NCBI GenBank assembly: GCA_018829385.1 | Contig: JAHJUC010000574.1 | Coordinates: forward strand, 1-52,011 | Direction of reading: 5' to 3' | DNA from: Alphaproteobacteria bacterium | GTDB taxonomy: Bacteria > Pseudomonadota > Alphaproteobacteria > Rhizobiales > Rhizobiaceae | Length of the DNA stretch: 52,011 bases | In this document: positions 1 through 52,011 of the stretch, in pieces | How the letters are laid out: each line of letters begins with the position of its first letter | Numbering within the stretch: position 1 is the stretch's first letter | The notes under the pieces: generated by a model | What the model saw: the letters and a program-made list of their open reading frames with translations, nothing else | Told to the model about the DNA's origin: nothing | The model's database searches: none | Translations under genes and position numbers: made by a program

Positions 1-141
1 ACTTGATCGAAAATTACTTTGGCAAACTGAAAGAAAACAGAGGGGTAGCAATGCGCTCTTGCAAAACCGACCAGAGTTTCAAAGCCTTCATCTCAATCGC
101 CGCAACGCTCATTCACATAAGGTGAACGTCAACAGTCCCTA
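1..141 (+). mobile_element. 3' end of an IS5-like insertion sequence (transposase C-terminus LIENYFGKLKENRGVAMRSCKTDQSFKAFISIAATLIHIR*, stop at 123-125, plus IS terminus GGGACTGTTGACG in reverse orientation)
   Basis: Frame-3 translation gives an IS5-type DDE transposase C-terminus; exact inverted copy at 51871-52011. Confidence 0.85.
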
Positions 142-341
142 CGTTTCACGATACCCGACGAGTTTTTTCGCAAGTCGCTTAGTCCGCTGTGCCGACATTG
201 ATCCATCAAGAATGCTGCGTGATCGAAGAAGGGCAGCAATGCGGCGGCTGCGGTGCAGCATTTGGCAAGGTGACGGAGGTCCGCAAAGGGCCGTGAGTGA
301 CGCTCGACCCGAAAGGTTGAAGGTCTCTCTACATCGACGGC

Positions 342-890
342 GTCCTGCAGAGCAGCGCCACCGCACCGAACACCGGCGGCAAGGGCAAGCCGGTGAAGTG
401 CATCTGGAAAAACTTCGGACTCCACGACTATTACACCAACACCACATGCTACTACGCCCATATCGCGGTGCTCGACGGCGTCTCGACCATCGGGCGGCGG
501 TTTGCGCGGCGCACGCCCGATCTGGTTGCGACCTATGACGCATTCTCGGGCGGGGTCGACGCGGTGAAGGACGGCGACATCGCCACCCGCGCCGCGAGCG
601 ACATTGCGGGTCAGCGTATGTCGTTTTCGCTGGCGGGGCCAACGGGGCCTGCCGGGGCTTCGGCCATCGCGGGCGTGCATGTGAAGCAGCTGGCCCAGCT
701 CGGAACGGCAGGGCCAACCGGTATTGCGGGGTTCCTGCGGATCGGCGGGGTCGACTATGATGCGCCGCCCGGTACGCCGTCCCCGGATATGGCCAGTCCC
801 GTCTATTCGACCTGGGACGTGAACCCGGCCGACAGCACGCCTTGGACCACGGCTGCGCTGCCGACGGAAGCCGGGATCGTCTCGTCATGA
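342..890 (+). pseudogene. 5'-truncated phage-type protein with LamG/concanavalin-like segment (LYIDGVLQSS...)
   Basis: Reading frame is open upstream of the 393 ATG back to an in-frame TGA; no convincing start; followed by phage lysis-type genes. Confidence 0.4.
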
Positions 891-1177
891 CGCCACCGCG
901 TTCCGATCAGGGCGACATGCGCATGTCCGAGATCGAATTCCAGGCCATGCTGACACGCGCTGCCGAAGCGGGTGCTAAACGCGCGCTGGCCGACGCCGGA
1001 ATCGATGGCAAGGACGCGGCCCTCGACATCCGCGATCTGCGCTCGCTGCTGGACTGCATCCGGTTCGTGCGGCGAACGGCCGTTCAGACGGCCGTCCATC
1101 TTATCACCACCGGCGTGATGTTGGCGCTCCTCGCCGGGATTGCTCTGAAGCTCAAGATCTTCGGCGGCGGTCCATAG
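887..1177 (+). CDS. Small phage-type protein with C-terminal TM segment (DUF6127-like)
   Basis: ATGA overlap with preceding frame; MTPPRSDQGDMRMSEIEFQAML..., hydrophobic C-terminus. Confidence 0.5.
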   Translation: MTPPRSDQGDMRMSEIEFQAMLTRAAEAGAKRALADAGIDGKDAALDIRDLRSLLDCIRFVRRTAVQTAVHLITTGVMLALLAGIALKLKIFGGGP

Positions 1178-1209
1178 ATGAGCTCCGCCTCAATTCACCT
1201 GACATCCTG

Positions 1210-1231
1210 AACCCGCCCTTGTGGTGGGTTT
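1210..1231 (+). terminator. Putative rho-independent terminator AACCCGCC-cttgt-GGTGGGTTT
   Basis: Short inverted repeat with trailing T's between two phage-type genes. Confidence 0.4.
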
Positions 1232-1251
1232 CTTCGTTTCTGGAGGACACC

Positions 1252-1926
1252 ATGACCACGACCTTTTACGACCATTGGCGCGACGCCCCGGAAAGCGCTT
1301 GGCGCTGGACCAACTTCTCGCCCGCCGAAATCGCCTGCCGGGGCACTGGCAAGCTGCTGATCAACGAACCCGCCCTCGAAAAGCTGCAGACGCTGCGCGA
1401 CCGGCTGGGCAAGCCGTTGATCGTCCGTTCGGCCTATCGTAGCCCGGAGCACAACCGTGCCGTTGGCGGCGCAACGCGCTCGAAACACATGGACGGCGCG
1501 GCCTTCGACATCGCCATGTCGAACCACGACCCAGTGGCCTTCGAGGCGGCAGCACGGGAGGTAGGGTTTCTCGGCTTCGGCTTCTATCCTCGCTCAGGCT
1601 TCATGCATGTTGATCTTGGTCCAGCCCGCCAATGGGGTGAGCGGTTTCCTATCCGAGCGACCTCATTCGCGGAGGACGCGTCACCCGTGCGCGAGATTTT
1701 GGCCGACAGTCGCACAATGAAGGGCGGCGGGGCGGCAGGTGTCGCGACACTGGGCGCGGCCGGGGTAGAGGTTGCGCAGAGTGTTCTTGCCGAGACCCAG
1801 TCCGCCGTCCTGCCGCTGGTGCCGTACCTCGATACGCTCCGCTGGGTGTTCATCGCTCTGGCGCTCATTGGCATCGCGGTCACGATCTACGCCCGCCTAG
1901 ATGACTGGCGCAGGGGGCAGCGATGA
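1252..1926 (+). CDS. Peptidase M15-family (D-Ala-D-Ala carboxypeptidase-like) phage endolysin with C-terminal TM helix
   Basis: RSAYRSPEHNRAVGGATRSKHMDGAAFDI and GFMHVDLG metal-site motifs; RBS GGAGG upstream. Confidence 0.8.
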   Translation: MTTTFYDHWRDAPESAWRWTNFSPAEIACRGTGKLLINEPALEKLQTLRDRLGKPLIVRSAYRSPEHNRAVGGATRSKHMDGAAFDIAMSNHDPVAFEAAAREVGFLGFGFYPRSGFMHVDLGPARQWGERFPIRATSFAEDASPVREILADSRTMKGGGAAGVATLGAAGVEVAQSVLAETQSAVLPLVPYLDTLRWVFIALALIGIAVTIYARLDDWRRGQR

Positions 1927-2162
1927 TCTCGAGCTTTCTCGCCGGGATTATCGCCAGCGACAACCTCAGCTACGGCACCATCATCAGCGTCCAAACCGGA
2001 AGCGAAGAAGCCGTCACTGCCCTGACCGATGATGGCATCGACGAACTGAAAGACATGCTCGACGACGCACGTCAATCACCAGATGCATGGCGCGGCTTCC
2101 TCGAGGACTTTATCGCCGATCCCAACATCATCGCCCGCGTCAAGGAAAAAGAGCCGCGGTAG
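1923..2162 (+). CDS. Small phage-associated protein of unknown function
   Basis: ATGA overlap with endolysin gene; 79 aa. Confidence 0.45.
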   Translation: MISSFLAGIIASDNLSYGTIISVQTGSEEAVTALTDDGIDELKDMLDDARQSPDAWRGFLEDFIADPNIIARVKEKEPR

Positions 2163-2184
2163 AAACCGAGCGGTTACTGCGGAT

Positions 2185-3598
2185 CAACGCGTCAGGATAG
2201 TCATCCGGATGAGCCGCCTGAAGCCTGCCCAGTAGCTCGCGCCCGGTTTGTGACGGGTCTTCGTGGAACCACGCCTTGAGGTCGTCGGTGACCTTGGCGA
2301 GCGGATCGGGGCGCCGCCGCCCTCGAGGCGCAGGCGGCTTTTTTCGCGACGTGGGCCTGACCTCACCTTCCTTCCAGGCATGGCGCAAACCGCTCAGGAA
2401 GGCATCGACGTCTGCCCTGGGGTCATGAGCGCCTTCATTGACCGGTCCTGCATCGGCCAGCGCCGTCAACCGTGCTTGTGACTGGCGGATGGCGTGAAGC
2501 AGGACGACCGGATCGAGCTGCCCGAATTGGGTGGCAAGCGCGTCCTTGGCTTCCTGCGCGACGGCGGGATGGGCCTGCACGCGCTGGAACGGTGTCAGCG
2601 GCGGATGATATCGCTTCGTCACCCGGGCCCCCCGTCGCGGGTCTTTTCCATCAGCTTGAACGAGGGCTGGAAGAAGTTCACGTAGAGCCGCATATCGCGA
2701 TAGAGGTGTGCCAGTTCGGTGGCCGCGGCAATGCCGGCGTATCTGCGATAGCCCACCATCCGCCGCACCACCGCCCCGTTCTTTTGTTCGACATGGGCCT
2801 GATCATTCTTTCGATAGGGGCGCGAGCGAGTGAACGCGACCTTTGCGGCGTCGCACCAGTCCCTGATCGTCTCGTTCATGAAGACGCTGTCATTGTCCGT
2901 ATCGAAGCCCAGCAACGGAAACGGCAGCGCCGGGCGCAGCGCGGTCATCACCTCGCTCAGCAGGCGCTGTTCGCGAAACAGAAGAGGCGCACATTCCGTC
3001 CATCCTGTCGCCACATCGGTCAACGTCAGCGTCTGCACGAAACTCCCGCTTGCCGACGGGCCGCTATGCGCCACGAGATCCGCTTCCATGTATCCGGGCG
3101 CGGGGTCGTTCCAATCCGCAAATGTGCGGACCGGCACGCTGCGCCGCACCGCCGAGGAGTGAGCATTGCGCCGTCGCCCTCCGCCCGACGCGCCCGCCCG
3201 GGCCGGGGCGAGCACCCGTCAATCGTCGCTGCGCTGATCTCGAGCAGACGCAGGCGCACCGTCTCGTCCAGTGCAAGATGGCCATGCCGCTCCATCGCCG
3301 GGATCAGCAACGGAATGAGTGGCTTCAGCCGCTTTCCGCAGATCCGGTCACCCGCTTCCCAGAGCACGACCAGCGCCTCGCGCACCGCGTCGTCATAAAC
3401 GCGGCGTTCCGGTCGGGGCCGCGACCGGTCCACGACATGGTCGCGTCGCAGCAGCCGTTCGGCATGCTTGCGGTGATATCCGGAGATCTCCGCGAACTCC
3501 GTCAGGATTCGACCCTTCTCGGTCCGGGTCGCAGCACGGTAGCGCGCCCCCACAGCCTCAAGAAGTTCGTCTCTCGTTCCCATGCCGATCCGCCTCAT
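2185..3598 (-). pseudogene. ISNCY/IS481-like DDE transposase, frameshifted (three ORF segments) and 3'-truncated
   Basis: Segments 3026-3598, 2619-3215 and 2140-2622 on - strand together form one integrase-core protein (YMEADLVAHSG..., LGFDTDNDSVFMNE..., HVEQKNGAVVRRMVGYRRY...); homology stops after ...YPDALIR near 2185. Confidence 0.75.
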
Positions 3599-3953
3599 GC
3601 CTGTCCCCTTGAGTGAAACTCTCTCGGGAACGTTTCTAATGATGCAACGGCACTATCTTGGGGAACAATTCTGGTGCGGCAATGCGATTCTCATCCTGTT
3701 TGTCGCGCTGCAGCAAGCGACGCTGCTTCTGAATCTGGCGGCGGAAGCCTTGAAGACGTCGCCCCACCGGTTTTCTTTCCGGGGACTCGCACCGCTGACC
3801 CTGCCCTGCGAATTGCAGTTGCATAGTGAAGGGGCCGAAAACTCCGGAACCGTCTGGTGCCAGGATCAAACCGGTCTTCGAAGTTTTACCGCAGAATACG
3901 CGACTGTCTGAGCGGTTCTGCTTGGCGGCGGATTCAATTGTTGATTTTACTTT

Positions 3954-3967
3954 CTAACATATGTTAG
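3954..3967. promoter_or_regulatory. Perfect 14-bp palindrome CTAACATATGTTAG upstream of module 1, candidate operator
   Basis: Sequence is its own reverse complement; about 155 bp upstream of the first gene of the operon and overlapping a possible -10. Confidence 0.5.
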
Positions 3968-4121
3968 GTATCAGAAAGCGGCTTGGCACCTCCGGCAAGC
4001 AGCCCTCTGAAATAAGAGGTGGGAGGAGAAAAATGCGAGGAAACCTCGTCACTTGCGGATCACCGTTCGGTCAGGTTATGTGCCGTTCCATGGGCTGTCG
4101 GCAAAAGGCACGGGCTGAGTC

Positions 4122-4901
4122 ATGACCACGAATGGGGGGATCGTCACATCGCCGCTTGCTGTGCGCAGTGCAACTTTGAAATTTGGCGGTGTGACGGCGC
4201 TCGACGATGTGAGCATTACCGTGAACGACGATGAATTGCTTGCGATCATCGGTCCGAACGGTGCCGGAAAAACATCACTTCTGAACGTTACTGCGGGTTT
4301 CTATCGTCCGCAGAAGGGCCGTGTCGAGTTGTCCGGGCAGGACGTTACCGGCCTGCGTGTTGACCAGATCGCCCGGCGCGGACTGGCGCGTACGTTTCAG
4401 GGCACCCATCTCTTTGCCGGGCAGACCGTGGTGGAAAACATCATGATCGGTCGTCACATGCTGATGAAATCGAATGTGATCCAGGCCTTTTTCCAGTTTG
4501 GGCCCGTGATGCGGGAGGAATCAGAGCATCGCGAAGCCGCCGAAGAGATTATTGACTTTCTGGAGATCGAAGCAATCCGCAACCGGCCAGTGGGCACATT
4601 GGGCTACGGGCTGCGCAAACGTGTCGATCTGGGCCGCGCATTGGCGCAGGAACCATCCATCCTGCTGATGGATGAACCGATGGCCGGCATGAACTCGGAA
4701 GAGAAAGAGGACCTCGCGCGCTTCATTTTCGATGTGCGCGAGGCGCGCAAGATTCCAGTGGTTCTGGTCGAGCACGACATGGGCGTTGTTATGGACCTTG
4801 CTGACCGGATCGTGGTGCTGGACTTCGGGCGGGTCATCGCCGAAGGCACGCCCGAAGAAATCCAGAAGAACCCGGCTGTGATCAAGGCATATCTGGGGTA
4901 G
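4122..4901 (+). CDS. livG: Branched-chain amino acid-type ABC transporter ATP-binding protein
   Basis: Walker A GPNGAGKTS, LivG-type C-terminus (EEIQKNPAVIKAYLG). Confidence 0.9.
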   Translation: MTTNGGIVTSPLAVRSATLKFGGVTALDDVSITVNDDELLAIIGPNGAGKTSLLNVTAGFYRPQKGRVELSGQDVTGLRVDQIARRGLARTFQGTHLFAGQTVVENIMIGRHMLMKSNVIQAFFQFGPVMREESEHREAAEEIIDFLEIEAIRNRPVGTLGYGLRKRVDLGRALAQEPSILLMDEPMAGMNSEEKEDLARFIFDVREARKIPVVLVEHDMGVVMDLADRIVVLDFGRVIAEGTPEEIQKNPAVIKAYLG

Positions 4902-4905
4902 CGGG

Positions 4906-6903
4906 ATGACTAAACAAAGAACAGCAATGGTCTTTTCAGACCCGGCAGTGACACACAGCGAAACCCTGCCGCAGATTTTGCTCGCGCGTGCAACGTCCAT
5001 GCCGAACAACCTCGCCGAACGCCACAAGCGCCTGGGAATCTGGCGTGAATTCACCTGGGCCGATGTGATTGACAGGGTTCGTGCCCTGGCTCTCGGGTTG
5101 GAGAACCTGGGCCTGTCGGCGGGCGAATCCGTCATGTTGATCGGGGAAAACGAACCCGAACATTTCTGGGCTGAATACGCCGTTCAGTCATTGGGCGGCA
5201 AAGTCCTGTCCGTCTATCCGGATCAGAACGCCGAAGAGATCCTGTATCTGGCCGAAGACTCGCAAACGCGGATTTTTCTGGCGCAGGATCAGGAGCAGGT
5301 CGATAAATGCATCGAGATCGCGGGCAAGTACTCGCGTGCCTTGGCGATCGTTTACTGGGATGATTCTGGTCTTTGGAGCTATGATCATCCCCTCTTGCAT
5401 TCATTTGAAAGTGTGAGCGCGGCAGGACGTCAGATTCACGCCAAGGAGCCTGCCAGATTTGAAGAACACGTCAAACGCGGGCGGGCGGACGATACCGCCT
5501 TGCTGTCCTATACCTCCGGGACCACGGGAAAACCGAAGGGCGTTGTCATCAGCTATCGTTACCTGTTCGACAACTGCTCACGTGTGATGGGGGCAATCGA
5601 AATCGCGCCAGGCACCGAATACTTGACGTACATTTCGCCTGCCTGGGTCACGGAACAGATTTTCGGCCTGTCGATTGGTTTGATCGCGCCCATGGTCGTC
5701 AATTTTCCCGAAGGCCCCGAAGACGTGCTGACCAACATCCGCGAACTGGCGGTTGACGCGCTGGTGTTCAGTCCGCGCCAGTGGGAAAACCTTGCCTCGA
5801 TCGTTCAGGCCCGGATGCTGGGCGCGGGCAAGTTCCGCAACTTGATGTACAATTGGGGTATGAAAGTCGGCCGTGACGTTTATGTCGAACGCTTGGAAGG
5901 GCGCAGTCCCAGCCTCGCCGCGCGCCTGCGACTTCCCTTTGCCGAGGCGCTGGTGCTGCATCACCTGCGCGACAATTTAGGCCTTGGCAAGGCAAAAAAT
6001 GCGATGAGCGGCGGTGCTCTGATGGCCCCGGAAGTCTTTCGCATGTTCCACGCCATGGGGGTCAAGCTGCGCAACGTCTATGGCGCGACCGAAATCGGCC
6101 TTCTGACCGCGCATGTCGGCGAAAGTTATCAGCTGGAAACAAGCGGCAGCTGGATGCAAAGCAATACCGCTTATGGCGATCCGTTGGAATACCGCATAAC
6201 GCCGCAAAGCGAGTTGCAGGTCCGCGGCGGCTCGGGCTTTGGCGGATATTATGGCAAACCGGACGAGACCGCCGAGGTGCTGACCGAAGACGGTTGGTAT
6301 GCCACCGGCGATGCGGTTTCGATGACCGATGACGGAGAGCTGGTATTCTACGACCGCGTCAAGGACATGCGCCGCCTGGCGAACGGCCACAGTTATCCGC
6401 CGCAGTTTATCGAAACACGGCTGCGCTACAGCCCCTACATCAAGGATCTTATGACGCTGGGCGACGAAACCCGGGATTTTGTCGGAGCGCTGATCAATAT
6501 CGACATGGAGGTCCTCAGCCGCTGGGCCGAAGAGAACAATATCAGCTTCTCGACCTATACCGACCTGTCGCAAAAAGCCGAGGTTCTGGACCTTATCAAA
6601 GGCGAGGTTTCGCGCATCAACGCCTTGCTGCCCGAAGGCTCTCGGGTCGTGCGGTTCGCGAATTTCCCCAAGGAACTGGACCCGGACGAAGGCGAGCTGA
6701 CCCGCAGCCGGAAACTCCGGCGCGCATTCCTGGAAGACCGGTATGCCACGCTCGTTGAGGCTATTTACAGCGGTGCCGACAAGATCGACCTTGAGATTGC
6801 CGTTACTTATCAGGATGGCCGCCAGGGCGTGCTCAGGGCCGAGGTGCGTGTATCGGATGTCGAGAGCGGATCGAAGGCTGCCGGGCGGCGGTCGCAAATT
6901 TAA
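4906..6903 (+). CDS. AMP-binding long-chain-type acyl-CoA synthetase
   Basis: LLSYTSGTTGKPKGVVIS, YGATEIG, GWYATGDAV motifs. Confidence 0.9.
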   Translation: MTKQRTAMVFSDPAVTHSETLPQILLARATSMPNNLAERHKRLGIWREFTWADVIDRVRALALGLENLGLSAGESVMLIGENEPEHFWAEYAVQSLGGKVLSVYPDQNAEEILYLAEDSQTRIFLAQDQEQVDKCIEIAGKYSRALAIVYWDDSGLWSYDHPLLHSFESVSAAGRQIHAKEPARFEEHVKRGRADDTALLSYTSGTTGKPKGVVISYRYLFDNCSRVMGAIEIAPGTEYLTYISPAWVTEQIFGLSIGLIAPMVVNFPEGPEDVLTNIRELAVDALVFSPRQWENLASIVQARMLGAGKFRNLMYNWGMKVGRDVYVERLEGRSPSLAARLRLPFAEALVLHHLRDNLGLGKAKNAMSGGALMAPEVFRMFHAMGVKLRNVYGATEIGLLTAHVGESYQLETSGSWMQSNTAYGDPLEYRITPQSELQVRGGSGFGGYYGKPDETAEVLTEDGWYATGDAVSMTDDGELVFYDRVKDMRRLANGHSYPPQFIETRLRYSPYIKDLMTLGDETRDFVGALINIDMEVLSRWAEENNISFSTYTDLSQKAEVLDLIKGEVSRINALLPEGSRVVRFANFPKELDPDEGELTRSRKLRRAFLEDRYATLVEAIYSGADKIDLEIAVTYQDGRQGVLRAEVRVSDVESGSKAAGRRSQI

Positions 6904-6918
6904 GGGAGGTCGGAAAAA

Positions 6919-7803
6919 ATGGTCTATTTCATCAATGACATCATCACCGGGGCCTTGATCGGCCTGCTTTACGCGCTGGTGGCCATGGGGTTCGTCGTGA
7001 TCTACCGCGCCAGCAAGGTGTTCAATTTCGCGCAGGGCGAACTGGTGATCATCGGCGGTTTCATCGTCTGGTTCACAACCATGCAGCTCGGCCTGAGCCT
7101 GTGGCTGTCGATCCCGCTATCCTTGGTTCTTGCGGGTCTTGTCGGCTATCTGATCGAACGGATTTTCCTCACCAAGCTGATCGGTGAATCGGTGTTCTCG
7201 ATGGTGATGGTGACTGTCGGCCTGCTGATCCTGCTGCGTGGCGTCGTCCTGCTGCTGTTTGGGGCCTCCGTCCGGCCATTCCCGATCATCTTTCCGCTGA
7301 AGCCGCTCTTCCTCGGCGATATGCTGATTCCGATGAACTTGCTTATCGGGGGGATCATCACCATCGTTGCCGCCGTTGGCCTGTCCTGGTTCTTCAACCG
7401 GACCCGTTCAGGCCTGCGGATGACGGCAGTGGCCGAAGATCACGTCGTCGCTGCTTCGATGGGGATTTCGGTGAAAGGCTCTATTGCCTTTGCCTGGATT
7501 CTCGGCGCAATCCTGTCCACGATAGGGGCGATGATCTTCCTCAGCGGCAAGTCGCTGACCTTTCTGGCCTCGGATATCGGTTTTGCGGCACTGCCGGTTG
7601 CATTGTTCGCCGGGTTGGAGTCGATCGGCGGACTTGTCCTGGCGGGAATCATCATCGGTGTAATCCAGAGCCTGACCACCAACTACCTCGATCCGATCAT
7701 CGGCGGCTCGCTCGGCAGTGTCGTGCCCTATATCATCATGCTTGCCATTCTGCTGATCCGGCCCACGGGTCTGTTCGGCTGGCGCACAATCGAGCGGGTT
7801 TAA
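6919..7803 (+). CDS. livH: Branched-chain-type ABC transporter permease
   Basis: LivH-like N-terminus (FINDIITGALIGLLYALVAMGFVVIYRASKVFNFAQGE). Confidence 0.9.
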   Translation: MVYFINDIITGALIGLLYALVAMGFVVIYRASKVFNFAQGELVIIGGFIVWFTTMQLGLSLWLSIPLSLVLAGLVGYLIERIFLTKLIGESVFSMVMVTVGLLILLRGVVLLLFGASVRPFPIIFPLKPLFLGDMLIPMNLLIGGIITIVAAVGLSWFFNRTRSGLRMTAVAEDHVVAASMGISVKGSIAFAWILGAILSTIGAMIFLSGKSLTFLASDIGFAALPVALFAGLESIGGLVLAGIIIGVIQSLTTNYLDPIIGGSLGSVVPYIIMLAILLIRPTGLFGWRTIERV

Positions 7804-7806
7804 TTC

Positions 7807-8859
7807 ATGGATCCTTCCGGCATTTTTCCCACAAGCTATCGCGCCGACAGACGTCTCGTGCGCACGCGCTGGCAGGCGGTTTGCCTGGCGCTGTTCCTCG
7901 TGGTTATGCTGGCGATGCCCTATCTTGTGAGCGGGCGTATCATCGCCGTGCTGAACATGATGCTGATCAGCGCCGTGATCGCCGTCGGACTCCAGATTTG
8001 CACCGGCTATGCGGGCCAGATCAATCTGGGCCAGGCCGCATTCATGGGGGTGGGCGCCTATACCGCTTCGATACTGGCCTCCAAGACCGGTCTCACGTTC
8101 CTGTTGACCATACCGTTGGCCGGGTTCGCGGCTGCGCTGTTCGGCTTTCTCTTCGGTTTGACGGCGACTCGGATCAAGGGGTTCTATCTGGCGCTGACGA
8201 CTCTCGCGGCACAGTTCATCTTTCATTTTGCAGTCCTGAACCTGCCATCCTCCTGGCTAGGTGGCTCAAATGGAGTCACCGTGCCGGCAGCAGAGATATT
8301 CGGGCTGCGCTTCGTCACCGAGACCCAGCAATTCTACATGAACCTTGCGGTTGCCGCGATCATGATCGCAGGCGCGTTCGGGATCATCCGGTCGCGCTTC
8401 GGTCGCGCCTTCATCGCGGTCAGGGACGATGACGTGGCCGCAGGCATCATGGGGATCAATGTAGCGGCTACCAAGGCGAATGCCTTTCTGATCGGCGCCT
8501 TCTATGCTGGCGTCGGCGGGGCACTCTGGGCCTACATGATCCGCTTTGTCGGGGTCGATCAATTCACCCTGTTCCATTCCATCTTTTTCGTGGCGATGAT
8601 CATCGTCGGTGGAATGGGGTCGATCGTCGGGGCGCTGGTCGGTGTCTTCGTCATTCGCACCATCCAGGAAGTTATTGCCACAGTCGGCCCGAATATCGCC
8701 GATTCCGTCTCGTTTCTGGGAGGCGATATCGTGTTCGCGGGCATGAACGTCATTCTTGGTGGCGTGATTGCCTTGTTCATGATCCTTGAACCCAAGGGGG
8801 TGATGCACCGCTGGAATATCCTGAAATCGTCTTATCGTATCTGGCCGTTCCCCTATTGA
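7807..8859 (+). CDS. livM: Branched-chain-type ABC transporter permease
   Basis: YAGQINLGQAAFMGVGAYTAS LivM signature. Confidence 0.9.
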   Translation: MDPSGIFPTSYRADRRLVRTRWQAVCLALFLVVMLAMPYLVSGRIIAVLNMMLISAVIAVGLQICTGYAGQINLGQAAFMGVGAYTASILASKTGLTFLLTIPLAGFAAALFGFLFGLTATRIKGFYLALTTLAAQFIFHFAVLNLPSSWLGGSNGVTVPAAEIFGLRFVTETQQFYMNLAVAAIMIAGAFGIIRSRFGRAFIAVRDDDVAAGIMGINVAATKANAFLIGAFYAGVGGALWAYMIRFVGVDQFTLFHSIFFVAMIIVGGMGSIVGALVGVFVIRTIQEVIATVGPNIADSVSFLGGDIVFAGMNVILGGVIALFMILEPKGVMHRWNILKSSYRIWPFPY

Positions 8860-8889
8860 TTTCGGGGCGGTCTATAACCTGGGAGGAGA

Positions 8890-10134
8890 ATGAAAATGAC
8901 ATACCTCAGCAAATCGGGCCTTGGGGGGCTGCTGGCCGCCGGAACGCTGGCGCTCGCCACGGCGCTACCAATGAAGGCACAGGCGGAGACCACATATAAC
9001 CTTGCGCTTCTGTCGGACTTTTCTGGCCCCTATGCCGACATCATGCCGATCTTGGCCTCAAGCCGGGAGGTCGTTTTCGACTGGTGGAACGCGACCAGCG
9101 GCAAGGAACTCGGCGTCAAGCTGAACTACAAGAACTACGAGACCCGATATGATGCCGCACAGGTCGCCAGCCTGTGGCCCGGAATCAAGTCGGAGCTGGC
9201 GCCGATCGCCGTGGTCGGCCTTGGCGGGCCGGACGTGGCGGCCCTGTCCGAACGCTTACCCGAAGACAAGATCCCGATGTTCATGGCCACGGCCGCCTAT
9301 GGCTTTGCCTGGCAGCCCGATTCCTGGATATTTAATCCGCGCCCGACCTATGCGCATGAAGCCGCAGGCTTTCTGGCTTGGATGCGCGAACAGCGTGGCG
9401 GCGACGAACCCATAAAATTCGCGGTCCTGTCCTCCGAGGCATCCCCTGCCTATGTCGATATGGCAAAGGGGCTCGAAGTCTATACCGAAGAGCATCCCGA
9501 GGCCGCCGATTTGGTTGAGGTCATCTATACCGACGTGCAGCCGACCGACCTGACCGCGCAAATGCGTCGCGTCGCGCGGTCGGGGGCCGAAGCGGTGATC
9601 ATCCAGACCAACACCTCGATCGTGGTCGCCGCGAAACGCGGGTTGCAGGCCAACGGGGCCGACATCCCGATCATGATGAGCTCGCATAACGGGCTGCCTG
9701 CCTCGGGCAAAGCGCTTGGCGGGCTGGCGCAGCTTGAAGGCGACTTTGAGGCCTACGGCATGGTGATCGCGGCCGATGAGGATACAGAAGCGCGGCAGTT
9801 CTACCAGACCCTAGTTTCGGATTACGGGCTCAAGGCGCCCTGGAATGTCGTGACGGCCATGGGGATTTCCCAGGCCCTCTATACCGTGGCCGTGATCGAG
9901 CACGCGATCGAGGAGAACGGTGCCGAAGGTCTGACGGGCGAGCTGGTGCGCGAGGCGCTCTTTGCCAAGCCGATCACCTCGGAGGAAACCCATGGCTTCC
10001 TTCCGAGTCTCACTTTCACCCCCGAAGCCCCCTTTCCTCTGAAAGGACTCAAGGTGAACGTGGGCACGGTTAAGGACGGGAAGATCACCATCGCGGCGAC
10101 CGGCGTCGATGTTCCCGATTTGAGCAAGTGGTGA
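8890..10134 (+). CDS. ABC transporter periplasmic substrate-binding protein (Liv/HAAT-like)
   Basis: Signal peptide; periplasmic binding protein type 1 fold motifs; operon position. Confidence 0.85.
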   Translation: MKMTYLSKSGLGGLLAAGTLALATALPMKAQAETTYNLALLSDFSGPYADIMPILASSREVVFDWWNATSGKELGVKLNYKNYETRYDAAQVASLWPGIKSELAPIAVVGLGGPDVAALSERLPEDKIPMFMATAAYGFAWQPDSWIFNPRPTYAHEAAGFLAWMREQRGGDEPIKFAVLSSEASPAYVDMAKGLEVYTEEHPEAADLVEVIYTDVQPTDLTAQMRRVARSGAEAVIIQTNTSIVVAAKRGLQANGADIPIMMSSHNGLPASGKALGGLAQLEGDFEAYGMVIAADEDTEARQFYQTLVSDYGLKAPWNVVTAMGISQALYTVAVIEHAIEENGAEGLTGELVREALFAKPITSEETHGFLPSLTFTPEAPFPLKGLKVNVGTVKDGKITIAATGVDVPDLSKW

Positions 10135-10142
10135 ACAAAACC

Positions 10143-10166
10143 CGGGCACCGCGATCGTGGTGCCCG
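10143..10166 (+). other. Intercistronic hairpin CGGGCACC-N8-GGTGCCCG between SBP and livF genes
   Basis: Perfect 8-bp arms just downstream of the SBP stop codon. Confidence 0.6.
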
Positions 10167-10195
10167 ACCCTTTCTCTGGATCCGGACCCGAAGTT

Positions 10196-10987
10196 ATGCT
10201 CGAACTCAATAACGTGGAAGTGACCTATTCCGACGTCATTCTGGCGCTCAAAGGGGTCTCAATGACCGTGCGCGAGGGTCAGTGTGTTGCGCTTCTCGGT
10301 GGAAACGGGGCAGGAAAAAGCACGACGCTCAAGGCGATTTCCGGAACTCTGAAATCCGAAGACGGAACCGTGTCCGCCGGTTCGATCGTCCTGAACGGCA
10401 CGCCGATTCAGAACATGGAAGCGTCGAATGTGGTAAAGAATGGCCTTATCCATGTGATGGAGGGCCGACGCGTGCTGCGTCACCTGACATCGGAACAGAA
10501 CCTGATTGTCGGCGGCCATATGGTGCCCAACACCGCCGAATTGAAGAGGCGGCTGGCTCATGTCTACAGCCTGATGCCGCGTCTTGCGGACCTGCGCAAC
10601 CGCACCTCGGGGTTCATGTCCGGCGGTGAGCAGCAACTGCTTATGATCGGCCGGGCCATGATGGCGAGGCCCAAGATCATCGCCATCGACGAGCCGTCGC
10701 TGGGTCTGGCGCCGATGATGGTCCGTGACGTCTACGAAGTTCTCAAACAGCTCAAGCGCGAAGGCACGACCTTCTTTCTTGTTGAACAAAACAGCGCCGC
10801 CGCCCTGTCGATCGCCGATTACGCCTATGTGATGGAGAACGGGCGCATCGTCTTGGATGGCCCCGCCCACAAGCTCGCCGGCAACGAAGACATCAGAGAA
10901 TTCTATCTTGGTGTCACCGCCTCCGGTGAACGCAAGAGCTATCGCGAAATCAAGCATTACCGGCGCCGCAAGAGATGGCTCGGATAG
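10196..10987 (+). CDS. livF: Branched-chain-type ABC transporter ATP-binding protein
   Basis: GGNGAGKST Walker A, SGGEQQLLMIGRAMM; ATG at 10196 preferred over 10157, which lies in the hairpin. Confidence 0.88.
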   Translation: MLELNNVEVTYSDVILALKGVSMTVREGQCVALLGGNGAGKSTTLKAISGTLKSEDGTVSAGSIVLNGTPIQNMEASNVVKNGLIHVMEGRRVLRHLTSEQNLIVGGHMVPNTAELKRRLAHVYSLMPRLADLRNRTSGFMSGGEQQLLMIGRAMMARPKIIAIDEPSLGLAPMMVRDVYEVLKQLKREGTTFFLVEQNSAAALSIADYAYVMENGRIVLDGPAHKLAGNEDIREFYLGVTASGERKSYREIKHYRRRKRWLG

Positions 10988-11000
10988 GAAGGAAAACACA

Positions 11001-11789
11001 ATGAGCGAACTTCTCGACATCAAGGGACATACCGCACTTGTAACCGGGGCCGGACAAGGCGTGGGCCGTCAGGTCGCGCTTTATCTCGCCGAACATGGCG
11101 CGGGTGCCGTCGTGGTCAACGATTTTCACGCCGAGCGGGCCGAAAGCGTTGCCGCCGAAGTCGAGGCCGCGGGCGCAAGGGCGCTGCCGCTTGCCTTTGA
11201 TGTGTCCGATTTCGATGCTGTCGGCGCGGCCTTTTCCGAGGCGCAGCGCGCCTTTGGCAGCGTGGAGATTCTGGTCAACAACGCGGGCAATGCCGGGCCG
11301 ACATCGCGACTGGACGATCTTGTGCCGTTCTGGGAATCGGACCCCGCCGAATGGCGCCGCTGGATGGCCACCAATTTCGATGGCGTGCTGAACTGCACCC
11401 GCCACGCCATGCCGATCATGGTCAAGGGTGGCTATGGGCGCATCGTGACGGTCATATCCGACGCCGGCCGCGTGGGCGAGCCGCACTTGGCGGTCTATTC
11501 CGGTGCCAAGGCCGGGGCGGCGGGCTTTATGCGGGCCATCGCCAAGGCCGGTGGCCGGTTTGGAATTACCGCAAACTGCGTCGCCCTAGGCGGCACCAGA
11601 ACCCCGGCGGTCGCCGATCTGATCCCGGATGCGGAGACCGAGAAGCGGGCGCTTTCGCAATATGTGATCCGTCGGCTGGGCGAACCGGAAGACGCGGCGG
11701 GAATGATCCTGTTTCTCTGCTCGGATGCTGCAAGCTGGATCACCGGACAGACCTATCCGGTGAATGGAGGGTATTCGTTTGCCTGCTAG
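11001..11789 (+). CDS. SDR-family oxidoreductase
   Basis: TGAGQGVG, NNAG, YSGAK motifs. Confidence 0.88.
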   Translation: MSELLDIKGHTALVTGAGQGVGRQVALYLAEHGAGAVVVNDFHAERAESVAAEVEAAGARALPLAFDVSDFDAVGAAFSEAQRAFGSVEILVNNAGNAGPTSRLDDLVPFWESDPAEWRRWMATNFDGVLNCTRHAMPIMVKGGYGRIVTVISDAGRVGEPHLAVYSGAKAGAAGFMRAIAKAGGRFGITANCVALGGTRTPAVADLIPDAETEKRALSQYVIRRLGEPEDAAGMILFLCSDAASWITGQTYPVNGGYSFAC

Positions 11790-11811
11790 ATCCGAATATG
11801 GGCGGTCGCCT

Positions 11812-12915
11812 TCAGTCGGGGCCGCCCTCGAACATGCGTTTATTGTCCGCGCCGATCTCCGGCGGCAGCCCCGAAATCTCGGTTTCAAAACCGTCGAATT
11901 TCAGGGGCTGGACCAGGAAAGTCTCTGTCTTGCCGCCATCATGCGCGATGGTGCGCAGCAACCGGCGGGCGCGCACATGCGGATCGTTCATGGCCTCGGC
12001 CAGCGAATTGACAGGGCCCCAGGGTACGCCCGCCTTGTCAAAGAGACCGCCCCAGTCCGCGCGCGTCTTGCCGACAAGAACCGCCGCAATCTCCTCCCGC
12101 AACTCGTCCTTGCGCGTGACACGGTCGCGGCCTTTCATCCCGGCAAGGTCCGGCTTGCCGATCGCCTCGCAGAACGGGTGCCAGAACCAGTCCTCATGCG
12201 CGATGGACAGCGTCAGCAGTTTGCCATCCCTGCAGGTGAACACGCCATAGCCCGGCTCGGCGATGAACTCGCCCAACGGCGTGCCATTGGCCGCGGGCAC
12301 AAGGAAGGCGGTGAGCATGGAGACCACCGCATCCGACATCGAGACATCGACGTAACGCCCCTGCCCCGTCCGCTGGCTGGATACCACCGCCGAGAGGATC
12401 GCGATGGCCGCGAACAGCGCCGCGCCGATATCCGCAAGCGGGAGGGTCGGCACCGGCCCCGGTTGCCCGGCCTCGGCCTGATCGGCCAGAAGACCACCGA
12501 CGCCTTCATAGCTGAGGTCATGCCCCGCCCTGTCGCGATAGGGGCCGTCTTGCCCGTATCCCGAGATCGACACATAGACCAGCCGCGGATTGATCTTGCG
12601 CATGTCCTCGAACCCGGCGCCAAGTGCTGCCAGCTTGCCGGGGCGAAAGCCTTCGACGATGACATCGGATTTGCTGACCATCTCACGAAACCGCGCGATC
12701 CCCTCGGCGGATTTCAGATCGAGCGCCACGCTGCGCTTGCCCCGGTTCAGTGCACGAAACAGCGGCGGAAACTGCCGCGCCGGATCGCCAACACCGGGCC
12801 GTTCGACCATGATCACCTCGGCCCCCATATCCGACAGAAGCATCGTCGCGTAGGGGCCGGGGAATTGTTCCGCGAGGCTGAGGATTTTCAATCCGGCCAG
12901 TGGTGCAGTGCTCAT
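11812..12915 (-). CDS. CaiB/BaiF family (class III) CoA-transferase
   Basis: AGLKILSLAEQFPGPYATMLLSDMGAEVIMVERPG...GDPARQFPP. Confidence 0.9.
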   Translation of the reverse strand: MSTAPLAGLKILSLAEQFPGPYATMLLSDMGAEVIMVERPGVGDPARQFPPLFRALNRGKRSVALDLKSAEGIARFREMVSKSDVIVEGFRPGKLAALGAGFEDMRKINPRLVYVSISGYGQDGPYRDRAGHDLSYEGVGGLLADQAEAGQPGPVPTLPLADIGAALFAAIAILSAVVSSQRTGQGRYVDVSMSDAVVSMLTAFLVPAANGTPLGEFIAEPGYGVFTCRDGKLLTLSIAHEDWFWHPFCEAIGKPDLAGMKGRDRVTRKDELREEIAAVLVGKTRADWGGLFDKAGVPWGPVNSLAEAMNDPHVRARRLLRTIAHDGGKTETFLVQPLKFDGFETEISGLPPEIGADNKRMFEGGPD

Positions 12916-13027
12916 GTCAGTCTCCCGTTGTCGTTTTATCCGTGTGCAGGTCTGGCCCATAGCAGCGCAATCCGCCGCACAAGGCAACCTGAAATCATAT
13001 CTTTTCATTCTTCTTCAGGAGCTTACC

Positions 13028-13816
13028 ATGACTGAAGCCCCCCAGACCCTGTCCGTGGAGCGCGTGGCCCGAACCGAATGGATCACCTTCCAGAGGACCG
13101 ACCAGTTGAACGCCATGTCGATGCAGATGCTGCGCGAGATGGCAGATGCGCTTGAAGCCGCGATTGCCGACGATGCCATTCGCGCTATTGTCCTGACCGG
13201 CTCGGGCCGTGCTTTCTGCGCGGGGGCCGATCTGAAGGAAGTGGCCGGTGCCAGGCATGAACCCGGAGAGTCCGACCTGCTCGATCTGGTCGAGCACACC
13301 TTCGGGCTGATGCGCCATGGCCCCAAGCCGGTGATCGCCGCCGTCAACGGGCTGGCCATGGCGGGCGGGCTGGAAATGGTGATGGCCTGCGATCTGGTCT
13401 TTGCCGCCGAAAGCGCGCAGATTGGCGATGCCCATTCCAATTTCGGCGTCTTTCCCGGTGCTGGCGGCGCCGCGATCCTGCCGCGCCGGATCGGACTGAA
13501 CCGCGCGAAATACCTGCTGTTCTCGGGCGAAAATGTCTCGGCGCGGGAAATGATGGAGTGGGGATTGGTCAACAAGGTGGTTGCGGATGCGCAGCTTCGC
13601 GAGACGGTGCAGGCCTTTACCGACAAGCTGACCGACAAGAGCCCCGCCGTGCTGCGCCGCATGAAGGCTGTGGCGAATAGGTCGATGAACGTGGACGAAC
13701 CTGCGGCGCTGGCCGAAGAGATGCTGAACCTGCGCGCCCATATGCGGTCCTGGGACATGCGCGAGGGGCTGACGGCATTCAATGAGAAGCGCAAGCCGCA
13801 GTTTCGCGGATACTGA
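13028..13816 (+). CDS. Enoyl-CoA hydratase/isomerase (crotonase) family protein
   Basis: GRAFCAGADLKE, NGLAMAGGLEMVMACD motifs. Confidence 0.9.
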   Translation: MTEAPQTLSVERVARTEWITFQRTDQLNAMSMQMLREMADALEAAIADDAIRAIVLTGSGRAFCAGADLKEVAGARHEPGESDLLDLVEHTFGLMRHGPKPVIAAVNGLAMAGGLEMVMACDLVFAAESAQIGDAHSNFGVFPGAGGAAILPRRIGLNRAKYLLFSGENVSAREMMEWGLVNKVVADAQLRETVQAFTDKLTDKSPAVLRRMKAVANRSMNVDEPAALAEEMLNLRAHMRSWDMREGLTAFNEKRKPQFRGY

Positions 13817-13829
13817 CACAGGAGAACGA

Positions 13830-15071
13830 ATGATGCAGGATATTTATGTCGTCGGCGTCGGCATGACGCCGTTCGGAAAGTTCCGGGACAAGTCCATCAA
13901 GGACATGACCCGCGAGGCCGTCACCGGTGCCCTTGCCGATGCCGGATTTGCGGCAAAGCACATCGACGGTGCGTTCTTCTCGAATGCCGTGCAGGGCCAC
14001 ATGGAAGGCCAGCACATGATCCGCGGCGAGATCGCGCTGCGCGAGATGGGCATTCAGGGCATTCCGGTGGTGAATGTCGAAAACGCCTGCGCAAGCGCCT
14101 CGACCGGGTTCAAGCTGGCGGTGGATTTCCTCAAGGCCGGCAACGGCGATTGCTGCCTCGCCGTGGGGGCCGAAAAGATGTATTCCGATGACCGCGCGCT
14201 GATGTTCGCGGCCTTTGACAGCGGCTGGGACGTGAGCAACGGCGAAGCGGTCGCGCAGCGCCTGGCCGATCTGGGTGCCGGGGTGGAGGAACCCGAAGGC
14301 TCGAAATCGTCCAAGCCCTATAGCGTGTTCATGGATGTCTATGCCGGCTTCGCGCGGCTGCACATGAAAACCTTTGGCACGACACAGGAACACTTCGCGG
14401 CCGTGTCCGCCAAGAACCACGGGCACTCGGTACATAATCCGCTGGCGCAATATCGCGACAGCATGAGCATTGATCAGGTGCTCGCCGCGCCGCCCATCAC
14501 CTACCCGCTGACCCTTCCCATGTGCGCCCCGATTTCCGACGGCGCGGCGGCGGCGGTGCTTTGTACGGGCGAGGGCCTCAAACGGCTGGGCATCGACCGG
14601 ACCCGCGCGATCAGGGTCAAGGCAGCGGTCCTGCGCTCGGGCACCGACCGCGCGCCCGAGGATCACGAAAACCACCTGACCCGCCTTGCCGCCCTGCAAG
14701 CCTATGAACAAGCCGGGCTTGGCCCCGATGACATGTCCCTCGCCGAAGTGCACGACGCAACCGCCGTGGGCGAGGTCATCCAGATAGAAAACCTGGGCTT
14801 TGTCCCGTTCGGCGAAGGTGGCCCGGCCAGCCTGCGCGGCGAGACAACGATCGGCGGGCGCATTCCGGTGAATACCTCGGGCGGACTGGAATCCAAGGGC
14901 CACCCGGTGGGCGCCACCGGGATTGGCCAGATATTCGAACTGGTCACGCAACTACGCGGCGAGGCTGGTGCACGCCAGGTTGACGGCGCACAGAACGCCA
15001 TCGCCGAAAATGGCGGCGGCTTGCACGGCGTCGAGGAAGCCGCCGCCTGCGTTACCATTCTGGGCCGCTGA
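13830..15071 (+). CDS. Thiolase family protein (SCP-x/lipid-transfer type) with intact NACAS cysteine motif
   Basis: VENACASAST, GGLESKGHPVGATG, AENGGG motifs. Confidence 0.88.
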   Translation: MMQDIYVVGVGMTPFGKFRDKSIKDMTREAVTGALADAGFAAKHIDGAFFSNAVQGHMEGQHMIRGEIALREMGIQGIPVVNVENACASASTGFKLAVDFLKAGNGDCCLAVGAEKMYSDDRALMFAAFDSGWDVSNGEAVAQRLADLGAGVEEPEGSKSSKPYSVFMDVYAGFARLHMKTFGTTQEHFAAVSAKNHGHSVHNPLAQYRDSMSIDQVLAAPPITYPLTLPMCAPISDGAAAAVLCTGEGLKRLGIDRTRAIRVKAAVLRSGTDRAPEDHENHLTRLAALQAYEQAGLGPDDMSLAEVHDATAVGEVIQIENLGFVPFGEGGPASLRGETTIGGRIPVNTSGGLESKGHPVGATGIGQIFELVTQLRGEAGARQVDGAQNAIAENGGGLHGVEEAAACVTILGR

Positions 15072-15086
15072 AACAAGGAAAAGAAA

Positions 15087-16253
15087 ATGGAAAATGTGAT
15101 TGCTGCCGCACAGGCGATTTATACCGACGACCAGCGCATGTTGCTGGAAAACTTCCGCAAGATGGCCAATGCGGAATTCGCTCCGCTAGTGGAAAAATAC
15201 GAAGACCTGGGCCATCCTCCGGATGCGGAAACCCTCAAGGGCTTGTTCGCCAAGGTCGAGGAATTCGGGCTCATCAGCGGCTTGCTCCCCGAAGAGGACG
15301 GTGGCGCGGGGATCGACCGCATGACCTATGGCATCCTCTACGAGGAACTGGCGCGGATCTGGGCCGATCTGGCGATTGCCGTTCTGATTCAGGGCCATGC
15401 CGCATTCGCGCTCAACCTGTTGGGCGACGCGGCGCAGAAAGAGGCTTATCTCAAACCGCTCCTGCGCAGCGAGCGCATCTGCGCCACCTGCATTTCCGAA
15501 CCCTCGGTCGGCTCGAACGTGCGCGAGGTCAAGGCCCGCGCGGAGCGCCACGGCGACAAGATTTTTGTCAGCGGACAGAAGCTGTGGATTTCCAACGGTG
15601 CGCAATCGGATTTCGCCATCGTTGTCTGCAATCTGGACGGTGGCATTTCCATGGTTATCGTGGATCGCGACAAGGGCGGTTATGAAAGCCGCGAGTTGCG
15701 CAAGATGGGGCTTGTCGGGGCATCGACCTGCGAATTGTTCTTTGACCGGGCCGAAACCACCGCCGAACATGTTCTGGGAAATGCAGGCGGGGGCCTGTTC
15801 CAGACATTGAAGCTGTTCGAGAGCGCGCGGGTCTTTGTCGGGCTGACCAGCGTCGGAATCGCCCAGGCGGCACTGGAATGCGCGGTCGCGTATTCCAAAG
15901 AGCGCGAACAACACGGCAAGCCGATCGGCGGGCACCAGTTGATCCAGGGATATCTTGCCGACATGGCCACGCACCTGGATGCCGCGCGCCTGTTGTGCCA
16001 GCGCGGGCTGCAACTTCTGGAACTGGGCGTGCGTTGCGACACGCAGACCTCGATGGCGAAATGGTATGCGACTGAAATGGCAGTCGAAATTGCCGGCAAG
16101 GCCGTGCAGATCCACGGCGGCAACGGTATCACCAAAGAGTTTCCCGTCGAACGGCACTTCCGCAATGCCAAGGTCATGCCGATCCCGGACGGCACCACCG
16201 AAATCCAGAAGCTGGTCATCGGGCGCAACCTGACCGGGCTGAACGCGTTCTGA
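15087..16253 (+). CDS. Acyl-CoA dehydrogenase
   Basis: CISEPSVGSN, KLWISNGAQ, QIHGGNGIT motifs. Confidence 0.9.
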   Translation: MENVIAAAQAIYTDDQRMLLENFRKMANAEFAPLVEKYEDLGHPPDAETLKGLFAKVEEFGLISGLLPEEDGGAGIDRMTYGILYEELARIWADLAIAVLIQGHAAFALNLLGDAAQKEAYLKPLLRSERICATCISEPSVGSNVREVKARAERHGDKIFVSGQKLWISNGAQSDFAIVVCNLDGGISMVIVDRDKGGYESRELRKMGLVGASTCELFFDRAETTAEHVLGNAGGGLFQTLKLFESARVFVGLTSVGIAQAALECAVAYSKEREQHGKPIGGHQLIQGYLADMATHLDAARLLCQRGLQLLELGVRCDTQTSMAKWYATEMAVEIAGKAVQIHGGNGITKEFPVERHFRNAKVMPIPDGTTEIQKLVIGRNLTGLNAF

Positions 16254-16338
16254 AATGCGCCCGGGCCGGTGCGGCACACGCGGTGCAGCCACGGCGTGAT
16301 CGTTCCGGCCCAATGGCGTTAAGCAGGTCGATCCAAAC

Positions 16339-16841
16339 GGTTCTGTCGCATCGTTTTGGGCTGTTTTGAGTCGCCCAAGCTTCGGACATGATTATGCCGC
16401 GAGGTCCGTAAACTGCTGAAAGGCGGTACGTCCATTGGCCGGGATCTGGCCCTTTCGGATCATGTGCGATCTCGATCCCTGCAATGGTGGCCTGCGCGGA
16501 GTGGAAGGTTTTGAAGCCCATCATTGGGGCGGTTATGCGCTTGATGAAGCGATGATCCTGCTCGAGGATATTGTTTAGGTACTTGACCTGCAGGATCTTA
16601 ACCGTCTTGCCCGTGCCGGTGAACTTGAGGATAAAATTCACCGCCTGCAGGCCAGCCAGATTGGCTCCACTCTTGTCAATTACCACCCGGTCCGGAACCC
16701 CGTGGGTGGCGATAGCACCTCTGAAGAAGCGGCGTGCCGCTGCCAGATCACGGCGCTCAGACAGCATAAAATCAAGGGTTTCGCAATTGCGATCAACGGT
16801 ACGGTAGAGATAGGTCCATCGGCCTTTGACCTTGATGTAGG
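16339..16841 (-). pseudogene. IS6-family transposase remnant, 5' truncated by IS66 and frameshifted near the 3' end
   Basis: YIKVKGRWTYLYRTVDRNCETLDFMLSERRD...; terminus GGTTCTGTCGCA at 16339; GQIPANGRTAFQQFTDLAA* is in a different frame. Confidence 0.85.
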
Positions 16842-16924
16842 GTAAGCGGCAAGGCAACCCCGTGGGTTATTGCCGCTTGGGATCTGGGATAGGTCTTGGT
16901 CATTGAACAGATGACCGGGGTTTC

Positions 16925-17296
16925 ATGTCTATGACTGGTTCTACGCCTATGCCTGCGACTGGTAGCTTGCAGTTGGTCGAGGCGGTGGTTGAGCGTTTTG
17001 AGGGTGCGCCGGTCGGGGAGCGGCGGCGGTGGTCGGATGATTTCAAGGAGCAGGCGGTTCGGGCGGCGCTGGAGCCTGGGGTGAATGTTTCTGCTCTGGC
17101 CCGCCGTCTGGGGATTTCGCCGGCGCAACTCTTTGGCTGGCGGCGGGCCTTCCTGAGCAAGGGGAGCGAAGCTGGCGCCGATGGAGCGCCGGAGCCGATG
17201 GTGGAAATCGTGATGGGCGACGTCACCATCCGCGTCAGCCCCGCGCTGAGCGAAACGGCACTGCGCCGTGTTCTTCGCGCGGTACGCTCGGCATGA
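16925..17296 (+). CDS. IS66 accessory protein TnpA
   Basis: RRWSDDFKEQAVRAALEPGVNVSALARRLGISPAQLFGWRR. Confidence 0.8.
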   Translation: MSMTGSTPMPATGSLQLVEAVVERFEGAPVGERRRWSDDFKEQAVRAALEPGVNVSALARRLGISPAQLFGWRRAFLSKGSEAGADGAPEPMVEIVMGDVTIRVSPALSETALRRVLRAVRSA

Positions 17297-17395
17297 TACC
17301 TTCGGGCGTGAAGGTGTTCCTGGCGAGCCAGCCGGTGGACTTTCGCAAGGGTCCGGACAGCTTGCTGTCGCTGGTGCGCGACACGGGCCGTCCCG
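17293..17395 (+). pseudogene. IS66 accessory protein TnpB, truncated
   Basis: MIPSGVKVFLASQPVDFRKGPDSLLSLV then abrupt loss of homology. Confidence 0.8.
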
Positions 17396-17399
17396 TCCG

Positions 17400-17610
17400 C
17401 CTCGAGGATGGCATCAATGACCGGCAGCAGCGCCCCCAGCTTCGGTTTGGCCACCGGCTTCACCCGTGTGTAGCCAGGCGGCAGCGAAAACCGGCACATC
17501 TTCGAGATCGTCTCGCGGCTCAGCCCGAAGACCCGAGCCGCAGCGCGCTGGCTGTTGCCCTCCACGAACACAAAGTGTCGAACGGCAGCGTAGACTTCCA
17601 CGGCAAACAT
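17400..17610 (-). pseudogene. IS21-family IstA N-terminal fragment
   Basis: MFAVEVYAAVRHFVFVEGNSQRAAARVFGLSRETISKM...LPVIDAILEAD. Confidence 0.8.
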
Positions 17611-17729
17611 TCCCGGCCGTCCCCCCCAAAAAGGAAACAGCCTTACCACTGGCCGGATTTTACTCCGGCGCGGTCGACCCCCTCGCCGCCGCTTCGTGGC
17701 CTACTTTGTCACCGCCATACACAAGGATG

Positions 17730-17803
17730 CCGGTCTTGCCAAACAGATTGCCAGGCGAGCGGCCTTCCATCAGCCGGTCCAGCAGGTCTTTGTCGATGCT
17801 CAT
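17730..17803 (-). pseudogene. IS256-family transposase N-terminal fragment
   Basis: MSIDKDLLDRLMEGRSPGNLFGKTG. Confidence 0.6.
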
Positions 17804-17861
17804 ACGTGGGTCTCCTCTGAGAGCAGTTACCACGTCAGAGCACAAAATTCAGGATAGTCCC

Positions 17862-18337
17862 TGCTCTACCAGGTCGAGAAATCCGTGCGCGGGAGGGATG
17901 CGGACGTGCGGTTGGCCGCCCGGCGCGAACACGCAGCCCCGATCATCGCCGCGCTCACGCCCTGGCTCGAGGCCCAGCTCTCGCGCATTCCGCAGAAATC
18001 CCAGCTGGCCGAGGACATCCGCTACACCCTCGCGCACTGGCCCGGCCTGATCCGCTTCCTCGACGATGGCAGCCTCGAGCTGGACACCAATCCGGTCGAA
18101 AATCAGATCAGACCGATTGCCCCGACGCGGAAAAACGCGCTCTTCGCAGGCAATGAGGTCGGCGCCGAAAACTGGGCCACGCCCGCCTCGCTGGTCGCCA
18201 CCTGCAAGATGTCCGGCGTCAACCCGGTCGACTACCTCGACGCCACCCTCCGCGCCATCCTCGACGGCCACCCGCAAAGCGGCATCGAAGACCTGAAGCC
18301 GTGGTGTTACGCGCCGCCGTCAAGCCTCATCGCATAG
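17862..18337 (+). pseudogene. IS66 transposase (TnpC) C-terminal fragment
   Basis: DGSLELDTNPVENQIRPIAPTRKNALFAGNEVGAENWA... Confidence 0.88.
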
Positions 18338-18469
18338 GGTAGCGCCGTAGCGCTTACGAAGTTCCGCACGGTCAGCGGGGTTCAAATACAAACAAATGTC
18401 ATCGCGTCTCATAGCCAGACAGTGACACACCTGATCAAAAAAGGGGAATCCTTCGTCAGGTGGGGAACA

Positions 18470-19657
18470 CTAAAAGAAGGCCTGCAGACCTGTCTGGGCC
18501 CGACCGATGATCAGCGCATGCACGTCGTGCGTGCCTTCATAGGTATTGACCGTCTCAAGATTCACCATGTGGCGGATCACACCGAACTCGGCCGAGATGC
18601 CGTTGCCTCCGTGCATGTCGCGGGCGTGTCGGGCGATGTCCAGCGCCTTGCCGCAGTTGTTGCGCTTGATGACCGAGATCATCTCGGGTGCCATGCGCCC
18701 CTCTTCGAACAGCCGTCCGACCCGCAAGCAGGCCTGAAGCCCGAGCGAAATCTCGGTCAGCATATCGGCCAGCTTCTTCTGATAAAGCTGCGTCTGCGCC
18801 AGCGGCCTGCCGAACTGCTTGCGATCGAGCCCGTAGCTGCGGGCGGCGTGCCAGCAGGCCTCGGCAGCTCCCATGACGCCCCATGCAATGCCATAGCGCG
18901 CACGATTCAGGCAGCCGAACGGACCGGACAGGCCCTCGACATCGGGCAGCAAGGCCTCTTCACCGACCTCGACACCTTCCATCACGATTTCACCCGTGAT
19001 CGATGTCCGCAAGCTGACCTTCTTGCCGATCTTCGGCGCAGACAGGCCCTTCATTCCCTTCTCGAGCACGAAGCCTCGAATCCTGCCACCATGGGCGTCG
19101 GACTTTGCCCAGACGACAAAGACATCCGCGATCGGGCTGTTCGAGATCCACATCTTGGTGCCTGTCAGCCTGTAGCCACCGTCGATCTTCTCGGCACGGG
19201 TCTTCATCGAACCGGGGTCGGACCCGGCATCGGGTTCGGTGAGGCCGAAACAGCCGATATACTCGCCGCGCGCGAGCTTGGGCAGGTATTTCCTGCGCTG
19301 TTCCTCGGAGCCGTAGGCGAAAATCGGATACATCACGAGGCTCGACTGCACCGACATCATCGAGCGATAGCCACTGTCAACACGCTCCACCTCACGGGCG
19401 GCGAGGCCATAGCTCACATAGCCCGCGCCGATCCCGCCATATTCTTCAGGCACCGTCACGCCAAGCAGCCCGAGTTCGCCCATCTCGCGGAAAATCTCGG
19501 GGTCGGTTTCCTCGGCAAGGAAGGCGTTCTCGACGCGCGGTTGCAGCTTTTCCTGCGCATAGGCAAAGGTGCTGTCGCGGATCATCCGCTCTTCCTCGGT
19601 CAACTGGTCGTTCATCAGGAACGGATCGTTCCAGGTGAATGCTTTCGTGTCCGTCAT
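18470..19657 (-). CDS. gcdH: Glutaryl-CoA dehydrogenase-like acyl-CoA dehydrogenase
   Basis: [70 protein letters not shown]. Confidence 0.85.
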
Positions 19658-19668
19658 GTGCCTACCTT

Positions 19669-20871
19669 TCAGACCCGTTCCAGAAGCAGCGCCGCGCCCT
19701 GCCCGACGCCGACACACATCGTGGCCAGCGCATAACGCGCGGTGCCGCGCGCCAACTCCAGCGCAGCCGTTCCGGCGATCCGCGCCCCTGACATGCCCAG
19801 CGGATGACCAAGGGAGATCGCCCCGCCATTGGGGTTGATCCGCGCGTCGTCATCGGCAAGCCCCAGCGCGCGGGTCACGGCCAGCGCCTGCGCGGCAAAG
19901 GCCTCGTTCAGCTCGATCACGCCGAGCGCGTCAAGCTCGATTCCAGCGCGGGCCAGCAGTTTGCGCACCGCGGGCACCGGCCCGTAGCCCATGACCCGCG
20001 GCGCGACCCCCGCCGATGCCGCCCCTCCGATACGCGCAAGCGGGGTCAGCCCGTGGCGCCGCGCCGCCGCCTCGGACGCCACGATCAGCGCCGCGGCCCC
20101 GTCGTTGACGCCCGAGGCATTGCCCGCCGTGATCGAGCCATCGGGCCGGGTGATCGGCTTGAGCCGCGCGAGATCTTCCAGCGAGGTTGCGCGCGGATGT
20201 TCATCGACGCTGACTTCGGCGGTCTTGCCGCGCCCGAGCGGCACGCTCAGCGAGACGATCTCGGCCGCAAGCCGCCCGTTCGCCTGCGCCGCCGCCGTCC
20301 GCCCTTGCGAGCGGAGCGCGAACGCATCCTGATCCTCGCGCGAGATGGCATGTTCGTCGGCAAGGTTCTGCGCCGTCTCGGGCATGCTGTCGGTGCCGTA
20401 GGCGGCCTTCATCTTCGGGTTGACGAAGCGCCAGCCGATGGTCGTGTCATGGATCTCGGCCGCGCGGCCCCAGGCATTGGCCGATTTCGGCATCACGAAA
20501 GGCGCCCGCGTCATGCTTTCGACGCCCGCCGCGATGGCTAGTTCGATGTCGCCGGCCTGCACCGCGCGGGCCGCCGCCGCCACGGCTTCGAGCCCCGAGC
20601 CACACAGCCGGTTGACGGTGACGCCCGGCACCGTTTCGGGCAGGCCGGCCAGCAACAGGGCCATGCGGGCGACATTGCGGTTGTCCTCGCCCGCCTGATT
20701 GGCACAACCCATCCAGACCTCTTCGACGGCAGACGGGGCAAGCCCAGGGTTGCGCGACAGCAGGGCGGCCAGCGGAATGGCGGCCAGATCATCGGTGCGC
20801 AGCGGTGCCAGCGCGCCGCCATAGCGGCCGATCGGGGTGCGGATGTAATCGCAGATGAACGCGTCGGTCAT
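19669..20871 (-). CDS. Acetyl-CoA acyltransferase (thiolase, PcaF/FadA-like)
   Basis: [52 protein letters not shown]. Confidence 0.9.
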
Positions 20872-22931
20872 TCGGTCCTCGCAAGTTCGGTCAGGCTGCG
20901 CCCTTCGGTGACGGCGCGGCGCAGGATTTCGGGGATCGGCCAGGATAACGGGTCTTCGACGGCAAGCCGTTCAAGGCGGGCCAGAAGGGCGGCCAGGCCC
21001 GCGCGTTCGGCCATATGCATCGGGCCGCCGCGCCAGCGCGGAAAGCCGTAGCCATGGATCAGCACAAGGTCGATGTCGGCGGGGCTGTCGGCGATACCCT
21101 CTTGCAGGATGGCCAGCCCCTCGGATGCCATCGCGGCCATGGCGCGCGCGACGATCTCATCGGGCCCGAAACTGCGGCGCGTGATGCCCGCGCGGCCGCT
21201 TTCGGCCTCCACAAGCGCGTTGATCCGGGCCGAAGGGGTCTGGCCGGACGACCCGTAATCATACCAGCCCGCGCCGGTCTTGCGGCCAAGCCGCCCGGTT
21301 TCCTCGACGATGCGGTCGGCGATCGGGATGTAGCGGATCGCGGGATTGTCGCGCCATCCCAGCCGTTTGCGATTGGCATAGGCGATGTCGAGGCCGGACA
21401 GATCCTGCACCTCATAGGGGCCCATTGCCATGCCAAACTCGCGCAGCGCCGCGTCCACCTGATCGGGCAGGGCGCCCTCGATCAGCATCACGTCGCAGGC
21501 CTGCCGATACCGGGTCAGGATGCGGTTGCCGATGAACCCGTCGCAAACCCCGGCCAGCACCGGCAGCTTGCCCAGCCGCGTGGCCAACTCCAGCACGCGG
21601 GCCAGCGTCTCGGGCGCGGTGGCCCGGGCGCGGATCACCTCGACCAGTTTCATCACATGGGCCGGGCTGAAGAAATGCAGCCCGACGAACCGCTGCGGCG
21701 CGCGCAGGCCCTCGTTGAGGCGGTTTGGATCGAGATAAGAGGTGTTAGTGGCGAGAATGGTGGTTTCCGGCAAGGCGGCATCGAGCGCGGCAAAGACCTG
21801 CCGCTTGACCGCCAGATCCTCGAACACCGCCTCGATGGCGATGTCCGCCGCGGGCAGGCCATCATAGCCGACAACAACCGGGATACGGGCCTCGCCCGCC
21901 GAAGCCGCGCGCGCCTTGCCGCGTTTCACAGCGTCATCGAACAGCCGGATGACATTGGCACGCGTGCGTGCGGCGGCGGCGTCATCCACTTCGACGAGCG
22001 TTACCCTGATGCCGATCGTATCGAGGGCATAGGCAATGCCCGCACCCATCGTGCCGCCGCCCACGACCACTGCCGTCGCCAAGGGTCCGGATGCAGCCCC
22101 GAGCCCCCTGCTGCGCGCATTGGCCGCGCGTTCCGCGCAAAAGACATGCTGAAGCGCCAGGTTCTGTTCCGATCCACGCAGTTCCAGGAACGCCGCCCGC
22201 TCCGCCGCGAGCCCCTCGGCCATCGAAAGCCGGGCGCTGTCGGCCACAAGGGCGATGGCACGCGCCGGGGCCACTTGTCCGCGCTGCTTTCTGGAAGCGG
22301 TCGCAACGGCGCTCGAGACCGCATCATCGTCGGCAGCAGGCGCCGGGCGCGCCGAAACGGCCGGATATTCAGACAGGGCCGACGGCGCAATCGTTCGGGC
22401 CGCGGCCACCGGGTCGGCCTCCACGGCGTCGACAAGACCGAGTTTGATCGCGGCGTCAGAGCCGATAGTCCGCCCCTGCGCAATCAGTTCCAGAGCCGGG
22501 CCGATCCCGATCAGGCGGGGAAGCCGCTGAGTGCCCCCGGCGCCCGGCACCAAGCCCAGCGAGACCGCGGGAAATGCAAACGTGGCATCCGGCGTGGCGA
22601 TACGCATGCGGCAGCCAAGCGCAAGTTCCAGCCCCTCACCCAGGGCCACGCCGTTGATCGCGGCGATGACCGGCACCGGAAAACCTTCGATCCGCGCGAT
22701 TATCTCAGGCATACTTGGAACATCGGGCGGCGCGTCGCCCTCTTTCACATCCGCGCCGGCAACGAAGGTTCCGCCCGATCCGGTCAGGATAACTCGTTGC
22801 ACCGCCGCAGCCTCGACCGCATCCAGGGCCGCTACAAGATCCTTGCGCAGCGTGATGTTCATGGTGTCGAGTGGCGGATTGTCGATCGTGATCAGTGCAA
22901 CATCGCCGGAGATCTCGGTTCTTGCGCTCAT
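20868..22931 (-). CDS. Bifunctional enoyl-CoA hydratase / 3-hydroxyacyl-CoA dehydrogenase (FadB/FadJ-like)
   Basis: N-terminal crotonase domain plus [13 protein letters not shown] and 3HCDH domains; ATGA overlap with thiolase gene. Confidence 0.9.
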
Positions 22932-23413
22932 CCGTGCGCTCCGCTCTGACTTGAGTCGAAAGGCGAATGGGCGGGCGGCCACCTTTGCGGCAATCCCGTC
23001 CAGCGTCCCGCAAACTGGCCGATCGCGAAAATTTCCGCTTCGTCGTCGAGATTCGCGCCCATAACGATGTGAAATACGCCACTTTTGCCGCGACGGGATA
23101 CCTGATTGGCGCGTGCGAAAAGTCGGCTTCCGCCGGGGGTCGCCCGCAGAAACGACAGGTTCGATTCCGTCGTTATGATGGGGCCATCGTAGTAGCCTGC
23201 CGCGCCGAAAGCCATGTCGGCCAGCGTCCAGACGGCCCCGCCGTGGGCACTGCCATGACAGTTCATCGCCCGCGGCGATACCGGCATGGACACGAGCGAA
23301 CACCCGGGCTGCAATTCATGCAGCCTGATATTGAGGGCAGCGGAAAATGTATCGTCTCGCAGGAGCGTTTCGAAACGCCGGGCAAGGATGTCGTGATTGG
23401 TGGAGTTTTCCAT
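22928..23413 (-). CDS. PaaI-family hotdog thioesterase
   Basis: NCHGSAHGGAVWTLADMAFG; overlaps FadB-like start by 4 bp. Confidence 0.82.
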   Translation of the reverse strand: MENSTNHDILARRFETLLRDDTFSAALNIRLHELQPGCSLVSMPVSPRAMNCHGSAHGGAVWTLADMAFGAAGYYDGPIITTESNLSFLRATPGGSRLFARANQVSRRGKSGVFHIVMGANLDDEAEIFAIGQFAGRWTGLPQRWPPAHSPFDSSQSGAHG

Positions 23414-23556
23414 CCTTCGGCAGTTCCTATCCTTCCCTAAGGGCAATCGCATTTGACGTTGGCGCGGTCTTCGACGTGAACATATAGCGAACGACATGTG
23501 CGTTGTCGTCGCGTTCGTTGCTCCCGAAGGACGTCGAAACACCTCGGGGCGACGTG

Positions 23557-24192
23557 TCAGAGCCATATGCGATTCCCCTGTCCTTCCCTTGACGCAGCAT
23601 CCCAGCTGCGCTGGCCCGCTTCGGTCAATATCCCGGAGAGCACATTGTCGACGTTGTGATTGATGTATTCGTCCAGTGTCAACCGGGATTTGTAAAACCA
23701 GCTTTTCAGCGCCCAGCCATGCGCAATAAGCACGAGTTGATAGGTCAGGACATCGACGTTCACGGGGCGGATCAACTTCTGGCTGATACACGCTTTCAGC
23801 GCATCCGAGATGATCGAGTTGGTTTCGATCTCTCGCTCTTGTATTAGAAGCTGTCGCTCTGACGACAATGATTTTGTGGAGCGATAGGCAAGCACCGTGG
23901 CAGAACGGTGCTGGTCCACGACCCGGCAATAGGCATCTACAGCGCGGATCAGGCGCTCGAGCGGATCGGTTATCCCTTCGATTGCTTTCGGAATTTCGAG
24001 GGCGTAGCCCTCCAGAACCTGCAAAAGCACTAGAAGAAGGACATCTTCCTTCTCGCGGACATAGAGGTAGACGAGGCCCGGACTGACGCCCGCCAGCTTG
24101 GCGATTTCCTTGATCTTGGTGCGATAGAAGCCCTGATCGGAAAACAGCTTGGTCGCCGCTGCGACGATCTGCTTGCGCCGACGATCGACCAA
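23557..24192 (-). CDS. TetR/AcrR-family transcriptional regulator
   Basis: RRKQIVAAATKLFSDQGFYRTKIKEIAKLAGVSPGLVYLYVREKEDVLLLVL. Confidence 0.9.
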   Translation of the reverse strand: MVDRRRKQIVAAATKLFSDQGFYRTKIKEIAKLAGVSPGLVYLYVREKEDVLLLVLLQVLEGYALEIPKAIEGITDPLERLIRAVDAYCRVVDQHRSATVLAYRSTKSLSSERQLLIQEREIETNSIISDALKACISQKLIRPVNVDVLTYQLVLIAHGWALKSWFYKSRLTLDEYINHNVDNVLSGILTEAGQRSWDAASREGQGNRIWL

Positions 24193-24246
24193 CTCGGGGT
24201 TCTCTACATGTGATGTGATATTTGTCTTGTCGATTTCGGTTGTCCC

Positions 24247-25092
24247 TTACTTCCCTTGACGCATTTCAAGGCTGTCATCCTGGTCGAATCCCGACCCGAG
24301 TTCGGCGGTCTCGAAAGGTGCCCCGAACGCGAGGTAACCGCCGTCAACGGGAACTACGGTACCGGTCATGAACGACGCGTGCGGCCCCGCGAGGAAAGCG
24401 ATCACGTCAGCTATTTCATCCGGACGAGCAAGGCGGCGCATCGGTGTGCGTGAAACGATACCCTCCTCGTCGAGCTTTCCGCTGCGGATCAGACCGTCGA
24501 CAAGATCCGTGCGCACGTAACCCGGCGCGACCGCGTTCACGCGAATACCCGAGGTGGCCCATTCGCAGGCCAGCACCTTGGTCATCATGTTTATCGCGCC
24601 CTTCGCCGCTGCATAGCCTATGCGGTTCGGCGTGGCGACGTGCCCGGCGACCGAGGACAGGTTGATGATGGCGCCGCCTCGAGAGGCAGAGTGCGGCGCG
24701 ATCATCGCCCTGGCCGCCGCCCGGGACATCAGGAAACAGCCCTCCACATGCACCGAAAGGGTGTGGCGGAATCGTTCGGCCGTCTGATCCAGTGCCGGCA
24801 CGGCGCCGTCGCCGATTCCGGCGTTGTTGACCAGAACGTCCAGCCGCCCGCAGCGCGCAACCACATCGGCAACCATCGCATCGGCCAGTCGCTCCGATGC
24901 GACATCGCCGGGAACCGCCGCATGATCTGGACCGAGGCGCCGGGCCGTCCGATCCGCCGCTTCCGGGTCGAGATCATTGACAGCCACAAGGTAGCCATCG
25001 GCCGCGAGCCGGGTCGCGGCGGCCAGGCCAATGCCCGCCCCCGCCCCCGTGACCAGCGCGACGCGTCGGCTATCGCTGGCGGTCGCCGTCAT
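24247..25092 (-). CDS. SDR-family oxidoreductase
   Basis: TGAGAGIGLA, NNAG, YAAAK motifs. Confidence 0.88.
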   Translation of the reverse strand: MTATASDSRRVALVTGAGAGIGLAAATRLAADGYLVAVNDLDPEAADRTARRLGPDHAAVPGDVASERLADAMVADVVARCGRLDVLVNNAGIGDGAVPALDQTAERFRHTLSVHVEGCFLMSRAAARAMIAPHSASRGGAIINLSSVAGHVATPNRIGYAAAKGAINMMTKVLACEWATSGIRVNAVAPGYVRTDLVDGLIRSGKLDEEGIVSRTPMRRLARPDEIADVIAFLAGPHASFMTGTVVPVDGGYLAFGAPFETAELGSGFDQDDSLEMRQGK

Positions 25093-25877
25093 CAGCGGAA
25101 GCGACCAAAGTCGGGCTTGCGCTTTTCGAGGAAGGCGTTGCGCCCTTCCGCAGCCTCTTCCGAGTTGACGAAGCTCGCCAGCCCGTCCGCCGCCATTTTG
25201 ACCTGCCCGAAAATATGGGCGCTATCGGCGTTGAAGGCATGCTTGAGAAACTTGATCGCCGTGGGACTTAACGCGACCGCCTGCGCGGCCATTGCGCGCG
25301 CCTCTTCCATCAGCTTGTCGGACGGCACCACCTTGTTGACGAGGCCCCATTGCAGGGCGGTCTGAGCGTCGTATTGCTGGCAGAAGAACCAGATCTCGCG
25401 CGCGCGCTTTTCGCCCACCGTGCGGGCCAGATAGGCCGAGCCCCAGCCGGCATCGAAGGAGCCTACGCGCGGGCCCGCCTGTCCGAACCTGGCGTGATCG
25501 GCCGCGATCGTGACATCGCAGATGACATGGATCACATGGCCACCACCGATCGCATAGCCGTTCACCGCACAGATCACCGGCTTGGGAATATTGCGGATGA
25601 CCATGTGCAGATCGTCGATTTCCCACAGCCCGTTTTCCGAAGTGCCGTAGGTTCCCTTTTCGGCCATTTCCTTCTGGTCGCCGCCGACGCAGAAGGCCTT
25701 GGTCCCGGCGGCGGTCAGGATCACGGCCCCTGCGCCCTTGTCCGCCCAGGCACGCTTGAAGGCATGAATCAGTTCTTCGATCGTGCGGCCGCGGAAACAG
25801 TTCAGCCGGTCGGCGCGGTTGATGGTGATCGTGGCGATGCCCTCGCTCACCTCGTAAAGGACGTCGGTGTAGTCCAT
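25092..25877 (-). CDS. Crotonase of the MenB/BadI type (candidate 2-ketocyclohexanecarboxyl-CoA-type hydrolase)
   Basis: FCVGGDQ, VGSFDAGWGSAYLARTVGEKRAREIWFFCQQYDA, EGRNAFLEKRKPDF resemble MenB and BadI. Confidence 0.8.
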   Translation of the reverse strand: MDYTDVLYEVSEGIATITINRADRLNCFRGRTIEELIHAFKRAWADKGAGAVILTAAGTKAFCVGGDQKEMAEKGTYGTSENGLWEIDDLHMVIRNIPKPVICAVNGYAIGGGHVIHVICDVTIAADHARFGQAGPRVGSFDAGWGSAYLARTVGEKRAREIWFFCQQYDAQTALQWGLVNKVVPSDKLMEEARAMAAQAVALSPTAIKFLKHAFNADSAHIFGQVKMAADGLASFVNSEEAAEGRNAFLEKRKPDFGRFR

Positions 25878-25905
25878 GGGTCGTTCTCTCCTTCGTATTT
25901 TGTGT

Positions 25906-27588
25906 TCAACCGAGAATGACACGCGCCGGGTCGAACCCGCGCAGCAGCGCAATTTCCTCGGGTATGGGGGGGGCGTGTCGGATCAGGTCGGGGCGGTAAC
26001 GCAGCTTGCCCCCGGTGGCGGCATCAATGGCTGCGCGCGCCTCGGCCTCTGCATCGGGCGTGGCCATGATGCCCGCAACCTCGAGCCTGCCGTCCTCGCC
26101 CCGTTCCAGCCAGCCAAGATCGGTCGCAACCCCGGCCAGGGTGCGGATCGGCGACGTGGTAAAGGGTAGCCGATCAACATAGCGGCCGGGTTTCAGCGGC
26201 ATGACGATCATGACCTCGGACGCCCCTCCGGCAAGGTCGTTCGCCCCGCCCGAGCCGACGATCAGTCGGCCATCACCTGTGCGGGACGAGTTGATGAAGC
26301 CCCTGCTGTCGATCTGCCCGGCCGCGAGCAACGACAGGCAGCGCTTGGCCCGCGGCCCAGCCAGGACGCCGAGCGTCTTCAGAAACGAGGCATGAAAACG
26401 CGACGATGCCGCGTTCGGACGGTTGAACAGATAGGGATCGCCGGTCACGGGGCGAAAGCCGACCATGCCGGTCTCGGCGATCAGCGCGACGTCGAGGCCG
26501 CGTTCCCGGCAGAGGCGCTCGGCGCCCCAGGCGGCCAGATGTGACAGGCCGATGCCGGCGAAGAAGCTTTCCGCACGGCCGTCGACGGCACGGGCCTCGG
26601 CCATGCGCATTGCCAGAACCGCAGCGCGTTCTTCGGCCGAGGCGGGCGCATCGGCATCGCGCGGCGTGGCCGAGACCGGCAAGATAGCGGCTTCTCGTAG
26701 GTTTTCCAGCCGCTCTGCTCCCAGTCGGGACAGATAGGACGCATGATCACTATCGAAGACCCAGTCTTCGATCCAGCCGCGCAGCGCCTCAGGATCGCGC
26801 GACAGTTTCCGAAGGTTCTGGCGGAAATCATAGTCCTCTGCATAGGACGGGACTCCCTCCTCTTCGGTCCAGACAAACTGGCCCTGTGGATGCGCACCGA
26901 AGGGTGCCTCGACCACGGCGGCGACGAGGTGGCCTGGAATGCCCTGCCGGGGACCAAGCGCGCGCAACTGGTCCGGGCTGACCACGCGCTCGGCGGTGAC
27001 GATCACCTTGCGCGCAGCAAAGGCGGCCCAGCTTTCCTCGGCATCGGGGCCGTGGATTACGGCGTTGCCCCCGGTATCGGCAATCGGGGCATGCAGGAAC
27101 GCCACGTCCGGCACCAGTGCGGGAATGACGGCCTGTTCGTTGCCACCAAATGGGTCCCTGACGAAGGCCCGCCCCTCGGGCCGCCAGAGATCGGACCCCG
27201 CCAGACTGTTGACCGGCACGAAGGGCCAGCCCATGGCCCCGGCCATCAACCGGAGCGTCATCGTCAGGTTGGTCCAATCCGGATCGCTCTCGGGGTGGGC
27301 GGAATAGGCGTCTTGCAGCACGCGCGAGGGGGACGGTGCCGGATACGTATTGCCGGCGAACGCGCTTTCCAGCTTTGCGACCACGCCGGCAGAGACCAGA
27401 ACAGACGCATATTCCAGAAGTCCCGTCGCCACGAGTGTCAACGATCTGGTGTCGCGGAACTGGCGCGCGACCTCGTAGACCGCGGCATGGCTGCGGTTGT
27501 GAGTGAACCCGAAGCAGAGCGTGTCGCCCGCGCACACATGCGCCGAGATTGCGTCTTTCAGGGTCGTGGTCTTGTCCTGCCGTGCCAT
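25906..27588 (-). CDS. Fused two-domain class I CoA-transferase-fold protein (IpdA-IpdB-like)
   Basis: N-half resembles IpdA (PFVPVNSLAGSDLW, DVAFLHAPIADTGGNAV, VVEAPFGAHP), C-half resembles IpdB-type domain (QIDSRGFINSS, GSGGANDLA) in one 560-aa ORF. Confidence 0.7.
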   Translation of the reverse strand: MARQDKTTTLKDAISAHVCAGDTLCFGFTHNRSHAAVYEVARQFRDTRSLTLVATGLLEYASVLVSAGVVAKLESAFAGNTYPAPSPSRVLQDAYSAHPESDPDWTNLTMTLRLMAGAMGWPFVPVNSLAGSDLWRPEGRAFVRDPFGGNEQAVIPALVPDVAFLHAPIADTGGNAVIHGPDAEESWAAFAARKVIVTAERVVSPDQLRALGPRQGIPGHLVAAVVEAPFGAHPQGQFVWTEEEGVPSYAEDYDFRQNLRKLSRDPEALRGWIEDWVFDSDHASYLSRLGAERLENLREAAILPVSATPRDADAPASAEERAAVLAMRMAEARAVDGRAESFFAGIGLSHLAAWGAERLCRERGLDVALIAETGMVGFRPVTGDPYLFNRPNAASSRFHASFLKTLGVLAGPRAKRCLSLLAAGQIDSRGFINSSRTGDGRLIVGSGGANDLAGGASEVMIVMPLKPGRYVDRLPFTTSPIRTLAGVATDLGWLERGEDGRLEVAGIMATPDAEAEARAAIDAATGGKLRYRPDLIRHAPPIPEEIALLRGFDPARVILG

Positions 27589-27603
27589 GCTGCGAGCCCC
27601 GCC

Positions 27604-28338
27604 TTAATCGACCATGGTCAGGCCGCCGGAAACCGACAACACCTGCCCGGTGACAAAGCTTGAACGATCCGAGGCGAAGAAGAGAACGCCGTCGGCGACT
27701 TCGGACGGCTTGGCCACCCGCTTCATCGGGATCGCGTTCTTCAGCGCCTCCTGCATCTTTTCGCTGTGCGACGCGAACAGCGGCGTGTCGGTCGGGCCGG
27801 GGCAGATGCAGTTCACGCGGATGTTCTTGCGGGTCATTTCGCGCGCAAGGCTTTTGGTGAAGGCGATGATGCCGCCTTTGGCGCCCGCATAGACCGTCTC
27901 GCCGAACGAACCGACGCGACCGGCATCCGACGACACGTTCACGATCCGGCCCGAGCCGCTTTCGATCAGCAGCGGCAGCAGCGCGCGTGTAAGTTGAACC
28001 GGACCCATGAAGTTGATCGCCATGATCTTGGCCCAGTACTCAGGCGTGTTGTCCATGAACGGCTGGATGATGTCCCAGCCGACGGCGTTCACGAGGATGT
28101 CGAGGCGGCCGAATTCCTGTTCGATGCGCCCCGCGAGCGATTCGCAATCCTCGCGCGAGGTCACGTCGAGCTTCATGAAATGCGCATTCGCCAGCGCCTT
28201 GGCGGCCGCCTCACCCCCGGCTTCGTTGATGTCCGTCAGGATGACCGTGCCGCCGGCCTCGACGAAAGCGGCCGCGCAGGCATTGCCGATGCCCGATGCG
28301 GCGCCCGTGACGAGGATGGTCTTGCCCTTGAAGTTCAT
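27604..28338 (-). CDS. SDR dehydrogenase, BadH-like (candidate 2-hydroxycyclohexanecarboxyl-CoA dehydrogenase)
   Basis: NAVGWDIIQPFMDNTPEYW, SSDAGRVGSFGETVYAGAKGG, GQVLSVSGGLTMVD. Confidence 0.75.
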   Translation of the reverse strand: MNFKGKTILVTGAASGIGNACAAAFVEAGGTVILTDINEAGGEAAAKALANAHFMKLDVTSREDCESLAGRIEQEFGRLDILVNAVGWDIIQPFMDNTPEYWAKIMAINFMGPVQLTRALLPLLIESGSGRIVNVSSDAGRVGSFGETVYAGAKGGIIAFTKSLAREMTRKNIRVNCICPGPTDTPLFASHSEKMQEALKNAIPMKRVAKPSEVADGVLFFASDRSSFVTGQVLSVSGGLTMVD

Positions 28339-28366
28339 GGATATCTCCGTTGTTGGGTCGCGAGCC

Positions 28367-29125
28367 TCAGCCCGCCTTGCGTTGAAAGAACCCGCGCACG
28401 CGGTCGCGCGCTTCCTCGGTGGGAATGAGCAGTTGCGGTGCGTCAAGTTCACGTGCAAAGCCGTCGCGCGTCGGGTTGCCACAGGCCGCGATGCAGTCCT
28501 TCGACAGCAGGAGCGCCTGCCGCGAGAGACCCGCGATCCGCCCGGTGATCGTCGCGATTTCACCGTCGAGCGCCTCTGGCGCACAGCTCCACTGGACGAT
28601 GCCCAGGCGCGCGGCCTCGGCCCCGTCCACGATCTCGCAGCCAAGGATGATGCGTACCGAAACCCCCGGTCCGCAGATCCGGGTAAGGCGCTGCGTCCCA
28701 CCCGCCCCGGGGATCATGCCGACGCGCGCCTCGGGAAGGCCCAGCTTGGCCCGGGTCGTCGCGAGGCGCAGATCGCAAGCCAGCGCCATTTCAAGCCCAC
28801 CCCCCAGCGCGGGGCCGTCGATCGCCGCGAGGGTGATGGCGGGGAAGGCCTCCAGCCGGTCAAAGATCGCGTGCAGCGACTTGACATAGGCGGTCATCGC
28901 CTCGACTCCGTCCGGGGCGTCGAAATATCCGGCGATCTGCGCGAGGTCCGCACCGGCGCAGAAGCACTTCTGGTCCGAACGGATCACGAGAACGGTAACG
29001 GCATCGGCCTCGGCCCGGTCCAGCGCCTCGCGGAAGGCCGCCACGAACGCGGCGTCGATCGCGTTCACCGGCGGTCGCGACAGCGTAAGCGTCGCAACGC
29101 CATCAACAGCGGAATAGCGGATCAT
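28367..29125 (-). CDS. Enoyl-CoA hydratase/isomerase family protein
   Basis: [42 protein letters not shown]. Confidence 0.88.
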   Translation of the reverse strand: MIRYSAVDGVATLTLSRPPVNAIDAAFVAAFREALDRAEADAVTVLVIRSDQKCFCAGADLAQIAGYFDAPDGVEAMTAYVKSLHAIFDRLEAFPAITLAAIDGPALGGGLEMALACDLRLATTRAKLGLPEARVGMIPGAGGTQRLTRICGPGVSVRIILGCEIVDGAEAARLGIVQWSCAPEALDGEIATITGRIAGLSRQALLLSKDCIAACGNPTRDGFARELDAPQLLIPTEEARDRVRGFFQRKAG

Positions 29126-29127
29126 GA

Positions 29128-30744
29128 CTACGTCCTTTCGTCTTGCTCCACCAGCCGCTGGCGGATGATGAATTTCTGGATTTTTCCCGACGGGTTCATC
29201 GGCAGTTCGGGCCAGATCTCCAGCCGCTCGGGAAGCTTGAACTTCGCCACGCCCTTGGCGACCAGGTAATCGGCCAGCTCGGCAAGAGTGACGCTTGCGC
29301 CGGGCCGGGTCACGACCACGGCGCACCCCGTCTCGCCCAGTCGGGGATGCGGAATTCCGACAACTGCGGCCTGGCGAATGGCCGGATGCGCGACGAGGTA
29401 ATCCTCGACTTCGCGGACCGAGATGTTCTGGCCGCCGCGTACGATGATTTCCTTGAGCCGCCCGGTGATGCGAAGCGAGCCATCCGGCAGAAGACGCGCC
29501 AGATCGCCGGAATGAACCCAGCCATCGGCATCCAGCGCGCGGGCCGTCAGTGCGGGTTCGCCCAGATAGCCGATGAACGTGTTGGGACCGCGCGACCATT
29601 CCTCGCCGACCTCACCCACGGGACAGTCGCGCCCGTCGTCGCCCACGATGCGAACCTCGATGCCGGGGAAGGGGCGCCCATCCGTCGTCCAGGCGTTTTC
29701 GACCGGATCGTCCGGGAATACCATCGTATGGGGGGGGCTTTCCGTAGCGCCATAGATCGAAAGGACTCTGAAGCCTGCATCGGTCGCGACACGGGCCAGG
29801 GCCTCGGGGATTGGCGCGCCGCCGCAAAGAAAGTAGCGAAACGCCGACAGAGCGATAGCATCCTGGCGAACCGCATCCGCGATATCGGCGAGGAACGGCG
29901 TTGCCCCCATCGTCCATGTGGCACCGTGATCCGCCATCTGGCGGGCCGCAACACCACCCTTGAAGACGTCGAGGAGCGAAAGCGTGCCGCCTGTGATCAG
30001 CGTCATGACGACACCGTGCATGAAGCCGGTCGTGTGCGAGATCGGCGATGCCATGAAGGCGACATCGTCCGGACCGGCGTCGAGCGCCGAGGCCAGGGAA
30101 CGCTCGCCGAAAAGAATCGTGTTGTGGGTATGGACAGCGCCCTTGGCGCGCGACTCGGTGCCAGAGGTGAACAACACCGCAGCGGGTGCGTCGGCATCAC
30201 CCTGAGCGTCCGGGACCGGCGATGACGCCAGCGCCGCCTTCCAGCCGATCGTGCCGGGCGCGGGGGCGTTTCCCAGCATCAGGACGGCGCGCCCCCGCAT
30301 CTGCTCTGTCGGCATTTCGGCCAGGACAGCGCGGAAGTCGGTACTGCGGAAGCAGTCTGTCAGGATCAGCGCGCGGCTGTCGCAGGTTGCGATCGCGTGG
30401 ATCAGATCGGCACGGCCATATGTCACGGGCACGGGGTTCACGACAGCGCCGAGCCGAAGCACGGCGAGAAAGACCATGACTGTCTGACACCAGTTCGGAA
30501 GGCAGACGGTCACGACGTCGCCCGGTTCGACACCCTGGACCGCGAGCGCACCCGCGAGACGCGCGGACTGCTCGGCAAGATCGCCGTAGCGCAGGGCCGC
30601 ACCCGATGCGTCCCGGACCGCGATCTTCTCCGGGTGGCGCGCCGCGGCGGCCAGGATCAGACCGGGGATCGTCTCGTCACGCCAGTCGCCGGGGGCACGA
30701 TAAAGCGCGGCACGGGTGGGATCGGGTGTGGGGAAGTCGATCAT
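29128..30744 (-). CDS. AMP-dependent acyl-CoA ligase (AliA / cyclohexanecarboxylate-CoA ligase-like)
   Basis: LFTSGTESRAKGAVHTHNT, IYGATESPPHTMV, GWVHSGDLA, GRLKEIIVRGGQNIS. Confidence 0.82.
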   Translation of the reverse strand: MIDFPTPDPTRAALYRAPGDWRDETIPGLILAAAARHPEKIAVRDASGAALRYGDLAEQSARLAGALAVQGVEPGDVVTVCLPNWCQTVMVFLAVLRLGAVVNPVPVTYGRADLIHAIATCDSRALILTDCFRSTDFRAVLAEMPTEQMRGRAVLMLGNAPAPGTIGWKAALASSPVPDAQGDADAPAAVLFTSGTESRAKGAVHTHNTILFGERSLASALDAGPDDVAFMASPISHTTGFMHGVVMTLITGGTLSLLDVFKGGVAARQMADHGATWTMGATPFLADIADAVRQDAIALSAFRYFLCGGAPIPEALARVATDAGFRVLSIYGATESPPHTMVFPDDPVENAWTTDGRPFPGIEVRIVGDDGRDCPVGEVGEEWSRGPNTFIGYLGEPALTARALDADGWVHSGDLARLLPDGSLRITGRLKEIIVRGGQNISVREVEDYLVAHPAIRQAAVVGIPHPRLGETGCAVVVTRPGASVTLAELADYLVAKGVAKFKLPERLEIWPELPMNPSGKIQKFIIRQRLVEQDERT

Positions 30745-31523
30745 CTGATGTTCCCCGATTGCGGACGTCCGGCAATATGGGCATGGATCGAACCGATCAG
30801 CCCACCGTCGACGAGCACGTTCTGCCCGGTGATGTATCCGGCCTCGTGAGAGATCATGAACTCCACCAGCCCCGCGAGGTCGCGCGCAGGATCACCGATC
30901 CGACGCATCGGAACCAGTGCCTCCCGCGCTGCCTTCTTTTCGGGGTCGGCGTAGATCGGTGCGGTCATGGCCGACAGGAACAGCCCCGGCGACACGCAGT
31001 TGGCCCGCACGCCGGACTCGGCCCATTCCAGGGCCAGCGTCCGCACCATCATGATCAGCGCCGCTTTCGAGGCGCTGTAGGCACCCGTGCCCGGATAGGG
31101 TTCGATTCCCGACATCGAGGCGACAGCCAGAAAGCTGCCCTCTGACGCGAGAAGATGGGGGTGGGCGGCGCGCGCCAAAAGCCACGCGCCGCGCACATTG
31201 ACGTCAAAGACCCGGTCCCAATCGGCCTCGGCGCTGTCCGTCAACCGGCCGGCGATCGAGATGCCGGCGTTCGATATCACAGCGTCGAGACCGCCCAGGG
31301 CATCGTGCGCTTCCGCAACGATGCGCTGCGCCGTACCCGCCTCGCCAAGATCACCGCTCAATCCAACCGCCTCGGCACCCGCGGCGCGGGAGGCCGTGAC
31401 AACGTCGTCCAGCTCGGACGAGGGCCGCGATGCGCAGAGCGCAAGCGCGTTGCCTTTATGGGCGAGCCTGTCGGCGATGGCGCGACCGATGCCACGGCTG
31501 GATCCGGTGAGGAGGATACGCAT
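30741..31523 (-). CDS. SDR-family oxidoreductase
   Basis: TGSSRGIGRA, SNAG, YSASKAA motifs; overlaps ligase gene by 4 bp. Confidence 0.87.
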   Translation of the reverse strand: MRILLTGSSRGIGRAIADRLAHKGNALALCASRPSSELDDVVTASRAAGAEAVGLSGDLGEAGTAQRIVAEAHDALGGLDAVISNAGISIAGRLTDSAEADWDRVFDVNVRGAWLLARAAHPHLLASEGSFLAVASMSGIEPYPGTGAYSASKAALIMMVRTLALEWAESGVRANCVSPGLFLSAMTAPIYADPEKKAAREALVPMRRIGDPARDLAGLVEFMISHEAGYITGQNVLVDGGLIGSIHAHIAGRPQSGNIR

Positions 31524-31539
31524 GGGAACGAGGGCCTTC

Positions 31540-32733
31540 TTAGAGCTTACAGGCCGGGTCGGCCGCGGGCACCGCGACGTCGGGACCGTAGGACTGCACC
31601 ACCTCGATGGCAGCACCGCCGTCCTTCGCAACCGCAAGACCGAGATAGTTGGGCAAGAGCAGTTGGTGATCCTCGGCGCGCATCGTTACCTTGCCAAAGA
31701 CGGAGTCGATGGTGAGGCCCGGAAGGGCCGCCGCGATATCACTCGGCGCAACGCTGCCTGCTTGTTCGACCGCGCCGAAAATCGTTTGAATACCAGCGTA
31801 GGTCTCACCCTCGTAGTTGGAGGGCGGGGCGCCGTACTTGGCGGTCCATGCCTCGACGAAGGCCTTGTTCTCGGGTGTGTCGATGGTGGCCGTGTAGTTT
31901 ACGTTGCCCCAAATACCGACGCCGTCTGCCCCGATTGTCGCGAGCGTCTGGTCCACGACGAAGTTGTGGCCAAACATCGTGACCCGGTCGGTCAGGCCAA
32001 ACTGCTTGGCCTGCTTGGCGAAGTTGATCGCATCGGCACCCGACAGCGCGACCCAGATTCCCTCCGCGCCGCTGTCGCGCAGTTGGGTGATGTAGGGCGC
32101 GAAGTCGGTGGTGCCGAGCGGGGGGAACACTTCGACCTTGATATTCTTGCCAAGCTCTGTCGCGACCTCGTTGAATGCCTCGGCCGAGCCGCGGCCCCAG
32201 ACATAGTCTGCGCCGATGATCGACCAGTCCGCCTCGGCCTGTTCGCTCAGCCAGGGCCGCACGATGGCAATATCCATTCCGTCCGAATGGTTGGCGCGAA
32301 ACATGCGGGGATGGCAGCTGTCGCCAGTGAGCTTGGGGCTCTTGTTCACGACCGAGACATACATCGCGTCCCACCGATCAAGCTGCGACGCAAGCGCCAG
32401 GCCCACCGCGGATGAGATCGGGCCGGTGAGGACGTTGTAGCCACTGAGAGCCAGCTTTTCTGCGGCGCGGCGCCCTGCGTCGGGGTTGCCTTCGGTGTCA
32501 CCGACCTTCATTTCGACCGGATGACCCGCGATGCCGCCCTTGGCATTGGCTTCTTCGACCGCGAATTCGATCGCACGCACGACCTGATCGCCGAGGATCG
32601 TGTAGGGGCCGGTACGCGAGGTAGGCACACCGATTTTCAGTACGTCCCCCTCGGCCATGGCACCGCCTGCAAGCGTGAGTGCCAGGGCGAACGCGATTCC
32701 GCTGGTCAATATTGTTCGTCTATTCTTCAACAT
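31540..32733 (-). CDS. ABC transporter substrate-binding protein (Liv/Urea/amide type)
   Basis: Signal peptide MLKNRRTILTSGIAFALALTLAGGAMA; periplasmic binding fold; alternative duplicated start at 32766. Confidence 0.87.
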   Translation of the reverse strand: MLKNRRTILTSGIAFALALTLAGGAMAEGDVLKIGVPTSRTGPYTILGDQVVRAIEFAVEEANAKGGIAGHPVEMKVGDTEGNPDAGRRAAEKLALSGYNVLTGPISSAVGLALASQLDRWDAMYVSVVNKSPKLTGDSCHPRMFRANHSDGMDIAIVRPWLSEQAEADWSIIGADYVWGRGSAEAFNEVATELGKNIKVEVFPPLGTTDFAPYITQLRDSGAEGIWVALSGADAINFAKQAKQFGLTDRVTMFGHNFVVDQTLATIGADGVGIWGNVNYTATIDTPENKAFVEAWTAKYGAPPSNYEGETYAGIQTIFGAVEQAGSVAPSDIAAALPGLTIDSVFGKVTMRAEDHQLLLPNYLGLAVAKDGGAAIEVVQSYGPDVAVPAADPACKL

Positions 32734-32788
32734 GGTTTTCTCCTCCTTCGGTGATTTCTTCAACATGGTTTTCTCCTCCTTCGGTGAT
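32723..32788. repeat. 33-bp x2 tandem duplication containing RBS and start codon of the substrate-binding protein gene
   Basis: TTCTTCAACATGGTTTTCTCCTCCTTCGGTGAT occurs twice head-to-tail (32723-32755, 32756-32788). Confidence 0.95.
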
Positions 32789-32822
32789 TGCCCTGGCTCG
32801 CCCTCCTCTTGACGAAACAAAG

Positions 32823-33524
32823 CTATTGCATGATGCGGGCCTGCAAGGTTTCCCGGTCCACATCCTTCATCAGCCCTGTTTCCGAGACGTGTCCCTTGGA
32901 CAGGACGTAAAACCGTTCCGCGAGGTCGAGCACGAGGCGCAGGTGCTGTTCAATGAGAAGGATCGCGACGCCGGTTTCGGTGAGATCCCGCAAGAGTTTT
33001 TCCAACTCGTCAACGATCACCGGGGCGAGGCCCTCGGAGGGTTCGTCTAGGATCAACAGGTCGGGGTTGGCCATCAGTGCCCGACCGATCGCGAGCATCT
33101 GCTGCTGCCCGCCTGAGAGGGCGGTCCCTGGCGAGCGGCGGCGTTCGGCCAGCATCGGGAAGAGGCCGTAAATCCGGTCAAGCGTCCATTCCCCCGGTCG
33201 CCGAAGCGACGCGCCGAGCTTGAGATTCTCCTCGATCGAGAGATTCGGCAGGATCATCCGTCCCTGAGGCACCACCGCGATGCCGTGCGTCGCGGCCGTG
33301 TGACCGGCGAGCTTCAGCAGGGATTCGCCGCGCATGTGTACCGAACCGCCGCGCATCGCGGCGATGCCCAGAAGGGTGTTGACGATGGTTGTCTTGCCGA
33401 CGCCGTTGCGGCCGACGACCGCGACGCGCTCCCCGGATTGGACCGAAAGATCCACGCCCTGCAGAATATGAGCCGATCCGTAGAAGGCGTTGACGCCCCT
33501 GAGCTCAAGAAGGGAGGTAGTCAT
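32823..33524 (-). CDS. livF: Branched-chain-type ABC transporter ATP-binding protein
   Basis: GRNGVGKTT, LSGGQQQMLAIGRALM. Confidence 0.9.
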   Translation of the reverse strand: MTTSLLELRGVNAFYGSAHILQGVDLSVQSGERVAVVGRNGVGKTTIVNTLLGIAAMRGGSVHMRGESLLKLAGHTAATHGIAVVPQGRMILPNLSIEENLKLGASLRRPGEWTLDRIYGLFPMLAERRRSPGTALSGGQQQMLAIGRALMANPDLLILDEPSEGLAPVIVDELEKLLRDLTETGVAILLIEQHLRLVLDLAERFYVLSKGHVSETGLMKDVDRETLQARIMQ

Positions 33525-34222
33525 GCCGTGCTCCCGAAATAGGCCTCGATCACGACCGGATTGTTCCTGATATCGGCGGAGGTGCCCTGAACCAGGAAGC
33601 GGCCCGAGGCGAGCACGGTCAGCACCTTGCAGACGCGGAAGATCACATCCATGTCGTGCTCGACCAAAAGCACCGCGACGTTCCAGCGTTCGGCGATCTC
33701 TTCGAGATGGCCGGAAAGCACGGCGGATTCCTGCACGGAAAGGCCCGCAGCAGGTTCGTCGAGCAGCAGGACGCGCGGATCACCTACGAGTGCAAGCGCA
33801 AGGTCGACGAGGCGTTGCTGGCCATAACTGATCTCTTCGGCCTCGGTGTCGAGGACAGCCCCGAGGCCGAGCATTTCCACCAGTTCGCCCGTATTGCCTC
33901 CGCCCGTGCCATGGTTGGCCAACTCGATCTGGTCGCGCACCGTCAGGGCAGGAAAGATCGAGGTGCGCTGGAAGCTGCGCGAGATCCCTGCCCGGCGCAT
34001 CGCGGAAGGGCTGATCCCGGTGATCTCGCGATCCTCGAAAAATACACGGCCAAGCCCCGGCGTCCGGCCCGAGACGACATCGATGAAGGTGGACTTGCCC
34101 GCTCCATTTGGTCCGATCAACCCGTGCACCTGGCCGCTTTCTAGATTGAGGCTCACATCCTTCAACGCGACGACCCCGCCATAGGTCTTGCCGATGTTTT
34201 CGCAGCGGAAAAGAAAGCTCAT
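33521..34222 (-). CDS. livG: Branched-chain-type ABC transporter ATP-binding protein
   Basis: GPNGAGKSTFIDV, LLDEPAAGL; start MSFLFRCENIGKTYGG. Confidence 0.88.
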   Translation of the reverse strand: MSFLFRCENIGKTYGGVVALKDVSLNLESGQVHGLIGPNGAGKSTFIDVVSGRTPGLGRVFFEDREITGISPSAMRRAGISRSFQRTSIFPALTVRDQIELANHGTGGGNTGELVEMLGLGAVLDTEAEEISYGQQRLVDLALALVGDPRVLLLDEPAAGLSVQESAVLSGHLEEIAERWNVAVLLVEHDMDVIFRVCKVLTVLASGRFLVQGTSADIRNNPVVIEAYFGSTA

Positions 34223-35229
34223 TTTCCACCCCCGTTGCGCTCGCGTCCGGAGATCCGGGTACGCATGGCTTTCGCCAGACCCGTCATGCCACCGGGCCAG
34301 GCCACGGTAACGGTAATCAGGATCACGCCGAGAACCGCGAGCCAGTGCTCGGTCAGATCCGACAGCCATTCCCTCAGGAAGAAAAAGACCAGGGCGCCCG
34401 CGACCGGCCCCCAGACCGCGAGCGATCCGCCGAGAATTGCCATGATGAGCGCATTGCCGGAGAAGGACCAATGCATGATTTCGGGCGAGACGAAGCCCTG
34501 GTAGAGTGCGAAGAGCACGCCCGACACGCCCGCGATCGTCGCGGATGTCGCGAACACTGCGGCCTTGAGGATTTTCGTCCGGTAGCCAAGGAACAGCACC
34601 CGTTCTTCGTTTTCTCGCACGCCGATCGCCAGACGCCCGGTCCGGCTGGCCTCGAAGAGGTAGATCAGGATTACCAGCGCCGCGAGGATGACCGCCGCAA
34701 TGATAAACATCCCGTCCGGCGTCTGGAACGTACGGCTTGGCAGCCCAAAGAGCGATCTTGGCAGCGATACTGTCATGCCATCGGCGCCCGCGGTAATCGC
34801 GCGCAGTTTCGAGACCGCGACGAAGAAGAATTGACCGAGCGCCAGTGTCAGCATGGAAAAGGCGATGCCGTTGAGTTTCCCGACCACCAGTCCGATCACG
34901 AAAAACAGCGCGAATACTGCGACGAGCACCAGCCATATGCCGACCTCTGCCGGAATGCCGTGTTGAAATACCAGTGCCGTTCCGTAGGCGCCGAGCCCGA
35001 ATGGCGCGGCATGGCCGAAGCTGATCAGATCGGCCGTGCGGGCCAGAAAGCCGACCGACAGCGCCATGATCGATATGATCGTAGCCTGAGCAAGGAGGCT
35101 GAGCGTGATCCGCGAACCGGTCGCGGTCAGGATTACGACAGTTGCTGTCAGAATCGCGAGAACGATCAGGCCGGACGGCCGCAGGATCGGGCTTTCGCGG
35201 AAGGAATGGGCCAGGGTCTGGTTCGCCAT
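34219..35229 (-). CDS. livM: Branched-chain-type ABC transporter permease
   Basis: LivM-like TM protein (ISFGHAAPFGLGAYGTAL). Confidence 0.88.
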   Translation of the reverse strand: MANQTLAHSFRESPILRPSGLIVLAILTATVVILTATGSRITLSLLAQATIISIMALSVGFLARTADLISFGHAAPFGLGAYGTALVFQHGIPAEVGIWLVLVAVFALFFVIGLVVGKLNGIAFSMLTLALGQFFFVAVSKLRAITAGADGMTVSLPRSLFGLPSRTFQTPDGMFIIAAVILAALVILIYLFEASRTGRLAIGVRENEERVLFLGYRTKILKAAVFATSATIAGVSGVLFALYQGFVSPEIMHWSFSGNALIMAILGGSLAVWGPVAGALVFFFLREWLSDLTEHWLAVLGVILITVTVAWPGGMTGLAKAMRTRISGRERNGGGK

Positions 35230-35232
35230 CGC

Positions 35233-36081
35233 TCACACCTTGTTGCCAAGAATGCCCTGAGGGCGAACCACCAGAACCAGCGCCATCAGGAGGAATGGAA
35301 GCAGCGCGGCAATCTCGGGCAGATAGACGACACCGAAGGCCTGAATCTGACCGAGGATCATCGCCGAGATGAATGCACCGCCAAAGCTGCCCAGCCCGCC
35401 GACCACTGAGACGACGAAGGACATGACAAGAATTTCCGCACCCATCGACGGATTCAGCGACAGGAAGGGCGCGGCAACAATCCCGGCGATTCCCGCGAAG
35501 GCGGCGCCCAGACCGACGACAAGCGGCCCAAGGACGTTCGTACGAACGCCGCACATGGCCGCAACCACCGGAGAATGACTTGCAGCGCGCACCCAAAGGC
35601 CGGAACGGCTGTAGCGAAGCCAGATGACCATTCCGCCCGCCATCAGGGCACTCGCGAACACAATGAACAGCCGGTAGATCGGGAACGGCGCACCTGCGAT
35701 CTGGACCACGCCAGAAAGCAACGCGGGCGGGTCGATCGCATAGTTCCCGGTCCCCCAGACGGTCCGAACGAAATCTTCCAGAACCAGCAGGACACCAAAC
35801 GTAACCAGCACGGTCACCAGCGGATCCCGGTCAGCGAGCTTGCGAAATACGACAAGGTCAAGCGCAACGCCCACCGCGATCAAGACTGCGGCCGCTGCAA
35901 TGATTCCGGGGATAAAACCGGCGTGGATCGCGACGCTGTAGCCGATATAGGCTCCCAGCATGTAGAAGGCGCCATGCGCAAAGTTCACGACGCGTCGCAA
36001 CCCGTAAACCAGCACGAGACCCGAAGCGAGAATGAACAAAAGACTGCCATAGACCAGTCCGTTGAGCGCGTTGATGATCAT
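35233..36081 (-). CDS. livH: Branched-chain-type ABC transporter permease
   Basis: NALNGLVYGSLLFILASGLVLVYGLRRVVNFAHGAFYMLGAY. Confidence 0.9.
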   Translation of the reverse strand: MIINALNGLVYGSLLFILASGLVLVYGLRRVVNFAHGAFYMLGAYIGYSVAIHAGFIPGIIAAAAVLIAVGVALDLVVFRKLADRDPLVTVLVTFGVLLVLEDFVRTVWGTGNYAIDPPALLSGVVQIAGAPFPIYRLFIVFASALMAGGMVIWLRYSRSGLWVRAASHSPVVAAMCGVRTNVLGPLVVGLGAAFAGIAGIVAAPFLSLNPSMGAEILVMSFVVSVVGGLGSFGGAFISAMILGQIQAFGVVYLPEIAALLPFLLMALVLVVRPQGILGNKV

Positions 36082-36142
36082 CCTACGCCCCCCGGTCTCA
36101 AAAATGATCTCATAAAAGTGTTCATCGACCCTCCCCGGCTCC

Positions 36143-36160
36143 TGAATGACTGTTCACTCA
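36143..36160. promoter_or_regulatory. FadR(TetR)-like operator candidate TGAATGACTGTTCACTCA upstream of livH
   Basis: 7-bp arms with one mismatch; near-identical to site at 37379. Confidence 0.65.
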
Positions 36161-36186
36161 TAAAGCGCGCAAAAAATATGACATCC

Positions 36187-37329
36187 CTAGAGCCTTCGTG
36201 CGATGAGTTCGCGCATGATCTCGTTCGAACCGCCGTAGATGCGATGCACGCGCGCATCCGCCCAGGCTCGGGCGATCGGGTACTCCCAGATGTATCCGTA
36301 ACCGCCGTGAAGCTGCAGGCACTGGTCCAGAACTCGGCCCATCAACTCTGTGCACCAGAACTTCGCCATTGCCGCGACGGTGACGTCCAAACGCTCATCA
36401 TTCACCTCGCTCAAGCAGCGGTCAATGAAGACCTGCGCAATCTCGATCTCGGTCTTGATCTCGGCGAGCCGAAACCGGGTGTTCTGAAAGTCGGCGATCG
36501 GCGTCCCAAACGCCTTCCGTTCGCTTGTGTATTCCTTGGTCCACTCCAGTGCCGCAGCCGAGGTCGCAACCGCCCCGATGGCGATCTGCAAACGCTCCCA
36601 CGCGAGTTCCTTAGCCAGAAGCGGAAACCCTCGGCCCTCTTTGCCCAGGATGTTCGAAGCCGGCAGCCGGACATTGTCGAAGAACAACTCGCAGGTGTCC
36701 TGCGCCTTCATGCCGATCTTGTGAAAATTCCGACCGCGGCTCACGCCAACCCGGCTGGCTTCGACCACGACCAGCGTCAGTTCTTTGGTTGCGACCGGGT
36801 CGCCCGACTTTGCCGCCACGACCAGAAGGTCGGCGCACTGCCCGTTCGTGATGAAGGTCTTTTGCCCGTTCAGGATAATCTCGTCACCGTCGTGACGAAA
36901 ATGCGTCCGGATAGACCTTAGATCCGATCCGGCCCCCGGCTCGGTAAGAACGATCGCACCGATCAGGTCGCCGTCCACCATCCCTGGAAGCCACTGGTCC
37001 TTCTGCGCCTCGGTGCCGTAGTTCAGAATATAGGGTGCCACAATGTCCGAATGTGTCGAGAACCCCGGCCCCGACAGGCCAAGGCGCGCCTGCTCCTCGA
37101 TCAGGATCGCCGATGCGATCCGGTCGACACCTGCTGCGCCGTATTTCTCTGGTAGCGTTACGCAAAGCAGGCCAGTCTCGCCCGCCTTCCTCCAGACCGA
37201 TCGAGGCGCAACACCGGATTTTTCCCAATCGGAATGATACGGCGCGACTTCGGTTTCGAAGAATCGCCGTGCCGTGTCACGGAGCATCTCGTGATGCTCC
37301 ACAAAAATCTGACGCTGAAGAATGGTCAA
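36187..37329 (-). CDS. Acyl-CoA dehydrogenase
   Basis: LTEPGAGSDL, KTFITNGQ, QLHGGYGYIWEYPIARAWADARVHRIYGGSNEIMRE. Confidence 0.9.
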   Translation of the reverse strand: MTILQRQIFVEHHEMLRDTARRFFETEVAPYHSDWEKSGVAPRSVWRKAGETGLLCVTLPEKYGAAGVDRIASAILIEEQARLGLSGPGFSTHSDIVAPYILNYGTEAQKDQWLPGMVDGDLIGAIVLTEPGAGSDLRSIRTHFRHDGDEIILNGQKTFITNGQCADLLVVAAKSGDPVATKELTLVVVEASRVGVSRGRNFHKIGMKAQDTCELFFDNVRLPASNILGKEGRGFPLLAKELAWERLQIAIGAVATSAAALEWTKEYTSERKAFGTPIADFQNTRFRLAEIKTEIEIAQVFIDRCLSEVNDERLDVTVAAMAKFWCTELMGRVLDQCLQLHGGYGYIWEYPIARAWADARVHRIYGGSNEIMRELIARRL

Positions 37330-37378
37330 GTCGGTCTCCTCCGCCTCATCCGAATCTCCAGATTTGGCACCCCATAAA

Positions 37379-37396
37379 TGAATGATGGTTCATTCA
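37379..37396. promoter_or_regulatory. FadR(TetR)-like operator candidate TGAATGATGGTTCATTCA upstream of the acyl-CoA dehydrogenase gene
   Basis: Perfect inverted 7-bp arms TGAATGA/TCATTCA with 4-bp spacer. Confidence 0.7.
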
Positions 37397-37632
37397 GAGT
37401 GTCGAGGCAACCCCCTATCTCGGATGAATGCCAATGAAATGGCCCGGCCGCACAGGTGATCCGAGTGGCAACGTCGTGGGGACTGACGGATTTAACCGAA
37501 GCGTTCAAGCGGTGATGGCGTGTCGCCCATGCCTGCGCCCCATGCCGCTGCGTGCTTGATCGAGCATCTGGAATCCGCCGCACTGTCAGGCACACGCAAC
37601 TTTCCCCAGGGGGATGGACGAATAACGTGGCG

Positions 37633-38355
37633 TCAGTCCAGAAAAGACACCACTGACGGCACCCCAGCCCGGCTGGTTCGGAACCCGTTGACCGGATGCG
37701 AGGTGTCGGCATATCCGAAGGACACGACACAGACGATCAGCCTGTCGCCCGACAGTCCGATCGCATCGGCGACGTAGTGGCCGTATCTGGCCGGCGCCGC
37801 CTGTGGAATCGATGCAATCCCGAGGCTCGTTGCCGCGTTCAGCAGGTTGGACACATAGCCGCCGCAGTCGACGGCGCCGTAAGTACCGAGGTTGCGGGCA
37901 GTCGAAATGACTGCGACATGCGGCGCGCCGAACAGCCGGAAATTGTCCATGTGCTGTTCCCGCCGGCGTTCCATGTCATCCCGCGCGATGCCGACGCTTT
38001 GATACAAGGCCAGTCCGCATTCGCGCCGGCGCTCTGCATAGACCCCGTCGTAGCTGGCCGGGAAATCGATGTGAGGCTCGCTGCCCCCCTGCTCTGCCAT
38101 TTCGACAAGGCCCGAGCGGAACCGCTCGAGGGCGTCTCCGGACAGCAGGGCCACTTGCCACGGCTGGGCGTTGCACCACGACGCCGTGCGCTGAGCAATT
38201 CCGAACATGGCCTCGAACTGCGCGCGCGGCACCGGGTCCGGGCGGAACGCGCGGCAGCTATAACGCTGCTCCAGAATGTCGGAGAGCACCTCGAACCGGT
38301 TTACGACAGCGTCCACCCCATCGCATTGACCGGGCGCAGCAGGCCATGTCATCAT
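37633..38355 (-). CDS. Nitroreductase-family flavoprotein
   Basis: ILEQRYSCRAFRPDPVPRAQFEAMFGIAQRTASWCNAQPWQV; start overlaps DctP stop. Confidence 0.85.
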   Translation of the reverse strand: MMTWPAAPGQCDGVDAVVNRFEVLSDILEQRYSCRAFRPDPVPRAQFEAMFGIAQRTASWCNAQPWQVALLSGDALERFRSGLVEMAEQGGSEPHIDFPASYDGVYAERRRECGLALYQSVGIARDDMERRREQHMDNFRLFGAPHVAVISTARNLGTYGAVDCGGYVSNLLNAATSLGIASIPQAAPARYGHYVADAIGLSGDRLIVCVVSFGYADTSHPVNGFRTSRAGVPSVVSFLD

Positions 38356-39413
38356 TACTCGGCTGCGGCAGCGGACTCGAGGATCGATTCCAGCAGGTCC
38401 TGCGCCGGCAGGCCCTCCTCGGTCGCGCTTGCAACCCAGGCGTTCCAGCTAGGCTCCGCGGCGGCTTCAATGACGGCGCGGACCTCGTCGGCCAGCGGAA
38501 CCCGGGTCAGGCCGGCCTCCTCGAACGCAGCCTCGTTTTCGATGTCCACCTCGCGGTATTTCTCGATCTGATGCTCGTAACCCGCAGCGATACCTTCCCT
38601 CAGCAACTCCTTGTACTGATCGGGAAGCGCTTCATAGGCATCCTTGTTGACAGCAGAATGACAGACGGTGGCACCGAGGCCCCAATTGTCCGTCACCCAG
38701 TCCGCGATTTCGTGCAGGCGATAGGACGCAAAGGCGTAGGTGTAGGGGAAGGTCGCGGCATCGATAAGGCCGCGTTCCATCGACTGGAACATGTCCGGCG
38801 CGGTCACGACCGTGACGCTTGCGCCGAGCGCGGACATCAGCTGGCCGACACCCCCGACCGAGCTGATGCGAACGCCCTTCCATTCGCCCAGCGTATCCGG
38901 CGGCTCACCGGTACCCATGGCTTCGTAGTTGGGCATCAGGATGCCCATCAGCGGGACTGTGTTCCATTTCCCGAATTCTTCCTGAACGACGGGCAACTGG
39001 TAGTAGTCTTCGACAACCCTGGCCCGCGCTTCCAGCGACGCGATCGGCAGGAAGGCGAGGTCGAGGCCGCCGAGGGCCGGTGTCTTGTCGGGATGGTAGG
39101 AGGCGCAGAACGCGCCTGCCTCGAAGGCCCCGATATGCAGCCCGTCGAGGTTTTCCCGCGAAGAGGACAGAACCTCGCCGTACTGGAGGGACATCTCGAA
39201 ATTGCCGTCGGTCTTGTCCGAGACGTATTGCGCGAGCCCCTCGATTCCTTCCGTAAAGCCGCGCCGCGCACCCCAGAGCGAAACCAGCCACTTGACCTCG
39301 GGGCCATCAACTTCCGCCGCCTGCGCCGGGGCCGCCGGTATCGTGGTCAGCAAGCCGGTAGTGGCGGCGAGCACGGCAGCAAGTCCGATCTTGGTGATAG
39401 CCTTGGATTGCAT
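38355..39413 (-). CDS. TRAP transporter substrate-binding protein (DctP-type)
   Basis: Signal peptide; DctP-like residues (ISSVGGVGQLMSALGASVTVVTAPDMFQSMERGLIDAA). Confidence 0.85.
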   Translation of the reverse strand: MQSKAITKIGLAAVLAATTGLLTTIPAAPAQAAEVDGPEVKWLVSLWGARRGFTEGIEGLAQYVSDKTDGNFEMSLQYGEVLSSSRENLDGLHIGAFEAGAFCASYHPDKTPALGGLDLAFLPIASLEARARVVEDYYQLPVVQEEFGKWNTVPLMGILMPNYEAMGTGEPPDTLGEWKGVRISSVGGVGQLMSALGASVTVVTAPDMFQSMERGLIDAATFPYTYAFASYRLHEIADWVTDNWGLGATVCHSAVNKDAYEALPDQYKELLREGIAAGYEHQIEKYREVDIENEAAFEEAGLTRVPLADEVRAVIEAAAEPSWNAWVASATEEGLPAQDLLESILESAAAAE

Positions 39414-39476
39414 CAGGTCGTCCTCCCTTTTTCTACGCACATTGAGCAACAAAAGTAGCGAGATTGCAATAAAAAA

Positions 39477-39491
39477 TCTCATAAAGTGAAA
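39477..39491. promoter_or_regulatory. IclR-type operator candidate D (TCTCATAAAGTGAAA)
   Basis: Aligns with sites at 47013, 48716 and 51303. Confidence 0.45.
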
Positions 39492-39506
39492 CGTTTTCCT
39501 TACCGA

Positions 39507-40805
39507 TCACTTTATCATGTTCGGCAGGAACAGGATCAGGTCGGGGAACAGGATGATGATGGCTATGATGACGATCTCGCCGACGAGGAACGGCGCCACA
39601 CCCTTGAAAACCTTGTCCAAAGGAATGTCTGGCCGGATGCCGTTCACGACGTAGCAGTTCAACCCGACCGGCGGTGTGACGACGCCGACCTCGATCAGTT
39701 TGACCAGCAGGACACCGAACCAGATCGGATCGTATCCAAGCCCGACAATGGCCGGGTAGACCACCGGCAACGTCAGCATCATCATGCCCATACCATCCAG
39801 CACCATGCCCATCAGCAGGTAGAGGATGACAACGGCCAGCAGGATGACCCAACGGGGCACATCCAGGCCGACGACGGAATCGGTAATGATCCCGGGCAGC
39901 CCGGTAAAGGCGAGGAACCGCACGAAAACCAGCACCCCCCAGATCACCATGAAGATCATCACCGTGGTCTTCACCGTGTCCAGCAGTCCGAGGCGCAGGT
40001 CGGCAAAGCTGATCTTCTTTGCCAGCGCCATGACGAACATGATGGCCGTGGCGACTGCGGCGGATTCCGTCGGTGTCATGATGCCGAAGTAGATCCCGAC
40101 AAGAATGACACCCACGACCAGCATGATCCCTGCAAGCTGCGGGATTGTCTTGATCTTTTCCATCATCGTCGTCCGCTCGAGCCTGGGCGCGAGACTTGGT
40201 TTGACGGTGACTACGATCGTGATCACCAGCAGGTAGACCACAATGGAAATCAGACCTGGCACGAATCCGGCCAGCAACAGCGCGCCGATCGATTCCTCCA
40301 CGAGGATGCCATAGATCACCAGAATGGCACTTGGCGGGATCAGCGCGGCCAGTGTGCCGCCGACGGCCACGACGCCCGCCGCCAATGCCTGATCGTATCC
40401 GCGTTTTTCCATCTCGGGCAGGGCAAGCCGGGTGAAGACGGCCGTGCTGGCCGTGCTGGCGCCCGACACGGCGGCGAACCCGGCGCTGGCGAAAATGGTG
40501 GCGGTCGCCAGCCCGCCCGGCGCACGACCAACCCAGACCCGAGCGGCATTGTAGGCCGATGTCGTGATCCCTGCATGCATCGCGAGAAACCCGATGGCGA
40601 TGAACAGGGGCAACACGCTCAGCGAGTAATGGGCGGATTCCGAATAGGGGATGATGCCGGCCAGGCCGACGGCCACGTCGAACCCGCGGATCATGATCAG
40701 GCCGCAGATGCCGGTGAAGGCGGTCGCGAAGGCCACCGGAACGCCAAGGACGATAAGCGTGATGACAAGGGCTATGCCGATATAACCGAGTGTGACGGGA
40801 TCCAT
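39507..40805 (-). CDS. TRAP transporter large permease (DctM-type)
   Basis: Polytopic; IPPSAILVIYGILVEESIGALLLAG motif. Confidence 0.9.
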   Translation of the reverse strand: MDPVTLGYIGIALVITLIVLGVPVAFATAFTGICGLIMIRGFDVAVGLAGIIPYSESAHYSLSVLPLFIAIGFLAMHAGITTSAYNAARVWVGRAPGGLATATIFASAGFAAVSGASTASTAVFTRLALPEMEKRGYDQALAAGVVAVGGTLAALIPPSAILVIYGILVEESIGALLLAGFVPGLISIVVYLLVITIVVTVKPSLAPRLERTTMMEKIKTIPQLAGIMLVVGVILVGIYFGIMTPTESAAVATAIMFVMALAKKISFADLRLGLLDTVKTTVMIFMVIWGVLVFVRFLAFTGLPGIITDSVVGLDVPRWVILLAVVILYLLMGMVLDGMGMMMLTLPVVYPAIVGLGYDPIWFGVLLVKLIEVGVVTPPVGLNCYVVNGIRPDIPLDKVFKGVAPFLVGEIVIIAIIILFPDLILFLPNMIK

Positions 40806-40807
40806 GT

Positions 40808-41362
40808 TCAGCCCTCCTGCGGGGTTTCGTGCGACTGCGTCTGCAGCACGTCCGATGTGTCGCCGGGAACGGTGAACAGCCGCAGCGCCTCCAGCGTCTG
40901 GAGGGCCATACGCGCCAGAAGCAGACCCAGCGCGACCGTCACGCAGGCTATGCCGATCCACAGGGGGATGCCGATCTCCCCCGTATCGCCGCCGAGGGTC
41001 AGGGATCGCTGAAGGTTCATGTAGCTTCCCTTCAGGTAGACAAAGACGACGAACATGCTCACCGCGTAGGACAACGCCTCGACCAGCCACTTGGTGCGGC
41101 CGCGCATGTCCCGAGTCAGCAGCGTCATGCGCACGTTGCCGAACTTGCTCTGGCAATAGGCAATCCCGAAGGCGGCGATCGGCGCCATGAGCTGTTCGAC
41201 GATATCGAGGTTGCCATGAATGGGATTGTTGAAGACAGACCGCCCGACAACCTCCACCACCCCGAGGGCCATGAGGACGAGGACCAGCACACCGGCGGCA
41301 TAGGCAATCAACGCTTCGAACGGCCTCAGAAGCCTGTCGGCAAGGCCGGTTACAGATTTCAT
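40808..41362 (-). CDS. TRAP transporter small permease (DctQ-type)
   Basis: 4 TM helices; adjacent to DctM. Confidence 0.85.
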   Translation of the reverse strand: MKSVTGLADRLLRPFEALIAYAAGVLVLVLMALGVVEVVGRSVFNNPIHGNLDIVEQLMAPIAAFGIAYCQSKFGNVRMTLLTRDMRGRTKWLVEALSYAVSMFVVFVYLKGSYMNLQRSLTLGGDTGEIGIPLWIGIACVTVALGLLLARMALQTLEALRLFTVPGDTSDVLQTQSHETPQEG

Positions 41363-41469
41363 CGAGGATCCTCCCTTTTCTCGGTCCCACCCGGTGCGGC
41401 ATGGATGAGATCGTTCCATCCGGCCGTTCAGGCGGCATACGTAGTCCTCATGGCCACGGGGCCGGCCCT

Positions 41470-42509
41470 TCACCCGGGGACAGGTTCCGCCTCGGCGATC
41501 GGCCTGGCGCCGCCGAAATCGTCTTGCCGGTGTTCCGGCGGGCCTTTGCGCAGGTGGTTCTCCAGCAGAACCGGCGCGGGTCTGGCACAGCCAGGGCCAT
41601 GGCGCCGAATGGTCGCGCGGCTGCAGATCAGCCAGGCGTTGGCCGTGCCACTGCCCGAATTGGTTTCCCTCATCAAGGCACCGACATCATGGCGGGAGTT
41701 CGATCTGTTGTCGAACATGATCCGCTTGCGCTGCCCGTCTTCGCACCGCAGTTGGAGTGCGGGCCAATCGCTCAGGATCGGCACACCCGGTTCCAGCGCA
41801 AACTGCGCCCGCCGTGAGGCCAGCGCATTACGGCTTGTAACCTGCACGCCCCGGCCGAAGCGCAGCTCTTCAGTCGCGTGGCGGGCCAGCTTCTTGGCGG
41901 CGCGGGCCAGGGATTTCAGAGACCTGGTCGCATTGAACAAGTGCTTGATGTCGGTATTGGAACAATTGAACATCATCCCCATGAAGGGGATTGTCTGCAA
42001 CGGTGGGCGCAACCGCTTGATGTGCCTGCTTGTTTGCGGGGAGTCGCAGGTCGTGGCCAGGAACGGCCGACCGATATCGACACCGCCGCCATACTGCGGA
42101 TGGTAGCCGGGATGGAGCGTCGGGACGAGTTTCACCTCCGTCTCGCGTTCCAGGAAGTCGACCGCCTCGGGCCCGGTGTCCGGATAGGTATCGACCGCCT
42201 GCGAATCGAATGGTTGCCCGCTTCCACCTGCGGACAGGTGGGCGCCACCTCGACCGTGTCGGAGGCGTTCTGATCCCTGCGGCACTTGTTTCCCGGAACC
42301 CATTGGACACCGCCCGAAAAAACCTTCGCAGCACCGAAGACGGGAGCCTTTTCGACGACGATGACGTTCGGCCCCGCGCGAGAACGGGTGATCGCCGTCG
42401 TCACGCCGCCGGCGCCAGATCCGATCACCGGAACGTCACATGTTCTGTCATTGGTTACGATAGCCGTCTCCCCCCGTCCTGTGCAGGATACCGGTATGTT
42501 ACCCTGCAC
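41470..42509 (-). pseudogene. Decayed FAD-dependent oxidoreductase (3-ketosteroid-dehydrogenase/fumarate-reductase flavoprotein-like)
   Basis: CDVPVIGSGAGGVTTAI...VVEKAPVFGAAKVFSGGVQWVPGN in one frame, GPEAVDFLERETEVKLVPTLHPGYHPQYGGGVDIGR... in another; C-terminal part missing. Confidence 0.75.
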
Positions 42510-42543
42510 CTCTCGCCCTGGAAGACTCCATTGCGATAAACAA

Positions 42544-42558
42544 TCTCATTTTGCAGGA
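42544..42558. promoter_or_regulatory. Weak IclR-type operator candidate E (TCTCATTTTGCAGGA) upstream of the FAD pseudogene
   Basis: Shares the AATCTCA half-site only. Confidence 0.3.
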
Positions 42559-42610
42559 TAATTACCGAATATTGCAGGTTCGTCAAGCGCCGGAAAGCGC
42601 GGGTGGGCTG

Positions 42611-43831
42611 CAGGGGAATCGCGTTTGGAACTGGGGCCGTGAACGGTTGAACTTGCGTCTGACGGAGCGATGGATTCTGAGGCTTGGGTGTCAGTTCACG
42701 GAGCCCTTGCCACCATGCAGATTTTCCTGTCCGCCTTCGATGACGTTCCAGATCCACGCGCCAGCAACGCGCGGCATGACCTTGGCGAATTGCTCGTCAT
42801 CGCCTTCGTGTCGGTGCTGTGCGGGTCGAGTTCCTGTGCCGAGATGGCTGCGTTCGGCCGCGCAAAGGAGAGCCTTTTCAGGGACTTCCTGAAGCTCAGG
42901 CATGCCATCCCGTCGCATGATACCTTCTCGGAGGTCTTCAGGATGATCGACCCGAAGGCACTCGATGCCGCCTTCGGCAAGGTGCTTGCCGATATCTCCG
43001 CGCTTCTCGGGGACGGCGATGTGATCGCCATCGACGGCAAGGCGTTGCGCGGCGCGCGCGACAGGACCGAGAGCGCGCGGACGCGGATGATGGTCTCGGC
43101 CTACGCGGCCCGGCTGCGCCTGACGCTGGCGACGGTGCCCGCCGACCGGGGCACGGAACTCGATGCGGCGATCGAGGCGCTGGGGCTGATCGCGCTCCGG
43201 GGCAAGGTGGTCACCGGCGACGCGCTGCACTGCAATCGCCGAACGGTTGCAGCCATCAACGCCGGCGGCGGCGACTGGTGCCTCGCTCTGAAAGGCAATC
43301 AGGAGTCGCTCCTGTCCGACGCTCGCGGCTGTTTCACCGGCCTCGAGGCGGCCCATCCCGAAGCGGTCACCGCGGAGGCCGGACACGGCCGCAAGGAGAC
43401 CCGAAAAGCCCTCGTGGTGTCGGCCAGGGCATTGGGAGATTACCATGAATTTCCGGGCCTCAAGGGGTTCGGCCGGATCGAGGCGACCCGGGAAACGGAC
43501 GGCAAGGTGACCTCCGAAACCCGGTTCTTCGCCCTGTCCTGGATGCCTGCGCCCGAGGTCCTGCTGTCCACGGTCCGCGATCACTGGGCCATCGAGAACG
43601 CCCTGCACTGGCAACTCGACGTGTCGTTCAGAGAGGATGCCGCGCGCAGCCGGAAGGACAACGGCCCGGGCAACCTTGCCGTCTTGCGCCGCCGCGCGCT
43701 CGACGTCGTCAGACGGGGCACTTCGAAAGGCTCGCTCTCCATCAAGCTCAAGAAAGCTGGTTGGAGCGACGACTACTTACGGAGCATCCTCAACGGCTTG
43801 GCCGCTCCGTGAGGCAAACGCGATTGCCCTG
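42611..43831 (+). mobile_element. ISAs1-family insertion sequence, apparently complete
   Basis: Termini CAGGGGAATCGCGTTTGG / CAGGGCAATCGCGTTTGC; flanking near-direct repeat GGGTGGGCTG / AGGTGGGCTG. Confidence 0.85.
42715..43812 (+). CDS. ISAs1-family transposase
   Basis: DPRASNARHDLGELLVIAFVSVLCGSSSCAEM, DGKALRGARDR, ENALHWQLDVSFREDAARSRKDNG. Confidence 0.9.
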   Translation: MQIFLSAFDDVPDPRASNARHDLGELLVIAFVSVLCGSSSCAEMAAFGRAKESLFRDFLKLRHAIPSHDTFSEVFRMIDPKALDAAFGKVLADISALLGDGDVIAIDGKALRGARDRTESARTRMMVSAYAARLRLTLATVPADRGTELDAAIEALGLIALRGKVVTGDALHCNRRTVAAINAGGGDWCLALKGNQESLLSDARGCFTGLEAAHPEAVTAEAGHGRKETRKALVVSARALGDYHEFPGLKGFGRIEATRETDGKVTSETRFFALSWMPAPEVLLSTVRDHWAIENALHWQLDVSFREDAARSRKDNGPGNLAVLRRRALDVVRRGTSKGSLSIKLKKAGWSDDYLRSILNGLAAP

Positions 43832-43943
43832 AGGTGGGCTGGGGCACGGCTTCGTGAGACAGTCCCGAGCGCCGCACGACAAGTGTCGCCGGGGACAGGG
43901 GCATCGCGGCGAGTAGTGGATCTGCGCAACCGCGCCGAAGGGA

Positions 43944-43967
43944 GGCGGGCCGGATCGGCCCGCCTTT
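43944..43967. terminator. Hairpin terminator GGCGGGCC-GGATC-GGCCCGCC-TTT
   Basis: Perfect 8-bp stem just downstream of the - strand acyl-CoA dehydrogenase gene. Confidence 0.6.
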
Positions 43968-43991
43968 CACGGCAAGCCGCCTGCCGGTCGC

Positions 43992-45152
43992 TCAGAGTTG
44001 CATCTGCTTGGCGATGATGTTGCGCTGGATCTCGTTCGATCCGCCGCCGATCGGTCCGACCCGGCAATCGCGATAGTACATCTCCATCATGTATTCCGAC
44101 GAATACCCCGCGCCACCCATGACCTGCAGCCCGATATCCGCGCACTTCACGTTCGCCTCCGAGGTCACGATCTTGGCGATCGACGTCTCGCGGATCGGGT
44201 TCTCCCCCTGATCCATCAGCGACGCGACCCGCCATGTGACCTGCCGGGCGGTTTCCGACGCGATCAGCATGTCGACCAGTTTGTGCTGGATGACCTGGAA
44301 TTGCGAAATCGGCTGTCCGAACTGGATCCGGTCGCGCGCGTAAGCCGTCGCGTAATCGGTGATGCGGAAGCAGTGGCCGGCGGAAATGGCCGACAGGCAA
44401 AGACGTTCCACATTCAGGCATTTCATGAGGCTCTTCCACGCGCCGCCTTCCTCGCCGATCAGATTCTCTGCCGGAACCTTCACATCGGTGAAGAACACCT
44501 CGTTGGCATGGGTGGTGCGCCGTCCCATCATCTTGAGCGGCCGGATCTCGACCCCCGGAAGCGACGTGTCGACCAGCAGGGTGCTCATGCCCTTGTGGCG
44601 GCCCGCATTCGGGTCGGTCTTGCACACGACCACGAGCTTGTCGGCCACATGCGCGCAGGTGATCCAGATCTTGTTGCCGTTCAGCACATAGTGATCGCCC
44701 TGCCGGATGGCGGAGGTCTTGATCCCCGCCACATCCGAGCCCGTGCCAGGTTCGGACATCGCCAGGGCCAGCTTTGTCTTGCCGCTGATGATATCGGGGA
44801 TCTCCCGCTTTTTCATCGCGTCGCTGCCGCTGTTGACGATGTGCATCCCGGCATAGATCACCGTGGTCATGTAGGCTTGGGCGATCCCGGTGTAGTAATA
44901 TCCGAGCGCCTCGACCAGGGCCGTCAGGTCGGAGTGGCTGCACCCGGAACCGCCGTATTCCTCGGGATAGAACAGCCCGGTGAAGCCGGCCTCCGCGAGG
45001 GCATTGTACGCGGCATGGGGAAATTCGCGGTCGTCGTCCATCTGGCGGATCGACTCGAACGGGAGATGCTTGCTCAGAAGATCCAGCGTCGTTTCCCGGA
45101 TCATCTTCTGATCGTCGGTCAGACCGGCGGTGTTGATGAATTCCATTGTCAT
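43992..45152 (-). CDS. Acyl-CoA dehydrogenase
   Basis: MSEPGTGSDVAG, KIWITCAHVAD, QVMGGAGYSSEYMMEMYYRDCRVGPIGGGSNEIQRNIIAKQM. Confidence 0.9.
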   Translation of the reverse strand: MTMEFINTAGLTDDQKMIRETTLDLLSKHLPFESIRQMDDDREFPHAAYNALAEAGFTGLFYPEEYGGSGCSHSDLTALVEALGYYYTGIAQAYMTTVIYAGMHIVNSGSDAMKKREIPDIISGKTKLALAMSEPGTGSDVAGIKTSAIRQGDHYVLNGNKIWITCAHVADKLVVVCKTDPNAGRHKGMSTLLVDTSLPGVEIRPLKMMGRRTTHANEVFFTDVKVPAENLIGEEGGAWKSLMKCLNVERLCLSAISAGHCFRITDYATAYARDRIQFGQPISQFQVIQHKLVDMLIASETARQVTWRVASLMDQGENPIRETSIAKIVTSEANVKCADIGLQVMGGAGYSSEYMMEMYYRDCRVGPIGGGSNEIQRNIIAKQMQL

Positions 45153-45622
45153 TGTTCCTTGTCCTTGCCGTAGACCGCGCGCGATCGCACCATGGTCTTC
45201 ATGAGTCCGCTCTGGACGATGTCGCCACGCTGGTTCTTCAACTCCATGCGGCGGATCAGGATGCCCCGGTCCGGCTTGGATGAACTGACCCGTGCGCTGA
45301 CGACTGTGGCGTGAAGCGTCACCGTGTCGCCGATGAAGATCGGCTTCAGGAACGTCCAGTCGTCGACGCCGATCGCCGCGATCGCGGTGCCGATCAGCCC
45401 GCCGATCTGGGCGCTCAGGCCCGTGGCGATCGACATACCCAGCGTGCCGTGGGCGATCCGTGCGCCGATGGGCGACTTGGCCGCGTATTGCGCATCCGTG
45501 TGCATCGGATTCACGTCACCCGACACCCATGAATAGGCGACAACATCCGTCTCCGTGACAGTGCGGCCCGGGCTGATGTCGACCCTGCCCTCTTCAAAAT
45601 CCTCGATGAACATGCCTTTCAT
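45149..45622 (-). CDS. MaoC-family (R)-hydratase/dehydratase
   Basis: SWVSGDVNPMHTDAQYAAKSPIGARIAHGTLGMSI hydratase-2 motif. Confidence 0.9.
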   Translation of the reverse strand: MKGMFIEDFEEGRVDISPGRTVTETDVVAYSWVSGDVNPMHTDAQYAAKSPIGARIAHGTLGMSIATGLSAQIGGLIGTAIAAIGVDDWTFLKPIFIGDTVTLHATVVSARVSSSKPDRGILIRRMELKNQRGDIVQSGLMKTMVRSRAVYGKDKEQ

Positions 45623-45655
45623 CGCATCTCCTCCACTTCGATGTCCTGAGGTCGC

Positions 45656-46978
45656 TCACTTCGGCTCGAACGGGCCGAAAGCACCGGCTTTTCGCAGTTC
45701 GGCGATCCCGTCCGCGTCGTATCCCATCTCCTCCAGCACGCTCCGGGTGTGCTGCCCGAGGATCGGCGCGGCGACCGGATCGACGACGGGAGAATCCGAC
45801 AGATGGATGGGCAGTGCGATGTTGGGAACGAAACCGGCGGTCGGATGGGGCACACGCGTCACCAGATTGGCCGCACGCGTTTCATCGGAATGCAGGGCTG
45901 CGGCCAGCGTGCGCATCTCGCCGGCGGGCACGTTCGCCTCGCGCAGCTTGGGCTCCCAGTAGGCCCAGGGCTTCCTGGCAAACGCCTCCGCGAGGATTTC
46001 ACGCATCCACTCGCGGCGCTTCAAACGCTCCATCCGATCCTGGAGCGCGGGGTCGTCGGCCACGTCGTCCCGGCCGATCAGGCGGAAGATGCGCTGGAAG
46101 ATCGCTGTGTTGGACGACGAAACAAAAAATGCCGAGTCGCTGGTGTGGAACACACCCGTCGGTGCGGTGTCGTTACTGGAATTGCCGATCCGGGATGGCT
46201 CGACCCCATTCATCAGATACTGCATCGCCCCGTAACCGACCATGATCATCGACGTCTCGTAGAGCGAAACCTCGACTCGCTGCCCACCGCCTTCGCGCTC
46301 ACGCCGGAAGAGGGCGGCAAGGATGCCGTTCGCGGCCATCATCGCGGTGGAACTGTCCATGATCACGGGCTGCACCCGGATGCCGTCGCGATCGGGGAAA
46401 CCGTTGAACGACATGAAACCGCTTTCGGCCTGCACCACGGTATCGAACCCGAGGCGGTCGGCGTAGGGCCCCGAACGGCCGTAGGCCGAAACCGAGGTGT
46501 AGATGAGGTCGGGATTGACCGTCTTCAGGTCTTCGTATCCCAGTCCGAACCGCTCCATCACGCCGCTCGAGAAGTTCTCGACCAGCACATCGGCCTTGGC
46601 GACCATCTGGCGCACGATCTCCTGCGCCTCCCTGGTCTTGAGGTTCAGCACAACGCTCTTCTTGTTCCGGTTGGTCCAGAGAAAGGGCGACCCTTCGCCG
46701 CCAAGCGCGGGATCGGCAGGTGGAAACTGACGGAAATCCTCGCCTTTCGGCGATTCGATCTTGATCACCTCCGCGCCCAGATCGGCCAGCATCATCGTCC
46801 CGAGCGGACCGGCGATGAAATGGGTGAAGTCGATCACGCGGATGCCTGTCAGCGGACCCGGCTTCTTTGCGCCGGAGGCGGGATGCACGGGGAAATCGTA
46901 CATCGGGCGGCGCTTGGCTTCGCCAGGTTCGTGCGCAGCTTCGGGGATGATTTTCGATTGTGCCGGTTCGGCGGGCAT
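45656..46978 (-). CDS. CaiB/BaiF family CoA-transferase
   Basis: GIRVIDFTHFIAGPLGTMMLADLGAEVIKIESP; RBS GGAGG upstream of 46978. Confidence 0.9.
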   Translation of the reverse strand: MPAEPAQSKIIPEAAHEPGEAKRRPMYDFPVHPASGAKKPGPLTGIRVIDFTHFIAGPLGTMMLADLGAEVIKIESPKGEDFRQFPPADPALGGEGSPFLWTNRNKKSVVLNLKTREAQEIVRQMVAKADVLVENFSSGVMERFGLGYEDLKTVNPDLIYTSVSAYGRSGPYADRLGFDTVVQAESGFMSFNGFPDRDGIRVQPVIMDSSTAMMAANGILAALFRREREGGGQRVEVSLYETSMIMVGYGAMQYLMNGVEPSRIGNSSNDTAPTGVFHTSDSAFFVSSSNTAIFQRIFRLIGRDDVADDPALQDRMERLKRREWMREILAEAFARKPWAYWEPKLREANVPAGEMRTLAAALHSDETRAANLVTRVPHPTAGFVPNIALPIHLSDSPVVDPVAAPILGQHTRSVLEEMGYDADGIAELRKAGAFGPFEPK

Positions 46979-47012
46979 CGCGCTACCTCCTCCAGGTCTC
47001 ATTGGGTATATT

Positions 47013-47027
47013 TCCCATCATGCGAGA
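47013..47027. promoter_or_regulatory. IclR-type operator candidate A (TCCCATCATGCGAGA)
   Basis: Matches site at 48716 and, reverse complemented, site at 51303. Confidence 0.55.
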
Positions 47028-47227
47028 TTATTCAACGACCCGCAATGACCTCAGGCTGATTGAGGGCTTTTTCTCACGGCATGCCCCGGCGGGGGTGCAT
47101 GAGGAAACCGCGCAGAACCTCCGACGCAGCGCGGCGCGCGGCCTCTTGCACCACCCGCCGGGGAAACTGCGTCCCTCAAACCCGTTCTTGCCATGAACAA
47201 CACCGATCGCCGAGGGGGCTTACGCGA

Positions 47228-48670
47228 TCATCCGGGATGGGACACATGGATGGCAAGAAGTGCGAGGGTCAGGCTCAGAACCATGAACGGCCCGTTACGA
47301 ACGAAAACCAGTCTCTCGGGCGACACGTTGAACATGCGGCTAACGATGGTCGCCGTTCCCGTGTAGGGCGAAAACTGCGCCGCGAGCGCCCATGCGGGCA
47401 GAATGACGGTGATGATCATCAGAGGTGTCAATCCGAAATTGCCCGGATCACCCAGCACCGCAATGGCGAGGGTCGACGTCAGCACGGGATTGAGGCCGAT
47501 CATGGCCAGAGCGATGATGCCCAGGAAAATCAGCGACAGCAGCCAGGCCCCCGACAAGTGCGCCCCTATCACCACCTGCGCCGCCTCCTCCATCGGGAAC
47601 AGCGCGATGAGCACGGGGCCGAGAAAGGCCGCGGAGACGATGACGCTCGTTTCAGCCGCCTGAATGGGCAAGCGGTGGAAAACCATGTTTTGCAAGGGGC
47701 CTTCGACCAGCGAACCAAACGTGTGCCCCTGCCCGACAGTCAGCCAGAGGCACGACGTGACGGGAATGATGACCAGGACGGCGGCGGAGGTCGACATCTC
47801 GAGCCGGTGCGCAGAAAGATAGATCGCCGCGAAGATCGCGCTCAATAGCAGAGTGAGTCTTGCGATGCTTCGCCCGGGAAGGGGTACAGCCTCTGCATCG
47901 GGAGCATGGTTTTTGCGAGCGATTGCCGCCGCCTGCCAAAAAGTGAAGAGGCAGCTGACCGCAAGGATCGCGACGGAAATCACGACGCCAACCATCATGG
48001 TTTCAGCCAGAGACACCTCGGGATAAAGCGACGACAGGAAGACAGGCGGCAAGGCCAGCGGCGACCATGTGGCCGTGGGTGAGAAGCCGCGGAGTGCTGC
48101 GACCGCCGTCATCCATCCGCGTTCAGTCGCCCCGGAGTCGCCGGTGTCGTCGTTGACCATGCGATCCCGGGCCAGCGTTCCGATCATGACAAGCGACCCC
48201 ATGTTCATCATCAGGGCCATGAGATTGGTGCCCAGCAGGGTAAGGATCGATTGTTTCCGAAGTGGCTGAGAGATCAGGAAAAGGCCGACGCGGTTGATGG
48301 TCGAAGACCGGGATGCGGCTTCCTGAAGCGTGAAGACGGCGGTCAGGAACGCCTGGAAGAAGGCCGCCCGGGTCAGCGCTTCCGTCAGGACTTCGGGTGC
48401 GTTTTCCAGCCTGATCAAGGCCAGTCCCGCCGACAGGACCGAAAGCATCACGAAGAGACGGCCGACCTTCCCGCCGCGCAACAGAAGATAGGGAACGAGC
48501 GCCACCATGATGCACAGGCTCGGGAAACCCAGGGTAGAGACATGCAGCCATCTGTCGATTCCCTGAAAAATCATCAGGCCGATCAGCATCAGGCCGATCA
48601 GCTCCGACCAGCCAGGCAGCCCGTTCATGCGTCGGGAAATCGGGCTTGGATTGGTGGCAACCGTGGGCAT
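47228..48670 (-). CDS. Polytopic membrane protein of unknown family (candidate permease)
   Basis: 480 aa, about 12 hydrophobic segments; no family recognised. Confidence 0.75.
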   Translation of the reverse strand: MPTVATNPSPISRRMNGLPGWSELIGLMLIGLMIFQGIDRWLHVSTLGFPSLCIMVALVPYLLLRGGKVGRLFVMLSVLSAGLALIRLENAPEVLTEALTRAAFFQAFLTAVFTLQEAASRSSTINRVGLFLISQPLRKQSILTLLGTNLMALMMNMGSLVMIGTLARDRMVNDDTGDSGATERGWMTAVAALRGFSPTATWSPLALPPVFLSSLYPEVSLAETMMVGVVISVAILAVSCLFTFWQAAAIARKNHAPDAEAVPLPGRSIARLTLLLSAIFAAIYLSAHRLEMSTSAAVLVIIPVTSCLWLTVGQGHTFGSLVEGPLQNMVFHRLPIQAAETSVIVSAAFLGPVLIALFPMEEAAQVVIGAHLSGAWLLSLIFLGIIALAMIGLNPVLTSTLAIAVLGDPGNFGLTPLMIITVILPAWALAAQFSPYTGTATIVSRMFNVSPERLVFVRNGPFMVLSLTLALLAIHVSHPG

Positions 48671-48715
48671 GTCAGTCGGTCTCCGGCGGCGTCAAACAGC
48701 CCGCACAACTAAAAT

Positions 48716-48730
48716 TCCCACAGTGCGAGA
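48716..48730. promoter_or_regulatory. IclR-type operator candidate B (TCCCACAGTGCGAGA) in the divergent promoter region
   Basis: Matches site at 47013 over TTCCCA-N3-TGCGAGA-N-TATT. Confidence 0.55.
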
Positions 48731-48807
48731 CTATTTGCAAGCATGACCAGAAGGCGATATGAGTTGTTCCGCGCCGCGGGCGCGGATGGCGAACGGGAGG
48801 GAGTTTG

Positions 48808-50004
48808 ATGTACGCAGGCAATGTTTCCATTCTGGGTGGTGCGGCGCTGCCGGTCGGGAAGTTGCAGGGACTGAGCGAGGCAGGCACCCAGAACTTGGAG
48901 CACGAGGTTCTCGCCAGCCTGATCGTCGAGGCGCTTGCCGATGCGGGCCTAGAGAAGGAAGATGTCGGCTCGATGATCTTCACCCTGCCTCGGCCCTATA
49001 CGCAGCAGAAATATTTCGCAACGTTCATGGCGAATTACATGCGCCTGCCCTGCGACGGGCTGGTGATGGAGGTGATGGGTAATGGCATGACTCCGGCGCT
49101 GACCTTCCAGGTCGCCGTCGATCAGGTTCGGCTGGGGCGCACCCGGGTCGCGCTCGCGCTCGGCATCAATTTCGAGACGGGCACCGCCGCGCCCGAGCAC
49201 ATGATGTCGTCCATGCGGGCCACGGGGGATGTGGATTTCCACGCCCCGTTCGGATTCACGCCGATCTCGTGGTATGCCATGGATGCGGTGCGCTACATCC
49301 ACGAGCACAATTCTTCGCGCGAGGATCTGGCGATGGTGGCGGTGAAGAACCGCCGTCACGCCATGGACAACCCGGTTGCCCAGTTCCGCAAGCCGATGAC
49401 GCTGGACGACGTTCTTGCCCAAAGGCCGATCGTCGAGCCCCTGGGGCTGTTCGAGGTGCCGGGGCGCGGCGATGGCGCGGTCTGTCTCGTCGTCGCGCAG
49501 GAGGATGTCGCCAAGGGTACCGGCAGGCCATACGTCAACATCAGGGGCGAAGGTTTCTACCACGAAGGCGCGCACCAGATCAGCGAAGTTCCCAATGACA
49601 TGATCGCGTTTCTGGCCGCGCAACGTGCCGGCGCCAAGGCATTTGCCGATGCCGGCATCGGAGCGGCGGATATCGACCTTGCGGAAGTGTATGCGCCCTG
49701 CACGATCGTCGAGGTGCTGGTGGCCGAGGCGCTTGGCCTGTGTCCCGTCGGCCAGGGGGCCCGGCAGGCTGCAAGCGGGGAAACGGCGCTCGGCGGGCGC
49801 ATTCCGATCTGCACCTCGGGTGGCCTTCTGTCGCGCGGGCATCCGGCCTATGTCACGGCACTTTACAGCTACTACGAACTGCTCGAGCAACTGCGCGGGC
49901 GCGGCGGTGCCCGTCAGGTGCGGAACGCCGAACTGGGGCTCGCCTGCACCGAACTGGGCAATTACAACGCCGCGATGGTTCACGTTCTGGAGGCAGTGGC
50001 ATGA
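48808..50004 (+). CDS. Thiolase-fold protein (Ltp/SCP-x type) without the canonical N-terminal catalytic Cys
   Basis: Thiolase-like architecture, GGLLSRGHPAY; VMEVMGNGMTPALTFQVAV where the NACAS motif is expected. Confidence 0.82.
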   Translation: MYAGNVSILGGAALPVGKLQGLSEAGTQNLEHEVLASLIVEALADAGLEKEDVGSMIFTLPRPYTQQKYFATFMANYMRLPCDGLVMEVMGNGMTPALTFQVAVDQVRLGRTRVALALGINFETGTAAPEHMMSSMRATGDVDFHAPFGFTPISWYAMDAVRYIHEHNSSREDLAMVAVKNRRHAMDNPVAQFRKPMTLDDVLAQRPIVEPLGLFEVPGRGDGAVCLVVAQEDVAKGTGRPYVNIRGEGFYHEGAHQISEVPNDMIAFLAAQRAGAKAFADAGIGAADIDLAEVYAPCTIVEVLVAEALGLCPVGQGARQAASGETALGGRIPICTSGGLLSRGHPAYVTALYSYYELLEQLRGRGGARQVRNAELGLACTELGNYNAAMVHVLEAVA

Positions 50005-50447
50005 CCCGACCCATCATCCCGACCGACGGCGCACGCGCCTACCCGCCCCGCATGAGCGATTTCACCAAGCTCTTCTGGGATGCCGTCAACAAGGGTGTCT
50101 TCCGCACGACCCATTGCGACGACTGCGACCGGTCGAGCTTTCCGCCGAAACCGATCTGCCCGCACTGCTGGTCGGACCGGGTGTCGTGGACCGAGCTGTC
50201 GGGCAGAGGCCGGCTTTACTCCGCGACAACGGTGCATGCCGGACCCGCCGTCTTTGCCGCGGACCTGCCTTATCGGGTCGGGATCGTGGACCTCGACGAA
50301 GGACTGCGCATGGCGACCCGTGTGCTGGACGACACGCCGCTGGACCAGCCGGTCGAACTGGTCGTGCTGGCCTATGAGGACGGTCCGCTTTACGCGGCGC
50401 GCGGGATCGCCGGCAAGGCCGTCAAACCGACATCCGAGGGGTCGTGA
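50001..50447 (+). CDS. DUF35 / Zn-ribbon OB-fold protein (ChsH2 C-terminal/thiolase partner type)
   Basis: THCDDCDRSSFPPKPICPHCWSD Zn ribbon; ATGA overlap with thiolase gene. Confidence 0.9.
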   Translation: MTRPIIPTDGARAYPPRMSDFTKLFWDAVNKGVFRTTHCDDCDRSSFPPKPICPHCWSDRVSWTELSGRGRLYSATTVHAGPAVFAADLPYRVGIVDLDEGLRMATRVLDDTPLDQPVELVVLAYEDGPLYAARGIAGKAVKPTSEGS

Positions 50448-51240
50448 AGACGGGGCCGCGCGTTCCGCGTTCCGGCCGATAGGACAATAGCTGCTTGGAA
50501 ATTCGGTCGGCTGCGGCCACGACGAGCTCGGCGAGTTCCGCTTTCTGCGCGTCGGAGGTTATCTCGAGGCGGCGCACATAGCTCAGACTGGCCGAGACGG
50601 CGGACTTGTCGTGAAAGATCGGCGCCGAGATCCCGACAACAGTGGGGTTTATCTCGCTGCCAATGCAGTATCCCTGCTTGCGGAGACGTTGCATCGAGGT
50701 GCGGAAATCCTCCCATGTCTCGCCAAGATGCGCACAGGCGATATCTTCGGCATTGGCAATGTAGAAATTCTTCATCTGATAGGGAGGCAAATGGGCCAGG
50801 ATGATCCGGGAAGGCGCCCCGTAGACCAGCGGAAACACCCGGCCCCGCTGCATGGTCAGAAAAATGTCGAGATCGCACTTTTCGACATAGACCGACAGCA
50901 CCTGATCTCCATAGAGGCTCGAGATGCTCTTGGAGCCGATGAGGGGCGATTTTTCCTCTTCGAGCATCGGCAGGGCGATCTGCAGCAACGGATCCGACCG
51001 CTGGATCTGGCGATCTAGCTGGATGATGCGGGGGCCGAGCACATAACTGCTTCCCGCTCCCGTCGCCAGCAGTCCGGCATCGTATAGCACCTTGACGTAC
51101 CGATACGTGGTGGCCCGCGTTGCATCCAGTTCCTTCATCAGCATCTCGACCGTCCAAGCCGGAAAATCTTCCGTGAAAAGATCAAGAACCTTCAGCGCCT
51201 TGTCGGCGCTGCTTTGCTTGTGCTCCGGTTTCCTTGCCAT
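50422..51240 (-). CDS. IclR-family transcriptional regulator
   Basis: SADKALKVLDLFTEDFPAWTVEMLMKELDATRATTYRYVKVLYDAGLL winged HTH; IclR effector domain. Confidence 0.9.
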   Translation of the reverse strand: MARKPEHKQSSADKALKVLDLFTEDFPAWTVEMLMKELDATRATTYRYVKVLYDAGLLATGAGSSYVLGPRIIQLDRQIQRSDPLLQIALPMLEEEKSPLIGSKSISSLYGDQVLSVYVEKCDLDIFLTMQRGRVFPLVYGAPSRIILAHLPPYQMKNFYIANAEDIACAHLGETWEDFRTSMQRLRKQGYCIGSEINPTVVGISAPIFHDKSAVSASLSYVRRLEITSDAQKAELAELVVAAADRISKQLLSYRPERGTRGPVFTTPRMSV

Positions 51241-51302
51241 CGAGAGGTTTCCTCCTGGATCGTGGATTGCTGCGAAAGCCCGTCAACGACAATCCTCGGG
51301 AA

Positions 51303-51317
51303 TCTCACTTATTGAGA
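51303..51317. promoter_or_regulatory. IclR-type operator candidate C (TCTCACTTATTGAGA) upstream of iclR
   Basis: ATCTCA-N5-TGAGAT perfect arms, about 63 bp upstream of the iclR start. Confidence 0.55.
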
Positions 51318-51498
51318 TCGACACCCTTTGGCAACTTCGGTGACTTGCTCCGTGCAGAAGGCCGGGGTGGGGGAATGTCCCGCTCGATGTTGAAAAGCGC
51401 GACGGGCGGCGGTGCGAATTGGATGATTATGCGGCCTCTGCCATCGGGTCAACCGGACGACCTGCAAGCCGACCTCGACGACTGGATCAGGAGCCACA

Positions 51499-51726
51499 CA
51501 GGGCAATCGCGTTTGCCTCACGGAGCGGCCAAGCCGTTGAGGATGCTCCGTAAGTAGTCGTCGCTCCAACCAGCTTTCTTGAGCTTGATGGAGAGCGAGC
51601 CTTTCGAAGTGTCCCGTCTGACGACGTCGAGCGCGCGGCGGCGCAAGACGGCAAGGCTGCCCGGGCCGTTGTCCTTCCGGTTGCGCGCGGCATCCTCTCT
51701 GAACGACAGGTCGAGTTGCCAGTGCA
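51499..51726 (-). mobile_element. Truncated ISAs1-family copy (3' end), inverted relative to 42611-43831
   Basis: About 228 bp near-identical (about 4 differences by eye) to the end of the 42611 element, homology stops at 51726. Confidence 0.9.
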
Positions 51727-51750
51727 CGTCCGTCATCCTGCGTCACGCAG

Positions 51751-51768
51751 ATATCTTTATTAAGATAT
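51751..51768. other. AT-rich inverted repeat ATATCTT-TATT-AAGATAT
   Basis: Perfect 7-bp arms. Confidence 0.5.
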
Positions 51769-51870
51769 TTTAGCCTATCATAAGAAGAACAAATTGAGCT
51801 GGATCTTTGCAATTGGTGCTCGACAAATCCAGGAAACGACTTCTGATGGCAGTTACATTGCGCCTGATGC

Positions 51871-52011
51871 TAGGGACTGTTGACGTTCACCTTATGTGAA
51901 TGAGCGTTGCGGCGATTGAGATGAAGGCTTTGAAACTCTGGTCGGTTTTGCAAGAGCGCATTGCTACCCCTCTGTTTTCTTTCAGTTTGCCAAAGTAATT
52001 TTCGATCAAGT
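51871..52011 (-). mobile_element. 3' end of an IS5-like insertion sequence, inverted copy of 1-141
   Basis: Base-by-base reverse complement of positions 1-141. Confidence 0.85.

Follow-up and report, generated by a model that had tools for sequence, protein, structure and literature searches.

A fused Gct-type protein encoded beside a BadI/MenB-like crotonase in an alphaproteobacterial operon looks like a family I CoA-transferase

Judged by its sequence, the 560-aa protein encoded at 25906-27588 on the minus strand of the window (the whole analysed stretch of 52,011 nucleotides) looks like a family I CoA-transferase rather than a second ring-opening enzyme. The gene was assigned to a fused family I (Gct-type) CoA-transferase by the sequence and the fold of the B half. 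The proposal that the fused protein is a genuine Gct-type CoA-transferase which acts on the dicarboxylyl-CoA released by the neighbouring ring hydrolase is given about an even chance.

The frame at exactly 25906-27588, described in the initial annotation as a single 560-aa one, was found to be open on the minus strand; read on the plus strand, the same interval is interrupted by stops (frame check). The described position of the gene was also confirmed. A BadH-like SDR (27604-28338, minus strand) lies 15 bases upstream and a BadI/MenB-like crotonase (25092-25877, minus strand) 28 bases downstream of the transferase gene. Fused frames were detected in 11 public genomes and on the Azoarcus KH32C plasmid, a twelfth locus being cut short; because of this recurrence, the fusion is no assembly artefact.

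The chain is laid out as an alpha-type half (residues ~1-300), a linker, and a beta-type half (residues ~313-560). PF01144 (Pfam CoA_trans) was found in the N half with E=2.6e-20, over its cut-off. It was the only Pfam domain detected at E up to 0.001, and the AcetylCoA_hydro domains (Cat1 type) were absent from the protein. In the comparison of the N half with solved structures, GctA (1poi_A, E=1e-27) was followed by AibA (5mzw_A, 1e-19) and IpdA (6co6_A, 1e-12), and the ranking stayed unchanged with a profile built from ten relatives. With the same profile, the C half matched the 3-oxoacid CoA-transferase B (CtfB) chains and GctB with E values of 7e-8 and 5e-7, respectively. Both family I CoA-transferase halves are therefore held by one chain. 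This agrees with the earlier claim of two halves in one polypeptide, for which PF01144 and GctA speak in the N half, and the B-subunit profile (E ~1e-7) and the GctB fold in the C half.

The AlphaFold model of the B half alone, calculated with 11 sequences, had a pLDDT of 77 and a pTM of 0.81. The best Foldseek match of this model was GctB (1poi_B, E=5e-11), followed by CtfAB, IpdB in third place, and other class I CoA-transferases. Among the CtfAB entries, the E46D variant is deposited as a hydrolase and the E46S variant as an inactive form. The full-length model with 10 relatives reached a pLDDT of 46 and was unused, therefore the fold of the N half was assigned from the sequence only. The resemblance to IpdA and IpdB specifically, as suggested initially, was not borne out: in the comparison with IpdAB and glutaconate CoA-transferase, GctB was the best match of the B half by fold and GctA that of the N half by sequence, IpdA came third after GctA and AibA, and the active site has the residues of a CoA-transferase.

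The active-site residues were compared in a joint alignment of the fused proteins, GctAB, two PcaIJ pairs and IpdAB, with residue 1 at the ATG. Glu372 aligned with the catalytic Glu of GctB and PcaJ in the ExG motif (ESG in GctB/PcaJ), which makes it a candidate catalytic glutamate. The residue is Glu in every aligned fused protein, including the actinobacterial ones, and Gly in all four aligned IpdB sequences. IpdB has been reported to carry Gly57 at this place, the Glu being the residue that forms the anhydride during CoA transfer (PMC5380842). The loop 445-451 reads GSGGAND, similarly to GSGGANG of GctB, and IpdB has GxRG instead of GxGG. The Glu of the IpdA DEG motif, which by the chain numbering is probably Glu105, was kept in four of the four aligned IpdA sequences. 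The conservation of this Glu had been raised as a question in the initial annotation; the column is occupied by Asn107, and the Asn is invariant in the ten aligned fused members. At 17 alignment columns, Gct/Pca and IpdAB each have a fixed residue and the two residues differ; the window protein shared nine of these with Gct/Pca and one with IpdAB, and seven agreed with neither. An AibAB-type decarboxylase was ruled out by the Glu which is found where AibB has Cys. An IpdAB fusion was ruled out as well, owing to Glu372 instead of Gly, Asn107 instead of Glu, a clade of its own, and GctAB as the best relative.

In the tree, all the fused proteins formed one clade (100/100), in which the seven close relatives made up a sub-clade (100/100). 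The IpdAB group was placed apart from the fused clade (100/100), and the CatIJ/PcaIJ-type 3-oxoadipate CoA-transferase fell in a clade separate from the fused family.

The crotonase downstream of the transferase gene (261 aa, ATG at 25877) is a predicted ring-opening beta-ketoacyl-CoA hydrolase. It scored 297 bits on the NCBIfam badI model (cut-off 467.6) and 314 and 332 bits on the menB models (cut-offs 342.7 and 380, respectively), thus it is formally neither BadI nor MenB. A menaquinone MenB role was rejected due to the score below the cut-off, and no men genes were noticed in the operon. In the partner tree, the crotonase belonged to a group of its own (97/98), near to BadI and MenB and apart from both; the other members were the crotonases paired with fused transferases elsewhere and a single plasmid protein from Sphingomonas. 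The BadI-like protein of Sphingomonas JE1 lies inside this partner clade; no paper was found in a literature search on this strain. The BadI-like gene adjoined the fused transferase gene in every close-family locus with enough flank, two loci ending before it, and the adjacency spans Alphaproteobacteria, Azoarcus and Geobacter. The BadI-like neighbour is 92-95% identical to the copies of Bradyrhizobium and Rhizobiales PAR1, the transferase only 67-69%. Consecutive genes at 1481-5291 of a locus from another, small genome of the order (~1.4 Mb) encode a MenB/BadI-like crotonase, a CaiB-type transferase, and an A and B pair that is Gct-like but unfused. The unfused pair carries a YESG motif, thus the same pairing is found there without the fusion.

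All the operon genes described below are encoded on the minus strand. The BadH-like SDR (244 aa), a candidate ring hydroxyacyl-CoA dehydrogenase, had TIGR03206 as its best match with 245 bits (cut-off 431). It is preceded by a BadK-like enoyl-CoA hydratase (28367-29125, 252 aa), an acyl-CoA ligase (29128-30744), for which the cyclohexanecarboxylate-CoA ligase model was second best with 399 bits (cut-off 792), and an SDR (30741-31523) that is kept across the operons. A branched-chain-type ABC transporter comprising a substrate-binding protein, two ATPases, LivM and LivH (31540-36081) was assigned by gene order, an order common to the loci of two relatives and Azoarcus KH32C. The acyl-CoA dehydrogenase at 36187-37329 occupies the AliB position; it resembles the cyclohexanecarboxyl-CoA dehydrogenase models but scores below them. 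By eye, TRAP-transporter-like genes (substrate-binding protein and permeases) were seen at 38355-41473, adjoining the catabolic cluster.

Downstream of the BadI-like gene, a second operon SDR (24247-25092), a TetR-family regulator of the cluster (23557-24192), a PaaI-like thioesterase (22928-23413, 161 aa), and a FadB-like enoyl-CoA hydratase/3-hydroxyacyl-CoA dehydrogenase (20868-22931, 687 aa) are encoded. These are followed by a PcaF-type 3-oxoadipyl-CoA thiolase, a dicarboxylyl-CoA thiolase (19669-20871), which scored above its NCBIfam cut-off, and by a glutaryl-CoA dehydrogenase (18470-19657, 395 aa), which matched 3eom with 628 bits and 1sir/1siq with 559 bits. FadB together with the PcaF-type thiolase and the glutaryl-CoA dehydrogenase indicate a lower route via a pimelyl-CoA-like dicarboxylate. 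Transposase-like ORFs, apparently remnants, were observed by eye at 16216-18337, between a plus-strand acyl-CoA gene block and the glutaryl-CoA dehydrogenase gene; judged by eye from the translations, more of them lie at 2619-3598 and 42670-43812. At 48805-50447, a lipid-transfer-type thiolase is followed by a DUF35/OB-fold-like ORF (by eye), an arrangement similar to the Ltp2-type pairs that degrade steroid side chains.

The fused family is rare. It was detected in 3 of the 398 sampled genomes of the order, the window's own included, and in one of the three the gene is partial, cut by the contig end. About 30 more of these genomes gave N-half, unfused matches only, and no fused-family match was obtained from a phylum sample of 21 genomes at a strict cut-off. 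The relatives, 57-97% identical, belong to Rhodobacteraceae, other Alphaproteobacteria, Bradyrhizobium campsiandrae, Geobacter argillaceus and a Deltaproteobacterium MAG; the identity of the copy on the Azoarcus KH32C plasmid is 60%. This orthologue is WP_015452145.1 (AZKH_RS25220), and its BadI-like neighbour is AZKH_RS25215. Diverged fused proteins (~35%) were found in Rhodococcus and Streptomyces. The BadI/MenB-like gene lies two genes away from the diverged fused gene on RHA1 pRHL3, and thiolase and OB-fold genes were also seen at this Rhodococcus locus. A literature search, carried out mostly without subscription papers, found no description of the fused family.

The host bacteria seem to break down cyclohexane-type acids. 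According to the proposed role, the protein would be a GctAB-type family I transferase with its two subunits fused into one chain. The adjoining BadI/MenB-like hydrolase would open the ring of a 2-oxo-cycloalkanecarboxyl-CoA, and the resulting mono-CoA ester of a dicarboxylic acid would be the substrate of the transferase. Glu372 would form an acyl-glutamyl anhydride and subsequently a glutamyl-CoA thioester in a ping-pong reaction, by which CoA could be shifted between the two carboxylates of the product, or between the product and another acid, e.g. succinate. In this proposal CoA is moved to the usable end, and beta-oxidation could therefore start there. We infer the transferase chemistry as well as the identities of the donor, the acceptor and the ring substrate. 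The substrates of Gct and PcaIJ are dicarboxylyl-CoA esters, the kind of product that BadI-type hydrolases make. A precedent for the switch of the CoA end following ring opening is ThnP in naphthalene degradation (PMC11659651).

Three points speak against the switch, one of them being the acid activation suggested by the diverged Rhodococcus loci (below). The glutaryl-CoA dehydrogenase implies an unsubstituted pimelyl/glutaryl-CoA route, where a switch is unneeded unless a side chain or a second ring is removed first, and the known intramolecular enzyme, ThnP, is from another subgroup (Cat1) and is itself without the glutamate. Since plain pimelyl-CoA needs no switch, acid activation and dicarboxylate salvage were kept as alternatives. 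The main rival is the former, in which the incoming alicyclic acid would receive its CoA either from succinyl-CoA or from the product of ring opening; we regard it as unlikely, with some real chance left to it. The catalytic letters fit this role equally. Cyclohexanecarboxylate is activated by a succinyl-CoA transferase in Geobacter metallireducens (PMC9795900), and no ligase was found among the neighbours examined in the Geobacter clusters. One or more separate Cat1-type transferases close to the Geobacter cluster could, however, activate the acid there, and an acyl-CoA ligase is already present in the same operon in Azoarcus and in all the alphaproteobacterial loci that are long enough. The diverged fused genes of R. 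opacus, Rhodococcus sp. ZPP and R. ruber come after P450, alcohol dehydrogenase and aldehyde dehydrogenase genes and have no adjacent BadI-like gene, thus acid activation is suggested for these copies. In the salvage reading, pimelate or glutarate freed by the PaaI-like thioesterase would be re-activated with succinyl-CoA. Gct-type enzymes use C5-C6 dicarboxylates, and both the thioesterase and the glutaryl-CoA dehydrogenase are present in the cluster. Salvage does not explain, however, why the gene is so strictly paired with the BadI-like one, and the lower-pathway genes are not always near in the relatives examined, which makes this role improbable.

The initial annotation had left the choice between a fused ring hydrolase and a true CoA-transferase; the latter was favoured by the sequence and the former disfavoured. 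The reading in which the BadI-like enzyme opens the first ring and a fused IpdAB-like enzyme then opens a further one is accordingly given a small probability. It would be consistent with the shared overall fold, the third place of IpdB in the fold search with the B half, and the pairing of a crotonase-type hydrolase with a Gct-fold gene as in EchA20-IpdAB. However, Glu372 stands against the Gly of IpdB, Asn107 against the DEG Glu of IpdA, and GxGG against GxRG, the fused clade is separate from IpdAB, and the genes downstream fit a simple route via pimelyl-CoA. That one operon encodes two ring-opening folds, a related idea, is disfavoured because of Asn107, the presence of Glu372, and the separation of the fused clade from IpdAB; the parallel in gene order to EchA20 and IpdAB stands. 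It is improbable that a fused Gct-type enzyme evolved apart from IpdAB opens a second ring with the transferase Glu kept, perhaps via a covalent glutamyl intermediate.

If the CoA switch is true, the fused protein would be a Glu-containing family I CoA-transferase dedicated to an alicyclic ring-opening product, a step not present in the standard bad-ali route. The operons would then represent a distinct branch in the breakdown of cyclohexane-type (naphthenic or bicyclic) acids in Alphaproteobacteria, Azoarcus and Geobacter. Gct-fold enzymes encoded beside crotonases should not be named IpdAB hydrolases by default; the sequences of the Gct type and of IpdAB can be told apart at the glutamate of ExG and at the DEG column.

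Among known systems, the bad-ali cyclohexanecarboxylate cluster of Salipiger (PMC9795900) shares the ligase, acyl-CoA dehydrogenase, hydratase, BadH, BadI, FadB and PcaF with the window's operon. In contrast, its regulator is of the MarR type and its BadI belongs to a different clade; no CoA-transferase is annotated in the stretch inspected. Azoarcus KH32C, named as the closest to the monoterpene mrcDEF genes (PMC4109377), has a further gene of the BadI type (52% identical) at 385000-402000 of the same plasmid, clustered with MaoC genes, and no CoA-transferase is annotated in the stretch inspected. We take this second cluster to be the mrcDEF-like one. Identity with the monoterpene MrcE cluster was rejected, as the KH32C copy is 52% identical, falls in the BadI clade and has no CoA-transferase annotated beside it.

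ThnP is similar in the proposed role, the CoA switch on a dicarboxylate once the ring has been opened, but is a member of the Cat1 subgroup with Gly238 in place of the Glu (PMC11659651). AibAB, the 3-methylglutaconyl-CoA decarboxylase (5mzw), shares the fold and was the second-best N-half match, and differs in Cys56 of AibB (PDB entry titles), the aligned position of which is Glu in the fused protein. The CatIJ/PcaIJ-type 3-oxoadipate CoA-transferases, one of which is encoded in the window's genome, have the same Glu-Ser/Thr-Gly motif and likewise use dicarboxylyl-CoA substrates, in contrast they are unfused and form a separate clade. IpdAB (6co6, 6co9, 6con) resembles the fused protein in fold and also occurs with a crotonase-type ring hydrolase; the pairing of EchA20 with IpdAB for the steroid rings is thus a parallel in gene order of a crotonase and a Gct-fold enzyme. 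However, IpdAB is unfused and belongs to another clade, its IpdA carries the DEG Glu, and it is without the catalytic Glu. GctAB (1poi) is alike in the best N-half sequence match, the best B-half fold match, the catalytic Glu and the GSGGAN loop, whereas it consists of two subunits and serves another pathway, and it falls outside the clade of the fused proteins.
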